Shown here in pieces: positions 1-64,000 of a stretch of 64,000 nucleotides of DNA. This DNA comes from Rhodobacteraceae bacterium IMCC1335 (GTDB lineage: Bacteria > Pseudomonadota > Alphaproteobacteria > Rhodobacterales > Rhodobacteraceae): contig CP046864.1 in the NCBI GenBank assembly GCA_039640495.1, positions 2,108,001 to 2,172,000 on the forward strand, given 5' to 3'. The translations under genes and the position numbers were made by a program. The notes beneath the pieces were generated by a model. It made no database searches. It was not told the DNA's origin and saw only the letters and a list, made by a program, of their open reading frames with translations. Each line of letters opens with the position of its first letter. Positions within the stretch are counted from its first letter, which is position 1.

Positions 1-630
1 GGGGTGCAACCCGTCATTTTAGACCCGACAACAGGCGAAGAAATCACCTCAACCGAAGCCGAGGGCGTTTTGTGCATCAAAGACAGTTGGCCCGGCCAAA
101 TGCGCAGCGTTTTTGGAGACCATGACCGCTTCGTGAAAACCTATTTCAGCGATTTTAAAGGCTATTACTTTTCAGGAGATGGCTGCCGGCGCGATGCCGA
201 TGGCTATTACTGGATCACAGGGCGCGTTGACGATGTGATCAATGTCTCAGGTCACCGTATGGGTACAGCTGAGGTGGAAAGCGCATTGGTTGCCCACCCA
301 AAAGTGTCGGAAGCTGCTGTTGTCGGCTATCCGCATGATATCAAAGGCCAAGGCATTTATTGTTACGTCACGCTGATGAGTGGGGAAGCGCCAAACGAGG
401 AATTGCGCAGCGAATTGCGCCAATGGGTGCGTAAAGAAATCGGCCCCATCGCTTCGCCTGATTTAGTGCAATGGGCCCCGGGTCTGCCAAAAACCCGTTC
501 AGGAAAAATTATGCGCCGGATTTTGCGCAAAATCGCCGAGAATGACTATGGCAGTTTGGGAGATACCTCAACCTTGGCAGAGCCAGCGGTTGTTGATGAA
601 CTGATCGAAAACCGGATGAATCGCGGATAA
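1..630 (+). CDS. acsA: Acetyl-CoA synthetase, C-terminal part (5' end outside window)
   Basis: This is the last ~210 residues of an acetyl/propionyl-CoA synthetase, which turns acetate, ATP and CoA into acetyl-CoA in the cytoplasm. The reading frame is open to base 1, so the start lies upstream; the GTG at base 4 is just an internal valine. Seen in the sequence: the adenylate-forming signature [17 protein letters not shown], the hinge region [19 protein letters not shown], and the C-terminal lysine loop [10 protein letters not shown], whose last-but-two lysine is the catalytic and acetylation-controlled residue in Acs. The hinge and C-terminal motifs fit AcsA better than medium- or long-chain ligases, but PrpE cannot be ruled out from this fragment. 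Confidence 0.9.
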
Positions 631-862
631 AAAAATTGCAAAGGGGCTTAGGCAAATCATTACCTGCGTTTTTTGTGCCCGAAAAGCGCTTTGCGGAGCC
701 CCTCTCGGGTGCAATGGCCCTGCGCCTGTGATTGATTGCAACTGTTGAGCACCCTTCAGACCGGGATCGGGTGGGGTTTGCCGCACCGGAACAGTTTTAG
801 CTTCAGTCGCTCGAAAAAGTTACATAAAAAAAGACCAGTAAGTACATATAAATAAGTATTTT

Positions 863-2428
863 TTAATCATTTATTAAAGATCTCAACGCTGTTTTCAAAA
901 CTTTCCCATAATTATTCTTGGGTAACTCGGATACAAAGATATACTCTTTTGGACGTTTAAAACGCGCAATCCGGTCAAGGCAGAATTGATCCAACGCGCT
1001 TTTCGAAACGCTATGTGATGGCCAAGGCACCACAAAGGCAATCACCTCTTCCCCCCAATCAGAATGCCTGCGGCCAATAACGGATACTTCGCAAATGCTG
1101 GGATGATGCAGCAAAACCTCTTCAACCTCTCGGGGGTAGATATTGCTACCCCCCGAAATAATCACGTCTTTGGACCGATCTATCAATGTTAAGTAGCCCG
1201 CCTTATCCAATTTCCCCATATCACCGGTCAAAAGCCACCCATTCTTGAACGCCGCTTGCGTGGCTTGTGGATCTTTCCAATATCCAGACATCACCGGAGC
1301 GCCCTTCACGGCGATCTCGCCAACCTGCCCTAGCGATGCAACCTCTCCCTCACGATCAAAAAGTTGTAGCTCAACAACCGATTGCGCCCGCCCTACGGAC
1401 GATAGACGCGCTTGCCATCCCGCTGTTTCACGATCGGAAATATCCGCGCGAGACAGCGCGGTTATAGCCATTGGGCATTCTCCCTGACCATAAATTTGAA
1501 TGAAAATTGGGCCAAAACAGGCAGTGGCATCCACGATATCGCTCAAATACATGGGACCGCCGCCATAAATAACGCTGCGCAAACCCGAAACTTTGCCAGG
1601 CGTGTGTTGCGCGGCCTTGGTCATGCGTTTGACCATTGTCGGCGCAGCGAACAGATGGGCCCGTTGAAAAAAATTAGCCAATTCAAAAATTTCAAGCGGA
1701 TCAAACCCACCGGAACGTGGAAAGACATGCTGCGCGCCCTTCAAGACATGCATTACATTATAAAGCCCCGCCCCATGGGAAAGAGGCGCTGCATAAATCG
1801 CTGAATCTTGTACGCTCACAGCATCCACATCGGCAAAATAACCCAGCGCCATCGCCTGTAGCATCCCATGCGTAATCATCACGCCTTTGGGCTTTCCCGT
1901 TGTTCCAGAGGTGTAAAAAAGCCACGCCAGATCGCAGCTGCTACGGGCGGTGATGTTTTGAAATAACCCCATTTCAGTGGCTTGCCTGATGCCCATATCA
2001 GGCGCCAGCTGTTTCAAAGCTTCATCAAGCATATTTGGCGCGACAGCAACATAGGTAATTGCAAGCGATTCTGCCGCGCTGTCCTGTTGCAATGTTGCGA
2101 CGATTTCAGGCTCACAGAACAGCACCAGTGCCTCAGAATGTTCCAATATCCAAATCAATTCTTTGGGGTGCAGCTTTGCATTGATTGGCACAACAACCGC
2201 CCCAGCCTGCCAGATGCCATAAATCAAACGCAAGTAATCAGGTTGGTTTTTCATAAATACTGCAACCCGATCCCCTGGTAGAACGGCATTTACGCGCAGC
2301 CAATCAGCGATGCGACCGCAGGAGCCTGCAAACTGGCTGTAAGTTGCAACGGTATCTTTGCCCCAAAATAAGGCTGGCCGCTCGGGGGCAGCGCGGGCCT
2401 GCCGGTCTAACCAAACTGCCAAATTCAT
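863..2428 (-). CDS. AMP-dependent acyl-CoA ligase of unknown chain specificity
   Basis: About 521 residues of the adenylate-forming (ANL) family, activating a carboxylic acid to its CoA thioester. Motifs: P-loop WLFYTSGTTGKPKGVMITH, the aspartate motif LLTGDMGKLDKAGYLTLIDR, the hinge KDVIISGGSNIYPREVEE, and the C-terminal lysine loop NNYGKVLKTALR. The start at 2428 (MNLAVWLDRQ) is preferred over an upstream ATG at 2491 because AAGGAAAA sits just before it and family members begin near here. It is transcribed away from accB, with which it shares a ~250-base divergent promoter region. The substrate is not readable; fatty, aryl or dicarboxylic acids are all possible. Confidence 0.85.
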   Translation of the reverse strand: MNLAVWLDRQARAAPERPALFWGKDTVATYSQFAGSCGRIADWLRVNAVLPGDRVAVFMKNQPDYLRLIYGIWQAGAVVVPINAKLHPKELIWILEHSEALVLFCEPEIVATLQQDSAAESLAITYVAVAPNMLDEALKQLAPDMGIRQATEMGLFQNITARSSCDLAWLFYTSGTTGKPKGVMITHGMLQAMALGYFADVDAVSVQDSAIYAAPLSHGAGLYNVMHVLKGAQHVFPRSGGFDPLEIFELANFFQRAHLFAAPTMVKRMTKAAQHTPGKVSGLRSVIYGGGPMYLSDIVDATACFGPIFIQIYGQGECPMAITALSRADISDRETAGWQARLSSVGRAQSVVELQLFDREGEVASLGQVGEIAVKGAPVMSGYWKDPQATQAAFKNGWLLTGDMGKLDKAGYLTLIDRSKDVIISGGSNIYPREVEEVLLHHPSICEVSVIGRRHSDWGEEVIAFVVPWPSHSVSKSALDQFCLDRIARFKRPKEYIFVSELPKNNYGKVLKTALRSLIND

Positions 2429-2679
2429 GGGTTTTCCTTTTCTTCCCTTTAACCAATCAACTGATGCGTTTCTAGCCTCAAATTGGCGCAAAATTCGACG
2501 CGTTCAACGGCTTTTGTCTCTTCAACGCACTTTCATCCCCTCAAAATCTGCGAAAAATAGTACAAAACTGCATTTTCCTGACAACAATCGTAAATCCATT
2601 TCTTTTCACCCAGCACCGCATGACGTATAGTCATAGAAACGAGGCCAAGAGCAGGCTAAAAACAAAGAATGAGGGAAAC

Positions 2680-3186
2680 ATGACAACGCAAAAACGCAAG
2701 GATGATATTGCTTTTATAGAAGGTCTCGCCGACCTTTTAGAGCGCCAAGACCTTAGCGAGATTGAGGTTTTACGAGAATATGGCGCCGATGATAGCTTGA
2801 ACGTGCGCGTATCGCGAACCGCATCGGCTGCGATGGTCCCGGCGGCACCGATCATGCAACAGGTTGCCGCGCCTACGCCACACGCCCCTGCCGCTGCTGC
2901 TGCCGCAACGGAGTCAAATAACACCACAGACGCATCAGATCCTGCAAGCCATCCCGGAGCGGTAACCTGTCCAATGGTGGGTACGATTTATATGCAAGCA
3001 GAGCCTGGCGCGCCGGCCTTCATTTCAACCGGCGCTCAAATTAACGAAGGCGACACATTGATGATCGTCGAGGCCATGAAAACCATGAACCATATTCCAG
3101 CCCCAAAATCTGGAACAATCAAGCGCATTTTCGTTGAGGATGGCGCCGCCGTCGAATTTGGAACGCCGCTGGTCATTATCGAGTAA
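2680..3186 (+). CDS. accB: Biotin carboxyl carrier protein of acetyl-CoA carboxylase
   Basis: 168-residue BCCP carrying the biotin that shuttles CO2 between AccC and the carboxyltransferase in the first step of fatty acid synthesis. The C-terminal biotinyl domain has the canonical [11 protein letters not shown] motif (the lysine is biotinylated), and the preceding stretch is a flexible Ala/Pro-rich linker ([22 protein letters not shown]). The start at 2680 is chosen because GAGGGAAAC precedes it; an ATG 60 bases upstream would add a basic tail not typical of the family. It is followed after 9 bases by accC, the usual accBC pair. Confidence 0.95.
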
Positions 3187-3195
3187 GGCGGTTTG

Positions 3196-4550
3196 ATGTT
3201 TGAAAAAGTACTTATTGCAAATCGGGGCGAAATCGCGCTGCGGATCATCAGAGCCTGCCGTGAAATGGGTATAAAATCAGTGGCTGTGCATTCCACTGCG
3301 GATAGCGATGCGATGCATGTGCGAATGGCGGATGAATCGGTTTGTATTGGGCCACCCAGCAGTGGCGCGAGTTATTTATCCGTACCAGCGATTATCTCAG
3401 CCTGTGAGATCACTGGCGCCCAGGCCATTCACCCCGGCTACGGCTTTCTTTCGGAGAATGCGCAATTCGTTCAAATCGTAGAGGATCATGATTTAACTTT
3501 TATTGGCCCAACCGCAGAGCATATTCGCATCATGGGGGATAAGATTTCAGCCAAAGACACGATGAAAGCCCTCGGCGTGCCCTGCGTACCTGGTTCAGAT
3601 GGCGGCGTTGCAACCTTGCAAGAGGCCTATCGCATTGGCGCAGAGTTTGGCTATCCAGTAATTATCAAAGCCACCGCGGGGGCGGAGGGCGCGGCATGAA
3701 AGTTGCCCAAAACGAAGCCGGGATGGAACAAGCATTTATGACCGCTCGCGCAGAAGGCAAAGCGGCTTTTGGCAATGATGAGGTTTACATAGAAAAATAT
3801 CTTACGACTCCGCGCCATATTGAAATTCAAGTATTTGGCGATGGAAAAGGCAAAGCGGTTCATCTTGGTGAAAGAGATTGCTCGTTACAGCGGCGGCACC
3901 AAAAAGTATTCGAAGAGGCCCCCGGCCCCTCTATCTCAGCTGAAGAACGCGCCGCGATCGGAAAAGTATGCGCCGACGCCGTTGCTAAGATAAATTATAT
4001 TGGCGCTGGAACCATTGAATTTTTATACGAAAATGGCGCCTTTTACTTCATCGAAATGAACACGCGTTTGCAAGTTGAACATCCGGTGACGGAGGCCATT
4101 TTTGGCGTGGATCTGGTGCGCGAACAAATTCGCGTTGCTAGCGGGCTTGAGATGAGCTTTTCGCAATCAGACTTAAATATTGATGGGCACGCTATAGAAG
4201 TGCGGATCAACGCAGAAAAACTGCCCAACTTTTCACCCTGCCCCGGTAAAATCACAGCCTATCATGCCCCTGGCGGATTGGGTGTGCGCATGGATAGCGC
4301 GCTTTACGCTGGCTATTCCATTCCGCCCTATTACGACAGTCTGATTGGAAAACTCATCGTGCATGGGCGCGACCGCCCGGAAGCATTGGCGCGTCTAAGC
4401 CGCGCCTTGGCTGAGTTGATCGTTGATGGTGTTGACTCAACCATTCCACTTTTTGAAGCACTTCTGAACGCGCAAGAGGTTTTGAGTGGAGATTACAATA
4501 TTCACTGGCTGGAGGATTGGTTGGAATCGCAGGATTTTGACCAGCGTTAA
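3196..4550 (+). pseudogene. accC: Biotin carboxylase accC, interrupted by a one-base frameshift
   Basis: Biotin carboxylase subunit of acetyl-CoA carboxylase (ATP-grasp), which carboxylates the biotin on AccB. The N-terminal half ([17 protein letters not shown]..., [10 protein letters not shown]) is read from 3196 and the C-terminal half (EKYL, ERDCSLQRRHQK, EMNTRLQVEHPVTE, VRINAE) in the next frame from about 3684. The break falls in the glycine-rich ATP loop: the family sequence is [11 protein letters not shown], and adding one G to the five-G run at 3678-3682 restores exactly that, giving ~450 residues, the normal length. Everything else looks intact and there is no second accC in the window. 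Because the gene is normally essential, a base-calling or assembly error in the G run is more likely than a real mutation. Confidence 0.9.
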
Positions 4551-4651
4551 CAATGTTAGGAATATTCGGCACAGCAAAGCCCTTCATTTTGACAAGAAGT
4601 GACCGCATAGGCACGCGGCTTGGAGCGCTGAAATAAGGGGCGATACGCGTA

Positions 4652-5296
4652 ATGGCAGATGACGCTTTTGCCCCTGAATTTTTGCTACAAGCTTATCGAC
4701 AAGGCGTTTTTCCAATGTCGGAGGGACGGAATGATCCAGATATATTCTGGGTTGATCCAAAGTTTCGTGGCATATTTCCGTTGGATAATTATCATATCTC
4801 GCGTAGTTTAGGCCGCAGGATCCGTCAGGAAAATTACGAAATTCGGATCAATTCAGCCTTTCCAGACGTTATGCAAGCCTGCGCTGAGCGCAGCGAAACT
4901 TGGATCAACACGCGGATTTTTAACCTCTACTGCGAATTGGCCAGATTGGGCCATGCCCATTCCTTGGAAGTCTGGCAAAAGGGTAGGATGGCCGGAGGTG
5001 TTTATGGGCTAACGATCGGAGCTGCCTTTTTTGGTGAAAGCATGTTTTCTAGGCAGACGGATGGATCAAAAATCGCGCTGGCTTATCTTATCCATCGATT
5101 GAAGCACACAGGATTTAAGCTTTTTGACACTCAATTTATAACGCCGCATTTGCAATCTCTGGGAGCCATCGAAATCAGCCGCGCCGATTATCATCAAAAG
5201 TTGCGCCATGCCCTGCAGGAAAATGGCGATTTTTTAAACAGACATTATTCTGTAGATGCTTCAGACATTGCGCAGCGCAAAACCCAAACATCATAA
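4652..5296 (+). CDS. aat: Leucyl/phenylalanyl-tRNA--protein transferase
   Basis: 214-residue cytoplasmic enzyme that adds Leu or Phe from aminoacyl-tRNA to proteins with N-terminal Lys/Arg, marking them for ClpS/ClpAP degradation. Diagnostic stretches are GVFPMS, FWVDPKFRGIFPLDNYHISRS, GHAHSLEVW, GGVYGLTIGAAFFGESMFS and FDTQFITPHLQSLGA. Length fits the family. It lies 101 bases after accC, and its last 52 bases overlap the 3' end of the convergent DUF2155 gene. A possible ribosome site AAGGGGCG lies about 15 bases before the ATG, rather far. Confidence 0.95.
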   Translation: MADDAFAPEFLLQAYRQGVFPMSEGRNDPDIFWVDPKFRGIFPLDNYHISRSLGRRIRQENYEIRINSAFPDVMQACAERSETWINTRIFNLYCELARLGHAHSLEVWQKGRMAGGVYGLTIGAAFFGESMFSRQTDGSKIALAYLIHRLKHTGFKLFDTQFITPHLQSLGAIEISRADYHQKLRHALQENGDFLNRHYSVDASDIAQRKTQTS

Positions 5297-5628
5297 CGTC
5301 GGTGATCCAGTGGATTTAAGGCCGGTGACGAGGCCACCATCCACCCCATAAATACTGGCGGTTGAAGCGGATCCTCAGAAATTGTGATATAAGCAAATGC
5401 ATCGCCCATCGGATTATCGACTGGATAGCGACATTCGGAGAGTGCCACATTCAAGGCGCCAAGATCAAAAGAAGACCCGGCGCGTAGCGGAAAATCTTGT
5501 ATGTCGCCGCTGACTTTGTCTAATCCGCGAAGTACCGCCCCATCTGCCGTTTGCACGGCGGATTGCGCCTGCCCATCCTGGGGAAAAATAGCGAACCCGA
5601 TCAAAAAGCCAAAAAAGCCAAACCGCAT
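5245..5628 (-). CDS. DUF2155 domain protein, secreted
   Basis: 127-residue small protein with an N-terminal signal peptide (MRFGFFGFLIGFAIFPQDGQAQ, predicted cleavage after AQA) and a DUF2155 body (LRGLDKVSGDIQDF, FGAL-like core, ECRYPVDNPMGDAFAYI, PPVFMGWMVASSPALNPLDH, YDVWVLRC). Two cysteines (in ECRY and LRC) may form a disulfide in the periplasm. Function is unknown. Its ATG overlaps the mlaD stop codon (TGATG), so the two are translationally coupled, suggesting a cell-envelope role. The 3' end overlaps the convergent aat gene. Confidence 0.85.
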   Translation of the reverse strand: MRFGFFGFLIGFAIFPQDGQAQSAVQTADGAVLRGLDKVSGDIQDFPLRAGSSFDLGALNVALSECRYPVDNPMGDAFAYITISEDPLQPPVFMGWMVASSPALNPLDHRRYDVWVLRCAMSEASTE

Positions 5629-6074
5629 CAGTTTTGGCCGCTAGACACGAACTTCAACAACAATTGAATCAAGCTAACCGAGCCTTGCGTGTCAATAATC
5701 TCATCGCCAGCCTCTAAATAATCCAACGAGGCACCAGGGATCACTTCGATAAAACTGCCGCCCAAAAGGCCTTCTGAAGCCACAGCCAAAGCACTGTCAT
5801 CTGGAATTCGAACGTCATTTCTAACCGACAGGATAGATTCAGCGCGGTAAGTTTCGGAATTCAATTTCAAATCGCTAATCGTTCCAATTTTCACACCCGC
5901 TAGGCGAATGTCAGTGCCAACACTGATCCCCTCTGCCGAGCGGAAAGAGGCCGATATCGGGTATGAAGAAGATGATCCGGACAATCCGGTTGATTGCGCT
6001 AGGAATACCGCAAACCCCACCGCGAGGGCTAAAACCACCCCGCCAACGGCAATTTCAAGACGGTTCTCAGACAT
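5628..6074 (-). CDS. mlaD: MlaD/MCE-family lipid transport protein
   Basis: About 148 residues: a single N-terminal membrane anchor (IAVGGVVLALAVGFAVFLA) and one MCE domain (YPISASFRSAEGISVGTDIRLAGVKIG, then LLGGSFIEVIPG). In the Mla system MlaD is the periplasmic ring component that passes phospholipids between the outer membrane and the MlaFE transporter. No mlaE, mlaF or mlaC lies here, so the partners are elsewhere. Start at 6074 (MSENRLEIAV) is chosen because GGAGAG precedes it and the upstream start at 6107 would run into the NDUFA12-like gene. It is 14 bases downstream of that gene and overlaps the next by one base. Confidence 0.85.
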   Translation of the reverse strand: MSENRLEIAVGGVVLALAVGFAVFLAQSTGLSGSSSSYPISASFRSAEGISVGTDIRLAGVKIGTISDLKLNSETYRAESILSVRNDVRIPDDSALAVASEGLLGGSFIEVIPGASLDYLEAGDEIIDTQGSVSLIQLLLKFVSSGQN

Positions 6075-6088
6075 GCTAGAGCTCTCCG

Positions 6089-6475
6089 TTACCCTTCTGG
6101 TTGCCACGCTTCATAATCTTGTGCGGGCTTGGGGGACTGGAGGCGTAAGGATCCTGCCGGGGCATAGGCAGATTGCGTGCCCGTTAAATTTTCTTGATGC
6201 GCCTTTTCCCAAGTTTTACGCTTTAACGGCGCAACATTGGGAGGATCGTTCCAAGTATGATGAAGCCATCCATGCCAATCAGGGCTAACCCGACTGGCTT
6301 CGATTTCTCCGTTAAAAATAACCCACCGGCGGCTATCATCAGCATTTTGGTAATAGGTATTGCCCTGCCCATCCATGCCCACTTTAAGCCCCTTGCGCCA
6401 TGTAAACAGCTGCGTGTTTAAGGTTTGACCATGCCACCACGTAATCGCCCTTAGCAGGCTTTTCAAAACACCCAT
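6089..6475 (-). CDS. NDUFA12-family NADH:ubiquinone oxidoreductase accessory subunit
   Basis: About 128 residues of the NDUFA12/B17.2 family, an accessory subunit of respiratory complex I found in alphaproteobacteria and mitochondria. Recognised by [59 protein letters not shown] and [24 protein letters not shown]. The C-terminal tail is Pro/Gln/Ala-rich and variable. Start at 6475 has GGAG at a normal distance; an ATG four codons upstream is less well placed. It is the first gene of the NDUFA12-mlaD-DUF2155 unit. Confidence 0.9.
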
Positions 6476-6575
6476 GACACTCTCCAAATCGCAAATAATC
6501 TCATTTACCCGAACGCTCTATAAGGTTGCACCCTAAAGGTAAATAACCGAATTCGCGCGCCCCATAACTCTAACC

Positions 6576-7841
6576 CTACCCAGCAGTTGCCGATTCTTTT
6601 TTAGCATCAGAATAAATCATCAAAGGCGCCACATCGGAATTAACCGAATCTTCATTCACAACAACCTCTTGAACCTCGTCCATACCTGGCAAATCAAACA
6701 TCGTATCCAGCAAGATATCTTCTAGGATTGAGCGCAATCCGCGGGCGCCAGTTTTACGCTTGATCGCCCGTTGTGCGATTGCATCGAGCGCTTCATCGGT
6801 GAATGTCAGGTTTGTTTCCTCCAGCTCAAACAAGCGCTGATATTGCTTCACCAACGCATTTTTAGGCTGAGTCAAAATCGTGACTAGCGCGTCTTGATCC
6901 AGGTCTTCTAGCGTCGCCAAAACGGGCAAACGCCCCACAAATTCGGGAATAAGACCAAATTTCAGAAGATCTTCGGGTTCTAAATCTTGAAAGACCTCAC
7001 CCACACCGCGCTCATCATTATCGCGCACATCGGCGCCAAACCCCATCGCGCTGCCTTTGCCACGCTGCGCAATAATCTTATCCAACCCAGCGAAAGCGCC
7101 ACCGCAAATGAATAAAATATTGGTCGTATCCACTTGTAAAAACTCTTGCTGCGGATGCTTTCGGCCCCCTTGCGGAGGCACACTTGCAACAGTACCCTCC
7201 ATAAGCTTCAGCAAAGCTTGTTGAACCCCCTCACCCGACACATCCCGGGTGATCGATGGATTTTCAGATTTCCGGGTGATTTTATCAACTTCATCGATGT
7301 AAACGATGCCGCGCTGGGCACGTTCAACATTATATTCAGACGCTTGCAGAAGCTTCAAAATAATATTTTCGACATCCTCCCCCACATAGCCGGCTTCAGT
7401 CAGAGTGGTTGCATCCGCCATTGTGAAGGGCACTTCTAGAATCCGTGCCAAGGTCTGGGCAAGCAAGGTTTTGCCGCAGCCAGTTGGACCGATCAGCAAA
7501 ATGTTGGATTTTGACAATTCGATATCGCCCGATTTAGCAGCGTGATTCAAACGTTTATAATGGTTGTGAACCGCCACCGATAAGACACGTTTGGCAACGC
7601 TTTGACCAATCACATAATCGTCAAGGACGCCGCAAATTTCGCGCGGCGTTGGAACCCCTTCTGAGGATTTCAAACCCGAGCTTTTGGTTTCCTCGCGGAT
7701 AATATCCATGCAGAGCTCGACGCATTCGTCACAGATGAACACCGTCGGACCAGCGATCAGCTTTCGCACCTCATGCTGGCTTTTACCGCAGAAGCTGCAA
7801 TAAAGAGTATTTTTGTTTTCACCACCGGAATTTGATGCCAT
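6576..7841 (-). CDS. clpX: ATP-dependent Clp protease ATP-binding subunit ClpX
   Basis: 421-residue AAA+ unfoldase that recognises tagged proteins and threads them into ClpP. N-terminal zinc-binding domain has C15, C18, C37 and C40 ([17 protein letters not shown]). Walker A is [12 protein letters not shown] near residue 120, Walker B is [10 protein letters not shown], the pore loop is GYVGEDVEN, and the C-terminal domain has the arginine-sensor region [14 protein letters not shown]. The IGF-like loop region that docks on ClpP is present. It lies 149 bases downstream of clpP on the same strand, the usual clpP-clpX order; a 14-base palindrome lies between them. Confidence 0.97.
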
Positions 7842-7903
7842 GTACTACCCTTTTGGATTTTAGAAATCCTAAAAAAACTTTACGCGTCTGCATATAGTGC
7901 CTG

Positions 7904-7917
7904 CTAGCTTAAGCTAG
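7904..7917. promoter_or_regulatory. 14-base perfect palindrome between clpP and clpX
   Basis: CTAGCTTAAGCTAG is perfectly self-complementary and sits 63 bases before the clpX start codon, in the clpP-clpX gap. It could be an operator half-site pair or part of a small hairpin. No known regulator is assigned to it. Confidence 0.35.
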
Positions 7918-7990
7918 GCGTGGCGGCTCTACAATGCCAAAATTTTGCTTCAAACCTCCTGCCTTTGCGGGCGCTGTCACAAGACGAACT

Positions 7991-8617
7991 TTATTCCGCG
8001 TCATCTTTCGCGCGATTGGTCACGATTTCATCAATCAATCCCCAGTCTTTCGCATCTTCGGGTGACATAAAATTATCGCGCTCAAGAGCCGTTTCAACCT
8101 GATCAAGATCTTGGCCGGTATGCGTCACATAGATTTCATTCAGGCGTTTCTTGAGCTTTAATGTTTCTTCAGCGTGTATCATGATATCAGTGGCTTGCCC
8201 CTGATATCCACCCGAGGGTTGGTGCACCATAATCCGACTATTTGGAAGCGAGAAGCGCATGCCTTTTTCACCTGCCGTAAGCAGTAAGGACCCCATTGAA
8301 GCCGCCTGCCCGATCACAAGAGTTGAAACTTTGGGTTTGATATATTGCATCGTATCGTAAATCGACAATCCACTGGTCACTACACCGCCCGGGCTGTTGA
8401 TATACATGCTAATCTCTTTAGAGGGGTTCTCCGCCTCAAGATGTAGCAACTGCGCAACGATCAAGCTGGACATCCCATCATGGACGGGACCGCTGAGAAA
8501 AATGATCCGCTCTTTTAAAAGCCTTGAGAAGATATCATAGGCGCGCTCGCCGCGGCTGGTTTGTTCAACCACCATCGGAACCAAGCTGTTCATATATGTG
8601 TCTAATGGATCTTTCAT
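7991..8617 (-). CDS. clpP: ATP-dependent Clp protease proteolytic subunit ClpP
   Basis: 208-residue serine peptidase forming the 14-mer chamber that degrades proteins delivered by ClpX or ClpA. The catalytic triad is visible: S107 in GQAASMGS, H132 in MVHQPSGG, and D181 in [33 protein letters not shown] is the conserved oxyanion/handle region. The short propeptide ([29 protein letters not shown]) is normal. AGGAAT lies upstream of the ATG. It leads the clpP-clpX pair. Confidence 0.97.
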
Positions 8618-8882
8618 TCTGCCCTGCCTATTCCTAAGGATATCTAAGTAATAAGAGTCTTAGTGCTGCAACCCTCGCTCTGCAATAGCTCACGCATATT
8701 AAACCTGCTTGCAAAGCTGGCAACTCGCTTGTTTTAGACAAAACCCACGCTTTTAAGTAACATTTGATGCTCTTAAGCTTCATATGCTTCTAAAACAAAA
8801 GCCAAAACCCGTTTGTTTTTACCGCCTTGAAATCATCCGCTTTCGGATTATCTCTCAAGCAACGGTAATAACGGAATTTTTA

Positions 8883-10088
8883 ATGCAGGCTTGTTCAGGA
8901 TCGCGAAAAGAAGCCCTTGTGCTCTTGAATTCTTTTTTACCAAAAGCTGGAAAATCCTATGCAAAAAATCGAAACTTTGATTTGGGCTCGGGCCAGCATA
9001 AACATGTGTCACAGCTCTCTGCTTTTATAAAACGACGTGTTATAACGGAAGAAGAGGTTTTAAGAAAAGTGCTGTCAGCGCATTCTCTCAACGCGGCTGG
9101 AAAATTCATAGATGAGATTTTTTGGCGCACATATTTCAAAGGATGGCTCGAAAGCAGACCTCATATTTGGGCGCAATACTGCACCGATGTGCAGCACCTA
9201 ACTCATGATTTGCAAACTCAATCGGGCCTGCGCGATCGTTGGGCAGCAGCCTGCCTTGGCGAAACCGGGATAGATTGTTTTGATGCCTGGGCAAAAGAAC
9301 TGGCCGAAACCGGATATCTGCACAATCATGCAAGAATGTGGTTTGCCTCGATCTGGGTTTACACGCTGCAGTTGCCCTGGCAATTGGGTGCTGACTTTTT
9401 TTTGCGGCACCTTCTGGATGGCGATGCTGCCTCAAACACGCTAAGCTGGCGCTGGGTGGTGGGCTTGCATTCTGTTGGGAAAACCTATCTGGCGCGCGCC
9501 GAAAATATTCAACGCTTCACCAATGGCCGCTTCGCCCCCAAAGGATTGGCCCAGGTCGCGCCGCCGCTGAACGACACCGCGCATACGACACGCCCTAAAA
9601 CAATAGACCCACCCAATCGTTACCTAGACGGGCACAAAACTGGCTTCTTGCTTCATTCAGAGGATCTAAATATTGCCCATCTCACTCATCATAGCGATTG
9701 CATCGCATCGGCCGTTTATCGCCCGATTGATACGGACACTATGCTGGTTTCGAACCCGAAATTGCTTGAATTTAACAACGCAACTTTGGATGCGGCGGCA
9801 AAGCACTGGAAACCCAACCTGCTTAATTGCTCAGACGTGGACACCCTTGAAGCGATCTTATCTTGGGCGCTAGAAAACAAATTAGAGCAGATAGTCACAC
9901 CCTATGCTCCGGTAGGAAGTACGTCACAAATGCTTGAAAAAATGAAAAGCTTATTAGGCAATCACGGCATTCAGCTGACGCAAGTGATGCGCGCCTACGA
10001 CATTGTTTCTTGGCCCTATGCCACAAAAGGCTTCTTCAAATTCAGAGAAAAAATTCCGAAAATCTTAACGTCGCTCTCTATGATTTAA
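8883..10088 (+). CDS. Photolyase/cryptochrome-related FAD protein with apparent swapped domain order
   Basis: About 401 residues. The N-terminal ~240 residues match the helical FAD-binding domain of photolyases: NFDLGSGQHKHVSQLSAFIKRRVITEEEV, EIFWRTYFKGWLE, LHNHARMWFASIWVYTLQLPWQLGADFFLRHLLDGDAASNTLSWRWVVGLHS, in the usual order. The usual ~130-residue Rossmann-like antenna domain is missing from the N-terminus. Instead, the C-terminal ~160 residues (about TGFLLHSEDLNIAH to KIPKIL) look like alternating strands and helices, so the antenna-like domain may have been moved to the C-terminus (inference). Start at 8883 is chosen because related proteins begin near here; an ATG at 8784 is also open and no strong ribosome site marks either. 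Its last four bases overlap convergent ribE. Confidence 0.7.
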   Translation: MQACSGSRKEALVLLNSFLPKAGKSYAKNRNFDLGSGQHKHVSQLSAFIKRRVITEEEVLRKVLSAHSLNAAGKFIDEIFWRTYFKGWLESRPHIWAQYCTDVQHLTHDLQTQSGLRDRWAAACLGETGIDCFDAWAKELAETGYLHNHARMWFASIWVYTLQLPWQLGADFFLRHLLDGDAASNTLSWRWVVGLHSVGKTYLARAENIQRFTNGRFAPKGLAQVAPPLNDTAHTTRPKTIDPPNRYLDGHKTGFLLHSEDLNIAHLTHHSDCIASAVYRPIDTDTMLVSNPKLLEFNNATLDAAAKHWKPNLLNCSDVDTLEAILSWALENKLEQIVTPYAPVGSTSQMLEKMKSLLGNHGIQLTQVMRAYDIVSWPYATKGFFKFREKIPKILTSLSMI

Positions 10089-10702
10089 CGCGTGTCGGTC
10101 AATCTGGCGACATATCGGGCCAGCGTGTCTATTTCTAGGTTAACCAAATCCCCTACCGCCATATCGCCCCATGTTGTGACGGTTTTGGTATGGGGAATAA
10201 AATTGACGCCGAAGCTTTCATCGCCAACCTCATTCACCGTCAGCGAGGTGCCGTTCAAAGCCACCGACCCTTTTGGGGCTATAAAACGCGCAAGATCTTT
10301 CGCCACTTTAAATTCAACCCGCGTGCTGTCGCCCTCCTCGGTGATGGCCGTGATTTCAGCAATACCATCAACATGGCCCGACACGATATGCCCGCCAAGT
10401 TCATCGCCCAATTTGAGCGCACGCTCGAGATTTACCCGCCCCCCTTCAACCCAAGCCGATCTACTGTTTGCCGCCGTATCAGCCGGCCCAATATTGGTTT
10501 TTGAAACCGTTTCTGCACTAATATCAACATCAAACCAACCAACGCCAAAATCAACAACAGTCAGACACACACCATTGCACGCGATCGATGCACCGAGGAC
10601 GATCGTCTCATGGTCATAGCTGGTTTTTAACCTGGCTCTGATATCGCCACGAAGCTCAACGCGTTCAATCTGCCCAATATCGGTGATGATCCCAGTAAAC
10701 AT
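10085..10702 (-). CDS. ribE: Riboflavin synthase alpha chain
   Basis: 205-residue enzyme that dismutates two 6,7-dimethyl-8-ribityllumazine molecules into riboflavin. It shows two tandem lumazine-binding repeats, the first starting MFTGIITDIG with SIACNGVCLTVV, the second with GGHIVSGHVDG and GSVALNGTSLTVNEV. Start at 10702 is taken because the family begins exactly with MFTGI and GGAG lies about 10 bases upstream; the open frame extends further but is not plausible. It is divergent from kpsS. No ribBA or ribH follows, so the riboflavin genes are split; ribD lies 4.7 kb away beyond the capsule genes. Confidence 0.95.
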   Translation of the reverse strand: MFTGIITDIGQIERVELRGDIRARLKTSYDHETIVLGASIACNGVCLTVVDFGVGWFDVDISAETVSKTNIGPADTAANSRSAWVEGGRVNLERALKLGDELGGHIVSGHVDGIAEITAITEEGDSTRVEFKVAKDLARFIAPKGSVALNGTSLTVNEVGDESFGVNFIPHTKTVTTWGDMAVGDLVNLEIDTLARYVARLTDTR

Positions 10703-10808
10703 TGTTCGGTGACTCCAAATTTTCTTATCTTCGCCGCAATTATGCCAAAAATTTAGCGCATTCGAGCGACAGCCCTTGGCCTGTATAGATATGGAACATT
10801 TCACGCTT

Positions 10809-12134
10809 ATGAACAATGACCTGCAGAAAAAACGTATGTTTCTTTTTCTACAAGGGCCGCATGGACCTTTTTTTTCACAGCTGGCATGTGCGCTTGAAAG
10901 CTATGGCCACGCCACCAGCCAAATTGGCTTTAATCAGGGCGATAAAACCTTTTGGGCAAATAAGCGAAGTTTTATTCCTTTCACTCTACCAATCGATGCG
11001 TGGAGCGGGTTTTTGCAACGAGAATTTCGAGAAAAGCAGATCACAGATCTTGTGATCTATAACGACACGCGCCCCTTCCATAAAACTGCCATTCAAGCCG
11101 CGCATGCCAAAGGTATAAACGTTCATATCTTTGAAGAAGGCTATTTAAGACCCTATTGGATCACCTATGAGCGCAACGGCAGCAATGGAAATTCAAAATT
11201 AATGTCCTTAGCGCAGAGCGCCGTTGTTCCAGATCACTTGATCCTCAATCCAGATACCGTGCCTGCTCCCTGTCATTGGGGGGATATGCGCGAGCATATT
11301 TTCTATGGCGCCGTCTATCATTGGTGCATTCTGTGCGCCAATCGTCAATTTCCCAATTTTACCTCGCATCGAGAGATCAGCATTAGGAAGGAATTTCGGC
11401 TTCATCTGAAGCAATTGATTTTTACGCCAGCGCGAATGGCGGCACGTTTCTGGGCAAATTTAACCTTAAAGTTTCGGACCTATCCCTATCATTTGATTTT
11501 GATGCAATTGCAGCATGACAGCGCAATTCAAAACCACTCTCCCTTCAAAACGAACGCCAGTTTTCTTGAATTCGTTCTTCGAAGTTTTGCAAATAACGCC
11601 GCGCCGCATCATCATCTTGTGATCAAAGCGCACCCTTTGGAAGACGGTCGTTCAGAGATCGCGTATCATTTGCGAAGACTAGGTGCAAAATTCGATATTA
11701 ACAGGCGTATTCACTATCTTCCCGGCGGCAAGCTCGCGCATGTCTTAGATCCCGCACTCAGCGTTGTGACCGTCAATTCAACCGCCGGGCAACAAGCCTT
11801 ATGGCGAGGTATTCCAGTTAAAACGCTGGGAAAGGCGATTTACAATCAAAATAAATTTGTCTCCGAGCAATCGCTTGATGCGTTTTTTGCAGACCCAAAA
11901 GCTCCAAATCTTCCAGCCTATCGGGCGTTTCGAAACTTTTTATTACTGACATCGCAAATACCTGGCGGGTTTTATTCAAAAGCCGGGCGGCAGCAAGCAA
12001 TTGCCCGCCTTGCAAAGAAAATGTTTCATCCACTAGACCCCTATACCGCCTATTTAAAGGGTGAGACCACCCATAATAAGCAGGATGGTTTAGCATCCCT
12101 ACCCTCCGCAGCTGCATTGGTGGCAGCCGAATGA
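10809..12134 (+). CDS. kpsS: Capsule polysaccharide biosynthesis protein KpsS-like
   Basis: About 442 residues related to KpsS, the cytoplasmic Kdo transferase that, with KpsC, builds the poly-Kdo linker joining group 2 capsules to lipid. Recognised by the start FLFLQGPHGPFFSQLACALESYGH, then NDTRPFHKTAI, IFEEGYLRPYWITYERNG, HHHLVIKAHPLEDGR and TVNSTAGQQALWRGIPVKTLG. The exact start is uncertain: ATGs at 10776, 10794, 10809 and 10836 are in frame and none has a strong ribosome site. It overlaps the next gene by four bases (ATGA), so the three capsule genes form one operon. Confidence 0.85.
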   Translation: MNNDLQKKRMFLFLQGPHGPFFSQLACALESYGHATSQIGFNQGDKTFWANKRSFIPFTLPIDAWSGFLQREFREKQITDLVIYNDTRPFHKTAIQAAHAKGINVHIFEEGYLRPYWITYERNGSNGNSKLMSLAQSAVVPDHLILNPDTVPAPCHWGDMREHIFYGAVYHWCILCANRQFPNFTSHREISIRKEFRLHLKQLIFTPARMAARFWANLTLKFRTYPYHLILMQLQHDSAIQNHSPFKTNASFLEFVLRSFANNAAPHHHLVIKAHPLEDGRSEIAYHLRRLGAKFDINRRIHYLPGGKLAHVLDPALSVVTVNSTAGQQALWRGIPVKTLGKAIYNQNKFVSEQSLDAFFADPKAPNLPAYRAFRNFLLLTSQIPGGFYSKAGRQQAIARLAKKMFHPLDPYTAYLKGETTHNKQDGLASLPSAAALVAAE

Positions 12135-13318
12135 TCCCCTTACCTATCGGTTTTATACGGTCGTATCGCTTTCAACCGGCATCGCGCAGATGGCTGGCTC
12201 GCCAGATCGCGGGGCTTATCTGTTTAAGCAGCGTTATGGCGTGCGAATTGCCCAGAGTTGGCCCGACGCGAGCAGAGATTATTGCCGATTTAAACACCAC
12301 TGAAAAAAATCTTATTGTCGAAGTTGACGCCGCCGTTGCACGAAAAACCGCTAGTATCCCTGCCTTGGGCTTTTCCAATAAATTCAAATCAGCCGCCATC
12401 CTGGGCTCTGATACGATACAGCCCGGTGATACATTAGGCCTGACGATTTGGGAAAGCGTGGAAAGCAGTCTTTTGGCGGCTCAAAACAGCAATTCAACGA
12501 TCCTTGACGAAGTACAAGTGGATGGCGAGGGGTATATTTTCATTCCCTATGCTGGGCGGATCAAAGCAGCTGGGCATACACCTGACTCGATCCGCCAGCA
12601 TTTAACGGAAATCTTGCAGGTGCAAACCCCTGACCCGCAGGTGCAAGTGCGCCGCAGCTCGGGAGATGGCGCGACCGTATCGGTGATTGGCGCCGTGGTG
12701 CAACAGGGCATCTATCCTATAGAACGCCCAACGCGAACGCTGGGTGCCATGCTGGCCCGAGCAGGCGGCGTGACCATCGAACCCGAGGTGGCGCAAATCA
12801 CCATCTTACGCGGAAGTCTTTTGGAAAAGGTCTGGTTTCAAGACCTTTATAACCACCCGAACACCGATATTTCGCTGCGTGCAGGAGATAGAGTTCTTGT
12901 CGAGACCGACACACGCGCCTTCACCTCTTTAGGATCCACGGGCACACAAGCGCGCATCGGGTTTCCCACGCAAACGATCTCGGCAATCGAAGCCTTGGCC
13001 TTGGTGGGGGGCTTATCGCCCGTTACCTCTGACCCACAGGGCATTTTCGTGTTTCGCAATGAGGCCGCCAAAACCGCCAATCATGTCTTGGGCCGCTCGG
13101 ATCTAACTGGCGAGGTTAAAATTGTTTATATTTTGGATTTAACAAAGCCAACAGGCATCTTTATCGCCCGCGATTTCACCATCCGTGATCAAGATACCGT
13201 TTACGTTACCGAGGCCGCCTTTACCCAATGGAACAAGCTTATTGCCGCCGTTACCGGATCTTTAGACGCTGTAAACACGATCAACCAATCCGCGAATACG
13301 CTCTCGTTAAAACGCTAA
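12131..13318 (+). CDS. Wza/KpsD-like outer-membrane polysaccharide export lipoprotein
   Basis: 395 residues. A basic N-terminus and hydrophobic stretch end in a lipobox-like LSSVMAC, so C38 is probably lipidated. Then comes the polysaccharide-export domain (TIQPGDTLGLTIWE, VDGEGYIFIPYAGRIKAAGHTPDSIRQHL) and two SLBB-type domains (VSVIGAVVQQGIYPI, SLRAGDRVLVETDTRAFTSLGSTG). The family forms the outer-membrane channel for capsule or exopolysaccharide. It is flanked by kpsS and kpsC in the same operon. The inner-membrane exporter (KpsMT or Wzc/Wzx) is not in the window. KpsD is an alternative name, but the length is nearer to Wza. Confidence 0.85.
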   Translation: MIPLPIGFIRSYRFQPASRRWLARQIAGLICLSSVMACELPRVGPTRAEIIADLNTTEKNLIVEVDAAVARKTASIPALGFSNKFKSAAILGSDTIQPGDTLGLTIWESVESSLLAAQNSNSTILDEVQVDGEGYIFIPYAGRIKAAGHTPDSIRQHLTEILQVQTPDPQVQVRRSSGDGATVSVIGAVVQQGIYPIERPTRTLGAMLARAGGVTIEPEVAQITILRGSLLEKVWFQDLYNHPNTDISLRAGDRVLVETDTRAFTSLGSTGTQARIGFPTQTISAIEALALVGGLSPVTSDPQGIFVFRNEAAKTANHVLGRSDLTGEVKIVYILDLTKPTGIFIARDFTIRDQDTVYVTEAAFTQWNKLIAAVTGSLDAVNTINQSANTLSLKR

Positions 13319-13321
13319 GCG

Positions 13322-15364
13322 ATGCAAGCGCCTCTCGCTCATAAAAAACGCCGCGTGGTTCAATCACTGCACCAAAAGCCTGTTTTTTGGTATAGTTTAG
13401 GCCTTTTACACAAGCGCTGCGTAGCACGTATTCTGGCACTATCAGGATATCAGCTGACGCTGGGCCTTCCATTTGCGCAAGCTGAAGTTCTGATCTGGGG
13501 AAAATCGGCAGCCGCGCGGCGTGGCCAAAAGATAGCTAAGCTTTTCAACGCACCACTTCTTTATTGCGAAGATGCATTTTTACGATCTCTTTTTCCCGCT
13601 CGGTTAGGTAAGGAGCCCCCGATCGGCATAATGCTCGACAAAGGGGGCTTCCATTACGACCCGGCGCAACCCAGCGATCTGGAACAGATTCTGCAGCATG
13701 AACCGCTAAACGATCCACACGAGTTGCAGCGCGCAGAAGACGCAATATCTCGGCTTCAAGACCAGCACCTTTCCAAATATTCAGCCTTTGATCCGCGCAT
13801 GCCGCTTCCCGAACCCGGGTTCATTTTGCTGATCGATCAAACCCGCGGCGATGGTGCTGTACGCGCGTCTGGCGGCGGGCAAATAGACTTCGACGCAATG
13901 CTTGCCCACGCAAAAGCCCATTTCCCCGATCATAAAATCATTATCAGAACCCACCCAGAAACGCGGTTCAATCTGCGCGAAGGTTATTTTTCAGCGCGGC
14001 ATTGCGATAGCCCACAGATCACGCTTTTCAATCGCGCAACTTCGCCCTGGCATCTCTTGGAACGCGCCAAAGCAGTGTATAGCTTTTCGTCACAGCTAGG
14101 TTTTGAGGCGATTTTAGCGGGGCACCGCCCCCATATATTTGGGCAACCTTTTTATGCAGGCTGGGGCTTAACAGTGGATCACAAGCCTATGCCTTGGCGA
14201 AGCCGAAAGCTTAGCTCTAGCCAATTGTTTTTGGCGGCAATGATTAAATATCCAATTTGGTATGATGCCTATCGGGACCGCTTATGCAGTTTAGAAACCA
14301 TATTAGACAATTTGGAAGCCAAAACCCGCACGTGGCGCGAAGATCATCAAGGCTGGTCTGCTTCGGGCATTAGCCGGTGGAAACGGCGGCATTTTCGGGC
14401 TTTTTTTGGCCGATACAAATCCGTGAAATTTCAAAACACACCCAGCGAAGGCCTAAAAGGGAACTCGCGCAAAAGGATGGTTTGGGCCAGCGCACAACCA
14501 TCGGCCGGCACATCTGTCACGCGCATCGAAGACGGGTTCCTGCGCTCGCAGGGTTTGGGGGCTAATTTGGTGCCGCCGCTTTCCCTAATTTGTGACGATC
14601 TTGGCATTTATTACGACCCTTCCCAAGAAAGTCGGCTTGAGCGCATATTGTTAAAAATGCCGCCGCTTCGCGCGGATCAGACGCGGCGCATCAAAACGCT
14701 GCAAAGGCGGTTGATTGACCATAATCTGACAAAATACAATCTTCATAGAGCCTATAACCTGCAGCAAGAAAAAAGCTGCATCCTGGTGCCGGGACAAGTT
14801 GCCGATGATGCCTCTGTGCTGTGCGGCGGTGGCCCAAAGGGTGACAATCTATCGCTTTTAAAGCGCGTTAGGCGCGCCAATCTAAACGCCTTTATTCTTT
14901 ATAAGCCGCACCCGGATGTGGAAAGCAATTTAAGGCTTTGCGCCTTACCTAAAAAAACTGTTCTGCGCTATGCCGATGATTGCCTCGAAAATTGTGGCGC
15001 AGCGCAGGCCCTTGAGAGCTGTGATGAGGTGCACACTGGCACATCACTGATGGGGTTTGAAGCGCTGCTACGCGGTATTTCCGTTACAACATATGGGCAA
15101 CCATTTTATGCAGGCTGGGGATTCACCAATGATCTAGGGCCTAAAATCGCACGGCGCAAACTCGGCCTAACCTTGCAGGAATTTTTATACGGATGCCTGA
15201 TAATATACCCGCGCTACTTTGATCCAGTCACGCGCAGGGCTTGCCCCGTTGAAGTGGTGGTAGATCGATTGCTGGACCCCAGTGCGCATCGCCCAAGCCA
15301 GGCGAACAGAGCGCTCGCCAAACTGCAGGGTTGGTTTGCCAAGCCCGATCCGTTTTGGCGTTAA
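13322..15364 (+). CDS. kpsC: Capsule polysaccharide biosynthesis protein KpsC-like
   Basis: 680 residues, a double protein: each half carries the same motifs, EDAFLRSLF then QPFYAGWGLT in the first (near residues 80 and 275), and EDGFLRSQGLG then QPFYAGWGFT in the second (near 400 and 590). In characterised KpsC the two halves are separate Kdo transferases of differing linkage; that both halves keep the motifs suggests both are active here (inference). IIRTHPE and YKPHPDV are the sugar-nucleotide-binding turns. It starts three bases after the export gene stop and converges on ribD with a 23-base gap. Confidence 0.88.
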   Translation: MQAPLAHKKRRVVQSLHQKPVFWYSLGLLHKRCVARILALSGYQLTLGLPFAQAEVLIWGKSAAARRGQKIAKLFNAPLLYCEDAFLRSLFPARLGKEPPIGIMLDKGGFHYDPAQPSDLEQILQHEPLNDPHELQRAEDAISRLQDQHLSKYSAFDPRMPLPEPGFILLIDQTRGDGAVRASGGGQIDFDAMLAHAKAHFPDHKIIIRTHPETRFNLREGYFSARHCDSPQITLFNRATSPWHLLERAKAVYSFSSQLGFEAILAGHRPHIFGQPFYAGWGLTVDHKPMPWRSRKLSSSQLFLAAMIKYPIWYDAYRDRLCSLETILDNLEAKTRTWREDHQGWSASGISRWKRRHFRAFFGRYKSVKFQNTPSEGLKGNSRKRMVWASAQPSAGTSVTRIEDGFLRSQGLGANLVPPLSLICDDLGIYYDPSQESRLERILLKMPPLRADQTRRIKTLQRRLIDHNLTKYNLHRAYNLQQEKSCILVPGQVADDASVLCGGGPKGDNLSLLKRVRRANLNAFILYKPHPDVESNLRLCALPKKTVLRYADDCLENCGAAQALESCDEVHTGTSLMGFEALLRGISVTTYGQPFYAGWGFTNDLGPKIARRKLGLTLQEFLYGCLIIYPRYFDPVTRRACPVEVVVDRLLDPSAHRPSQANRALAKLQGWFAKPDPFWR

Positions 15365-15387
15365 GCCAGAATTTGTACGAAACAAAC

Positions 15388-16476
15388 CTAGCAGCGCCGC
15401 CAAATTTGCAACAGATCGGGGCCAATGGCCTGCGCCTTATGCGCAACGAAGCGCTTTGCCTCTTTCAAGTGATTGATGGGCAAATCCCCGATCACCGGCT
15501 CGGCGCGCGCGCCCAGCACAAGCCCCGCAGTGACTCCCATCAGCTCATCGACAAGGTCTTCTTTCAGCAGAGCCGCTGCCAGTGCCCCTCCGCCTTCGCA
15601 AAAGACCCGTGTCAGGCCCTTTTGCGCCAAACGCTGCGCAACATCTTTAAGGTCAAGATTGTTTTTATCCGCCGCACATTCGATCAACACCGCCCCAAGC
15701 TTTTGCCATGCCCGTAAGCGCGCTTTATCGGCCTGAGGGCCATGGCAGATCCAGACAGGCACGCTTTTCGCCGTTTGCGCCAAGTGATGGGTCTCGGGAA
15801 GATCAGCGCCATTGCTAACCACCACACGTACCGGCTGCCGCTCAATGCCGATATCCCGAACGGTCAGATTGGGATTGTCACGGCGCACCGTCCCCCCCCC
15901 AACCAAAACGGCATCATAGCGCGCCCGCATCCCATGCACCCATCGCCGCGCCAAAGGCCCGGTAATCCATTGGCTTTCGCCATTTTCCATCGCCGATTTG
16001 CCATCAAAGCTGGCCGCCATTTTCAACGCTATATGCGGCCTGCCACGCAGAATCCGATTAAAAAAGCCCGCGTGATCCCAGGCAGCAGCCTCTGCCTCTA
16101 CTCCTTCAACAACCTCAATGCCAGCAGCTTTTAATGCTGCCACCCCGCGCCCCGCAACCCGGGGATCTGGATCTGCCGCACCAATCACAACCCGCGCAAC
16201 TTTGGCCGCAATCAGCGCATCACAACAAGGACTGGTCTGCCCTTGATGCGCACAGGGCTCTAACGTGACAAAGGCAGTGGCGCCCGCTGCCAACGCGCCC
16301 GCGCGTTTCAACGCCTGTGCTTCTGCATGCGGACGCCCCCCTATCGCGGTCCAACCGCGGCCAACAACGCGTCCCTTTTTTACGATCACGCAGCCCACTG
16401 CCGGATTGGGCCAGCATTGGCCTTGATTGCGCCGCCCTAAAGCCAGCGCATGCGTCATGAACTGGTGATCTTGCAC
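15388..16476 (-). CDS. ribD: Bifunctional diaminohydroxyphosphoribosylaminopyrimidine deaminase/reductase
   Basis: 362 residues for two successive steps of riboflavin synthesis. N-terminal deaminase has the zinc motif HAEAQALKRAG and the PCAHQGQTSPCCDALI cysteines. The C-terminal reductase has DGKSAMENGESQWITG, the NADPH region (VLVGGGTVRRDNPNLTVR) and the late glycine motif FCEGGGALAAALL. Length is normal. It is nine bases downstream of nrdR, the usual nrdR-ribD pair, but ribE is separated from it by the capsule genes. Confidence 0.95.
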   Translation of the reverse strand: MQDHQFMTHALALGRRNQGQCWPNPAVGCVIVKKGRVVGRGWTAIGGRPHAEAQALKRAGALAAGATAFVTLEPCAHQGQTSPCCDALIAAKVARVVIGAADPDPRVAGRGVAALKAAGIEVVEGVEAEAAAWDHAGFFNRILRGRPHIALKMAASFDGKSAMENGESQWITGPLARRWVHGMRARYDAVLVGGGTVRRDNPNLTVRDIGIERQPVRVVVSNGADLPETHHLAQTAKSVPVWICHGPQADKARLRAWQKLGAVLIECAADKNNLDLKDVAQRLAQKGLTRVFCEGGGALAAALLKEDLVDELMGVTAGLVLGARAEPVIGDLPINHLKEAKRFVAHKAQAIGPDLLQIWRRC

Positions 16477-16485
16477 TGACCTGGC

Positions 16486-16953
16486 CTATTCTTCAGTGGG
16501 TATATTGGGCCTCAATTCACTGACAAATTTATCGAAATCATCGGCAGCCTGAAAGTTTTTATAAACGCTCGCAAAGCGCACATAGGCCACCGTATCGATG
16601 CGCGCCAGCGCCTCCATAACGATCTCACCGATTTTCTTTGAATTAATATCGGTTTCGCCAAGGCTTTCCAGACGCCGTACGATCCCCGAAATCATTTGCT
16701 CCATCCGCTCGTTTTCAATTGGCCGTTTTTGCAGCGCAATACGAATGGAGCGCTCGAGCTTGTCGCGATCAAAATCTTCGCGTCGTCCATTCGACTTTAT
16801 CACCACAAGATCGCGCAATTGCACCCGCTCATAAGTGGTAAAGCGCCCCACGCAAGCTGCACAAAACCGACGGCGTCGAATTGCAACATGGTCTTCAGCG
16901 GGGCGGGAATCTTTCACTTGAGTATCAATATTCCCACAGAACGGGCAACGCAT
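16486..16953 (-). CDS. nrdR: Transcriptional repressor NrdR
   Basis: 155-residue zinc-ribbon/ATP-cone repressor of ribonucleotide reductase genes. The zinc ribbon is MRCPFCGN at the start and [12 protein letters not shown] around residue 32; the ATP-cone follows ([30 protein letters not shown]). Start at 16953 is preferred because AAAGGAT lies seven bases before it and the family begins MRCPFC; two upstream in-frame ATGs are less well placed. First gene of the nrdR-ribD unit. Confidence 0.95.
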
Positions 16954-17175
16954 TGGCATATCCTTTGGCATAAGACTGGCCCGAATTTGCGGGCCAAAGA
17001 CTGTTTTACACGAGCACTATAGGGCAACCGCAACGCTTTGTGTAGTCTGCTTTTTTGATCACTACAGATAGATTTTGATCAAATTCATAAGGCCTGCCCA
17101 GACACCTATAGCGCCACTATACCTGTACAGAAACAGAAGACGCGTTCAAAAAATGGTTAACAGGGCGCAGCGCAT

Positions 17176-17607
17176 TTACATGGGCGCGGGCAGCTGATCG
17201 CGCAAGACAGAGGCAATGATCCGACGCTGATGCGGCGCCACGCGATGTTCGACCAGGTAAATCCCCTGCCACGTCCCCAATGCCAATTGGCCCTCATGCA
17301 GTGGAATAGTTAGAAATGTCGGTAAAAGCGCGGCTTTTATATGCGCCGGCATATCATCCGCACCTTCATAAAGATGAGTCAAATATGACATGGAAGGATG
17401 GGTTGCCGGCGGCACCAAACGATCAAAAAACGCCATTAAATCAGAGCGCACATCCTGGTCAGCGTTTTCTTGAATCAACAAACTTGCCGAACTGTGCTGA
17501 ACGAATAAATTTACCAGACCGTTACCTTGCACCCACCGAGCGATCCGATCGGTAAGCTCATACAGCCGCGGACCATCTGTTTGTACAATGAAAGTCTTTT
17601 GCATCAT
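17176..17607 (-). CDS. yjbQ: YjbQ/UPF0047 family protein (secondary thiamine-phosphate synthase)
   Basis: 143 residues of the YjbQ (UPF0047) family; characterised members have weak thiamine-phosphate synthase activity in vitro, but the cellular role is unsettled. Family signature: VNLFVQHSSASLLIQENAD near residue 35, then HPSMSYLTHLYEGADDMPAHIKAALLPT and LALGTWQGIYLVEHR. The start may be the first or second of two adjacent ATGs. It stands alone between nrdR and rpoD, same strand as both. Confidence 0.9.
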   Translation of the reverse strand: MMQKTFIVQTDGPRLYELTDRIARWVQGNGLVNLFVQHSSASLLIQENADQDVRSDLMAFFDRLVPPATHPSMSYLTHLYEGADDMPAHIKAALLPTFLTIPLHEGQLALGTWQGIYLVEHRVAPHQRRIIASVLRDQLPAPM

Positions 17608-17712
17608 ACCCGCTCAACTGGTTTCTCACATTTGGCTTGCGCTTATCAAACCGCCCTAACTTCACCAGATGCATTGAATGCATCTTGACTGTAAACCGGC
17701 CAAGTAGCGTGT

Positions 17713-19698
17713 TTATTGATCCAAGAAACTACGCAATTTGCGCGAGCGTGACGGGTGCTTTAATTTGCGCAAAGCCTTGGCTTCGATCTGCCGGATCCGC
17801 TCGCGCGTCACGCTGAATTGCTGCCCCACTTCTTCAAGCGTGTGATCCGTATTCATGCCAATCCCGAAGCGCATGCGCAAAACCCGCTCTTCCCGCGGCG
17901 TGAGTGATGACAGCACGCGCGTGGTGGTTTCCTTCAGATTCTCTTGAATTGCGCTGTCCAATGGCAAGACTGCGTTAGAATCTGGGATAAAATCACCCAG
18001 TTGCGAATCTTCTTCATCGCCGATCGGGGTTTCCAGTGAAATCGGCTCTTTGGCGATTTTCATCACTTTGCGCACTTTTTCCAACGGCATTTGGAGTTTA
18101 GCAGCCAATTCCTCGGGCGTTGGTTCGCGCCCAATCTCATGCAGCATCTGCCGGCCGGTGCGCACCAGCTTGTTTATGGTTTCAATCATATGAACAGGAA
18201 TACGAATGGTTCGCGCCTGATCAGCGATCGAACGGGTGATCGCTTGGCGAATCCACCATGTCGCATAGGTTGAAAACTTATACCCACGCCGATATTCAAA
18301 CTTATCCACAGCCTTCATCAGGCCGATATTACCTTCTTGAATTAAATCAAGAAATTGCAAGCCGCGGTTCGTGTATTTTTTAGCAATTGAAATCACCAAA
18401 CGCAGGTTTGCTTCAACCATTTCTTTCTTGGCTTGGCGGGCTTCTTTCTCGCCTTTTTGAACCTGCGCCACTATGCGTCTGAATTCGCTTATATCCAAAC
18501 CGATATATTGACCAACCTGCGCCATATCATTGCGCAACCCTTCCACTTTATCGGTGGAGCGTTCGATGAACATTTGCCATCCCCGGCCGGGTTTCTCAGC
18601 CATGCGTTCTATCCAATTGGGATCGAGTTCATGGCCCCGATATTCATCGATGAACTCGCGGCGGTTGATCCGCGCTTGATCCGCCAATTTAACCATGGAA
18701 CTATCAATCTGCATGATGCGCCGGTTGATCCCATACAGCTGATCAATCAGTGCCTCAATCCGGTTATTGTGCAAATGAAGCCCGTTGACCAGCTCGACAA
18801 TTTCAGCGCGCAATGCCTGATATGTTGCCTCTTCTGTCTCAGTAAAGCTGCTATCTTCATTCAAAGTTGCAGAAATCCGCGAATCCTGCATATCGGATAA
18901 TTTTATATAGTCGGATGCAATACGATCAAGCGTTTCAAGCACCTGAAGTTTCAACGCCGCTTCCATCGCTGCCAAAGACAGGTTGGACTGATCGTCTTCA
19001 TCGTCATCATCATCGTCATCGCTCAGTATTGGATTGCCATCTGCATCCAACTCTTCGGATTGGGCCTCCTTTTGCTGCCCAACCGCGACATTGCCGGTTG
19101 CCAGAACATTTTCGCCTTCACCATCTTCTTCCATTTGATTGCCGAAGGTGGTTTCCAAATCGATCACTTCGCGCAGCAGAATCTCTTCGCTCAGCAATTC
19201 ATCGCGCCAAATTGTGATCGCCTGAAACGTCAAAGGGCTTTCGCATAGCCCAAGGATCATCGTGTTGCGCCCTGCCTCGATCCGTTTGGCAATCGCAATT
19301 TCACCTTCGCGGCTGAGCAGCTCAACCGAGCCCATTTCACGAAGATACATGCGCACGGGATCATCGGTGCGATCAAGCTTTTCGGTTTCTCCCGAGGATA
19401 GCGCCACATCTTTACCGCCTGTCACCGCGACCAGATCCGTGGCTCCTTTTTCTTCTTCTTCGATCTCTTCATCTTCAATGATATTGATGCCCATTTCAGA
19501 CAGCATCGACATCACATCTTCAATTTGTTCGGAAGAAACCTGATCAGGTGGCAATACCTGATTAAGTTGATCATATGTTATATAACCACGTTCACGCGCT
19601 TCACCAATCATTTTCTTGACCGCGGCTTGACTCATATCAAGGGAGATCTCGGCGTCCTGATCATCTGTCTTGCGATCGTCGGTGTCTTTAGCGGCCAT
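17713..19698 (-). CDS. rpoD: RNA polymerase primary sigma factor (sigma-70)
   Basis: 661-residue housekeeping sigma factor. Region 1.1 is followed by region 1.2 ([23 protein letters not shown]), then a non-conserved insert with an acidic run (seven Asp and Asp/Glu residues near 230), then region 2 ([52 protein letters not shown]), region 3 ([16 protein letters not shown]) and region 4 ([28 protein letters not shown]). Length and insert are typical for alphaproteobacterial RpoD. AGGAG lies upstream of the ATG. It is downstream of dnaG on the same strand, the usual dnaG-rpoD order. Confidence 0.97.
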
Positions 19699-19809
19699 TC
19701 AGCACTCCTAATTTAACGCGGGTGATTCGTTTCTGACAAGAGATAACGGAATCAGATGATTCGGCTACCCCGTTTACAGCACTTTATTTACCGATATCTC
19801 TCTATTTAG

Positions 19810-21750
19810 TCAGTTTTTTGGCTTATGAAACGAAATCCCCCCCAAAATTTCATCGAATCGGTCTTTTTCGCTGCGGTTGATTCGGGCACCGTTCCGCGCC
19901 ATCTGATATTGAACCTTATCTTCTTGGACTGTTTTTAAAGCATTATGCCCCGCCCTAGCAGCTTCCTTCAGACGCCAAACAGCGGTTTCATCCAAGGCCT
20001 CCTCTCCGGCCTCTTGCAGCTCTTTTAATTCTGCGGCCAGACCTTTCTGGCTGGAAAGTTTCCCCAAAGCCTCCAAAATTGTAGCGCGCGCATTCTGTGT
20101 TTGATCCGAATTCAGCAAACCGGCGGCCATGCGCACATGTCCAGCAGAAAACAGTTTTTCGATCACCTGAGGCCCTAGCGCAGCGGCAATCTGCGCCTCT
20201 AACTCAGAGCGCGTTTGATTTTTGCTTTGCACCATGATGCGGAGCATTGCATCTAAATTTTGATCATCAAAATCAACACCTTCGAGTAAGCTGCGCACAT
20301 CCTTCAACACAGCTGGGCAGACCAGCAGGGCCGCAACGATCACCGCCTCATGGATATATTGGGCAACCCTGTCATTACCTGAGGCGAGCGCTGAGGCCTT
20401 GGTGCTTTGCTGAGGTTTTCCCGGCAGGCTTGCCGCTTGACCACGCTTGCCGCCCCGCTTGCCATGGTTTCGAAACAAGGCCCAGCGCAAATCTTTCAGC
20501 GCCGTTTCATAATGCAACCGCAGGCCGTGATCCTTGATCAACTTAGTTTTAGTTGCCAACGCTTTATCCAAGCCGGCTTTGCGCTCCGGGCTATCAAACG
20601 GTCCAGCAGCCATTTCGCGCTGCCAGAGCAGCTCAACCATTGGCATCGCTTTTTGTAGCAATTTGCGCAAGGCGCCAGCCCCAGATTGGCGAATGAGATC
20701 GTCTGGGTCTTGGCCTTCGGGCATCAAGGCAAACCGCAAAGCACGGCCGGCTTCCAACGCCGGCAACGCCAAATCGATCAATCGATAGGCTGCTCTCAAG
20801 CCCGCTTTATCGCCATCAAGTGCCACAATAGGCTCGGGGGTCATGCGCCATAACAGCGAAAGCTGGGTTTCAGTGATGGCTGTGCCCAGCGGCGCAACTG
20901 CGGCCTCAAAGCCCGCTTCAACCAATGCGATTACATCCATATACCCTTCGGCTACAATCAATGGCTGATCCGGTCCAACGGCCTTTCTGGCAGGGCCCAT
21001 ATTGTAAAGCGTGCGCCCTTTATCGAACAAAACAGTTTCAGGAGAATTGAGGTATTTGGCCTTGGCAGCCGGATCAAGCGCGCGCCCGCCAAAAGCAATG
21101 CACTGCCCACGGGCATCATGAATAGGAAACATGATCCGTCCACGAAACCGGTCATACGGGGCTCTGCCCTCTTCGGGCTGGATACAAAGGCCAGTTTCAA
21201 TAAGCTTTTCAGGGGCAACACCGGCATCTTTAAAATGATTTATAAGCGCAGTACGATCTTCTGGCGCAAAGCCAATGCCAAAGCGCGCTTGCGCCTCTTC
21301 AGATAGCCCACGCCCAGACAAATAGCGCCGCGCATCAGCAGCGGCGTTTGTTTTCAGGCTTAAGCGAAAAAAGCGAACCGCTTGCTCCATGACATCGACA
21401 AGCGCACCTTTTTGATCCGCTTTCTCTTTTGCCTGCGGATCGCGAGCCGGCATGCTCAGACCAGCCTCTGCGGCCAAAATCTCTACCGCCTCTATGAAGC
21501 TCACATTTTCTGTATCTTTTACGAATGTAATAATATCGCCCTTGGCCTGACAGCCAAAGCAATAAAAATAACCTTTGGTGTCTTCCACGTGGAACGAGGC
21601 CGTTTTTTCTTGATGAAATGGGCATGGCGCCCACATATCACCGCGGCCCTGATTGGATTTACGCAGATCCCATGTGACCTTCTTGCCCACAACAGCACTT
21701 ATGCTGACGCGGCTTCGCAACTCATCCAAAAATCCAACTGGCAGGCTCAT
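19810..21750 (-). CDS. dnaG: DNA primase
   Basis: 646-residue primase making RNA primers at the replication fork. N-terminal CHC2 zinc finger is CPFHQEKTASFHVEDTKGYF followed by CFGCQAKGD. The catalytic core has FAPEDRTALINHF, the toprim acid EGYMDVIAL and ALDGDKAGLRAA. The C-terminal DnaB-binding part is more variable and ends near ILGGISFHKPKN. It lies 111 bases upstream of rpoD. Length fits the family. Confidence 0.97.
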   Translation of the reverse strand: MSLPVGFLDELRSRVSISAVVGKKVTWDLRKSNQGRGDMWAPCPFHQEKTASFHVEDTKGYFYCFGCQAKGDIITFVKDTENVSFIEAVEILAAEAGLSMPARDPQAKEKADQKGALVDVMEQAVRFFRLSLKTNAAADARRYLSGRGLSEEAQARFGIGFAPEDRTALINHFKDAGVAPEKLIETGLCIQPEEGRAPYDRFRGRIMFPIHDARGQCIAFGGRALDPAAKAKYLNSPETVLFDKGRTLYNMGPARKAVGPDQPLIVAEGYMDVIALVEAGFEAAVAPLGTAITETQLSLLWRMTPEPIVALDGDKAGLRAAYRLIDLALPALEAGRALRFALMPEGQDPDDLIRQSGAGALRKLLQKAMPMVELLWQREMAAGPFDSPERKAGLDKALATKTKLIKDHGLRLHYETALKDLRWALFRNHGKRGGKRGQAASLPGKPQQSTKASALASGNDRVAQYIHEAVIVAALLVCPAVLKDVRSLLEGVDFDDQNLDAMLRIMVQSKNQTRSELEAQIAAALGPQVIEKLFSAGHVRMAAGLLNSDQTQNARATILEALGKLSSQKGLAAELKELQEAGEEALDETAVWRLKEAARAGHNALKTVQEDKVQYQMARNGARINRSEKDRFDEILGGISFHKPKN

Positions 21751-21849
21751 GGGCTGAATATCGGAGCTTCCTAAGGCGAAGTCTAGTACTGAGCAAAAAG
21801 AAACCGGCTTTTTACGCCTCCGCGAAATTCAGGAAAGCACGATCCGGCT

Positions 21850-23274
21850 TTAAAGCCCTTTTGTTTGATAACTCTCTGCGACTTTACGAATGGCTACCAA
21901 ATAAGCTGCGATGCGCAGATCGGTGACGTTTTCATCGCTATGCCAAAGCGCCCGCATTGCCTGCATCGCAGCGCGCATCGTGTCATCCAAACCCGAGCGC
22001 ACCAGCTCTAACTCACCCGCGCCTTGAACAAAGCGTTTTTTAAAATCTGCACTCATACTCCAATCAGCGCCCATTTGGGTTGAGAGGCGCTCCAATTCGG
22101 CCAATAACATGAGGCTGCGTGCCTCTTCCTGACGGCGCTGCATCCGGCCAAATCTGATATGGCTGAGATTCTTTACCCATTCAAAATAAGAGACGGTTAC
22201 GCCCCCCGCATTTGCATACATATCCGGAATGATCACGCAGCCTTTTTCGCGCAATATTTCATCAGCGCCCGCCGTGACGGGCCCATTTGCTGCTTCGATG
22301 ATCAACGGCGCTTTGATGCGCGCTGCATTATCTAAATTGATCACACCTTCCAAAGCCGCCGGGATCAATATATCGCAATCATGCTCAAGCAGCTTTGTGC
22401 CCTCTGGCACAAAGACAGCATCCGGGTAATCTTTAAGACCCCCTGTTGTATTTCTCCAATCTGCAACACCTTCAACATTCAGCCCGGTTTCGTTTATGAG
22501 CGCACCATCGCGTTCGATCACGGCGATAATTTTGGCGCCATCTTCCTGGGATAAAAACTTTGCGGCATGAAACCCGACATTGCCAAGCCCCTGAACGATC
22601 ACGCGCTTTCCTTCTAAATACCCGCTTAACCCTGCGCGCTGAAGGTCTAATTGCTCGCGAAAAAATTCTTGCAACGCATATTGAACACCGCGCCCCGTGG
22701 CCTCAACCCGCCCCGCGATTCCACCCGCGTTCATCGGCTTGCCAGTGACGCAGGCTTTGGCATTGATATCGGTTGTGTTCATGCGGGCATATTGATCTGC
22801 AATCCATGCCATTTCACGTTGCCCCGTGCCCATATCCGGCGCGGGTACGTTTTGGCTGGGATGGATCAAATCACGCTTTATCAGCTCATAGGCAAACCTG
22901 CGGGTAATCAACTCAAGTTCATGCTCTTCATAGAGCGTTGGGTCAATGCAAAGCCCACCTTTAGAGCCGCCAAACGGCGTATCGACCAAAGCGCATTTAA
23001 AGGTCATCAGCGCCGCCAAAGCTTCCACTTCGTCTTGGTTCACCCCTAACGAATACCGAATGCCCCCTTTTACAGGTTCCATATGTTCAGAATGTACCGA
23101 GCGATATCCCGTGAAAGATTTTATTTCACCGCGCAAACGCACGCCAAACCGCACTGTATAAGTGGCATTACAAATCCGGATTTTTTCTTCCAACCCGTCC
23201 GGCAAATCAATCAAGAGAACTGCCCGGTCAAACATTCTTTCAACGCTTTCGCGAAAGCTAATTTCCGTTTTCAT
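21850..23274 (-). CDS. gdhA: Glutamate/leucine-type amino-acid dehydrogenase
   Basis: 474-residue Glu/Leu/Phe/Val dehydrogenase that reversibly deaminates glutamate to 2-oxoglutarate. Catalytic region: PVKGGIRYSLGVNQDEVEALAALMTFKCALVDTPFGGSKGG, with the substrate-binding and catalytic lysines and VPAPDMGTG. The NAD-binding domain has VIVQGLGNVGFHAAK. C-terminus has AGGVTVSYFEWVKNLSHIRFGRM. The GGAGATTGCAGG just before the ATG supports the start. The family length and the long C-terminal part favour glutamate dehydrogenase; leucine dehydrogenases are shorter. Confidence 0.9.
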   Translation of the reverse strand: MKTEISFRESVERMFDRAVLLIDLPDGLEEKIRICNATYTVRFGVRLRGEIKSFTGYRSVHSEHMEPVKGGIRYSLGVNQDEVEALAALMTFKCALVDTPFGGSKGGLCIDPTLYEEHELELITRRFAYELIKRDLIHPSQNVPAPDMGTGQREMAWIADQYARMNTTDINAKACVTGKPMNAGGIAGRVEATGRGVQYALQEFFREQLDLQRAGLSGYLEGKRVIVQGLGNVGFHAAKFLSQEDGAKIIAVIERDGALINETGLNVEGVADWRNTTGGLKDYPDAVFVPEGTKLLEHDCDILIPAALEGVINLDNAARIKAPLIIEAANGPVTAGADEILREKGCVIIPDMYANAGGVTVSYFEWVKNLSHIRFGRMQRRQEEARSLMLLAELERLSTQMGADWSMSADFKKRFVQGAGELELVRSGLDDTMRAAMQAMRALWHSDENVTDLRIAAYLVAIRKVAESYQTKGL

Positions 23275-23391
23275 CCTGCAATCTCCCTAAACCATAAATA
23301 TGAAAATAAAAGCTCGTTACTCCCCTCGCATATCACATTTCCAACAACCCTAAGAACAATTTTAATGGTTAAAACGCGAAAGCTCTTTAAA

Positions 23392-24330
23392 CTAAACGCG
23401 CACCTCATAGCCGGGCTGTTCCGGCTCGTCATCAATCAATTCGGCCGGAAAACCATCTGCCCGTACATCTAACCCTGTCGCCTCTTCTAAGCGCTTGATA
23501 ATATTCGGGGATAACTCACGCGCTCCAAAGCGTTTAATCCCATCCTGAAAGATAGAGATTAACAATGGACTCAACTCGAGCGGTATCGAAGCCCGATCTG
23601 CAACCTCTTGAAACAAGCCAATATCTTTTGCAACCAGATCCATCGTGAACGATACATCACGGCTGCCATTTAAGATCAGCTGGCTTTCTGTTTCATGTAC
23701 AAATGACGTGCCCGAAGATATTTTCAAAGCTTCAAAGGCCACTTTAAGATCCATGCCCGCCCCTTTGGCGACGGTTAAGGCTTCCGCGCAAGACACCAGA
23801 TTGGCCGTGGCCATATAATTTGTGATCACTTTAAGAATACTGGCAGACCCCAGATCTCCGGTATGCAAAATGCGCCGCCCCATTTTTGCAAGAAATGGCA
23901 AAACCGCTTCAAAACTCTGCCGGTCACAGCCGGCGAAAATGCTTATATTGCCCGTATCTGCGCGATGACACCCGCCTGAAACAGGACAATCCACGGCTTG
24001 CCCGCCCTTGGCCTGCACCAAGGCACCAAGACGTTTGACTTCCGCTTCATCTGTGGTTGACATTTCCAACCAGATTTTACCGGGCTTTACATGCGCAAGC
24101 ATCGCTTGAACCACCGCGGCAGAAGCGGCTGGATTTGGCAAACAAGTGATCACTATATCACAGCTTTGCATCATTTCAGCTGGGCTTACTCCGTTCTTAG
24201 CGCCCTTTACCACGAACGCTTCCACCAAAGCCTCGTCCAAATCATGAACCTGTAAAGACACGCCATTACGCAGCAAACTGCCTGATAATTTGCCTCCAAC
24301 ATTTCCCAATCCAATAAATCCGACCTGCAT
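23392..24330 (-). CDS. 3-Hydroxyisobutyrate dehydrogenase-like oxidoreductase
   Basis: 312-residue beta-hydroxyacid dehydrogenase with the NAD(P) fold GFIGLGNVGGKLSGSLLR, the substrate motif DCPVSGGCHRADTGNISIFAGC, and the catalytic lysine in SASILKVITNYMATAN. The family oxidises 3-hydroxyisobutyrate, 3-hydroxypropionate, tartronate semialdehyde or D-phenylserine-type substrates; which one is not readable here. AGGAG precedes the ATG. Its C-terminus is acidic (ELIDDEPEQPGYEVRV), longer than usual. It stands between gdhA and a TetR regulator. Confidence 0.85.
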   Translation of the reverse strand: MQVGFIGLGNVGGKLSGSLLRNGVSLQVHDLDEALVEAFVVKGAKNGVSPAEMMQSCDIVITCLPNPAASAAVVQAMLAHVKPGKIWLEMSTTDEAEVKRLGALVQAKGGQAVDCPVSGGCHRADTGNISIFAGCDRQSFEAVLPFLAKMGRRILHTGDLGSASILKVITNYMATANLVSCAEALTVAKGAGMDLKVAFEALKISSGTSFVHETESQLILNGSRDVSFTMDLVAKDIGLFQEVADRASIPLELSPLLISIFQDGIKRFGARELSPNIIKRLEEATGLDVRADGFPAELIDDEPEQPGYEVRV

Positions 24331-24683
24331 CTTATTTCTCCTGGTTTTTTCTAAAACTTAGGGCTTTCCAACCCATTGTTCCGTCTATTTCCGACCTTGC
24401 AGAGTCGAATATTTCCCAGCTCCGCAGCTTGCCCAATTTCAAACGCTTTTATTTTTAAGAAAAATTAAGAATTCCAGCGCTCAGTTCAAAAAAGCCATTT
24501 TCCAATTTCTAAACAACCAGCTTGTCTGTAAATCCGGTTTTTGCGGCATATTAACTCTTAAACACGCGGATCTGTCCACGGGGCGCGGTCAGTTTACTTA
24601 GGCAAGCCTGAAAAAATCAAACACCGCTCGGCAGCAGGCCACGCCTTTCGACGCGATCACTGGTTTAAGTCATGAAAAGCAGA
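24331..24683. other. Intergenic stretch without a recognisable gene
   Basis: About 350 bases between the dehydrogenase and the TetR gene, both on the - strand. It is A/T-rich in places and should hold the promoter of the dehydrogenase. I see no open frame, RNA gene or clear terminator hairpin. Confidence 0.5.
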
Positions 24684-25286
24684 TTAGGATTTGCTGGCGG
24701 GTACGCCCAACATGCGAAGCACAAGATCACAATAAAGCGCAATAATTTCATCCTTTGTTAAGCGGCCCTCGCCGTCAAACCAAGTGCTCACCTCTTTCAG
24801 CATGCCCAAAATAGCAAAACTTGTAATTTTTGGATCTTCAACCGAAAAAACACGCGTCCTTTGTCCTGCAGTGATGATGGATTCCAGCTCCAATTCATAG
24901 CTCTTGCGCAGGGTTTCAATTTTAACAAAATTAAGCTCCGAGAGATTGCGCAACTCCATATAGGCGATAAAAACAGCCTCTGATTTGTCCAGATGATAAT
25001 TCAAATGGCAAGTCACGAATTGCAACACCAGTGTCTCGGGGGCGATATCCGTTTTTTGCGACCGCCAAGCCTGCAATAAATCGGTGAGATGCGCGTGCAT
25101 TAAATCATAGAGTAAGGATTGTTTATCCGGTGTATAATTATACAGCGCGCCCACTTGCACGCCCACCTCTGCCGCAATCTGGCGCATAGAGACAGCCGCA
25201 TATCCGTAAAGCGCAAACAGCTTTAAAGCGGCTTGTCGGACTTTTGGGCCAGTTTTTAACGCATGAGATCCAGAGGTTCGAGCCAT
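24684..25286 (-). CDS. TetR/AcrR-family transcriptional regulator
   Basis: About 200 residues. The N-terminal helix-turn-helix is clear: VRQAALKLFALYGYAAVSMRQIAAEVGVQVGALYNYTPDKQSLLYDLMHAHL. The C-terminal ligand-binding domain is unlike BetI and resembles the fatty-acid/acyl-CoA type TetR proteins (inference). Start at 25286 (MARTSGSH) is favoured because an in-frame ATG upstream would add a hydrophobic Cys/Tyr-rich tail. The regulated genes are not obvious; the dehydrogenase downstream and hom upstream (divergent) are candidates. Confidence 0.82.
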   Translation of the reverse strand: MARTSGSHALKTGPKVRQAALKLFALYGYAAVSMRQIAAEVGVQVGALYNYTPDKQSLLYDLMHAHLTDLLQAWRSQKTDIAPETLVLQFVTCHLNYHLDKSEAVFIAYMELRNLSELNFVKIETLRKSYELELESIITAGQRTRVFSVEDPKITSFAILGMLKEVSTWFDGEGRLTKDEIIALYCDLVLRMLGVPASKS

Positions 25287-25433
25287 AACATAACAATATA
25301 TGAACACTTGTTCAGATAAAAGCACCAGATGAAATTCTGTCAGTCTTTTGCCGAATAAAGCACAGAGTGATTGCAGCGCTGCGGTGAAACCGCTAGATCA
25401 GGAATCGTTTTTATGTAGAAAATCGGATTGTAG

Positions 25434-26720
25434 ATGAGCGCTCCATTACGACTGGGAATTGCCGGATTGGGCACCGTGGGTGTCGGTGTTGTAAAAATAG
25501 TCACAGAAAAAACCGCCTTGTTGCGCCAGCGCACGGGGCGCGAGATAGTTATTACGGCAGTATCTGCACGCAGCGCGCAGAAAGACCGAGGAATTGATCT
25601 ATCGCCCTATGCATGGGAGGCGGATCCAGTTGCTTTGGCCAAGCGCTCTGACATTGATATATTTATTGAATTGATGGGCGGCCATGAAGGGCCGGCCAAA
25701 GAGGCAACAGAGGCCGCCTTGCACGCAGGCAAAGATGTGGTCACGGCGAATAAAGCCCTGTTGGCGCATCACGGACAAAAGCTGGCCGAAAAAGCTGAAA
25801 GCGGCGGTAAGGTGCTGCGCTTTGAGGCCGCTGTTGCGGGGGGTATTCCAGTGGTGAAAGCCTTAACCGAAGGGTTGGCCGGCAATGAGATCACCCGCAT
25901 TTTGGGCGTGATGAACGGTTCTTGCAATTACATCCTGACGCGCATGCAAACCGAAGGTTTGTCCTATGCCGATGTTTTTTCCGAAGCCGACGCGCTGGGC
26001 TATTTAGAAGCAGATCCCGAACTGGATGTGGGCGGGATTGATGCAGGGCATAAACTGGCTTTACTTTCTTCGATTGCTTATGGCACGGAGGTAAATTTTG
26101 AGGGCGTAGAGCTGGAAGGCATTGGCCAAATTTCGATCGATGATATCGAACAGGCCGCCGATATGGGGTTTCGCATCAAACTGCTGGGGGTGTCTCAATG
26201 CACCGATCGCGGGTTGGAGCAGCGCATGACCCCCTGCTTGGTGCCCGCGCAATCGCCGCTGGGGCAATTGGAAGGCGGCACCAATATGGTGGTGCTGGAA
26301 GGTGACAATGTGGGGCAAATTGTGCTGCGCGGCGCGGGTGCCGGTGAAGGCCCCACCGCAAGCGCGGTTCTGTCCGATATTTGTGATCTGGCCCGCGGAA
26401 CGCGCATCAGCACCTTTGGGCAACCCGCCAAATCGCTTCGACAGGCGCAAACCACACAAAGCGTGACGCCTGCCCCGTTTTATCTTCGGCTTCAATTGCT
26501 CGATAAACCGGGGGCTTTGGCGCGCGTTGCCGCTATCTTAGCTGAAAAAGGGATCTCGATCGATCGCATGCGCCAATACGGCCATTCCGAAGAAACCGCT
26601 CCGGTTTTGATCGTTACGCATAAAACCTCGCGCCAGAGCTTAAACAAAGCCTTGGAAGAATTGCCGAACACGAATGTATTAGCGGGCCAGCCGGTGGCGC
26701 TTCGGATTGAAACGGTTTGA
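25434..26720 (+). CDS. hom: Homoserine dehydrogenase
   Basis: 428-residue enzyme converting aspartate semialdehyde to homoserine in threonine, methionine and isoleucine synthesis. N-terminal NAD(P)-binding GIAGLGTVGVGVVKI, the VVTANKALLA motif, catalytic region GIPVVKALTEGLAGNEITRILGVMNGSCNYILT, then the C-terminal ACT domain (RLQLLDKPGALARVAAILAEKGISIDRMRQYG) for feedback control by threonine. No riboswitch is recognised in the ~150-base leader. Leads the hom-glpX-recJ run. Confidence 0.96.
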   Translation: MSAPLRLGIAGLGTVGVGVVKIVTEKTALLRQRTGREIVITAVSARSAQKDRGIDLSPYAWEADPVALAKRSDIDIFIELMGGHEGPAKEATEAALHAGKDVVTANKALLAHHGQKLAEKAESGGKVLRFEAAVAGGIPVVKALTEGLAGNEITRILGVMNGSCNYILTRMQTEGLSYADVFSEADALGYLEADPELDVGGIDAGHKLALLSSIAYGTEVNFEGVELEGIGQISIDDIEQAADMGFRIKLLGVSQCTDRGLEQRMTPCLVPAQSPLGQLEGGTNMVVLEGDNVGQIVLRGAGAGEGPTASAVLSDICDLARGTRISTFGQPAKSLRQAQTTQSVTPAPFYLRLQLLDKPGALARVAAILAEKGISIDRMRQYGHSEETAPVLIVTHKTSRQSLNKALEELPNTNVLAGQPVALRIETV

Positions 26721-26762
26721 GCAAACCACCCTTTGCACCCAGTAAAAGGAATTAAAACAAAA

Positions 26763-27734
26763 ATGACCAAAACGGATTTTAGGGATCGGATGCTGTCTTT
26801 GGGGCTGGCGCGCGTATCAGAAGCTGCGGCGCTAGAATCAGCTGATTTAATTGGCCGGGGTGATGAGAAAGCTGCCGATCAAGCCGCCGTGAACGCGATG
26901 CGCGACCAGTTAAACAAGCTGGATATTGCTGGGGTGGTGGTGATTGGAGAAGGCGAGCGCGATGAAGCCCCTATGCTCTATATCGGTGAAGAAGTAGGCA
27001 CCGGCAATGGCCCCGGGGTAGATATCGCTTTGGACCCGCTGGAAGGCACCACGCTGACCGCCAAAGATATGCCAAATGCATTAACCGTGATCGCTATGGG
27101 TCCACGCGGTTCAATGCTGCATGCGCCAGACGTTTATATGGAAAAACTAGCCATTGGGCCCGGTTTTCCCGATGATTTGCTGAATCTTGATATGAGCCCA
27201 GCGGAGCGAATTATGACGCTGGCCTCTGCCAAAAATTGTTCTGCTTCTGATTTGACGGCCTGCATCCTTGATCGACCAAGGCACGAAAAAATGATTGAAC
27301 AAGTGCGCAGCACGGGGGCAGCCATTCGTCTGATCACAGATGGGGATGTAGCCGGTGTTATGCATTGCGCAGAGCCCAGCATCACTGGCATTGATATTTA
27401 CATGGGCGATGGCGGGGCCCCAGAAGGGGTTTTGGCAGCATCTGCCTTAAAATGCATGGGCGGGCAAATTTTCGGCAGGCTTTTATTTCACAATGAGGAT
27501 GAGAAAAACCGTGCGCACAAAGCCGGTATAACCGATTTAAATCGCATCTATGCGCGCGATGACATGGTCACTCAAGATGTGATCTTCGCGGCAACCGGCG
27601 TGACAGACGGTTCGCTCTTGCCGGGGATCAAGCGTGAGATTGGATTTCGCACAACCGAAACCTTGCTGATGCGCTCGAAAACTGGCTCGGTGCGCCGAAT
27701 GAGCTATCGCGTTCCCACGGAGCCACGCGAATAA
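26763..27734 (+). CDS. glpX: Class II fructose-1,6-bisphosphatase
   Basis: 323-residue GlpX-type phosphatase of gluconeogenesis. Metal-site motifs: VVIGEGERDEAPMLYIGEEVG and DIALDPLEGTTLTAKDMPNA, plus YMGDGGAPEGVLAASALKCMGG. Start at 26763 (MTKTDF) is taken because AAAGGAA lies upstream; an ATG 30 bases further upstream is in frame but less suitable. 42 bases after hom, ten before recJ; same strand, probably one operon. The hom-glpX-recJ order is common in related bacteria. Confidence 0.96.
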   Translation: MTKTDFRDRMLSLGLARVSEAAALESADLIGRGDEKAADQAAVNAMRDQLNKLDIAGVVVIGEGERDEAPMLYIGEEVGTGNGPGVDIALDPLEGTTLTAKDMPNALTVIAMGPRGSMLHAPDVYMEKLAIGPGFPDDLLNLDMSPAERIMTLASAKNCSASDLTACILDRPRHEKMIEQVRSTGAAIRLITDGDVAGVMHCAEPSITGIDIYMGDGGAPEGVLAASALKCMGGQIFGRLLFHNEDEKNRAHKAGITDLNRIYARDDMVTQDVIFAATGVTDGSLLPGIKREIGFRTTETLLMRSKTGSVRRMSYRVPTEPRE

Positions 27735-27744
27735 AGGAGATGGT

Positions 27745-29484
27745 TTGGCCTTTCTAAACGTTGAGTCTTCGATCTCCGGTCGTCCCTGGGTGGGGCCATC
27801 AGACGCGACGCGCCGTGCCGCTGAAACAATTGCACAAAACCATGACCTGCCTTTTGCCGTCGCTGCGGTGTTGGCGCGGCAAAATATTTCTGACCAAGAG
27901 GCCAAACCCTATCTGAACCCGCAATTGCGTGACCTATTGCCAGACCCCTTACGTTTGCGCGATATGGATAAGGCGGCCAGCCGCTTGATTGAGGCGATGC
28001 TCAAAAAACAGCGGATCGCGATTTTTGCGGATTATGATGTTGATGGGGCCACATCCGCAGCATTATTGATCAACTGGCTGAAACATTTTGGCCAAGCCGC
28101 AACACTCTACATACCGGACAGAATTGAGGAGGGATATGGCCCCAATGAGACAGCAATGCAAAACTTGGGGCAACATCATGATCTGATCATCTGTGTTGAT
28201 TGTGGAACGCTGAGCCATTCTCCTGTGAAGGCGGCGCACCCTGCCGAAGTGATCATTTTAGATCATCATTTAGGGGCAGAGATGTTGCCCCAATGCTGCG
28301 CGGTTGTGAATCCCAACCGTCAAGATGAAGACAGTGACCTTGGGCATTTATGCGCTGCCTCTGTGGTATTTTTATGCCTTGTAGAGGCGGGTCGACAATT
28401 GCGAAAAATGGATCAATCAGGGCCAGATTTGATGCAAATGCTCGATTTGGTGGCTTTGGCGACGGTCGCCGATGTTGCCCCTTTAATCGGGGTGAACCGC
28501 GCCTTTGTCCGCCAAGGTCTGCGCATTATGGCGCAGCGCAAACGCCTTGGCATAACGGCCCTTGCAGATTGCGCAAACTTACAAAGCCCGCCCAGCAGTT
28601 ATCATCTTGGATTTGTTTTAGGCCCACGCATCAATGCGGGCGGCCGCGTCGGACAAGCGGATTTGGGGGCGAAATTGCTTATTTGCGATGATCCTTCTCA
28701 CGCACAAGCCCTAGCTGAACGCTTGGAAGAGTTGAACCAAGATCGCAGAGACGTGGAAGAAAGCGTGCGCTTAGCGGCGATCGAGCAAGCCAGCGAGCGC
28801 GGTTTAGACGGCCCCCTTGTCTGGGCCGCCGGCGCGGGTTGGCATCCAGGCGTTGTGGGCATTGTCGCCGCGCGGTTAAAAGAAACCACCAATCGCCCAG
28901 CCATCGTCATTGGATTTGACGGCAATTCGGGCAAGGGCTCGGGCAGATCCGTCAGCGGTGTTGATCTAGGCGCGACAATTCAAAAATTGGTGCAAGAAGG
29001 AATGATTGAAAAGGGCGGCGGACATAAAATGGCGGCTGGTCTGAGCCTAACAGAAGCCCAGCTGGCGCCGGCAATGGCGCGTTTGTCTGACTTACTGGCA
29101 AAACAAGGCAGCGCCGCAGGGGGCGCAAGAGATTTACAACTCGATGCGTTGCTGATGGCCTCTGCAGCTTCACTCGAGCTTTATGAAGATCTGGAAAAAG
29201 CTGGGCCCTTCGGATCGGGGGCTCCTACGCCGCGCTTTGCCTTTAGCGATATGCGACTGTCTTTTGCAAAGCGCGTTGGGGATCAGCACCTCAAGTTTCG
29301 CGCGCAAGATCCCGAGGGCACCGCGCTTGAAGGAATTGCATTTAATGCGTTTCAAACGGCGCTTGGCCCTGCTTTGCTTGCGCATGGGGGAAAACGGTTT
29401 CACTTGGCAGGAAAATTAAACCTGAACATCTGGAACGGACGAAAATCCATTCAATTGGTGCTCGATGATGCCGCGCTGGCCTAG
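27745..29484 (+). CDS. recJ: Single-stranded-DNA-specific exonuclease RecJ
   Basis: 579-residue 5'-3' exonuclease of recombination and mismatch repair. DHH-family motifs: FADYDVDGATSAALL, CVDCGTLSH, LDHHLGAE, then NAGGRVGQADLGAKLL and the DHHA1 glycine motif GGGHKMAAGLSL; the OB-like domain is at the C-terminus. The start is a TTG at 27745, supported by AAAGGAG eight bases upstream. Ten bases after glpX. A promoter-like sequence and tRNA-Glu follow. Confidence 0.94.
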   Translation: MAFLNVESSISGRPWVGPSDATRRAAETIAQNHDLPFAVAAVLARQNISDQEAKPYLNPQLRDLLPDPLRLRDMDKAASRLIEAMLKKQRIAIFADYDVDGATSAALLINWLKHFGQAATLYIPDRIEEGYGPNETAMQNLGQHHDLIICVDCGTLSHSPVKAAHPAEVIILDHHLGAEMLPQCCAVVNPNRQDEDSDLGHLCAASVVFLCLVEAGRQLRKMDQSGPDLMQMLDLVALATVADVAPLIGVNRAFVRQGLRIMAQRKRLGITALADCANLQSPPSSYHLGFVLGPRINAGGRVGQADLGAKLLICDDPSHAQALAERLEELNQDRRDVEESVRLAAIEQASERGLDGPLVWAAGAGWHPGVVGIVAARLKETTNRPAIVIGFDGNSGKGSGRSVSGVDLGATIQKLVQEGMIEKGGGHKMAAGLSLTEAQLAPAMARLSDLLAKQGSAAGGARDLQLDALLMASAASLELYEDLEKAGPFGSGAPTPRFAFSDMRLSFAKRVGDQHLKFRAQDPEGTALEGIAFNAFQTALGPALLAHGGKRFHLAGKLNLNIWNGRKSIQLVLDDAALA

Positions 29485-29561
29485 ATTCAAATGCCAGCAG
29501 ACGGTTTTAACACGCCCAATTTAATAAAAAGTAGATTTTTTAAAAATCACTCAAATTTCGC

Positions 29562-29590
29562 TTGCAAGCCCCTTGGTCATTGCCTAAAGA
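29562..29590 (+). promoter_or_regulatory. Likely sigma-70 promoter of tRNA-Glu
   Basis: TTGCAA and TAAAGA are 17 bases apart and lie 16 bases before the tRNA start, a good layout for a stable-RNA promoter. Confidence 0.5.
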
Positions 29591-29606
29591 CACGGCACGA
29601 GATAGT

Positions 29607-29681
29607 GGCCCGTTCGTCTATCGGTTAGGACGCCAGGTTTTCAACCTGGAAAGAGGGGTTCGATTCCCCTACGGGCTGCCA
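29607..29681 (+). tRNA. tRNA-Glu (anticodon TTC)
   Basis: 75 bases folding as a standard cloverleaf: acceptor GGCCCGT/ACGGGCT (a G-T pair at the first position), anticodon arm CCAGG-TTTTCAA-CCTGG with TTC in the loop, T arm with GGTTCGATTCC, and an encoded CCA. Its 3' end faces the accessory block that follows, so it could be an old integration site. Confidence 0.93.
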
Positions 29682-29909
29682 CCAACATTGCCCTATTTAA
29701 ACATCGTACCCTGAGTAATAGCATGTTTGTGCGCGTGATTTCTGACGTTAAAAGCCAGCCAAATGCTATTCCCAGTTCTGATCCCCATAGGTCTTGGCAG
29801 TTCCGTTAGAGAATATCTTGCCGAATAATGGCAAGTCCCGCAGATAGGTTTCAACTTTTTGTAACCAAGCCGGACATATCTGAACAGATTACGCACAGTG
29901 TAGAATGGG

Positions 29910-30680
29910 TTATTCTACTTTGTGTCCTAACGCCTGCAAGTATCGTTTAACCGCCGCGGGAAATCCCATCATCAGCGCATCGGCGGTAATGCCATGGCCA
30001 ATAGAAACTTCGACCAAATCTGGCACAGCTTTTAACAAAGCGGGAATATTCTCAGTGGTCAGGTCATGCCCTGCATTCATCACCAAGGGCACGCCGTTCA
30101 ATGCGGTATCACGCGCGACGTTCGCCGCTTCATGGAGTTTGTTCAACTCAGCATCGATTTGGGATGGTTCAACTTGATTGGCATATGGTCCTGTATAAAA
30201 CTCAATCCTGTCAGCTCCAACTGCCGACGCTGAAATCGGGTCCGACGTATTCGCGTCGACAAATAGCGACACACGCAGCCCCGCGCCTTTCAGAACGTTA
30301 ATCACTTCCGTTAGCATGTCACTGGTCTGGGCAAAGTCCCAACCATGATCTGATGTTGATTGCTCTGGTGTATCTGGCACCAATGTTACCTGATCAGGAT
30401 TTGCGGCAAGCACCAGATCAATAAAGGCATCTGTTGGATACCCTTCGATGTTAAATTCCGCGTCTGGGTATTCAGACCGCAACAGCGCCGAATGATCTAA
30501 AACATCTGTAAACCGGACGTGGCGCTGATCTGGCCGTGGGTGAACGGTTATACCATCCGCACCTGCATCCAGAATTGCACGCGATACATCCAGCAAGCTG
30601 GGCCACGGCACGTCTCTACGGTTGCGCAAATACGCAACGGCATTGATATTAACAGAGAGTTTTGTACATGGGCTCGACAT
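29910..30680 (-). CDS. pdxJ: Pyridoxine 5'-phosphate synthase, Bacteroidota-like
   Basis: 256-residue enzyme closing the ring of pyridoxine phosphate from 1-deoxyxylulose 5-phosphate and aminoacetone phosphate (vitamin B6). Active-site parts are present: [76 protein letters not shown]. From memory, this wording (HPRPDxRHx[13 protein letters not shown]) is that of Bacteroidota PdxJ, not of alphaproteobacterial PdxJ (which has HLREDRRHI), so horizontal gain is likely. GAGGAT precedes the ATG. Next to tRNA-Glu and not linked to acpS, lepB or rnc as the resident gene usually is. Confidence 0.88.
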
Positions 30681-31202
30681 AAATTTATCCTCGGAAAATC
30701 CGTATCATAAACTTGTAATTTCCGCATTATATCAGACCCGTAAGAATCGAATTGCAGATGAATTAATGTGCTTTCTCTTTGTTTTTCAAATGACGCCAAT
30801 TTATCAACAAAGTAAAGAGCGCCGTGCAATATGTTGACTGCAGCTTTCATGAATGAAAGGGAGGCCAGCCGTAACGTAATTCAATTAAATCTTATATGCT
30901 CAAGCCATTCTGCGCCAGGGTGATGAAGATGCTCATCATATTCAGCGACGCTTGGATCACACATTGGCCCCTTTCAGCTAGATTTGGTCTTAATCCTGTT
31001 ACGAGCTTGGTGGCTCAATAGACAGATTATCTGCATATCCTCCTGAAACACGCCGTCGTCAGATTCGAGATCTTACGTGGTCAAAACTTGTTTCTGTAGG
31101 ACACAAACACGCCAAGTTTGTTGACCGCACAGGCGTCAAAGAAACGTTAATTCAGAGCCCTTTAGCCGCAATAGCAGGCGCTTGGGCGCCCTAAAGCGCG
31201 GA
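30681..31202. other. Gap with possible decayed coding sequence
   Basis: About 520 bases between pdxJ and the malonyl-CoA synthetase gene. The first part holds the pdxJ promoter. From about 30895 to 31197 short readable stretches in two + frames succeed each other, e.g. PFCARVMKMLIIFSDAW then RLSAYPPETRRRQIRDL and KHAKFVDRTGVKETLIQSP, ending at a stop near 31195. This looks like a broken gene, but I cannot name the family. A 7-base inverted repeat CTTTCAT/ATGAAAG lies near 30843. Confidence 0.4.
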
Positions 31203-32717
31203 TCAAGTCAATGCAAACATGTCTTTATATTGACCGCGCAGAACATTCTTTTGAACCTTGCCCATCGTATTGCGCGGCAATTCATCAAGCAGGACTAATT
31301 TGCGCGGATGCTTAAAGCGAGCAAGCGCACTGCGCATAGCATCCATCATCGTGTCAAGATCAGGAGATTGGCCTGGTTTTGCAACGATAACACCCAAGAC
31401 CGCTTCGCCAGAATCTGGATGGGGCACGCCAATCACCGCGCTTTCCAAAACGTCAGGCTGATCATCGAGCACCAGCTCAATTTCTTTAGGATAGATATTA
31501 TAACCGCCGGAAATAATTAGATCCTTGTTGCGACCCACGATATACAAGTACCCATCTTCATCAATTCGCCCCAGATCACCCGTGATAAAAAACCCGGTTT
31601 CACGCAATTCTGCAGCGGTTTTTTCAGACATTTGCCAATAGCCTTGAAAGACATTGGCACCGCGCACTTCAACCTCGCCAATTTCGCCTTGCGGCAATGC
31701 ATGGCCATCAGCATCGCAGATCCTGACTTCAACCCCGGGCAAGGGCAAGCCCACGCTTCCGGCGCGCCGATCGCCTTCATAGGGGTTCGAAGTGTTCATA
31801 TTGGTTTCGGTCATACCATATCGTTCAAGAATGCGGTGGCCAGTGCGCGCTTCAAAGCGGGAATGAATTTCGGCTAAAAGCGGCGCCGAGCCAGAGATGA
31901 ACAGCCGCATATGCGCGGTTGATGCCGCGGTAAAACGCGGATCATCTAGAAAACGCGCATAAAATGTTGGGACACCCATTAAGCTTGTTGCTTTGGGCAT
32001 ATATTTGACGATCACATCGAGATCAAATTTCGGAAGAAAGATAAGGCTGCCGCCCGAAATTAACGAGACGTTGGTTGCCACGAAAAGACCATGCGTATGA
32101 AAAATCGGCAGGGCGTGAAGCAAGATGTCATCCGCCGTAAACTGCCAAGCCTCCACCAGCGCCAATGCGTTAGATAACAGGTTTTTCTGCGTCAGCATGG
32201 CACCTTTCGATCGCCCTGTGGTGCCGGATGTATAAAGAAAGGCCGCAAGGTCATTCTCGCTACGGGCCACCGTTGGGAAAAGAATGGGCATCTTTTGCAT
32301 CTTGGCGTTGAGCGAGCCGCTTCCATCCGCATTCAGCGTTTCTATTTTTGCCCCAAGCCTACCAGCCAAAGGCGCCAGCGCCGCTTGGTTGCGGCCCTCG
32401 CAAACGATCAACGAGGCTCCACTATTCTCTATAAAATAGGCAAGTTCATCGATTGTGTAGGCCGTATTCAATGGCAGGAAAACCAGACCGGCTTGCGCAC
32501 ATGCTGCATATAGGGCCAATGCTTCGGGTGATTTTTCAATTTGAGCTGCGACCCGATCACCTGGCTTTAGGTTAAGCTGGAGCATCACATTGGCAATTTG
32601 GGCTGCGCGGTTCAGAAAATCCTGATGAGTAATCGTTGACCCATCCAAAAGATGCAAAAAAGGAGTTGTTTTGCCGGCATGTCGACCAAAAAGACCATCA
32701 TAAAGAGGGTTTGCCAT
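31203..32717 (-). CDS. matB: Malonyl-CoA synthetase (MatB-like)
   Basis: About 504 residues of the adenylate-forming family with the MatB pattern: MANPLYDGLFGRHAGKTTPFLH, P-loop FLYTSGTTGRSKGAMLT, HALPIFHTHGLFVATNV, MLLLP-like MLMGVPTFYARFL region, ERYGMTETNMNTSNPYEGDRR and lysine loop PRNTMGKVQKNVLR. It activates malonate (or methylmalonate) to the CoA ester. Start at 32717 lies four bases after the decarboxylase stop; the upstream frame overlaps that gene. Last gene of the six-gene - strand operon beginning with the GMC oxidoreductase. Confidence 0.9.
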   Translation of the reverse strand: MANPLYDGLFGRHAGKTTPFLHLLDGSTITHQDFLNRAAQIANVMLQLNLKPGDRVAAQIEKSPEALALYAACAQAGLVFLPLNTAYTIDELAYFIENSGASLIVCEGRNQAALAPLAGRLGAKIETLNADGSGSLNAKMQKMPILFPTVARSENDLAAFLYTSGTTGRSKGAMLTQKNLLSNALALVEAWQFTADDILLHALPIFHTHGLFVATNVSLISGGSLIFLPKFDLDVIVKYMPKATSLMGVPTFYARFLDDPRFTAASTAHMRLFISGSAPLLAEIHSRFEARTGHRILERYGMTETNMNTSNPYEGDRRAGSVGLPLPGVEVRICDADGHALPQGEIGEVEVRGANVFQGYWQMSEKTAAELRETGFFITGDLGRIDEDGYLYIVGRNKDLIISGGYNIYPKEIELVLDDQPDVLESAVIGVPHPDSGEAVLGVIVAKPGQSPDLDTMMDAMRSALARFKHPRKLVLLDELPRNTMGKVQKNVLRGQYKDMFALT

Positions 32718-32721
32718 TGCG

Positions 32722-33975
32722 TTACCTTTCATCTGTTCGCGCGCGCGCGGCTTCTCGGGCAAGGGCATGTACATCCGGAGTTGCCGCCACATCTTTGTTG
32801 CTTACAAAAGCCTCATGGTTCTGCGACACATCACGCAGATCGTAAAGATAGTTGACCATGGCGCCACCCGATTGGCTTCTTCCGTTTTCTGAAATGTCAG
32901 CATCTGCGTGCACAGCATGGATAATCGCGCCATTTCCAAGATGAAAACGCGCGACCGGATCAACCGGCAGACCATCCTGCGCTTTGGCATTCAGCAGGTA
33001 ATCGGCTGCCAATGCTTTCATCTGCCGTGGTTGATCGCAGTCCCATGCGTGGTTTTCATGCGCAAGCCACTTGGTCAGACCGGGAATGGGTGACAAAGTC
33101 ACGAATGTTGTGAGCCCCGTCAGCTCGGCAGCAAGATCTGACACCACTTGCTTAATCAATGAATTGCCAAACGAAATACTCGCCAAACCAGGCTGACAAT
33201 TGGAAATCGAATAAAAAACTGCCGTATCGGCCTCTGCTTCGGGACGCGCTTTGCGATCCTGCGCCAACAGCGTTTGAACCGATCCCGGAATACCTTTGTT
33301 CAACGCAACCTCTACGAAGATCAACGGTTCATCTGGCATAGAGGGATGAAAGAATGCAAAACACCGCCGATCCGTTGGCTCTAATCTGCGGCGCAGATCA
33401 TCCCAGCTATCGATGGTATGGACGGCCTCATAGGCGATAATCTTCTCCAAAATATGCGCCGGGCTTTCCCAGTTAATCGGGCGCAAAACCAGAAACCCGC
33501 GATTGAACCAACTGGCAAAGAGGTGCCGGAAATCCAGATCCAAAGCTTCAAGGTCTGGCATGCCCCGCCCAATCCGCAGGAGATCGGCGCGCATTCGAAC
33601 CAAAGCCCCTGTGGCACCTGGAACACGGTTTAAACGCCGCACCATTTCCTGTCGGGCCGGCTCTGCAGCTGAGGCAAAGGCGCGGTAAGATGCTTTTGAC
33701 GGTGTTTTTTCATAAGCTTCAAGGGTACGCCGAACGTTCGCTGGATCAATATTCATCGCCGTCGCAAGATACTGAAAAAACTCTAATTTCTGCGCGTCAC
33801 CCATTATCTCGAAGCGCGACAGGATATCATCGGCAATAGCCAAGCCAGAGATTTCCCCCGTGGTTCCAACCAAGTCATCTGCCAATGCGCTCAGAGGTCG
33901 ACTATCACTTTGTAAAGGCAGTCTGCGGCGATAGCGCCGCGCAAACACCGTTGAGAGAAGGTCAGATAGGTTCAT
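32722..33975 (-). CDS. Malonyl-CoA decarboxylase
   Basis: 417-residue MLYCD-type enzyme converting malonyl-CoA to acetyl-CoA and CO2. N-terminal helical bundle (RPLSALADDLVG... RRLNRVPGATGALVRMRADLL), then the GNAT-like catalytic half with FRHLFASWFNRGFLVLRPI, FHPSMPDEPLIFVEVAL (likely catalytic His) and SISNCQPGLASISFGNSLIK (likely catalytic Ser). Start at 33975 overlaps the esterase stop by four bases. With MatB it makes a malonate-to-acetyl-CoA path. It lies in the same operon as a demethylase-like gene, an unusual setting. Confidence 0.92.
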   Translation of the reverse strand: MNLSDLLSTVFARRYRRRLPLQSDSRPLSALADDLVGTTGEISGLAIADDILSRFEIMGDAQKLEFFQYLATAMNIDPANVRRTLEAYEKTPSKASYRAFASAAEPARQEMVRRLNRVPGATGALVRMRADLLRIGRGMPDLEALDLDFRHLFASWFNRGFLVLRPINWESPAHILEKIIAYEAVHTIDSWDDLRRRLEPTDRRCFAFFHPSMPDEPLIFVEVALNKGIPGSVQTLLAQDRKARPEAEADTAVFYSISNCQPGLASISFGNSLIKQVVSDLAAELTGLTTFVTLSPIPGLTKWLAHENHAWDCDQPRQMKALAADYLLNAKAQDGLPVDPVARFHLGNGAIIHAVHADADISENGRSQSGGAMVNYLYDLRDVSQNHEAFVSNKDVAATPDVHALAREAARARTDER

Positions 33976-34877
33976 GGGCTCAAATGCCCTTTCAAAAATG
34001 CCGCAATGTTGCGCATGGATTGCTGCGCCTCTGGTATGTGGTGCTGCCATTCAAAAACATGCCACAGCCCCTCCCAAACCTGCAGATCAACCTCTACGCC
34101 GCTTTCTCGAAGGCAGCGTGCAAGACGAACGGACAAGCTCAGCAACAAGTCTCGCGTGCCCGTTGTAATGAGGCAGGGCGGAAACGCGCCATCAAAAGAC
34201 CCGTTAATTGGTGAAATATCGGGATTTGTGATGTCATGATCGCCAGCATAGAGCCGCGCAGCCGTTTTCGACTCTTGTATGCTCAATGATGGATCCCGCC
34301 GGTCATTGAACATCTGGCTGTCACTCGACATATCAAGATCGCACCAAGGAGACAAAAGCGCGACCGCGCGCGGCAAAGGCAAGCCTGCCCGTTTTGCACG
34401 CAACATTGCAGCAAGTACCAGATTTCCCCCAGCAGATTCGCCAACACAAGCGAATGGCCGTTCGCAAAGCGCCTGATAAACAGAAAACCCATCATCTATC
34501 GCTGCAGGCCAAGGATGTTCTGGGGCCAGCCGATAGCTTGGAATGATCAGCGCAGCACCGGTCATCGCGCAAAGGGGCGCTGCGATGGTTAAGTCCTCAT
34601 ATGCACTGCCCTGGATGAACCCGCCGCCGAACCCATAAAGAATCGGCCAAGATGCCGTGATGTGAGCCGGTGTTACCTCTAAACACGCGACATCGTTGAT
34701 GACAATATGTCGGGTTGTCACCTTGGTGGACGCCAAAACCTGCTTAACAGCCGGAGTGATATAGGCTTTTGTCGCGGAACGCAGATCCGCCAATGTCGAC
34801 TCTGAGCGCCCCGACGGCGCCGGTTGCTCGTTGCAAAGAAAACGCTGAGCTTCAGCGCTGAGATGTCCCTTGAGCAT
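33972..34877 (-). CDS. Alpha/beta-hydrolase of the hormone-sensitive lipase family
   Basis: About 301 residues. Oxyanion loop YGFGGGFIQGS (variant of HGGG), nucleophile elbow CVGESAGG, later Asp (TGTRDLL) and His (WEGLWHVFEW) complete a likely Ser-Asp-His triad. Such enzymes cleave short esters or lactones; the actual substrate is unknown. Start at 34877 has AGGAG nine bases before it. 73 bases after the DmdA/GcvT-like gene, overlaps the decarboxylase by four bases. In this operon it may open an ester or lactone intermediate (inference). Confidence 0.85.
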   Translation of the reverse strand: MLKGHLSAEAQRFLCNEQPAPSGRSESTLADLRSATKAYITPAVKQVLASTKVTTRHIVINDVACLEVTPAHITASWPILYGFGGGFIQGSAYEDLTIAAPLCAMTGAALIIPSYRLAPEHPWPAAIDDGFSVYQALCERPFACVGESAGGNLVLAAMLRAKRAGLPLPRAVALLSPWCDLDMSSDSQMFNDRRDPSLSIQESKTAARLYAGDHDITNPDISPINGSFDGAFPPCLITTGTRDLLLSLSVRLARCLRESGVEVDLQVWEGLWHVFEWQHHIPEAQQSMRNIAAFLKGHLSP

Positions 34878-34950
34878 CAAATATCTCTCCTTCCGCGTCA
34901 CCTATGCAGCCCATGGCTCAAGCTAGACCCTATTCAAAAAATAGGATTGT

Positions 34951-36123
34951 TCAGATCTGCCCTTCGCCTCTTAATGGCAAGCCGCGCGGCAAGCGTTTTT
35001 CCGAATCATAAAACGGCAGATCAACGATCTTGCAAGTAACTTCGCCAGATTGCCGCGATTTTAAGGTTAGCGTTTTGCCAGACCAGTCGGCGGGATGATC
35101 AAACCGGGCATATCCTATTCCGCACTCCAAATAGGGTGAAAGCGCACCGGTTGTGACCATCCCAACGGGCGCGCGACCGCTAAAGATTAAATCGCCGGCG
35201 CATGGGGTGGCCGCAACGCAGCGCAATCCCAAAAGTCGAACACCAGAACTGGCCGCTCTCAAAGCATCGCGGCCTATGAAGGCTTTTTTACTTAGATCGA
35301 CAAACCGCTCCAACCCTGCCTCATAAGGGGTCATAGAGATGTCAAAATCACTACCGCTATCCAAAATGCCGGCCTCGATCCTGCGCGTATTCATCGCCTG
35401 CATCGAACTAAAAACCAGACCATGAGAGGCCCCTATTTGCATCAAATGCTCCCACAAGCGCGGGCAATCTGTTTGACCGCCAAGGGTGTAGAGTTCATAC
35501 CCTAACTCTCCGGTCCATCCCGTGCGCGACACGTAGATTTGCTGACCGGCAAAATCAAAAAAGCCAGAGTGAAAATATTTCAAACTTTCAGTGAGCGCGC
35601 CCGCAGATGCCTCGTGCATGATAGAAAATGAGTTTGGCCCCTGCAGCTGCAATACCCGCGATTTAGGATCTCTGAGCGTAACATCAAAGCCCTGGTTATG
35701 GGCCAAAAGCCATGGCTCTAGATCACCATCAGGATGCACAAACCAAAAGCGGTTCTCGGCCAGTCGAAACAAGATGCCATCCATAAAAATGCCACCCTGA
35801 TGGGTACAAAGCAGCGCATAGCGCCCGCGATCAATTTTCATATCGCCAACCCGTCTGGCGACGATGCGCTCTAGAAAGGCAACTGCATCAGGGCCAGAGA
35901 TCTCGATAGGGCGTTCGGGCACGTCGAAAAGCGCTGCCTGTTGTCGTAGCGCCCAATACCCCAACTCCGGAGGATCGCCGTTATGATGGGCAAAGAAACG
36001 GCCCGCGGCCAGGCGTAACACCGTCAGATCATTGGCATAGCAATGATGAAAAGGCGATAATTCGTTGCTCCCAACATAGGTTGGAAAGATATGCCCAGGA
36101 TCAAGAGCAGGATGCTCATTCAT
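34951..36123 (-). CDS. DmdA/GcvT-family aminomethyltransferase-like protein, copy 1
   Basis: About 390 residues of the T-protein fold, which passes a methyl or methylene group to tetrahydrofolate. Motifs: ALFDVPERPIEISGPDAVAFLERI, CTHQGGIFMDGILFRLAENRFW, VLQLQGPNSF, VSRTGWTGELGYELYTLGG, MNTRRIEAGILDSGSDFDISMTPYEAGL. The RRIE.GIL..G.D...TP.EAGL wording is nearer, from memory, to DMSP demethylase-like members than to plain GcvT, but substrate cannot be assigned. It overlaps the VOC gene by eight bases, fixing the start at 36123. A close paralog, over half identical by eye, is at 48017. Confidence 0.8.
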   Translation of the reverse strand: MNEHPALDPGHIFPTYVGSNELSPFHHCYANDLTVLRLAAGRFFAHHNGDPPELGYWALRQQAALFDVPERPIEISGPDAVAFLERIVARRVGDMKIDRGRYALLCTHQGGIFMDGILFRLAENRFWFVHPDGDLEPWLLAHNQGFDVTLRDPKSRVLQLQGPNSFSIMHEASAGALTESLKYFHSGFFDFAGQQIYVSRTGWTGELGYELYTLGGQTDCPRLWEHLMQIGASHGLVFSSMQAMNTRRIEAGILDSGSDFDISMTPYEAGLERFVDLSKKAFIGRDALRAASSGVRLLGLRCVAATPCAGDLIFSGRAPVGMVTTGALSPYLECGIGYARFDHPADWSGKTLTLKSRQSGEVTCKIVDLPFYDSEKRLPRGLPLRGEGQI

Positions 36124-36520
36124 CAGCAGCCTGCCCTTTCGCCCCATCATAGAAGGCACAAATCTTATTCCCGTCAGCATCGCGAATATAGGCATAGCAG
36201 ATGTCGCTGCCCTCTTCGCGCGGACCAGGGGCGCCCTCGTCGCTGCCGCCGTTTTGTAAACCCAGCCTATGAAACTGTTCAAGAGCTTGCATTGTTGGAG
36301 CGGCCAGCGCAACCATCGTTCCGTTCCCGGGCGTTGCAGGACCTTGATCAAAGGGCGTTGTGATATAAAATTCAATTGCATCTTTTGCAGCTTTGGGGGC
36401 GTAAGCTGCGTAGGTTTCCACGCGCGCAACCTGGACCAATCCAAGCTGTGCCAGAAGAACATCGTAAAATCTGGCGCCCTGATCCAGATCATTGGTGCCG
36501 ATCATCACATAGCCAATCAT
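36116..36520 (-). CDS. VOC-family (glyoxalase/bleomycin-resistance type) protein
   Basis: 134 residues, one vicinal-oxygen-chelate domain: MIGYVMIGTNDLDQGARFYDVLLAQLGL, IEFYITTPFD, GTMVALAAPT, YAYIRDADGNKICAFYDG. Metal-binding residues (a Glu or His of each half) are plausible but not certain. Members act as glyoxalases, dioxygenases, epimerases or simple binding proteins. 33 bases after the GMC oxidoreductase and overlapping the next gene, so in the same operon. Role in the pathway unknown. Confidence 0.8.
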   Translation of the reverse strand: MIGYVMIGTNDLDQGARFYDVLLAQLGLVQVARVETYAAYAPKAAKDAIEFYITTPFDQGPATPGNGTMVALAAPTMQALEQFHRLGLQNGGSDEGAPGPREEGSDICYAYIRDADGNKICAFYDGAKGQAADE

Positions 36521-36553
36521 GTCTTCCCTCCTTTTTTAGAATGGCTCCCCTGC

Positions 36554-38206
36554 TTATTGGCATGGCGCAAGCTCTGTATTTTGCCACAGATCCGCATCAA
36601 TCCGCTGCAAGGGCGCGCGACCCAAAATATCATCGCTGAGTTTTTCGGCCAGCATGATGGTGGGAGCATTTGTATTCCCGTTGGTCACAAACGGCATGAT
36701 AGAGGCATCGACCACGCGCAGCCCAGACACACCATGCACCCGTCCGCGCGCATCCACTACGGCCCCCTTATCCGTCGCCGCCCCCATCCGGGCGGTGCAG
36801 GACAGATGCCATTGTGTTGTGGCATGAGATGTCAGGACCTGATCGAGTTCCTCGTCTGAATGGATGTCAGCGCCAGGAAAAATTTCGTCCCCTTTGAGAT
36901 CGGAAAAGGCAGGTTGCTCAACAAGTTCTCGGACCAAGCGGATGCCTTTGCGCATAAGATCGCGGTCGCGCGCGTCTTTGAGATAGTTCACCAAGATGCG
37001 CGGCGGATCGCTAGGATCAGCAGAACGCAGCTCAATTGTGCCGCGGCTATGCGCACGCATCAATCCAACATGAATTTGAAATGCATGCTCTTGCAGCGGC
37101 GCCCATGTTCTATCATCCACCGCAATCGGCGAAATGATGATCTGCAAATCCGGATAATCCACGCCCGGGCCAGAGCGGACACAGCCCAGACCTTCAAACA
37201 GATTCGAGGCGACGATACCGCCACCTGTCATCATCCATTGAATCCCTGCCCCTAGTTTGGCCAGCGGCTTTGTCTTGGGCCAAAACGAAACAGGCCGCTT
37301 GCATTTATATTTCAGCACGAAATCAGGATGGTCATTCAGGTTTTGACCAACACCTGGAAGATCACACAGAACGTCCAGCCCCATATCTCGAAGATGCCCA
37401 GCCGGACCGACACCTGAGAGCATGAGAATCTGCGGCGAGCCAACCGCGCCCGCGCTCAGAATAATCTCTTTTCGAACATGGGCGCTGCGCAAGATGCCAG
37501 CGCTGTTTTTATACGTCACCGCCACGGCTTTGTTACCCTCAAAGGTAATTTTTTGCACCAGTGCCCGCGTCAGTATGGTCAGGTTGGATCGCTTACGGAC
37601 CGGGTCAAGATACGCCCTCGCGGTGCTCCAGCGCTCGCCCTTAAAAACTGTGCGATCCGAGACTCCGAAACCCTCCTGACAATAGCCGCTCACATCGTTT
37701 GTTAGGGGGTATCCAGCCTCTTGGCCCGCTTTGATAAAGGCCAGCGTGATTGGATCCTTAGGCTCCGCGCGGTGCACGTGAAGCGGACCACCAACGCCGC
37801 GGAACTCATCCCGGCCGCCGCCATAGGTTTCCATACGTTTGAAATATGGCAGCACATCTGCATATCCCCAACCGGGGCATCCGGCCTGCTGCCACCCGTC
37901 ATAATCCAACGCGTGCCCGCGGATGAACACCATGCCGTTGATCGATGACGATCCACCGATTGTTTTGCCGCGGTCATGCTGAATTACGCGGCCATCCAAC
38001 CCGGGCTCAGGCTCGCCTTGAAATGCCCAATTATGCCTTGTGCTGGTCAGGTTTGACAAGACGGCCGCCGGCATTTTGAGCGAGAGTGCCCCCGTATCAG
38101 GACCGGCCTCAATCAACAAAACCCGATTGCGCACATCACTGCTGAGGTGGTTGGCCAAAACACAGCCAGCCGATCCTGCCCCTATAATGATGTAATCGAA
38201 TTCCAT
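36554..38206 (-). CDS. GMC-family FAD oxidoreductase (choline dehydrogenase-like)
   Basis: 550 residues. FAD-binding IIGAGSAGCVLANHLS, the GMC signature GKTIGGSSSINGMVFIRGHALDYD, EIILSAGAVGSPQILMLSGVGP, catalytic C-terminal WHLSCTARMG (His) and NTNAPTIMLAEKLSD (Asn). The family oxidises alcohols such as choline, polyethylene glycol or glucose-type alcohols. The BetI-like regulator and betaine-type transporter nearby suggest a choline-like alcohol, but BetA itself is more conserved than can be claimed here. First gene of the - strand operon, divergent from the enolase-like gene. Confidence 0.87.
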   Translation of the reverse strand: MEFDYIIIGAGSAGCVLANHLSSDVRNRVLLIEAGPDTGALSLKMPAAVLSNLTSTRHNWAFQGEPEPGLDGRVIQHDRGKTIGGSSSINGMVFIRGHALDYDGWQQAGCPGWGYADVLPYFKRMETYGGGRDEFRGVGGPLHVHRAEPKDPITLAFIKAGQEAGYPLTNDVSGYCQEGFGVSDRTVFKGERWSTARAYLDPVRKRSNLTILTRALVQKITFEGNKAVAVTYKNSAGILRSAHVRKEIILSAGAVGSPQILMLSGVGPAGHLRDMGLDVLCDLPGVGQNLNDHPDFVLKYKCKRPVSFWPKTKPLAKLGAGIQWMMTGGGIVASNLFEGLGCVRSGPGVDYPDLQIIISPIAVDDRTWAPLQEHAFQIHVGLMRAHSRGTIELRSADPSDPPRILVNYLKDARDRDLMRKGIRLVRELVEQPAFSDLKGDEIFPGADIHSDEELDQVLTSHATTQWHLSCTARMGAATDKGAVVDARGRVHGVSGLRVVDASIMPFVTNGNTNAPTIMLAEKLSDDILGRAPLQRIDADLWQNTELAPCQ

Positions 38207-38299
38207 TTCGACATTCTCCGCAAAAATTTAGTCTAACCCACGCCTTTTTGATTCTTGAATCGCCTGCGTGGGCGTTTTGTTGACCTTTCCTTTACAGAT

Positions 38300-38339
38300 A
38301 AACTTACCGTTTGACAATATACTGACCAAAGGTTAGTAA
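38300..38339 (+). promoter_or_regulatory. Promoter and candidate operator upstream of the enolase-like gene
   Basis: TTGACA (38311-38316) and TAGTAA (38334-38339) are 17 bases apart. Overlapping the -35 box is AAACTTACCGTT (38300-38311), and CAAAGGTTAG (38328-38337) forms an imperfect inverted partner. The same AAACTTACC.TT wording occurs, on the other strand, in the binding-protein promoter at 41251-41264, suggesting one regulator for both. Confidence 0.5.
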
Positions 38340-38366
38340 AAAATGAACACTGCGCGGAGGCGTTAT

Positions 38367-39566
38367 TTGCAATTAAACTCGGCTTTAGAATGTCTAAAAA
38401 CCGCAACCGGCCTGAATTTTGGCCAGATCGCGTTGGCGCGTTGGGAAACTTGGATTACCGCTCCCGAGACGGAAGGCGTTGAATGGGGGCACGTAAAATC
38501 CTGCTTGTTCGTTCGCCTCACCACCAAAGACGGACTATATGGCTGGGGTGAAGCTTTTGTGCTGCCCTATCGTGAAAAAGCGGTTGCAGAAATCATTCAT
38601 GCGCTGGGTCGCTCGGCAAGCAAATTAAAATCTATTTCACCTTGGGCATTTCGTGATCTGGCAAAGCACGCCGCCGCGTGTCATCAGAGCTTAGAGTTTA
38701 GCGCCGCGAGTAGCGCGTTGGAAATGGCCTTATGGGATATCTTAGGCAAACTTTTGAACGCACCGCTCTGCGACTTATTGGGGGGCAATTACAACCGCGC
38801 CATTCCAATCTATGGAAATATCTGGAGCACCACGCAATGGGATGTCGCTTCGCTTGAAACGCGCGCAACCGATCTTGTCGCTCAGGGGTATAGGGCAATC
38901 AAAATCCACTCCATGTTAAACCACACGGCGCAAGACGCCGCAAACTGCGTAAACCAGGTGCGCGCTGCAATAGGCGGTGACATTGCGATTCTGGTTGATT
39001 TGGATTCCCAAAACAATGCCGACGCCGCAATACAAATTGCACAGGCAATCGAACCCGCGCACCCCTATTGGTTTGAAGAACCCATCGACGGCAGCGACAT
39101 CCGGGCCCTTGCTCAGATCCGCAAAGACCAGACACTACGCGTTGTGACGGGTGAAAAAAACTGCGGTCTGGCACATTTCCGCGCCGTACTGGCTGCAGGT
39201 GCTGCCGATATTTTAAACCCTGACATAGCCGCAGTAGGAGGGATTCTGGACCTGCTTGATATTGCGGAACTGGCCGACCAGCAAGGCGTTCAGATCTCGC
39301 CACATTGCTGGAATTCGATGACCGTTGCCGCTGCGGCGATGCTCCATGTTTGCGCGTCGATCCCCAACGCTGAAATGGCCGAAATATATCCCGAATATAT
39401 CCGACATGGTGAAAAATTTGCGCTTACAGCGTTCCTTCTAGAGGGAGAGTATGCCCATCTCTCAAATAAGCCGGGGATTGGTGTTGACCTTAATGTATCG
39501 GCTCTGCACGATCTTTGTGAGCATCATCAATCCACTTGCCTGGGTCTTGCGGAGGCAACCTGTTGA
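38367..39566 (+). CDS. Enolase-superfamily enzyme (mandelate racemase/dehydratase-like)
   Basis: About 400 residues. N-terminal capping domain with ETEGVEWGHVKSCLFVRLTTKDGLYGWGEAF; barrel with RAIKIHS (KxH where many relatives have KxK), metal ligands Asp (VDLDSQ), Glu (FEEP) and Glu (TGEKN), and likely base His (SPHCWNS) near residue 313. This pattern fits an acid-sugar dehydratase or racemase, substrate unknown. Start: a TTG at 38367 has GGAGG six bases before it and agrees with the promoter, whose predicted transcript would begin near 38346; the ATG at 38343 would lie before that. Its stop overlaps the EamA start. Confidence 0.8.
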   Translation: MQLNSALECLKTATGLNFGQIALARWETWITAPETEGVEWGHVKSCLFVRLTTKDGLYGWGEAFVLPYREKAVAEIIHALGRSASKLKSISPWAFRDLAKHAAACHQSLEFSAASSALEMALWDILGKLLNAPLCDLLGGNYNRAIPIYGNIWSTTQWDVASLETRATDLVAQGYRAIKIHSMLNHTAQDAANCVNQVRAAIGGDIAILVDLDSQNNADAAIQIAQAIEPAHPYWFEEPIDGSDIRALAQIRKDQTLRVVTGEKNCGLAHFRAVLAAGAADILNPDIAAVGGILDLLDIAELADQQGVQISPHCWNSMTVAAAAMLHVCASIPNAEMAEIYPEYIRHGEKFALTAFLLEGEYAHLSNKPGIGVDLNVSALHDLCEHHQSTCLGLAEATC

Positions 39567-40468
39567 ACGCATCTCTTGAAGTCAAAGCGAAACTTGCCTG
39601 CCTTTATGCAGGCGCTGTGTGGGGGTTATTCTGGATTCCCCTTAGGGCTCTCGAAGAGGCAGGCATTCACGGTCTTTGGATCACCGTTGTCTATTTTCTG
39701 ATACCGACAATCTGCCTAATTCCCGTTACCCTAAAGCGATGGAAGCATGTCAAAAAGGGCGGGCTTTCATTGCAACTAACCGCAATGTTATCGGGCGGAG
39801 CATTGCTGCTTTACTCAACGTCAATCGTATACACGGATGTGGTGCGGGCCATGCTGCTGTTTTATCTCACGCCGATATGGGCGACGATATTGGCGCGGAT
39901 CTTTCTAAACGATGCGATCACCCCAAGCCGCATAGTTGCTATGGCGATGGCCATTCTGGGCATGTTGACCATTTTTGGTCTGGGCGCGCGGTTTCCCATC
40001 CCGCAAAATATAGGGGATTGGCTTGGTATTGCCTCGGGGGTTCTTTGGGCGATAGCGATGGTGCGCCTGCGCATGTCTGAAAGCCATTCAGCCATCGAGT
40101 TGACGGCCGGATTTTTTCAGTGGTCGCTGATCTTTTCGGCAAGCGCTGCATTTTTACTGGCCCCTGCTTATATACCAAGAGTCGAGCAGGCTTTACCGGC
40201 GCTGCCATTGCTACTGATTTTCATGGCTCTTCTGGTTTTGCCCGGCACCTATGCCTCGCTTTGGGGGCCAAAATATCTAAGCCCAGGTATCGTTGGCCTA
40301 TTGTTCATGACCGAAATCGTCGTTGGGGCAATTTCGGTGGCGCTTTTAGCTGGCGAACCCTTTGGTCTCCGTGAACTTACGGGCGTTTTGCTTATCGCCG
40401 GGGCGAGCATGCTGGAACCACTCTTGGCGCTCCGTCGCCCACTTAGAAATCTCCATCCAAATGATTAA
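39563..40468 (+). CDS. EamA-domain (DMT superfamily) transporter
   Basis: About 302 residues with ten hydrophobic segments, in two EamA repeats (LACLYAGAVWGLFWIPLRALEEAGI near the start; NIGDWLGIASGVLWAIAMVRLR at the second). The family exports or imports small metabolites. A TTG at 39563 is the start, with GGAGG before it and a four-base overlap (TTGA) with the preceding stop; the upstream ATG would lack a ribosome site. Pairing with the enolase-like gene suggests it moves that enzyme's substrate or product. Convergent with the BetI-like gene. Confidence 0.82.
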   Translation: MNASLEVKAKLACLYAGAVWGLFWIPLRALEEAGIHGLWITVVYFLIPTICLIPVTLKRWKHVKKGGLSLQLTAMLSGGALLLYSTSIVYTDVVRAMLLFYLTPIWATILARIFLNDAITPSRIVAMAMAILGMLTIFGLGARFPIPQNIGDWLGIASGVLWAIAMVRLRMSESHSAIELTAGFFQWSLIFSASAAFLLAPAYIPRVEQALPALPLLLIFMALLVLPGTYASLWGPKYLSPGIVGLLFMTEIVVGAISVALLAGEPFGLRELTGVLLIAGASMLEPLLALRRPLRNLHPND

Positions 40469-40476
40469 GTGGCGCT

Positions 40477-41160
40477 CTAAACTTGCAGGAATTTTTCTTT
40501 AAAAGCCTTGGAACCCAGCGCAATATCTGCAATTGCCTCGATCTTTTTGCGAGCCTCTTTATGCTTGGCGGCGCTTATTTCATCAAAAGGCAACAGTTTT
40601 TCGATGGCAAATTGCATTTCCGATATGGCCATATTGGTCTCGACCGGGTGCGGCAACAGGCCGGCGCGCACCCAAATGCCATCAATATGAACCCCCAAGT
40701 GGCGCGCCACATGCTCAGCCTCCTGTTCAGGTAAAAAATGCTTCAACTCGTGCATCAGGTTGGTTCTGATGCGTTCATTATTAGCAATCTGAACGCGCTG
40801 GCATTCTTTATTATGGGGCACTTCAGAAATCAGAGAGACCCAAGCTTGGCACACTTGACGATTAAAAATCGTTTCAAAAAAATTGGCGACGATAATCGCC
40901 CAGAGCCGTTCATAGGGGGTAACTGCATAGCGGTATAATTCGACAACGGATCCGCTGAGCAACGTGTTCGAACTTCGAAACACGGCCTCAAGCAAAGCAC
41001 TTTTATCTTTAAAATGGTGCAGCACCACACCTTTTGAAACGCCGGCAATATCGCCAACTTTTTCCAATGTGGTTTTTCGCAAACCGTATCGAATTACCGC
41101 CTCAAAGGCCGCACGAGACAGTTCGACGCGTCTAATGGCTCGGATGGAACTGGTTCGCAT
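40477..41160 (-). CDS. BetI-like TetR-family regulator
   Basis: 227 residues. Helix-turn-helix: LSRAAFEAVIRYGLRKTTLEKVGDIAGVSKGVVLHHFKDKSALLEAVFR. The C-terminal domain has the BetI look: AWVSLISEVPHNKECQRVQIANNERIRTNLMHELKHFLPEQEAEHVARHLGVHIDGIWVRAGL, parallel to BetI's KAWLAFW... and LIDGLWLRAAL as I recall them. BetI represses choline-betaine genes and responds to choline. It is divergent from the binding-protein gene, with a 170-base promoter gap holding a candidate operator. It most probably controls the surrounding operons (inference). Confidence 0.85.
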   Translation of the reverse strand: MRTSSIRAIRRVELSRAAFEAVIRYGLRKTTLEKVGDIAGVSKGVVLHHFKDKSALLEAVFRSSNTLLSGSVVELYRYAVTPYERLWAIIVANFFETIFNRQVCQAWVSLISEVPHNKECQRVQIANNERIRTNLMHELKHFLPEQEAEHVARHLGVHIDGIWVRAGLLPHPVETNMAISEMQFAIEKLLPFDEISAAKHKEARKKIEAIADIALGSKAFKEKFLQV

Positions 41161-41233
41161 ATAGGGGCACCTTCAAAAATCTACGTTTCTTTTATTGGCA
41201 TAGTTTGGTCGAAAAACCCACAAAAAACAACCA

Positions 41234-41265
41234 TTGACATGAAAAACTTTCTAATGGTAAGTTTT
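41234..41265 (+). promoter_or_regulatory. Promoter and candidate operator upstream of the ABC-transporter operon
   Basis: A perfect TTGACA (41234-41239) is followed 18 bases later by TAAGTT. Overlapping it is an inverted repeat AAAACTT (41243-41249)/AAGTTTT (41259-41265). Read on the opposite strand, 41251-41265 gives AAAACTTACCATTAG, matching AAACTTACCGTT at 38300. A BetI-like repressor bound here would cover the promoter. Confidence 0.5.
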
Positions 41266-41330
41266 ATCTACAATAAGAAAAAAAGGGACGACTACCAACA
41301 GTGGACGGTCGATAATCAAAGGGAGTAATC

Positions 41331-42281
41331 ATGCATCAGATTAGTAAAGTAACCAGCATTCTTGGCTTTGCTATGCTTGGATTGGTTGGCAGCGCCGCTG
41401 CCGATAGCAGCGATCCAATTAAGATCGCGGTCAATGAATGGACAGGACAGCACGTATCGGCACATATCGCGGGCAGCGTTTTGCAAGCCGCGGGATATAA
41501 TGTCGAATATGTCACCGCCGGCGCGGTGCCGCAATTTGCGGCCATTGCGCAGGGAAATCTACATCTGCAGCCCGAAACATGGGGCAATAACGTGGGAGAC
41601 ATTTACCCCAACTCTGTTGCCAATGGTGATATCGTTGTCTTGGGATCAACAGGCCTTGAGCCAACGGAAAGCTGGATGTACCCAAGCTACATGAACGCGC
41701 AATGCCCCGGATTGCCGGATGTGAACGCATTGATCGCCTGCTCGCAGCTTTTTGCCGCGGCTGAAACGTTTCCCAAGGGGCGTTTAATCACCTATCCCGC
41801 CGATTGGGGCACACGCTCCAAGGATTTGGTTAACAGCGCAGGCTTGCCATTTGAACCGATTGCCGGCGGATCGGAAGGCGCTATGATTGCCGAAATGCAG
41901 GCTGCCTATAAGACACAATCCCCCATGTTGGTGATGTTTTGGGAGCCGCATTGGGTTCACTCAGAGATGGATTTCGACTGGGTTCAATTCCCCGGCTATA
42001 CCGAGGATTGCGACACCAACCCCGAACCCGGCATTTACCCCGACAAAACAGGCGATTGCGGCTTCAAACAAGCAAATATTTCCAAAATTGTGTCGCGTGA
42101 TTTTGAAACCAACTGGCCCGGTGCCTTCAAAATCATGAAAGCCTTGTCCATCGATAATGCTATGCAGAATTCGCTTCTTTTAGAGATCGATTTCAACAAA
42201 CGTGAGCTTGAAGAAGTGATCGCAGAGTGGATGCAGAATAATGAATCTACTTGGAAGCCTTGGGTTGCCGCAGGCAGTTGA
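41331..42281 (+). CDS. proX: Betaine-type ABC transporter substrate-binding protein
   Basis: 316 residues with a signal peptide (SILGFAMLGLVGSAAADSS), so periplasmic. OpuAC/ProX-type fold: KIAVNEWTGQHVSAHIAGSVLQAAGYNVEYV, LQPETWGNN, WMYPSYM, ITYPADWGTRSKD, GGSEGAMIAEMQAAY and MLVMFWEPHWVHSEM. Several tryptophans could form the aromatic cage that holds a quaternary ammonium or sulfonium head group. Two or more cysteines (QCPGL, IACSQ, EDCDTN, GDCGF) may pair. GGGAG precedes the ATG. First gene of the nine-gene operon. Substrate may be glycine betaine, choline, carnitine, DMSP or TMAO-like; not resolved. Confidence 0.9.
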   Translation: MHQISKVTSILGFAMLGLVGSAAADSSDPIKIAVNEWTGQHVSAHIAGSVLQAAGYNVEYVTAGAVPQFAAIAQGNLHLQPETWGNNVGDIYPNSVANGDIVVLGSTGLEPTESWMYPSYMNAQCPGLPDVNALIACSQLFAAAETFPKGRLITYPADWGTRSKDLVNSAGLPFEPIAGGSEGAMIAEMQAAYKTQSPMLVMFWEPHWVHSEMDFDWVQFPGYTEDCDTNPEPGIYPDKTGDCGFKQANISKIVSRDFETNWPGAFKIMKALSIDNAMQNSLLLEIDFNKRELEEVIAEWMQNNESTWKPWVAAGS

Positions 42282-42303
42282 TCCTGCGCGCTGCTAAACA
42301 CTC

Positions 42304-42335
42304 AAACGGGGCGGTCTCATTCCACCGCCCCGTTT
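42304..42335 (+). terminator. Strong hairpin after the binding-protein gene
   Basis: AAACGGGGCGGT and ACCGCCCCGTTT are perfect 12-base arms around an eight-base loop, 22 bases after the stop codon. There is no T run after it, so it is probably a 3' stabiliser or attenuator that keeps binding-protein mRNA more abundant than the rest. Confidence 0.65.
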
Positions 42336-42405
42336 CGCGACTAACTCTAACAAAATTTCTGAAATAATTTGCTGGTCATGTTGAAACAGGCCAAAGGCGC
42401 TGAAA

Positions 42406-42460
42406 TACTCGGGCTTATATGTAATTACTCGGGCGTATATGTAATACTCGGGCGTATATA
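42406..42460 (+). repeat. Three tandem 20-base repeats before the ATPase gene
   Basis: TACTCGGGCTTATATGTAAT is repeated at 42406, 42426 and 42445, the second and third copies with G for T at position 10 and the last cut short at TATATA. It runs into a G8 tract and then the ATPase start, so it may affect expression of the downstream genes. Confidence 0.8.
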
Positions 42461-42475
42461 AAGGGGGGGGCTAGC

Positions 42476-43564
42476 ATGACACAGAAGAGCGAAGCCAGCG
42501 TTAAAATCGCCTGTCGCAATGTCTGGAAAGTATACGGCAATGATCCCAATGCTTATTTTGATCGCCCCACCGGCCCCGTCAGCGATAACATCCCAGACTT
42601 GGTTGATAAGATAAGGCAGAACGGCGCAATCCCAGCGGCTGCAGATGTTTCTTTCGAAGTTAATGAGGGTGAGATTTTTGTTATTATGGGCCTGTCCGGT
42701 TCCGGTAAGTCAACAATGGTGCGTTGCCTGTCACGCCTTGTCGAGCCGACTCGGGGGGAAATTTTACTCGATGGTGAAGATCTGCTTAAGAAAAACAAGT
42801 CTGAGCTGATCGATATCCGCCGTCACAAAATGGGTATGGTTTTTCAAAGCTTTGGGTTGCTTCCGCATCTATCTGTGGCCGAAAACATCTCATTTCCTCT
42901 CAGCCTGCAAGGCCTATCGGCCAAAGAACAACGCGAAAAAACAGCGCGGGTGATTGAACTGGTTGGGTTGGAAGGGCGCGAAAAAAGTTTTCCGCGGCAA
43001 CTCTCAGGGGGACAGCAACAACGGGTGGGAATTGCGCGTTCCTTGGCAGTAGAGCCAGAACTGTGGTTTCTGGACGAGCCATTTTCCGCGCTTGACCCGT
43101 TAATCCGACGCCAGATGCAAGATGAGTTTCTGCGCATCCAATCAACGTTAAAAAAATCCATCGTCTTCATCACGCATGATTTTCTAGAGGCGCTGCGCAT
43201 TGCTGACCGAATGATGATCATGCGCGATGGCATGGTGGTACAGATCGGCACACCCGCTGAATTGATAATCAATCCGGCAGATGACTACGTTGCTGAATTC
43301 ACCAGTGATGTCCCTTTGACGCGTGTGTTGTTGGCGCGCGATGTGATCGACGATACCGCAACGGTACAAGCGGGCATGTTTGAAATGCAAGAAACGGTTT
43401 GCGTTGAAGATCTGCTTTGCCATCTTGCAATTCATCGCGACGGTGTTGCGGTTGTCCAGAATGGGAACCCCATCGGCGTTGTTACCCCGACATCGGTGGT
43501 ATGTGCCTTGTCGAAGGGTTCAGAAGTTAAAGCTGATGCCACACGGCAGCAGGAGACTGGATGA
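42476..43564 (+). CDS. proV: Betaine-type ABC transporter ATP-binding protein
   Basis: 362 residues. Walker A GLSGSGKSTMVRCL, Q-loop MVFQSFGLLPH, ABC signature LSGGQQQRVGIARSLA, Walker B LWFLDEPFSALDPL, and switch His in VFITHDFLEAL. The N-terminal ProV extension (YGNDPNAYFDRPTGP) precedes, and a reduced CBS-like region (VEDLLCHLAIHRDGVAVVQNGNPIGVVTPTSV) follows. A CBS pair in OpuAA/ProV senses ionic strength; here only part is visible, so osmotic control may be reduced (inference). An A/G-rich run AAGGGGGGGG serves as ribosome site. Overlaps the permease gene by four bases. Confidence 0.9.
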   Translation: MTQKSEASVKIACRNVWKVYGNDPNAYFDRPTGPVSDNIPDLVDKIRQNGAIPAAADVSFEVNEGEIFVIMGLSGSGKSTMVRCLSRLVEPTRGEILLDGEDLLKKNKSELIDIRRHKMGMVFQSFGLLPHLSVAENISFPLSLQGLSAKEQREKTARVIELVGLEGREKSFPRQLSGGQQQRVGIARSLAVEPELWFLDEPFSALDPLIRRQMQDEFLRIQSTLKKSIVFITHDFLEALRIADRMMIMRDGMVVQIGTPAELIINPADDYVAEFTSDVPLTRVLLARDVIDDTATVQAGMFEMQETVCVEDLLCHLAIHRDGVAVVQNGNPIGVVTPTSVVCALSKGSEVKADATRQQETG

Positions 43565-45678
43565 TGCGCGCCAACACGGATGCCGTTGAACACTCTCAAA
43601 GGCCGGCAGGGCGTTTTTCCTTGGTCCTTTGGGTAACTATACTTGCTGTGACCTTAGGCTTGCTGGCCCTGCGCGACGTGGCCCCTTGGCTGATCATCTT
43701 TCCCGACGAATGGGTTATGCCGATTGTATCTGTTTTAAACACCATCATGACCTGGGTCGTAGAGGCAACAGGAGCATTTTTTCGCGCGGTTTCTACGGTT
43801 TTTGACGTGCCGATGGATGCGGTTCGCAGCCTTTTAACCTGGCTGCCCTGGTCCGTCTCAGTGTTTATATTGGTGAGTATCGCCTACGCGGCATCGGGGT
43901 GGAAGCTTGCCGTTTTTACAGCTCTTTCTGTCAGTTACATGCTGGTTGTGGGGCTTTGGATTGAATCGATGAATTCGCTCGCTTTGGTGGTGGTATCGGT
44001 GCCGCTGGCCGTGTTGATTGGATTTGCCATCGGAACCGCAGGGTTTTTCTATCCGCGCGCGGAACGTGCCATCATGGTCACCTTAGATGCGCTGCAAACT
44101 ATTCCAGCCTTTGCCTATTTGCTGCCTATCCTGTTGCTATTTGGTTTTGGCGTAGTGGTGGGGCTGATTGCGAGCATTTTATATGCCTTCCCTCCGATGG
44201 TACGCAACACGCTGCTTGGTCTGCGCCGCGTTGCGCCGGAAGTGATCGAATCTGGTTTGATGTCGGGGGCCACCGCGACCCAATTGTTTTTTCGGGTGCG
44301 CGTGCCAAGCGCAGCAAGACAAATTATGCTAGGGATTAACCAGACCACGATGGCGGCGTTTTCAATGGTGATCATTGCTTCAATTATTGGTGGAGCGTCC
44401 GATATTGGCTGGGAAGTTTTATCAGCGATGCGCAAGGCACGGTTTGGCGAAAGCTTGGTGGCAGGGGTGGTGATTGCCTTGATGGCCATGGTTATGGATC
44501 GTATAACGGCGGGGTTTGCAAACCGAAAACCAAGGGAGACGCATCTTGCTTCCGAACCGTTTCACAGGCGTCATCAATTTACTTTAACCGCCGTTACGGG
44601 CGTCTTATGTCTTTATTTTGCCAGCCTTATTTTGCCACCACTGCAAACCTATCCAAAGGCTTGGGTCTACGACCCGTCTGGCCCTTTGAACAGCGCGATC
44701 GATTATATCATCATTGAATATGCAGCTTGGATTGCGCTGATTAAAAAATGGGCGTTCTTTTACCTAATGCTTCCAATCAAAATGGGATTAGAACAGGTGA
44801 TTTCACCCTTTTCATGGGGGTTCACATTTACCCCCGCGTTGAAGGCTGGTTATGCTTTGACGGCACTGGCACTGATGGCACTTGCAGGGCTGCGCGGGCG
44901 GCAGAGACTTGCGATGGTGATTGGCTTGCTGGCGATTGTGCTGTTTTTTGGATTGACCCGCATGCCATGGCCAGCGCTCTGGTTGATTATGGCCTTTGTT
45001 TGCTGGCAGTTATCTGGCCCAAAGCTGGCTTTCTCCGTTTTAATCGGGCTCGCCTACCTGTTACTGTCAGGCATCTGGCCGCAGACCTTGCTGAGTGTTT
45101 ATCTCTGCGGCATTGGCGTCGTTTTATCATTCACCCTCGGCTCTGCACTTGGCATTTTAGCCTCTGAATTCAAACCTGTTTCGCGATTTTTACAGCCCAT
45201 TAATGACACGCTGCAAACCATGCCACTCTTTGTGTTGCTGATCCCTTTTGTAATGATCTTCAAAATTGGCGAATTCACAGCCCTCCTGGCTGTGATAGCT
45301 TATGCCATGGTCCCTGCAATCCGCTATTCTGAGCATGGATTGCGAAACGTACCACATGAGGTGATTGAAGCAGCCACTTGTATGGGCTGCACCCGTTGGC
45401 AATTATTGTGGCGGGTAAAGATTCCCTTGGCCCTTCCTGAAATGATGCTGGGCCTTAACCAAACAATCATGTTCGGGATTTCTATGCTGGTTATCGCGGC
45501 CTTAGTGGGCACCAGCGGCCTAGGCCAACAAGTCTATATCGGACTGGGAGATGGTGATTTTGGCGTTGGTATGACCGCGGGGATCGGCATGGCGGTTATC
45601 GCAATCATCGCAGACCGAATGACCGCTGCCTGGAGCGTGAAGCTGCAGGAACGCTACACATCAAACCCAGCCGGCTGA
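43561..45678 (+). CDS. proW: Double permease of the betaine-type ABC transporter
   Basis: 705 residues, about twice the usual ProW length, with two binding-protein-dependent permease domains fused head to tail. Each has the EAA loop that contacts the ATPase: EVIESGLMSGATATQLFFRV and EVIEAATCMGCTRWQLLWRV, each followed by MLGINQTTMAAFSMVIIAS or MMLGLNQTIMFGISMLVIAA. About a dozen transmembrane stretches. A single protein therefore supplies both halves of the channel. Overlaps the ATPase gene by four bases and is followed after eleven bases by the molybdoenzyme gene. Confidence 0.9.
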   Translation: MMRANTDAVEHSQRPAGRFSLVLWVTILAVTLGLLALRDVAPWLIIFPDEWVMPIVSVLNTIMTWVVEATGAFFRAVSTVFDVPMDAVRSLLTWLPWSVSVFILVSIAYAASGWKLAVFTALSVSYMLVVGLWIESMNSLALVVVSVPLAVLIGFAIGTAGFFYPRAERAIMVTLDALQTIPAFAYLLPILLLFGFGVVVGLIASILYAFPPMVRNTLLGLRRVAPEVIESGLMSGATATQLFFRVRVPSAARQIMLGINQTTMAAFSMVIIASIIGGASDIGWEVLSAMRKARFGESLVAGVVIALMAMVMDRITAGFANRKPRETHLASEPFHRRHQFTLTAVTGVLCLYFASLILPPLQTYPKAWVYDPSGPLNSAIDYIIIEYAAWIALIKKWAFFYLMLPIKMGLEQVISPFSWGFTFTPALKAGYALTALALMALAGLRGRQRLAMVIGLLAIVLFFGLTRMPWPALWLIMAFVCWQLSGPKLAFSVLIGLAYLLLSGIWPQTLLSVYLCGIGVVLSFTLGSALGILASEFKPVSRFLQPINDTLQTMPLFVLLIPFVMIFKIGEFTALLAVIAYAMVPAIRYSEHGLRNVPHEVIEAATCMGCTRWQLLWRVKIPLALPEMMLGLNQTIMFGISMLVIAALVGTSGLGQQVYIGLGDGDFGVGMTAGIGMAVIAIIADRMTAAWSVKLQERYTSNPAG

Positions 45679-45689
45679 AGGTTAGCGCT

Positions 45690-48020
45690 ATGGTAAAAAC
45701 ACCTGCCCTGCCCCTGACAAGTACGCATTGGGGCACATATCGCGCCAAGGTCGCAAATGGCTGCGTGCAAGCGCTGCTACCCTTCGAGCATGACCAAGAC
45801 CCCTCTCCCATTGGGCCAGGCATTTTGGATGTGCAACATGGGCCAATGCGCATAGATATGCCCATGATACGCAAAAGCTGGTTAGAGGGCAAAGCTGGCC
45901 AAAGCACCGAGTTGCGCGGGCGCGAGCCGTTCGTCGCCGTAGGCTGGGCGGAAGCGAATCGTTTGGTTGCGGATGAGCTCACGCGTGTGCGCCGCGATTT
46001 TGGCAATCAGGCGATCTATGGCGGCTCTTACGGTTGGGCCAGCGCCGGCCGGTTTCACCACGCCCAAAGTCAGCTTAAGCGGTTTTTGAACTGCATCGGT
46101 GGCTTTACCAGTTCAAAATTCACCTATAGTTTTGCCGCTGCCGAGGCTATGGTGCCGCATATCTTGGGCAGCTTTCGCGCTTATCTGGACACCTGCACAA
46201 GTTGGGAGCTGATCCGGGACCACACGCAGCTTTTTGTCTGTTTCGGAGGCGTGCCGCTGAAAAACGGTCAGATCAGTCAGGGCGGCACCGGATGTCATAT
46301 TCAGCGCGACGCCCTGTTGGCCGCAAGCGGCGCGGGAATCGAGATTATCAATGTCAGCCCGATAAAATCTGACATGCTTGAGCAGGTTGGCGCTGAATGG
46401 CTGCCCCTGCGCCCAAATACGGATGTGGCGATGATGCTGGGGCTAGCGCATACTTTGCAGGTCGAAGGGCTTACAGATCAGGCGTTTTTGGATCGTTATA
46501 CACAGGGATTTGAAGCCTTCCTGCCTTATTTGATGGGCGAGCAAGACGGCATCGCAAAAACCGCAGATTGGGCAGCCGAGATTTGTGAAATTCCTGCAGA
46601 GACGATCCGCAGATTGGCCCGCCGAATGGCCGCCCAGCGCACGATGATTTCACTCAGTTGGTCGCTCACGCGTCAAGACCATGGTGAGCAACCCTTCTGG
46701 ATGGGTATTACATTGGCCTCAATGCTAGGCCAGATCGGTCAGCTCGGTGGCGGGTTTGGATTTGGTTACAGCGCGATGAATTACATCGGAGGCAAATTCA
46801 AAAGCATTTCCGGAGCATCTCTTCCACAGGGAGAAAATCCGGTTGAAAACTTTATTCCGGTGGCCCGCATCACTGACATGCTGCTTAATCCTGGTCAGCC
46901 CTTCGATTTTGATGGGGGACAATATACATATCCTGATATTAAACTGGTATGGTGGGCCGGAGGCAATCCTTTTCACCATCATCAAGACCTGAACCTGATG
47001 ATGCAGGCTTGGCAACGGCCTGACACGATCATCGTCAATGAATGGTGCTGGAATTCACTTGCCAAACACGCTGATATCGTACTGCCCTGCACCACCCCGA
47101 TGGAACGTGCTGATATCGCGATAACCCCGCGCGACCCCTATGTGATTGCCATGGCGAAACTGACAGAACCCTTTGCGCAGGCCCGCGACGATTATGAGAT
47201 TTTTGCGGGCATTGCTGGGGCCATGGATGTTGCAGAGGCTTTCACCGAAGGGCTTAGCGCTGCAGATTGGCAAAGGCAGATATACGATCAAACAATCAAT
47301 CGAGCCCATAAAGACGGCATCGAGATGCCCGAGTATGACCGTTTTCTTGACAAAGGCTGGTTTAAACTTGCGGAGCCTGCGCGTCCCACCGTTATGTTAG
47401 AAGATTTTCGCGCCGACCCTGCAGCAAATCCGCTGAGCACACCTAGTGGTAGAATTGAAATCTTTTCACAAACGGTTGCAGATTTTGGCTACACCGATTG
47501 CCCCGGGCATCCGCTTTGGCAGGAACCCTATGAATGGTTGGGCAATGGAGCTGACTATCCGCTTCATCTGATATCAAATCAGCCAAAGGAAAAATTACAC
47601 TCTCAGCTCGATCACGGCTCTGTCAGCAAGGCCAGTAAAGTTGCAGGGCGCGAACCATTGCACATGCATCCTGACGATGCCCTTATGCGCGGGCTCAAAA
47701 CCGGGGATCTTGTGCGTGCGTTTAACGATCGCGGTGCCTGCCTAGCTGGCATTGTGGTTGATCCGGCCATGCGCCCTGCTGTCGTTCAGATGAGCACCGG
47801 GGCCTGGTATGATCCCGATGAAACCGGTTTGTGCAAACATGGCAATCCCAACGTGCTGACCCGTGACAAGGGCACATCAAAACTGGGGCAAGGCCCAAGC
47901 GCGCATTCCTGCCTGATCGAGGTTGAATTGTTCACAGGCCCAGCGCCATCCGTCACCGCACATGCGCCACCCACCATCCTACGCCCCTGCCCAGATAACG
48001 ATCTAATGGAAAAGACATGA
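45690..48020 (+). CDS. Molybdopterin oxidoreductase of the BisC/TorA (DMSO reductase) family
   Basis: 776 residues, cytoplasmic: no Tat signal and no N-terminal iron-sulfur cysteines. Domain-II motif GGSYGWASAGRFHHAQSQ has S113, which would bind molybdenum as in BisC, TorA and DMSO reductase; further family features are GHP-like WPL regions, GGNPFHHHQDLN, WCWNSLAKHADIVLPCTTPMERADI and STGAWYDP near the C-terminus. Known relatives reduce biotin S-oxide, methionine S-oxide, TMAO or DMSO. The operon suggests an N- or S-oxide osmolyte or intermediate (inference). Overlaps the next gene by four bases. No chaperone or cytochrome partner is nearby. Confidence 0.88.
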   Translation: MVKTPALPLTSTHWGTYRAKVANGCVQALLPFEHDQDPSPIGPGILDVQHGPMRIDMPMIRKSWLEGKAGQSTELRGREPFVAVGWAEANRLVADELTRVRRDFGNQAIYGGSYGWASAGRFHHAQSQLKRFLNCIGGFTSSKFTYSFAAAEAMVPHILGSFRAYLDTCTSWELIRDHTQLFVCFGGVPLKNGQISQGGTGCHIQRDALLAASGAGIEIINVSPIKSDMLEQVGAEWLPLRPNTDVAMMLGLAHTLQVEGLTDQAFLDRYTQGFEAFLPYLMGEQDGIAKTADWAAEICEIPAETIRRLARRMAAQRTMISLSWSLTRQDHGEQPFWMGITLASMLGQIGQLGGGFGFGYSAMNYIGGKFKSISGASLPQGENPVENFIPVARITDMLLNPGQPFDFDGGQYTYPDIKLVWWAGGNPFHHHQDLNLMMQAWQRPDTIIVNEWCWNSLAKHADIVLPCTTPMERADIAITPRDPYVIAMAKLTEPFAQARDDYEIFAGIAGAMDVAEAFTEGLSAADWQRQIYDQTINRAHKDGIEMPEYDRFLDKGWFKLAEPARPTVMLEDFRADPAANPLSTPSGRIEIFSQTVADFGYTDCPGHPLWQEPYEWLGNGADYPLHLISNQPKEKLHSQLDHGSVSKASKVAGREPLHMHPDDALMRGLKTGDLVRAFNDRGACLAGIVVDPAMRPAVVQMSTGAWYDPDETGLCKHGNPNVLTRDKGTSKLGQGPSAHSCLIEVELFTGPAPSVTAHAPPTILRPCPDNDLMEKT

Positions 48021-49198
48021 GCAATCTTCAAGAAGCCTCTGATTTACATAAAAGCGTCGCTATAAGCGCCCGTCGTTTTGAGGAATCTCCCTTTATCGAA
48101 CGCACACGCCGACCTGAGATGGTGAAAGGTGTTTATGCAGGGCGGTTCTTCACAATTTATATGGGTGAAGATTATCTCGATAAATATTGGTGTCTGCGTC
48201 AAAAAGCGCTGATCTTTGACGTCCCTGAAAAGCCGATCGAAATCTGCGGGCCGGATGCCGTTGCGTTTCTAGAAAAAGTATTTGCCCGAAAGATTGCAAC
48301 AATGACCGAAGGCCGCGGATATTACGCGATTGCCTGCACCCCGCAAGGCGGCATCTTTATGGATGGGGTGATGTTTCGGTTGGCGGAAGACCGTTTTTGG
48401 TATGTGCAGGCCGATGGCCCAATGGAAGCCTGGTTGATGGCGCATTCTGAGGGCTTTGACGTCACGATATGCGACCCGCACAGTCGCGTATTGCAAATTC
48501 AAGGGCCCGCCTCGATGGCGATCATGACCTCTGCCTCAAACGGGGTGATTGACGATACAATGAAATATTTTCGTTCCGGATATTATGACTTGGGCGGTCA
48601 AACGCTCTATGTTTCGCGCACCGGATTTACCAATGAGCTCGGTTATGAAATTTACAGCAACGGGGCGCAGACGGATCATCTGGCGCTTTGGGATCATCTG
48701 ATGGATTGCGGCGCGCCGCATGGAATGGAGTTTTCATCCACCCACGCCTTGACCATCCGCAGGATCGAAGGCGGTATTCTTGGAAATGGCACCGATATTA
48801 CGCCGGATATGACGCCTTTCGAGGCTGGCTTGGCACCTTTCGTTAACATGGAAAAAGGCGATTTTATCGGTCGGACGGCGCTTTTGAAGAAGGACAGGCA
48901 ATGCTGTCTCTTTGGGCTGACATGCAGAACGGAAACCCCGGCCGCAGGCGCACGGGTCTTCGAGGGTGGCACTGAGGTCGGGCGTATTACCGCAGGGATC
49001 CCCTCCCCAACGCTGGGCCTTGGCATCGGCTATGTGCATTTTAACGCACCGGGCGATTGGGTCGGCCGTACCCTCGCGATGCGCCTGCCTAACGGCAGCC
49101 TGCACGATGCTCAAATCGTTCAACCACCGTTTTTTGACCTAGATAAAAAAATTGTACGCGGGTTGGATCGTTCTATCCCACAACGCCCAGCGAATTGA
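48017..49198 (+). CDS. DmdA/GcvT-family aminomethyltransferase-like protein, copy 2
   Basis: 393 residues, paralog of the gene at 34951: FDVPEKPIEICGPDAVAFLEKV, CTPQGGIFMDGVMFRLAEDRFWYV, VLQIQGPASM, VSRTGFTNELGYEIYS, IRRIEGGILGNGTDITPDMTPFEAGL. The folate-dependent methyl transfer fold is clear; in known relatives substrates are glycine-derived aminomethyl groups (GcvT), DMSP (DmdA), or dimethylglycine/sarcosine partners. Coupled by ATGA to the molybdoenzyme and three bases before the alcohol dehydrogenase, so it is probably a demethylation step in the same pathway. No folate C1 genes are present nearby. Confidence 0.8.
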   Translation: MSNLQEASDLHKSVAISARRFEESPFIERTRRPEMVKGVYAGRFFTIYMGEDYLDKYWCLRQKALIFDVPEKPIEICGPDAVAFLEKVFARKIATMTEGRGYYAIACTPQGGIFMDGVMFRLAEDRFWYVQADGPMEAWLMAHSEGFDVTICDPHSRVLQIQGPASMAIMTSASNGVIDDTMKYFRSGYYDLGGQTLYVSRTGFTNELGYEIYSNGAQTDHLALWDHLMDCGAPHGMEFSSTHALTIRRIEGGILGNGTDITPDMTPFEAGLAPFVNMEKGDFIGRTALLKKDRQCCLFGLTCRTETPAAGARVFEGGTEVGRITAGIPSPTLGLGIGYVHFNAPGDWVGRTLAMRLPNGSLHDAQIVQPPFFDLDKKIVRGLDRSIPQRPAN

Positions 49199-49201
49199 TC
49201 A

Positions 49202-50395
49202 ATGAAAGCACTAGATAGCATGACTGACGCTGACATTTTGGAACCACAGGATTGGACCTTCCCAATACCCATCGCATATGGGCCGGGCCGTCTTGGGGAA
49301 ATTGGGCAACATTGCGCGGTGCTGGGGCTGAGAAATCCCTTGATCGTCACCGATAAAGGCAGCCGAAATTTGCCGTTCATTTCACGGCTGCAAAATTCTT
49401 TGTCTGACGCAGGCCTGTCCGCCGGCTTATTTTCGGAAATATCGCCAAATCCGCGTGATGATGAAATTGGCATTGGGCGCGATAAATTTCGCTTGGGCAA
49501 TCACGATGCGATCATTGCGATTGGAGGCGGCAGTGCGATGGATGGCGGTAAGGCCATCTGCCTTACGGCCAGAAATGAAATAGATCTTTGGGAGTTTGAA
49601 TGGGAAGCCGAGCCGGCAGATATTGGCCCTGATCAAGCGTTTCCAACGCTGATCACCATTCCTACCACGGCCGGAACTGGCGCCGAAACTGAAAGTACAG
49701 CGATGGTCACCCATACGGGTAAAGGGATGAAATTCTGCATCTACCATCCGCAATTGAAGCCATCTTTGGCGCTGCTTGACCCAGAACTGACCGTTGGCCT
49801 GCCCGCCAATCTGACCGCCTGGACCGGCGCGGATGCCCTGGTGCATGCAATTGAGGCCTTTTGCGTGCCAGGTTTTCATCCGCTATGTGACGGCCTTGCG
49901 CTGGAAGGGCTGGCTCTGGTTGTGAAATGGTTGCCAGTGGCAGTACGCGCGCCGGAGAACATGGCCGCGCGTGCCGGCATGCTTGTCGGCTCTTGCCTTG
50001 CCGGGATCGCGTTCCAAAAAGGCTTGGGGCATGTGCACGCCATCTCGCATATGGTGGGCGCTGAGTTTAATACACAGCACGGGCTCACCAACGCAATCAT
50101 ACTGCCAGTTATTCTACGGTTCAACTTGCCGGGCATGGAGCACAAGGTAAAGCGCATGGCAGATGCCATGGGCCTCACAGATTCGTCCGTTGATGCCTTC
50201 ATTGTAGAGGTGGAGCGCCTTCTTGACGACATCAATATCCCACGATCTCTAAGTGAAATCGGAGTGCCCGCAGATTGTGCCGGTCGCATTGCCGAAAAAG
50301 CAATGCAAGATAGTGCGGCGGGTACAAACCCCAGAACCACGAGCCCCGCCGAAATGGAGCTTTTGGTAGAAAGCGCTTTGGCTAAAGCACGCTAA
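49202..50395 (+). CDS. Iron-containing alcohol dehydrogenase
   Basis: 397 residues. NAD-binding DAIIAIGGGSAMDGGKAI, TIPTTAGTGAETESTAM, and the metal ligands in TGADALVHAIEAF (Asp, His), GLGHVHAISHMVG and FNTQHGLTNAI. The fold includes alcohol, lactaldehyde, 4-hydroxybutyrate and maleylacetate enzymes; which applies is unknown. Start may be 49202 or an ATG at 49220; neither has a good ribosome site, consistent with coupling to the preceding gene three bases away. Probably oxidises or forms an alcohol that the aldehyde dehydrogenase downstream carries on (inference). Confidence 0.9.
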   Translation: MKALDSMTDADILEPQDWTFPIPIAYGPGRLGEIGQHCAVLGLRNPLIVTDKGSRNLPFISRLQNSLSDAGLSAGLFSEISPNPRDDEIGIGRDKFRLGNHDAIIAIGGGSAMDGGKAICLTARNEIDLWEFEWEAEPADIGPDQAFPTLITIPTTAGTGAETESTAMVTHTGKGMKFCIYHPQLKPSLALLDPELTVGLPANLTAWTGADALVHAIEAFCVPGFHPLCDGLALEGLALVVKWLPVAVRAPENMAARAGMLVGSCLAGIAFQKGLGHVHAISHMVGAEFNTQHGLTNAIILPVILRFNLPGMEHKVKRMADAMGLTDSSVDAFIVEVERLLDDINIPRSLSEIGVPADCAGRIAEKAMQDSAAGTNPRTTSPAEMELLVESALAKAR

Positions 50396-50414
50396 GGGAA
50401 GGAAAAAACCAATA

Positions 50415-50969
50415 ATGTACAGCGCATTCCAAAAGCACGATGTTGAAACAGCCCCAGAGAAAAGCAAACCACTCTTGCGGCAATTGCTTGAGCATTCGGG
50501 GCCAAATGGGTTTTACGCCGTAACCGCAGAATCTCCAGAAACGCTAACAGCATATGCTGCGCTCCATAAAGCGTTCATGGCATCAAGCTTTACGGATGAA
50601 GAGAAAACTGTGGTTTGGCAGAGCATCAATGTCGAAAATCAATGTCACTTCTGCGTTCCAGCGCATACTTACATGGCCAAGGCTATGAGGATTGATAAGG
50701 CGGTATCAAATGCTCTGCGCGACGAAACAGCTCTTCCCACGGCCCGGCTCGAAGCTTTACGCGATTTTACCTTGCTGTTGTTGCGTAATCATGGGCACGC
50801 AAGTGACGCTGAAATCTCAAAATTCCTAAGCGCCGGTTTCACTCATCAGAATATGTTAGAGGTCGTTCTGGGCTTGGCTCAAAAAACGATCAGCAACTAC
50901 GTCAACCATTTGGCGCGTACACCCGTTGATAAGCAATATGAACACTACGCCTGGAAAAAAGTGGAATAA
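50415..50969 (+). CDS. AhpD/carboxymuconolactone decarboxylase-family protein
   Basis: 184 residues, mostly helical, with the AhpD-type CxxC motif in VENQCHFCVPAHTYMAK (C77 and C80) and a conserved His in the same helix. Known members are peroxidase partners (AhpD) or lactone decarboxylases. The active CxxC suggests thiol redox or peroxidase activity. Here it sits between an alcohol and an aldehyde dehydrogenase in a catabolic operon, so it may protect those enzymes or act on an intermediate (inference). 19 bases after the alcohol dehydrogenase, six before the aldehyde dehydrogenase. Confidence 0.85.
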   Translation: MYSAFQKHDVETAPEKSKPLLRQLLEHSGPNGFYAVTAESPETLTAYAALHKAFMASSFTDEEKTVVWQSINVENQCHFCVPAHTYMAKAMRIDKAVSNALRDETALPTARLEALRDFTLLLLRNHGHASDAEISKFLSAGFTHQNMLEVVLGLAQKTISNYVNHLARTPVDKQYEHYAWKKVE

Positions 50970-50975
50970 AATCAA

Positions 50976-52403
50976 ATGAAGAACCTTTCAAACTTTTATA
51001 TCTCTGGGCAGTGGGTTAACCCAATCTCAGAGGCCTCAATGCCAGTTCTGAACCCTGCCACGGAAGAACAAATTGGAACGGTCGCTTTGGGCAATGCAGC
51101 GGATGTGGACAGCGCAGTCGCCGCTGCTAAATCTGCCTTTGATAGCTTTTCTTTGACCAGCAAAGCAGATCGTTTGGCGCTTCTTAAAGCGTTGAAAGCT
51201 GTCACTGAAAAGAGGTTCGAGGATCTTGCACAGGCGATGCGTATAGAGATGGGCGCCCCGATTAGTATGGCACGCAACGCGCAGGCCGATGCCGCGATTG
51301 GCCATCTTATTGGCTTCATAGAGGCGCTTGAAACGCTTGAGGAACGCTGCATTCTATCCAATAGTGATATTTTGATACGCGAACCGATTGGCGTTTGTGG
51401 GCTGATTACGCCTTGGAATTGGCCGATGAATCAGATCGCGCTTAAGGTTATTCCGGCGCTGGCCACCGGCTGTACCTGTATTTTAAAACCCTCCGAGCAT
51501 ACGCCGATTTCCGCAATGATCTATGCGGAAATTATTCATGAGGCCGGCTATCCAGCTGGAGTGTTTAACCTGATCAATGGCCTTGGAGACACGGTTGGTT
51601 CGGCGCTGTCGCGTCACCGCGATGTACAGATGATATCGTTTACCGGTTCAACGCGTGCTGGGGCAGCGGTCACTCGGGATGCGGCCGAAACCGTCAAACG
51701 GGTGACGCTTGAGCTGGGTGGTAAATCACCCAATCTCGTCTTCGCGGATTGCGATCTTGCAGAGCGCGTCACCGCCTCGGTCGGTGAATGTATGTTTAAC
51801 ACCGGACAATCTTGCGATGCTCCAACGCGGCTTCTGGTCGAGCGCGCCTGTTATGACGAGGTGCTCAAAATCGCGAAGCAGGCGGCCGAGGCAACGATCG
51901 TTGGGGATCCGGCCAAGGCGGGTGATCATATCGGCCCTCTCTTTGACCGCCTTCAATATGAACGTGTGCAGGCAATGATCCATAAGGGGATTGCCGAAGG
52001 GGCAACCTTATTGGCAGGCGGTCACGGCAAACCCGAAGGCTGTGAAATTGGTTGGTACGTGAAGCCAACGATCTTTGCAGATGTCTCCAACGATATGGCG
52101 ATTGCGCAGGAAGAAATATTTGGTCCCGTTTTGGTGATCATTCCCTTTGAAAATGAAGATGAGGCGATAGCGATTGCCAATGATACGCCCTACGGGCTGG
52201 CCGCTTATGTGCAAACTGGCAGCGCGGCTCGTGCAGAGCGTGTTTCTGCGCGCCTGCGCGTTGGCGCCATTCACGTCAACGGGGGGGGCTTCAATTACGG
52301 ATCCCCCTTTGGCGGCTACAAGCAATCGGGCAATGGCCGCGAAGGCGGATTGATGGGGCTAGAAGATTATCTTGAAACAAAAACGCTGCATGGCATCACC
52401 TGA
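50976..52403 (+). CDS. NAD(P)-dependent aldehyde dehydrogenase
   Basis: 475 residues, class 3-like aldehyde dehydrogenase. Catalytic Cys C280 in FNTGQSCDAPTR, general base E246 in VTLELGGKSPN, N-terminal PWNWPMNQ (the oxyanion Asn) and KPSEHTPISA. FGPVLVIIPF and GYKQSGNGREGG close the fold. It oxidises an aldehyde to a carboxylate; betaine aldehyde, malonate semialdehyde or an aldehyde from the alcohol dehydrogenase are options. CoA-dependent malonate-semialdehyde enzymes have a different Cys neighbourhood, so a simple acid product is more likely (inference). Confidence 0.92.
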   Translation: MKNLSNFYISGQWVNPISEASMPVLNPATEEQIGTVALGNAADVDSAVAAAKSAFDSFSLTSKADRLALLKALKAVTEKRFEDLAQAMRIEMGAPISMARNAQADAAIGHLIGFIEALETLEERCILSNSDILIREPIGVCGLITPWNWPMNQIALKVIPALATGCTCILKPSEHTPISAMIYAEIIHEAGYPAGVFNLINGLGDTVGSALSRHRDVQMISFTGSTRAGAAVTRDAAETVKRVTLELGGKSPNLVFADCDLAERVTASVGECMFNTGQSCDAPTRLLVERACYDEVLKIAKQAAEATIVGDPAKAGDHIGPLFDRLQYERVQAMIHKGIAEGATLLAGGHGKPEGCEIGWYVKPTIFADVSNDMAIAQEEIFGPVLVIIPFENEDEAIAIANDTPYGLAAYVQTGSAARAERVSARLRVGAIHVNGGGFNYGSPFGGYKQSGNGREGGLMGLEDYLETKTLHGIT

Positions 52404-52415
52404 AAGGCATCTGAC

Positions 52416-53273
52416 ATGACAAACCGAATTATTCGCCCGCGCCGCAGTTTCATTTTCACACCAGGCTTGCGCCCTGACATGTTCCCAAAAGCGCTGGCCT
52501 CGGGTGCAGATATGGTCTGCGTTGAGCTTGAAGACGGGATTGCCCCGAAAGACAAAGCCGAAGCGCGGCAAAAAGCTTTGAAGCTGTTTGAAACCCCGCA
52601 AGCCGATGACGGTGTCGAGCGGATCCTACGCATCAATTCGATGCGCGAACGCTTTGGGATCGAGGATGTGAATGCCGTCTTAAACAGCAAGACCCCGCCA
52701 CCTGCCTTGATGATGCCCAAGCTACGTACGCCAGACGAAGTGGTGATTTTGGATCAATTGTTAACAGAAGCGGGCCATGCAACGCGGTTGCACGTTATTA
52801 TTGAGACCAATGAGGGGCTTGAAGCCGCGTTTGAGATTGCCAAATGTTCGGAGCGCATTGATGCGATGTTTTTCGGCGGCGTCGATATGGCGGCTGAACT
52901 GCGATGCCAAAATACATTTGACGCGTTGATCTATGCACGCTCGCGCGTGGTGCATGCCTCTGCTGCCGCCGGATTAGACGTGATTGATGTGCCGTTTCTT
53001 GATCTCGATGACCCTGAAGGGATGCGCGTTGAGGCCGAAAAGGTTCGCGACTTGGGGTTTTCTGGTAAGGGCTCGGTGCATCCAAAACAGATTGCTGCGC
53101 TGAATGAAGTATTCACACCGAGCGACGCGCAAATTGGTCGCGCCCGTCGCATTATCAACGAATTTGAAAAAGCGGATACTGGTCTGATTGTGATCGACGG
53201 CAAATTAATAGAAAAACCGGTTATGCGTGAGATGTACCGGATCGCAGCAATTGCGGATAGACTGGACCGTTAA
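52416..53273 (+). CDS. HpcH/HpaI (CitE-like) lyase
   Basis: 285 residues of the CitE/malyl-CoA lyase fold: RPRRSFIFTPGLRPDMFPKAL, CVELEDGIAPKDKAEAR, VIIETNEGLEAAFEIAKC, FFGGVDMAAELR, and GSVHPKQIAALNEVF. Acidic residues for magnesium (E in ELEDG, D in GGVDM) are present. Relatives cleave citryl-, malyl- or citramalyl-CoA or act as thioesterases. Last gene of the nine-gene operon, 12 bases after the aldehyde dehydrogenase. A recombinase remnant starts six bases after its stop in the same frame. Confidence 0.9.
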   Translation: MTNRIIRPRRSFIFTPGLRPDMFPKALASGADMVCVELEDGIAPKDKAEARQKALKLFETPQADDGVERILRINSMRERFGIEDVNAVLNSKTPPPALMMPKLRTPDEVVILDQLLTEAGHATRLHVIIETNEGLEAAFEIAKCSERIDAMFFGGVDMAAELRCQNTFDALIYARSRVVHASAAAGLDVIDVPFLDLDDPEGMRVEAEKVRDLGFSGKGSVHPKQIAALNEVFTPSDAQIGRARRIINEFEKADTGLIVIDGKLIEKPVMREMYRIAAIADRLDR

Positions 53274-53279
53274 AATTAA

Positions 53280-53471
53280 AAATGTGGCGACGTTCCATAT
53301 GAAGGTCTTCGCGCAGCCATAATAGATCAGGAACAATTTGATCGGGTTCAGGAGCAGCTGCAAAAGAGATCAGTTATCAAGCGGGGCAAGCACCCCTCTC
53401 GTGGACCCTCTGCCTTTCTGGTTGGCAAAGTCTATGACGAGACAGGGGACAGATTGGTGCTGTCAGACTAA
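53280..53471 (+). pseudogene. Remnant of a site-specific serine recombinase
   Basis: An open frame without start codon encodes VPYEGLRAAIIDQEQFDRV then QEQLQKRSVIKRGKHPSRGP and GKVYDETGDRLVLSD, ending at a TAA. From memory this matches the recombinase-domain segment (P-E-hydrophobic, D-x-x-x-F-D-x-V, FLVGKV-DE-G-RL) of large serine recombinases just before their zinc ribbon. The front (catalytic) and back parts are gone. It marks an old insertion at the right edge of the island. Confidence 0.75.
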
Positions 53472-53507
53472 GTAGCCTAAGCATCAGAAATCGATTAACG
53501 GCCCTTT

Positions 53508-53950
53508 CTATGAGATCAGTAAGGAGCGCCACTCGTTGAGAGCAGCGTCACGGTTTCGCTTGAAAGTACTGCGCTTGGAGAGGGACCTTTGTGAATTGAA
53601 GTGATTGTGAAACGAGGCGTGGACTGAGGCAAATTTTTGGAGGCTGTGCATACGCCTAAATCGCAGCATCGCACGTTCTCGTCGTCGAAAGGGCAGATGT
53701 GAATTCTTAACTCTGTTGTTCGCCCACCGCCCGGTAACTTTCTTCTTTCGGCCACCGACATCTTGAACCGCTTGATTCCCAATTACCTTCATAGCTGCGC
53801 GATACGATTTCAATCTGTCTGTCACTATTTGATGTGGACTTCCATATCGCTTCATGATTTTCTTTAAGAATACCAAAGCTGCTTTGCGGCCCTGACGCTT
53901 GGTTACATACCTGCAATGGAAAAGGGTCAAGTTTCATCGACACGAAACTC
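53508..53950 (-). mobile_element. Truncated IS6-family transposase
   Basis: About 140 residues of a DDE transposase C-terminus: VTKRQGRKAALVFLKKIMKR, IVTDRLKSYRAAMKVIGN, TGRWANNRVKNSHLPFRRRE, RAMLRFRRMHSLQKFASVHA, with the last catalytic acid near NRVKN (normally NRAEN). A fragment FRVDET (53930-53947), the first catalytic motif, lies upstream in another frame, with about 20 codons lost between. The N-terminal DNA-binding part is absent and no terminal repeats are seen, so it is a dead copy. E to K in the NRVKN motif also points to decay. Confidence 0.8.
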
Positions 53951-54445
53951 CAATAGTAATTATTCAAGTATCGTTAATCCCAAATCTTACCTTTTTTCAA
54001 ATATCGGGTTTTAGCAGACGTGAGGTTGCCCGTGGTGATGTCACGAAACCACTATAATATAAGGTACTTTCGTGACATCTCTGAAATTGGCAAAATGGCA
54101 CCTGCCATAACTTTTATTTTTCGGAATTATTTCTTGCGGATATGACGTAATTAAGAGTCCCATTTCCATCCAAATATTCCAGATCAAGACCGGAGAAATT
54201 GGTTCATTGAATAAAACAATGAAAGCAAATGCACTTGATGCTATTAATCTTAGTTAATGAATTTTTCTAAGTTTGGATAAAAGCAATACATATTGACATG
54301 GGGTGGCGGTGCACAACCTCGGTCCCTACCCCCATAACCATAAAATACTACAAGATTAATGATAAACGACCACATTTACTTTAGATGGGTAGGATGATGG
54401 GTATGTTATAAAATTTACACTAAGTAATTGATATTATTGACTTAG
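53951..54445. other. AT-rich gap without genes at island right edge
   Basis: Clearly richer in A/T than neighbouring genes. No convincing open frame is seen. It holds a perfect inverted repeat (54037-54079), and a TTGACA near 54294 that has no gene to serve. Probably residue of mobile DNA left beside tRNA-Ser. Confidence 0.5.
54037..54079. repeat. Perfect 12-base inverted repeat around a TATAAT
   Basis: GATGTCACGAAA (54037-54048) and TTTCGTGACATC (54068-54079) are exact reverse complements separated by 19 bases that include TATAAT. Could be an operator/promoter, a terminal repeat of a lost element, or a hairpin. Confidence 0.75.
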
Positions 54446-54535
54446 TGGCGGACAGACAGGGATTCGAACCCTGGAGGCGGTCTCCCGCCTACACACTTTC
54501 CAGGCGTGCGCCTTCGACCACTCGGCCACCTGTCC
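54446..54535 (-). tRNA. tRNA-Ser (anticodon GGA)
   Basis: 90 bases with encoded CCA: acceptor GGACAGG/CTGTCCG region, anticodon arm CACGCCTGGAAAGTGTG with GGA, the long variable arm typical of serine tRNAs (TAGGCGGGAGACCGCCTC), and T arm GGTTCGAATCC. Its 3' end faces the mobile-DNA scar, the expected layout for integration next to a tRNA. Confidence 0.93.
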
Positions 54536-54858
54536 ATCAGCGGGGTTTAGCCCGACCACTGGGTGATTTGCAAGAGGCTTGTGCCACCATTAAAAAGCGA
54601 CAAAACCCAAGTCTTCAAAATCCTTATAAGGTGTTTAAAGGAAAAAAAGCTTCTGCGTATTGCGCTCGGCTTGTAAATCCTTCGTGCCACAGACAATGCC
54701 GCGCAACACAGAAGCACAACACCAATCGATGCGGAGTTGCTCGAAAACGGGCACATCGCTCATCAGAGCCGATACACTGCCCTTCTGCGCTCAATCTCTG
54801 GTCTATTTTTCAAAACCGCGCGTCCTGTATAAGACTCCGAAAGGTTAACCGTAAATAA
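54536..54858. other. Gap between tRNA-Ser and the channel gene
   Basis: About 320 bases. Holds the tRNA-Ser promoter (not pinned down) and the 3' flank of the channel gene. An open frame on the + strand that runs through the tRNA is not a real gene. No other feature is seen. Confidence 0.5.
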
Positions 54859-57183
54859 TCAGCCGTTTTTTAACCTATTTGCACCACCGGCCAGCGCTTC
54901 TGGGTTTCGGAGCCAAATATCGCGTTGAACAAAGGGCATCTCAATCCCTTCGGCCTGGAACACGGCAGCAATCTCATGATTTAAATCTGTTTTCACGCTC
55001 AACATCGCATTCACATTGCGCAGAATAGCTCTGATTTCAAAATTCAAACTGCTGTCACCAAAGGCGCTAAAAACCACATATGGGGCAGGATCACCCATCA
55101 CCAGCGGGTGTTTTCCTGCGATCTCTAATAATAGCCGTTCCACATGTTTGGTATCCGTTCCATAGGCCACGCCAACGGGAACAATAACCCGGCCCAAAGT
55201 GTTGCCGCGGGTGTAATTCGTGACCACACCAGCAACAAGATCCGCATTTGGAACAATAATATCACTGCGATCAAAAGTTTCGATCCGCGTGGAGCGAACA
55301 GAAATATTGCGCACATAACCCATTTTTCCGCCCACCTCGATCCAGTCGCCCTCACTCACTGGGCGCTCGATCAATAAAATTATGCCCGATACAAAATTTG
55401 ACACGATATTTTGTAAGCCAAAGCCGATGCCAACCGATAACGCACCCGCAACGATGGCCAGAGATGACAGATCGATCCCAATCGAAGAAATCGCAACCAA
55501 CGCGGCCAGAAAGATGCCGATATATCCGATTCCAGATACCAGAGCCGTTTGCGCGCCCGGATCAATCGATGTTTTTGGCAGTACGGAAGCTTTTAACGCC
55601 GATTGAACAAACCGGGTGGCCATATAGCCCGCGGTAAAAATGATGACAAACGTTAAAAACTCTCCAGGTGACAGGCGCGTTTCACCAATTTGGACACCTC
55701 TCAACACCTGGCTCCAAAGCTCTATCAGATCAACCGCCCGCGCCCCCCAAATAAGCGCAAAAACTGGAAGCGCCAACAAAAGGAACGAAAAGCCAATTAA
55801 AATCGGCAACAACGCATCCTTGCCGGCTCCGGCCTTGCCGAGGAAAACTTCATATGTATCGCTCACCAAGCGCTGCAAAACCAAAATTGAAGCCAACAAG
55901 CCAAGCGTGAGCACAAACGGATACAGCAAAGCATTGGCCGCGTTCATATAACCCAGCGCACCAGCCAAGATGGCAATGATCGCAACGAAGCGAGACACCC
56001 GTCTGAGCAACCACATCATCGTTTGGTAAAGCGGAGCTGTTTTCTCTACAGACGCGCCAAGCGCGACCGCCTCCTCAGCGCTTGCAACCGGTTGTTGCGC
56101 CAAACGCATCAAAATCAACGCTGTTAAAACCAAAAGGGGAAACGTCCAAATCACCAGAACATGCGGTGAGCTGGCTTCATAATGCGCGACCAGATCCAAC
56201 ACCGCATGAATAATAAAAACAACTGCCAAGACACCGACCAACCGGGCATTGCGCTCGTCATTCTGTTTGCCATCCGCGATTAGAACCGCTGTTTCCCCTA
56301 CGAATAAGCGTTGCCCTAGCCAGAACGCACCAAAAATCCAGGCCGCCCAATAATGATCAAGCGCCCGCTCGATCAGCAACGTGCCCTGAAATCCCAAAAA
56401 GCCGTTTTCCAACAGCGTCAATAAAAGAAAATGCAGCCCCGACGCCTTCACCACAGCGATCACCAGCGTGCTTAAAAACCCAGTGCTGGAGACCAAACCT
56501 TGGCGTTGATAAATCAGATCTCTGCTCAGCCGCTGTACTATGCGCGGCGCGGCAAGCAGCAATAGCAGCGCGATAAGAAGGCTTAACACGAAAGAGGCAA
56601 GAAGCTGCTTCCCCGCCAGCAGAGTCAGCGCAAGCGGTATCGTTTCAAACGTTTCCCCAAGTAAGCCGCCCAGAATATCGCTGAGCTCAAGCAAAGCTTT
56701 AGGCCAAGCCACAATCGAAAGCGGACTTTTTGACAATTCGAACAATGCTGATTTTTGTTCAGCTCGGATCAGTTGATCGACTTCCTTGACCAGCCCCTGC
56801 GCCTTACTCAGGGCTTCTTGGGCTTGCGCAACGGGCAGTTGCAGCTTTGCCAAATCCGCGTTCAACGCCCTTCGGCGCTGCGCCAAAGGATCGCTCTGCC
56901 CCTCCGCTGGGGGATCGCCAAGCGCTAATATTTGTTCCTGTAAAGTCGCAATACGGCCCGAATTCGCTTCGCTCGCCCGGATAAATTGATCCCGCCAATT
57001 CGCAACCAAACCGCGCAGGCTTTCCGAAACGTTCTGTTGCAAAATTTGCCGTTCGACATAGGCAGACTCAGAGCTCCATCGCGTATAATCCGGTAGGCTC
57101 GATTGGGCGAAAGCGGCTAGGTTGAGACCCATCCAGATAAACCACAGCAGGCCCCAAGCCCATAATTTAGCGACCGCCTTCAC
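54859..57183 (-). CDS. Large MscS-family mechanosensitive channel with DUF3772 domain
   Basis: About 774 residues: signal peptide (LWAWGLLWFIWMGLNLAAFAQ), periplasmic coiled DUF3772 region (RIATLQEQILALGDP, LAQRRRALNADLAKLQLPVAQAQEAL), about ten membrane segments, then the MscS pore helix (SLAIVAGALSVGIGFGLQNIVSNFVSGIILLIERP) and the beta domain (GDWIEVGGKMGYVRNISVRST, RSDIIVPNADL). Such channels release solutes when turgor rises suddenly. Start at the GTG 57183 overlaps the cysK stop by four bases (GTGA); an ATG at 57231 lies inside cysK and is less likely. Confidence 0.88.
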   Translation of the reverse strand: MKAVAKLWAWGLLWFIWMGLNLAAFAQSSLPDYTRWSSESAYVERQILQQNVSESLRGLVANWRDQFIRASEANSGRIATLQEQILALGDPPAEGQSDPLAQRRRALNADLAKLQLPVAQAQEALSKAQGLVKEVDQLIRAEQKSALFELSKSPLSIVAWPKALLELSDILGGLLGETFETIPLALTLLAGKQLLASFVLSLLIALLLLLAAPRIVQRLSRDLIYQRQGLVSSTGFLSTLVIAVVKASGLHFLLLTLLENGFLGFQGTLLIERALDHYWAAWIFGAFWLGQRLFVGETAVLIADGKQNDERNARLVGVLAVVFIIHAVLDLVAHYEASSPHVLVIWTFPLLVLTALILMRLAQQPVASAEEAVALGASVEKTAPLYQTMMWLLRRVSRFVAIIAILAGALGYMNAANALLYPFVLTLGLLASILVLQRLVSDTYEVFLGKAGAGKDALLPILIGFSFLLLALPVFALIWGARAVDLIELWSQVLRGVQIGETRLSPGEFLTFVIIFTAGYMATRFVQSALKASVLPKTSIDPGAQTALVSGIGYIGIFLAALVAISSIGIDLSSLAIVAGALSVGIGFGLQNIVSNFVSGIILLIERPVSEGDWIEVGGKMGYVRNISVRSTRIETFDRSDIIVPNADLVAGVVTNYTRGNTLGRVIVPVGVAYGTDTKHVERLLLEIAGKHPLVMGDPAPYVVFSAFGDSSLNFEIRAILRNVNAMLSVKTDLNHEIAAVFQAEGIEMPFVQRDIWLRNPEALAGGANRLKNG

Positions 57184-58214
57184 GGGGTTTCGTACACTTC
57201 TGGCACGACGCGCGTCGCCTCTTCGAGCCATTCAGGGACCGGCAAGCCCTTCTCACGCAAAAACGTACGATTAAACAGCTTTGACTGATAACGCGCGCCA
57301 GAATCGCAAAGAATGGTTACAATCGTATGTCCGGGGCCCAAGTCGCGCGCCATGCGCATCGCGCCCGCCACGTTGATCCCTGACGACCCGCCCAAACATA
57401 AGCCTTCATGCTGCATCAGATCAAAAACGATCGGTAGCGCCTCGTGATCACTGATCTGATAGGCAAAATCCGGCTGAAACCCTTCTAAGTTTGCAGTCAC
57501 ACGCCCCTGCCCGATACCTTCCGAAATAGACCCGCCTTCAGACTTAAAAACGCCCTCGGTGTAATAGGAATAAAGCGCCGCCCCCATCGGATCAGCCAAC
57601 CCGATTTTAACGCCTTTCGGCTGCAAGGCTGCCGCAACGCCAGACAGCGTTCCCCCAGAACCGACAGCACAAATGAACCCATCTACCTTGCCCTCGGTTT
57701 GCTCCCAGATTTCAGGACCCGTGGTTTCAATATGCGCCTGACGATTGGCAATATTATCGAATTGATTGGCCCAAATCGCACCATTTGGACTGGTTTTAGC
57801 AATTTCAGCCGCTAAGCGCCCGGAATACCGCACATAATTATTTGGGTTTTTATACGGGACCGCGGGTACTTCAACCAACTGCGCCCCAAGCAGACGCAAC
57901 GCGTCTTTTTTTTCCTGGCTTTGGGTATCGGGAATTACAATCACCGTTTTGAAACCCATTGAGGCTCCAACCACGGCCAATCCAATCCCCGTATTCCCAG
58001 CAGTCCCTTCAACGATAACGCCACCGGGGCGAAGCATGCCTTTTGCGATTGCATCTTTGATGATGAACAAAGCTGCGCGATCCTTAACAGATTGGCCAGG
58101 ATTGCGAAATTCAGCCTTTCCTAAAATCGTACATCCGGTTTCCTCGCTGGCATTTAGCAGCTTGATCAATGGCGTATTGCCAACCAAATGCTCTAAGGCA
58201 GGCGCATATTGCAT
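57180..58214 (-). CDS. cysK: Cysteine synthase
   Basis: 344-residue PLP enzyme making cysteine from O-acetylserine and sulfide. PLP lysine in FRNPGQSVKDRAAL, GTAGNTGIGLA, phosphate loop GSGGTLSG, and LGGSSGINVAGA. Start at 58214 (MQYAPALEHLVGNTPL) has GAAAGGGG just upstream; an ATG 72 bases further upstream is in frame but adds an unusual tail. The region after GLPVPEWL is a little longer than in E. coli CysK. Translationally coupled to the channel gene. Confidence 0.93.
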   Translation of the reverse strand: MQYAPALEHLVGNTPLIKLLNASEETGCTILGKAEFRNPGQSVKDRAALFIIKDAIAKGMLRPGGVIVEGTAGNTGIGLAVVGASMGFKTVIVIPDTQSQEKKDALRLLGAQLVEVPAVPYKNPNNYVRYSGRLAAEIAKTSPNGAIWANQFDNIANRQAHIETTGPEIWEQTEGKVDGFICAVGSGGTLSGVAAALQPKGVKIGLADPMGAALYSYYTEGVFKSEGGSISEGIGQGRVTANLEGFQPDFAYQISDHEALPIVFDLMQHEGLCLGGSSGINVAGAMRMARDLGPGHTIVTILCDSGARYQSKLFNRTFLREKGLPVPEWLEEATRVVPEVYETP

Positions 58215-58399
58215 GAAACCCCTTTCAATTCGACCGTGTGTGCCAACCCCATAGTGGCTCTGGGCCCATAACTCAAGCGAAAGCACCGCTACGCTATTGC
58301 AGTTTAGCGACGCTCGGGCTGTTATATAGACTATAGATCAGACGCACCTGTTGGAAGACATAGATAAAGATCACACCACCTTACGCACCCAAAAAGCGG

Positions 58400-59608
58400 C
58401 TATCGGTTGGTCACGGTAATCTGCGTCACGTCACAATTGCTGGTCGAAAACGTTGCAGCGCAAGATGTAAGGTAAAAATTCCACATGCGGCGAAAGCGCT
58501 CATCAAATCCCAAAGCGGCCACTTGATCCCATTTTCCATTAAACACATCATGCCAGCGGCGCAGGGTTTGCGCATAGCTTTCGCCAAATTCTAAGGATCG
58601 GACCACATTCAGACCGGCGGTTTCAATCTCGGTTCTCAAAGCGCTCGGACTGGGCAGCATTCCACCCGGAAAAATATATTTCTGAATGAAATCCACACCT
58701 CTTTGATAGACGTCCCAGCGCGCATCTTGCACCGTTATAATCTGAAGCGTCGCATGTCGCCCGGGTTTCAAACAATCGCGCAAAACTTTAAAATATGAAG
58801 GCCAATATTTTTGACCCACAGCTTCAAACATTTCGATGCTTGCAATCCCGTCATATTGCCCGGTTTCATCCCGATAATCTTGCAGCTTGAACTCTACCAA
58901 ATCGGACAGGCCCAGTGCTTCAATGCGTTCGCGGGCAAATACAAGCTGCTCGTTGCTCAGGGTAAGGCCGGTTACTCTTAATCCATGCTCTTTGGCGGCA
59001 TATTCTGCAAATCCACCCCACCCGCAGCCAATTTCTAAAATATGATCTCCCGATTTTACATCCATCTGTTCGACCATCGAGGCGTATTTTGCCAATTGCG
59101 CATTTTCCAAACTTTCTTGTCCGGTTTTGAACAAGGCAGAGGAATAGGTCATCGTCTCATCAAGCCATAGTTGATAAAAGTCATTGCCCAAATCATAGTG
59201 GTAGCTGATATTTTTCAGCGCTTGTTTTTTTGAATTACGTTGCAGCCAAAATCGAAATTTTTCATAGAAACGCACCAACGCCATTCCGGGAAATCCATCA
59301 TAGAGATCATCATTGTCTGCGTGAATCAAATCCATAAACGCCTGCAAGTCTGGCGTGCTCCACCACTGATCCAAATAGGCATCACAAAACCCCAAATCCC
59401 CCTCGCGGATCAGGCGCGCAAAAATATCAGGATTGTGAATATTTAACTGCGCGATCGGGCCCTTGTTTCTGCCAATCGCCCGAAACACGCGGCCATCGCT
59501 TAACGCAAAGTCCAACTGGCCAGAATTCATATTGCAAGCCATATCAAACACTCGCGAAAAATAGCGTGGCAAGTTCTTTTGATTTTGGGTCGACGTAAAC
59601 AGCATCAT
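58400..59608 (-). CDS. cfa: Cyclopropane-fatty-acid synthase-like SAM methyltransferase
   Basis: 402 residues. SAM site ILEIGCGWGGFAEYAAKEHGLRVTGLTLS, substrate motifs NISYHYDLGNDFYQLWLD and MTYSSALF, CDAYLDQWW, and IQKYIFPGGMLPS near the end. The family adds a methylene bridge to unsaturated fatty acids in membrane lipids. N-terminal lipid-binding part is shorter than in E. coli Cfa. Start codons at 59608 and 59605 are adjacent. Six bases after the photolyase gene, so probably one transcript. Confidence 0.88.
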   Translation of the reverse strand: MMLFTSTQNQKNLPRYFSRVFDMACNMNSGQLDFALSDGRVFRAIGRNKGPIAQLNIHNPDIFARLIREGDLGFCDAYLDQWWSTPDLQAFMDLIHADNDDLYDGFPGMALVRFYEKFRFWLQRNSKKQALKNISYHYDLGNDFYQLWLDETMTYSSALFKTGQESLENAQLAKYASMVEQMDVKSGDHILEIGCGWGGFAEYAAKEHGLRVTGLTLSNEQLVFARERIEALGLSDLVEFKLQDYRDETGQYDGIASIEMFEAVGQKYWPSYFKVLRDCLKPGRHATLQIITVQDARWDVYQRGVDFIQKYIFPGGMLPSPSALRTEIETAGLNVVRSLEFGESYAQTLRRWHDVFNGKWDQVAALGFDERFRRMWNFYLTSCAATFSTSNCDVTQITVTNR

Positions 59609-59614
59609 TACCTC

Positions 59615-61048
59615 TTAAAAGTCGCGATTCTTATAGTTATCTAACGCGCGCTGGCGTCCCTCGGCCAGAGAAATAACGGGGTGAGGATATGCCAAATCGG
59701 CAGATAAATTCCAGCTTTTTGGTATGGCCTCAAAATAAAGTGAAGCGGTGCGGCTTGGCGCAGGAGACCCCTCGGCCAGCCATTGGCGTTGATACAGGTT
59801 TTTTGGATCAAATTTGACCAATTGGGTCTCGGGGTTAAAAACCCGAAAATACGGAGTGGCATCCGGCCCCGACCCTGCAGACCATTGCCAGCCCATCGCG
59901 TTGCTGGCCGCGTCCCAATCGATCAAACACGATTCAAACCATCGCAACCCGATACGCCAATCGGTCATCAGATGTTTTGTAAGGAAAGAGGCCACGATCA
60001 TTCGGCCACGGTTATGCATGCGTCCGGTGACATACATCTCGCGCATCGCGGCGTCTACAAAAGGCACGCCTGTGCGGCCTTGTTTCCACGCCAGCACTGC
60101 CGGATCCTGCTCGTCTTTATTCCAAGGAAACCGATCCCAGCCGGGTTTCCAATTTTGCTCCAAAATATGCGGCGTATGATGCATCAGATGATAGGCGAAT
60201 TCGCGCCAAACAATCTCTTTCAAAAATGTCTCAGCGCCATCTTTGCCATCCTGCAATGCCCTCAGGCCTGCATGCCAGCATTGATAGGGGCTGATTTCCC
60301 CAACCGCCAGATTTTCCGAAAGACCAGAGGTGCCCAAAACGGCCGGTACGTCTCTCAACCGATTATATGAGGCAATGTCGGACTGAAAAAAATTGGTCAA
60401 CCGCGTGTGCGCTGCCTCTTCACCCAGCCTTACATACGGGCGCACGACCACCGCCCCCCGTTGCATCGCAGATCCAAGCGACCAGCCAGACAGGTTTTCT
60501 GAAGATGGAAAATTTGCCGGCGCTTGAAGTTTTGTTACCGCTGATAGCGGCGCAGGAATTTCTCGGTTTTTAACCGCATTCCAAAAAGGCGTGTACACCT
60601 TATAGTAACCACCTGTCTTGGTTTGCACGCTCCAGGGTTCATGCAGCAATTTACCGCCAAAGCTGCGCGCATGAATCCCAAGATCTTTCAGCTTTCCTTT
60701 TATATCGCTATCGCGCTCTACCGATTTAGGGTCATATTCACGCGCCCAAAACACGGCATCGGCGCCGCTTTCCTTGATCAGCGCATGCAAAGTTTCCAGC
60801 GCTGCGCCAGATCGAAACGTCAGCCGGCTCCCAACGCTCTGCAACGCCTGATCAAACTGTTCCAAACCCAGCCCAAGGCGCCATTTCGGGGCTGCCCCTA
60901 AACGATCCACAGCCGCGTCTCGAATAAACACCGGCAACACCGGCCTGCCCTGCTCGGCCGCAGCAAAAAGCGCTGGATTGTCACTCAGACGTAAATCGCG
61001 GCGAACCCAGTAAATAATCGGAGCGTTTTGCTGCACATTCCCTCGCAT
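59615..61048 (-). CDS. phrB: Deoxyribodipyrimidine photolyase (class I CPD)
   Basis: 477 residues in the standard order: N-terminal antenna domain (IIYWVRRDLRLSDNPALFAA), FAD domain (EFAYHLMHHTPHIL, FPWNKDEQDPAVLAWKQGRTGVPFVDAAMREMYVTGRMHNRGRMIVASFLTKHLMTDWRIG, SNAMGWQWSAGSGPDATPYFRVFNP). It uses blue light to split thymine dimers. The family tryptophans that pass electrons are present. Contrast with the shuffled relative at 8883. Followed by cfa six bases later. Confidence 0.95.
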   Translation of the reverse strand: MRGNVQQNAPIIYWVRRDLRLSDNPALFAAAEQGRPVLPVFIRDAAVDRLGAAPKWRLGLGLEQFDQALQSVGSRLTFRSGAALETLHALIKESGADAVFWAREYDPKSVERDSDIKGKLKDLGIHARSFGGKLLHEPWSVQTKTGGYYKVYTPFWNAVKNREIPAPLSAVTKLQAPANFPSSENLSGWSLGSAMQRGAVVVRPYVRLGEEAAHTRLTNFFQSDIASYNRLRDVPAVLGTSGLSENLAVGEISPYQCWHAGLRALQDGKDGAETFLKEIVWREFAYHLMHHTPHILEQNWKPGWDRFPWNKDEQDPAVLAWKQGRTGVPFVDAAMREMYVTGRMHNRGRMIVASFLTKHLMTDWRIGLRWFESCLIDWDAASNAMGWQWSAGSGPDATPYFRVFNPETQLVKFDPKNLYQRQWLAEGSPAPSRTASLYFEAIPKSWNLSADLAYPHPVISLAEGRQRALDNYKNRDF

Positions 61049-61084
61049 ATTTTTAGCTTTTACGATGCCGCAACCTGATCTGGA

Positions 61085-62305
61085 TCAAAGTAAATCATCT
61101 AGTGCATTCAGCAATTTATCAATTTCGGCTTGGTTCGTATAATGAACAAAACTCAGCCGCAACACGCCTTGATCAGGATCAACACCCATCGCGCGCAACG
61201 CCCGATTAGCGTAAAAATCTCCATCACCCACCATGATGCCGCGCGCGGCGAGGGCTTTGGCCATGGGCCGCGCCGAAACCCCCAGATCAATCGCAACGGT
61301 TGGCGCCCGATTTTCAGCCTTATCAGACCCAAGCAGCCGCACCGCGTTTTTCGCGCGCAAAAGATCAAGCACAGGCTGTAGCAGGCTTTGCTCATGCGCC
61401 CGCATCAAATCATGAACCGCCGCGGCGCGCTTCACAGGTGCTGCATCCGTTCTAAAATGTGCCTCATATAGCGCATCAATATAATCCGCCATACCCGCGC
61501 AGGCGGCGATTTGCGCATGATCAGGCCCTGCCGGCGTGAACCGTTTGTTAAGATAATCCGAATTGAAAAAATGCCCCTGATTGGGCAATTGCCGCGCCAA
61601 CGCTTCGCGCACCACCATAATACCCTGATGCGGACCATAGGTTTTATAGGAAGAAAACAGATAGATATCTGCCCCCAATTCGGCAAGGTTTGGCAGGCCA
61701 TGCGGCGCATAGCTCACCCCGTCTACGCAGGCGAAAGATCCATTTGCATGTATCAAAGAAACAATCTGCGAAACCGGGTTCACTTGCCCCACCACGTTTG
61801 AGCAATGCGGAAAACACACCAATTTTACGTTTCGGTCCAACAGCCTCTCTAAATCGGCAATATCCAATTGGCCGGTTAAAGCGTTTAAACTCCATTCTTT
61901 GACAATGATTCCCGCATCTTTTAGCCGCCGCCACGCCCCTGAATTGGCTTCATGATCCTGATTGGTTACAATAATTGCGTCGCCTGTTGCCAAAAAAGCC
62001 CTGAAAGCCTGTGCAAGCACATAAGTGTTCTGGGTCGTTGATGGCCCAAAACTGAGCTCATGGGCCGCAACACCCATCATGGCGGATAAACGCGCACCCG
62101 CTTCATCCATCTCGGCGCCACCCAGCTCAGAAACTGCATAAGCCCCATAGGGTTGAACTTTACGCTGCGTGTAAAAACGGAACAAACGATCGATCACCTG
62201 CTGACAGGTGTAAGAGCCGCCGGCATTCTCAAAAAATGCCTGCCCCTGCAAAGCAGCTTCGCTAAAAGCGGGAAATTGAGATCTTACAAACGCACAATCA
62301 AGCAT
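61085..62305 (-). CDS. Class V aminotransferase (cysteine desulfurase-like)
   Basis: 406-residue PLP enzyme. PLP lysine in YLFSSYKTYGPHQG, DQDHEANSGAWRRL (ring-stacking His), SVCVDGVSYAPHGLPNLAELGADI (Asp to pyridine N). The catalytic Cys loop of SufS/IscS is not evident, so desulfurase activity is doubtful; the wider class V group includes isopenicillin epimerase-like and selenocysteine lyases. No suf genes are nearby. Divergent from the BCCT gene across a 314-base gap. Confidence 0.82.
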   Translation of the reverse strand: MLDCAFVRSQFPAFSEAALQGQAFFENAGGSYTCQQVIDRLFRFYTQRKVQPYGAYAVSELGGAEMDEAGARLSAMMGVAAHELSFGPSTTQNTYVLAQAFRAFLATGDAIIVTNQDHEANSGAWRRLKDAGIIVKEWSLNALTGQLDIADLERLLDRNVKLVCFPHCSNVVGQVNPVSQIVSLIHANGSFACVDGVSYAPHGLPNLAELGADIYLFSSYKTYGPHQGIMVVREALARQLPNQGHFFNSDYLNKRFTPAGPDHAQIAACAGMADYIDALYEAHFRTDAAPVKRAAAVHDLMRAHEQSLLQPVLDLLRAKNAVRLLGSDKAENRAPTVAIDLGVSARPMAKALAARGIMVGDGDFYANRALRAMGVDPDQGVLRLSFVHYTNQAEIDKLLNALDDLL

Positions 62306-62619
62306 GGCAGCCCCGGTACAATGAGAGGAAGACAGGACCCAATTTTAGCCCCAGTTACAAGCCTATTCGACCAAGCCACCCCCCAATTTTCACAGATTGA
62401 CCAAATTTATACTTTTGTATATAAAGACGATACCAAAGACTATTTATTAAAGAATATTTTTAAATACGCCCATGTAGCAGCCAGTGGCCAACCATGAGTG
62501 CAGCGAAATAAACGTAAAAAAAACTGATAAGATTTAAGGGTTAAGCGGCAAACTAATCTAAACGCAAAGCTAAAAAGTTTTGTTAGACAAGATCGTTTAC
62601 CAGTAAAAAGGATAACAAA
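62306..62619. other. Divergent promoter region of the aminotransferase and BCCT genes
   Basis: 314 bases, A/T-rich, no gene. It should hold both promoters; TATAAA (around 62420) is a possible -10 box, but no pair is clear enough to assign. AAGGAT just before 62620 is the BCCT ribosome site. Confidence 0.45.
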
Positions 62620-64000
62620 ATGGCCACAAAGCCAGCATTAATGAACCTTCCAATAGAAACATCTGATACGGGGTTTTATTCCGGATTCAGCAAGGACGTC
62701 ACCATCAGTGCGAAAATATTGGTAACCGCGCTGATTATTTGGGCGGTTGTTTTTCCAGAAAACGCCAGCAATGTCCTAAGCGCCTTAAATTCGTTTCTGT
62801 TAACCAATTTTGCCAGTTGGTATATCTTCGTCATCGCCTTCTATGTTGTGGTTTGTTTGTTATTTGCCTTGGTTCCAAGCTCGGGCAAGCTCTTGCTTGG
62901 CAGACCCGGCGACACACCCGAATTTTCGAATTTTTCTTGGTTTTCGATGATGTTCGGCGCTGGGATCGGCATCGGAATGCTCACCTTTGCAACCGCCGAA
63001 CCAATTTATCACTTTGGTAATAATCCCGACGTCATTCGCGGATTGTCCACAGGATATGACGCCGATAATGTGCGCGCGGCTTACCGCTGGTCATTCTTGC
63101 ATTGGGGCATCTCTGCTTGGGCCTGCTATGCGTTGGTCGGCCTAGCGCTGGCGTATTTCTCTTATCGGCGTAACCTGCCCCTCACCATTCGATCCGGTCT
63201 TGCGCCTTTATTCGGCAAAAGCCTTTCGGGACCGGTCGGCAGCATTATTGACATCGTAGCCGTTGTGGCCACGGTGCTTGGCGTGGCCCAAACCTTGGGC
63301 TTTGGCGTTCAGCAATTTATTGCAGGCTTGCACCGTGTGGGTATCGGAGACTGGGTGTTAAACGCGGAAGGCACGGCCTCGACCGCCGGTATCATCCTTG
63401 CGCTTTTGGTGATAATGGGCGCCTCAACCCTATCGGCGCTTTCAGGCGTGGGCAAAGGGATCAAATGGCTTTCAAACATCAATATGGGTCTAAGCTTTTT
63501 CATATTGTTCTTTTTCCTTGTCTTCGGCAGCACATTTTTTGGCCTGCAGGCGCTGATCGTTGGCATGTTTGATTATTTTGTCACGCTTCCGAAAACCTTA
63601 TTCACCGTCTGGAAGGCTGGCGGCAGTGAAACCGGCGATGCGTTAAGCGCGTGGCAAGGCGCCTGGTCGGTATTTTACTGGGCTTGGTGGATCGCTTTTG
63701 CACCTTTTGTTGGTGTTTTCCTTGCCCGAATTTCAAAAGGCCGCACCATTCGCGAATATGTCTTGGGCGCAATGCTTATTCCCGCCACCATGTGTTTTAT
63801 TTGGTTTGCCATCGTAGGGGGAACCGCCGTTGATTTAACGCTGGATGGCACCGCTGGCGACAGCATCATCACGGCGGGTTCACAAGCACAGCTTTTTGTG
63901 ATGCTCGACGTTATTCTTAGCAGCTCGCAGGCCTGGATGATGGCGGTTGTCGTGGTGATCCTCTTGCTGACCTATTTGGTCACCTCAGCCGATTCCGCGG
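62620..64000 (+). CDS. BCCT-family betaine/choline/carnitine transporter (3' end outside window)
   Basis: At least 460 residues; the frame stays open to the window end. Membrane protein importing quaternary-ammonium compounds with Na+ or H+. Seen: the glycine-rich segment SMMFGAGIGIGMLTFATAEPIYHF, RWSFLHWGISAWACYALVG, and the BCCT signature WAWWIAFAPFVGVFLARISKGRTIREYV with its tryptophan box. The last visible residues LVTSADSA fit the start of TM10. ATG at 62620 has AAGGAT before it. A second uptake route for osmolytes beside the ABC transporter at 41-46 kb. Confidence 0.92.
   Translation, partial: MATKPALMNLPIETSDTGFYSGFSKDVTISAKILVTALIIWAVVFPENASNVLSALNSFLLTNFASWYIFVIAFYVVVCLLFALVPSSGKLLLGRPGDTPEFSNFSWFSMMFGAGIGIGMLTFATAEPIYHFGNNPDVIRGLSTGYDADNVRAAYRWSFLHWGISAWACYALVGLALAYFSYRRNLPLTIRSGLAPLFGKSLSGPVGSIIDIVAVVATVLGVAQTLGFGVQQFIAGLHRVGIGDWVLNAEGTASTAGIILALLVIMGASTLSALSGVGKGIKWLSNINMGLSFFILFFFLVFGSTFFGLQALIVGMFDYFVTLPKTLFTVWKAGGSETGDALSAWQGAWSVFYWAWWIAFAPFVGVFLARISKGRTIREYVLGAMLIPATMCFIWFAIVGGTAVDLTLDGTAGDSIITAGSQAQLFVMLDVILSSSQAWMMAVVVVILLLTYLVTSADSA

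What the first reader, a model, noticed from the sequence alone, without database searches (positions are those of the whole stretch)
41331..53273. Nine-gene operon joining a betaine-type ABC transporter to a BisC-like molybdoenzyme and a DmdA/GcvT-like protein
Tight spacing or overlap through all nine genes indicates one transcript: import, a cytoplasmic N/S-oxide reductase-like enzyme, folate-type demethylase, iron alcohol dehydrogenase, AhpD-like protein, aldehyde dehydrogenase and CitE-like lyase. I know no described pathway with this set. A coherent guess is that an oxidised methylated osmolyte (for example an N-oxide or DMSP S-oxide type) is imported, reduced, demethylated and its carbon skeleton oxidised to a CoA ester for cleavage. 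The order of steps and the substrate are inference; TMAO, carnitine-, choline- and DMSP-like substrates are alternatives.
Basis: partly seen in the sequence, partly recalled or inferred. Interest (0 to 1): 0.85.

Follow-up and report, generated by a model that had tools for sequence, protein, structure and literature searches.

The report
Marine sulfur-osmolyte demethylation operon, substrate unknown
A set of bacterial genes, shared in part by several groups of ocean bacteria, appears to import a methylated (probably sulfur-containing) algal compound, repair its oxidised form, strip off a methyl group and use the rest as food; the exact compound is not known.

Summary
The nine genes are at the stated coordinates, tightly packed except for a 194-bp gap after the first. 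The locus extends leftwards (BetI-like regulator, BetA-like GMC dehydrogenase, VOC protein, second GcvT-like protein, esterase). The exact nine-gene set was seen here only in the window's genus. Its core, a DMSO-reductase-family enzyme (BISC) directly upstream of a GcvT-like protein (GCVT1), recurs in 43 of 60 named loci (roseobacters, SAR11-type, SAR92-type) beside three kinds of transporter; the four SAR116-titled loci have GCVT1 but no BISC upstream. GCVT1 is neither DmdA nor Tdm by NCBIfam; it lies in the clade sister to DmdA. BISC keeps Tyr114, Trp116 and Ser147 in 45 of 45 copies, as S-oxide reductases do and TorA does not. Canonical DmdA, Tdm and BetA/BetB lie elsewhere in the genome, so DMSP, TMAO and choline are unlikely main targets. 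Best reading: import and folate-linked demethylation of a dimethylsulfonium osmolyte other than DMSP, with cytoplasmic sulfoxide reduction and oxidation of the carbon skeleton. Sulfur in the substrate is inference (about 0.6); its identity is open (dimethylsulfonioacetate, gonyol, a sulfonium alcohol, DMSOP). A new variant of a known kind, worth testing.

The parts
41331..42281 (+). OpuAC-type substrate-binding protein, nearest solved relative TmoX (4xz6)
   Evidence: PF04069 159 bits; phmmer 187 bits to 4xz6; four-Trp box and Glu kept, two Phe replaced
42476..43564 (+). ABC ATPase, ProV/ChoV-like
   Evidence: TIGR01186 336.6 bits, cut-off 326.6
43561..45678 (+). Fused double permease, ProW/ChoW-like
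   Evidence: two BPD_transp_1 stretches; TIGR03416 354 bits, cut-off 363
45690..48020 (+). BISC: Mo S/N-oxide reductase of the DMSO/biotin-sulfoxide reductase family, cytoplasmic (no signal peptide by reading)
   Evidence: TIGR00509 950.7 bits; 684 bits to DMSO reductase 1dms; Tyr114, Trp116, Ser147 in register and 45 of 45 conserved
48017..49198 (+). GCVT1: folate-dependent demethylase-like protein in the clade sister to DmdA
   Evidence: GCV_T; DmdA 161.9 bits against cut-off 410 and Tdm 189.4 against 1100; tree
49202..50395 (+). Iron-type alcohol dehydrogenase
   Evidence: PF25137/PF00465; 252 bits to methanol dehydrogenase 8zrl
50415..50969 (+). AhpD/peroxidase-related protein with CxxCxxxH by reading
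   Evidence: TIGR01926 43.6 bits, below its cut-off 81.8; no Pfam match at E 0.001
50976..52403 (+). Aldehyde dehydrogenase, BADH/HpaE-like
   Evidence: TIGR02299 430 bits and TIGR01804 419 bits, both below cut-off; 3i44 521 bits
52416..53273 (+). CitE-like acyl-CoA lyase, RipC/malyl-CoA-lyase type
   Evidence: NF038242 254.7 bits, cut-off 375; 3qll 193 bits, motifs around RIN, IIE and D-M-A aligned
40477..41160 (-). Divergent BetI-like TetR repressor
   Evidence: TIGR03384 160.6 bits (cut-off 201.3) and NF001978 140.4 (cut-off 118); BetI-like gene in 8 of 59 loci
36554..38206 (-). GMC dehydrogenase, BetA-like
   Evidence: NF002550 721 bits (cut-off 605) and TIGR01810 650 bits (cut-off 732.1); GMC of at least 40% identity in 10 of 59 loci
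36116..36520 (-). VOC/glyoxalase-like protein, 134 aa, between GMC and GcvT2
   Evidence: frame read; orthologue 89.6% identical in G002; Pfam Glyoxalase for the L081 relative
34951..36123 (-). GcvT2: second demethylase-like protein, 52% identical to GCVT1; start set by 390-aa orthologues
   Evidence: orthologues; separate clade
33972..34901 (-). Hormone-sensitive-lipase-type esterase
   Evidence: NF058649 207.6 bits, cut-off 380; relatives in 4 of 59 loci

Best explanation
A catabolic operon for a dimethylsulfonium osmolyte other than DMSP, and its S-oxidised forms. The TmoX-like ABC transporter imports the onium compound. GCVT1 moves one S-methyl group to tetrahydrofolate, as DmdA does for DMSP, leaving a methylthio compound. 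BISC, a cytoplasmic sulfoxide reductase, returns S-oxidised substrate or methylthio product to the reduced form. GMC and/or Fe-ADH plus ALDH oxidise an alcohol end to a carboxylate. The CitE-like enzyme joins the remaining carbon to central metabolism as a CoA ester, and the methylthio group leaves as methanethiol, burned by an SBP56-type oxidase that in two relatives lies in the same gene run. Shown by computation: gene content, conserved BISC-GCVT1 coupling, GCVT1's clade, S-oxide-type active-site residues, failure of the DmdA and Tdm models. Inferred: sulfur substrate, step order, every chemical conversion. The substrate is not identified; dimethylsulfonioacetate, gonyol and a sulfonium analogue of choline are the leading candidates.
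For: GCVT1, GcvT2, four GcvTs of related (type II) clusters and three others form a clade (99/98) sister to DmdA (100/98), apart from Tdm, GcvT and DMGDH/SoxA domains. BISC is immediately upstream of GCVT1 in 43 of 60 loci and 18 of 31 groups. The pair persists beside three transporter kinds: TmoX-like ABC, a divergent ABC in SAR11-type loci, and an SSS symporter in SAR92-type loci. 17 GCVT1-adjacent BISCs form one clade (98/98), and other BISC lineages also sit near GcvT-clade genes: 6 label changes, at least 3 forced by starred branches. BISC Tyr114/Trp116/Ser147 in 45 of 45; PMC5122715 (passages) reports Tyr114 and Trp116 in all S-oxide reductases it aligned and Tyr114 absent from TorA. SBP56, the methanethiol-oxidase family, overlaps CitE in L055 and follows it by 3 bp in L110, and occurs in 6 of 6 GCVT1 genomes (in G016 as two pieces) against 13 of 55 others (4 of 4 genera, hypergeometric 0.005; post hoc). 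Canonical DmdA x2, Tdm, BetA and BetB elsewhere in the genome. SBP pocket uniform in 17 of 17 TmoX-like rows (position 106 V/I/L, 220 M) and distinct from TmoX and DmpX. PMC7221440 (passages) states that certain bacteria release MeSH from DMSA and gonyol, that DmdA does not recognise DMSA, and that an unrecognised demethylation/demethiolation pathway is suggested.
Against: No substrate was tested. 17 of 60 loci lack BISC immediately upstream (5 of these have a BISC-type gene downstream), so the reductase is not obligatory; the four SAR116-titled loci and the Bugula symbiont are among the 17. One of the type II clusters (L053) shows no BISC in the stretch read. SBP56 is beside only 2 of 60 loci and scores 153 bits against the MtoX cut-off of 650. 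The regulator, GMC and ALDH look choline-like, which also fits a nitrogen substrate. SAR11-type loci keep a different SBP pocket (24 of 24 with Ser at the Glu position), and 16 of 59 loci have a BKACE-like gene and 2 a 3-hydroxyacyl-CoA-dehydrogenase-family gene nearby, which could mean carnitine-type chemistry. L082 has a GbcA-like Rieske gene next to GCVT1. DMSO-reductase-type enzymes are known for sulfoxides, not sulfoxonium ions (recalled), so a DMSOP-like step is chemically uncertain.
Confidence: 0.5

Rival explanations
1. Nitrogen version: a choline-, carnitine- or N-oxide-type quaternary amine is imported, its N-oxide reduced by BISC, and N-methyl groups moved to folate by GCVT1 and GcvT2 in turn.
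For: BetI-like regulator and BetA-like GMC, BADH-like ALDH, TmoX-like binding protein with the four-Trp box and Glu, BKACE-like neighbours in 16 of 59 loci, mostly SAR11-type, GbcA-like Rieske gene in L082, two GcvT proteins in the window.
Against: GCVT1 is sister to DmdA, not to Tdm or DMGDH domains; BISC has the S-oxide-type Tyr114; Tdm, BetA and BetB are elsewhere in the genome; direct THF demethylation of a quaternary amine by a stand-alone GcvT fold is not known to me (recalled).
Confidence: 0.2
2. DMSOP salvage: BISC reduces dimethylsulfoxonium propionate to DMSP and GCVT1 is an additional DMSP demethylase.
For: [quoted passage not shown] Co-occurring reductase and DmdA-sister demethylase.
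Against: GCVT1 is far below the DmdA cut-off, and two real DmdA are in the genome, one of them 13 kb downstream with an AcuI-like neighbour (AcuI by reading), so a third DMSP demethylase seems redundant. The binding pocket differs from DmpX. GMC, Fe-ADH, ALDH and CitE have no clear role. Sulfoxonium reduction by this enzyme family is unproven (recalled).
Confidence: 0.1
3. BISC is only a general sulfoxide-repair enzyme (biotin or methionine sulfoxide) that shares the operon, and has no role in the pathway.
For: BISC homologues without any GcvT-clade gene in the stretch read exist (L046, L047, L051, L052; L114); some GCVT1 loci lack BISC.
Against: Repeated pairing of BISC lineages with GcvT-clade genes and persistence of the pair across transporter swaps.
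Confidence: 0.1
4. O-demethylation of a methoxy compound, as LigM/DesA do, with ALDH and lyase for an aromatic or sugar acid.
For: The GcvT fold includes LigM/DesA; the P. inhibens cluster has TRAP, CoA ligase, crotonase and ALDH, a ferulate-like set.
Against: LigM and DesA scores are low (63 and 59 bits); the importer is onium-type; the clade is sister to DmdA (LigM/DesA were not in the tree).
Confidence: 0.05

Closest known systems
DMSP demethylation pathway (DmdA-DmdB-DmdC-DmdD/AcuH)
   Same: Stand-alone GcvT-fold demethylase in a sister clade; probable methylthio product; methanethiol-type outcome suggested.
   Different: GCVT1 fails the DmdA model; no DmdBCD in the operon; adds a Mo sulfoxide reductase, GMC/Fe-ADH, ALDH and CitE; own transporter.
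TMAO pathway (TmoXWV, Tdm)
   Same: TmoX is the nearest solved binding protein, with its four-Trp box and Glu kept.
   Different: No Tdm N-terminal domain; two pocket Phe replaced; Tdm present elsewhere in the genome; BISC has Tyr114, unlike TorA.
Choline bet operon (betI, betA, betB)
   Same: BetI-like, BetA-like and BADH-like proteins.
   Different: TIGR betA, BADH and BetI cut-offs not reached; canonical BetA/BetB elsewhere; BISC and GcvT proteins added.
DMSO/biotin/methionine sulfoxide reductases (DorA, BisC, MtsZ)
   Same: BISC fold, Ser147, Tyr114 and Trp116.
   Different: In a catabolic operon with a demethylase and importer; no electron-transfer partner among the nine genes.

Membership tests
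DmdA (DMSP demethylase) | NCBIfam NF009133 score at or above 410 | tested here: not met
   161.9 bits; the genome's own DmdAs score 672 and 550
DmdA (DMSP demethylase) | falls inside the DmdA clade | tested here: not met
   sister clade, both supported
DmdA (DMSP demethylase) | THF-dependent demethylation of DMSP | not testable with these tools
   needs assay; GcvT-type Asp116, Glu207 and Arg249 are 58 of 58 conserved; their roles are recalled
Tdm (TMAO demethylase) | two-domain protein scoring at or above 1100 | tested here: not met
   189.4 bits, GcvT domain only
DMSO/BisC-type S/N-oxide reductase | bisC_fam TIGR00509 at or above 1017.55 | tested here: inconclusive
   950.7 bits over nearly the full length, best family by far, but below the cut-off
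DMSO/BisC-type S/N-oxide reductase | Ser Mo ligand and S-oxide residues Tyr114, Trp116 | tested here: met
   Tyr114/Trp116 meaning from PMC5122715 passages, though that paper calls the Mo ligand an aspartate; that Ser147 is the ligand is recalled
TmoX (TMAO-binding protein) | W55, W102, F106, E131, W177, F220, W222 | tested here: not met
   five of seven kept; F106 to V/I/L and F220 to M in 17 of 17 rows (residues from PMC8918994 passages)
Choline dehydrogenase BetA (GMC gene) | TIGR01810 at or above 732.1 | tested here: not met
   650.4 bits; broader NF002550 met, 721 against 605
BetI | TIGR03384 at or above 201.3 | tested here: not met
   160.6 bits; NF001978 met, 140.4 against 118
Methanethiol oxidase MtoX (SBP56 of L055) | NF052453 at or above 650 | tested here: not met
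   153 bits; Pfam SBP56 684.9 bits met

The most novel reading that the evidence does not exclude
The locus is the missing gene set for marine dimethylsulfonium osmolytes other than DMSP (such as dimethylsulfonioacetate, gonyol or sulfonium alcohols): a second family of sulfonium demethylases, sister to DmdA, found in SAR11-type, SAR116, SAR92-type and roseobacter genomes, and in most of those loci (not SAR116) working with a cytoplasmic molybdenum sulfoxide reductase that lets the cell use S-oxidised forms.
Probability: 0.45. Interest if true: 0.78.

Novelty: new variant of a known kind. Interest (0 to 1): 0.62.

Why it matters
Some marine bacteria release methanethiol from dimethylsulfonioacetate and gonyol, a so far unrecognised pathway is suspected, and DmdA does not accept DMSA (PMC7221440 passages). 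A DmdA-sister demethylase with its own importer, in widespread ocean groups (1,720 non-redundant proteins at E <= 1e-100, near relatives such as GcvT2 presumably included), gives that question a concrete candidate. If the sulfoxide reductase belongs to the pathway, it would also tie oxidised organosulfur back to the demethylation route, which matters for budgets of methanethiol and DMS.

Tried and rejected
TMAO, choline and DMSP as main substrates: set aside because Tdm, BetA/BetB and DmdA are elsewhere in the same genome. Malonyl-CoA synthetase and decarboxylase as pathway members: adjacent in the genus, but one search found no MCD-like gene of at least 40% identity in 59 loci and MatB-like genes in 15, all SAR11-type, so left out. 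BISC as an obligatory partner of GCVT1: rejected, since GCVT1 occurs without it. Literature for an existing description: searches returned 0 papers; one search returned 6, of which I saw passages of one (PMC3160333). Those passages describe other SAR11 aminomethyltransferases, among them SAR11_1303 beside OpuA-type transport genes, postulated to serve glycine betaine metabolism; whether it is related to GCVT1 was not tested. No molybdoenzyme-demethylase pair appears in the passages seen. One search (DmdA structure terms) returned 0. Searches gave listings; from them I saw passages of PMC10686828, PMC8918994, PMC10030565, PMC7221440 and PMC10746254 only. The library holds open-licence papers only, so absence there is weak. 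A viral-contig scan found nothing. Promoter/terminator scan uninformative. One search's BISC tree held two antisense artefact rows (L015, L027), dropped. The ORF caller picked antisense ORFs in L059 and L085; tblastn replaced it, but merged GCVT1 with GcvT2 in L081, L084 and L089, for which one search is used. One working note gave 20 TmoX-like pocket rows; the recount is 17.
Full report
Observation. The nine ORFs are there, on one strand, with gaps of 194, -4, 11, -4, 3, 19, 6 and 12 bp. Family scans support the names given. Divergently or beyond it lie a BetI-like repressor, an EamA-type and an enolase-family gene, and on the minus strand a BetA-like GMC dehydrogenase, a 134-aa VOC protein, a second GcvT-like protein, an esterase, malonyl-CoA decarboxylase and malonyl-CoA synthetase (MCD and EamA by reading). 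In the two other species of the genus held, G001 and G002, the nine genes and this left part keep their order (in G001 the left part was read as far as MCD). G001 is very likely Rhodobacteraceae bacterium SB2, because its contig C20 and record LGRT01000026.1 have the same length and both match at 92%.

Conservation. Titles include Pelagibacteraceae (SAR11), SAR116, SAR92, Rhodobacteraceae, a Bugula symbiont and Granulosicoccaceae; many are only 'Alphaproteobacteria', and I call those SAR11-type where the gene order matches the Pelagibacteraceae loci. BISC lies immediately upstream of GCVT1 in 42 of the 59 that one search scored, plus L084, so 43 of 60. The 17 without it include the four SAR116-titled loci (L063, L104, L105, L107) and the Bugula symbiont (L070). 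Five of the 17 (L074, L076, L079, L104, L105) carry a different BISC-type gene downstream. After single-linkage clustering at 85% identity, 57 loci plus the window give 31 groups; 18 have a member with BISC upstream. Of the 59 loci, Fe-ADH-type genes are in 35, GMC in 10, ALDH in 10, CitE in 8, BetI in 8, AhpD in 2 and SBP56 in 2; many loci end at contig edges and 24 are SAR11-type, so these are descriptive. GMC and Fe-ADH occur together in 2 of the 59 (L063, L072), although the window has both. The pair stays while the importer changes: TmoX-like ABC, a divergent ABC with fused permease in SAR11-type loci, or an SSS symporter in three SAR92-type loci.

What GCVT1 is. It scores 161.9 against DmdA (cut-off 410) and 189.4 against Tdm (cut-off 1100). 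In a 30-row tree GCVT1 (11 rows), GcvT2 (3), type II GcvTs (4) and three others form a clade (99/98) sister to DmdA and near-DmdA (4 rows, 100/98); Tdm, GcvT, SoxA and DMGDH domains fall outside (100/99). The root is a midpoint and several outgroup branches are long. Asp116, Glu207 and Arg249 are 58 of 58 conserved.

What BISC is. It aligns over its whole length with DMSO reductase 1dms, with Tyr114, Trp116 and Ser147 in register, and these are 45 of 45 conserved among locus BISC-type proteins longer than 600 aa. PMC5122715 (passages) says all S-oxide reductases in its alignment carry Tyr114 and Trp116 and that E. coli TorA lacks Tyr114. No signal peptide is seen, so it should be cytoplasmic. 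In a 35-row tree, 17 GCVT1-adjacent BISCs form one clade (98/98); the L083, L104, L076/L079, P. inhibens and L048 BISCs lie elsewhere, among BISCs labelled as lacking a GcvT partner; 6 label changes are needed, at least 3 forced by starred branches. That label rests on about 9 kb either side for four of the twelve rows (L046, L047, L052; L114) and for L026 through its wider stretch L051, and on 1.5-kb flanks for the other seven, whose genomes gave no GCVT1-like match at E <= 1e-80. Repeated pairing argues for a functional link.

Type II clusters. A mobilizable Phaeobacter inhibens plasmid has GcvT (38% to GCVT1), ALDH, an alpha/beta hydrolase, SDR, TRAP transporter, crotonase, AMP ligase and BISC. 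L048 has GcvT, an acyl-CoA synthetase-like gene, a thiolase-like gene (both by reading) and BISC, with a second GcvT about 7 kb further on in L130. L053 has the GcvT, ligase and ALDH but no BISC in the stretch read. Ligase plus crotonase resembles the DmdB and DmdD steps (pathway from PMC10746254 passages). This is an analogy.

Binding protein. Relative to TmoX (residues from PMC8918994 passages), W55, W102, E131, W177 and W222 are kept; F106 is V/I/L and F220 is M in 17 of 17 TmoX-like rows, window included. DmpX has L and Y there. SAR11-type SBPs (24 of 24) have A, S and Y at positions 106, 131 and 220. So the importer suits a small onium or oxide compound but is neither TmoX nor DmpX by pocket, and SAR11-type loci may take a different compound.

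Why sulfur. (1) DmdA-sister demethylase; (2) S-oxide-type reductase; (3) SBP56 overlapping or directly following CitE in L055 and L110, and SBP56 in 6 of 6 genomes with a GCVT1 of at least 67% identity (in G016 as two pieces) against 13 of 55 others, a post hoc comparison; by genus 4 of 4 (0.005). Against this: choline-like regulator and dehydrogenases, BKACE-like neighbours in 16 of 59 loci, one GbcA-like Rieske neighbour, and SBP56 scoring 153 against the MtoX cut-off of 650. The genome's own DmdA (672 and 550 bits), Tdm (1186), BetA (809) and BetB (783) pass their cut-offs, so those three substrates are already served; one DmdA lies 13 kb downstream.

Proposed working. Import; GCVT1 transfers S-methyl to THF; BISC reduces S-oxidised substrate or methylthio product; GMC/Fe-ADH and ALDH oxidise an alcohol end; CitE, whose RIN Arg, Glu and Asp motifs align with malyl-CoA lyase (roles recalled), makes or breaks a CoA ester with glyoxylate or pyruvate; methanethiol is released. 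VOC and GcvT2 may serve a later step. All conversions are inferred. Dimethylsulfonioacetate and gonyol are attractive because PMC7221440 (passages) reports methanethiol from them in some bacteria and no DMSA recognition by DmdA. Sulfonium analogues of choline fit the BetA-, BetI- and BADH-like genes; these compounds are recalled, not documented here.

Verdict. A real, conserved, probably organosulfur demethylation module; new variant of a known kind; substrate open. I found no description in the open-licence library with the searches named in Tried and rejected.

Noticed in passing
window 53508-53930: Remnant resembling IS6-family transposases just after CitE, followed by a tRNA-Ser gene at 54446-54535; a possible insertion boundary.
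   Followed up: partly
L117 (NZ_CP010709.1 12000-38200) and L115: GcvT + BISC + TRAP + CoA ligase + crotonase cluster on a mobilizable Phaeobacter inhibens plasmid, with a close copy on a conjugative Tritonibacter plasmid.
   Followed up: partly
L104 210-1628: SelA gene divergent from GCVT1 in a SAR116-titled genome, with similar-sized neighbours in L105 and L107; reason unknown.
   Followed up: no
L102 3264-5741: 825-aa DUF305 protein upstream of the SSS symporter, BISC and GCVT1 in a SAR92-titled genome; genes of similar size at that place in L103 and L112.
   Followed up: no
G000 (whole genome): A search with GCVT1 gave 17 GcvT-family matches in the genome, which looks like a large set of C1-transfer proteins (no comparison made).
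   Followed up: partly
L057 7805-8248 and L083 2092-2499: Proteins that read like glutathione-dependent formaldehyde-activating enzymes near the locus (reading only; no NCBIfam match at E 1e-30 for the L057 one).
   Followed up: partly
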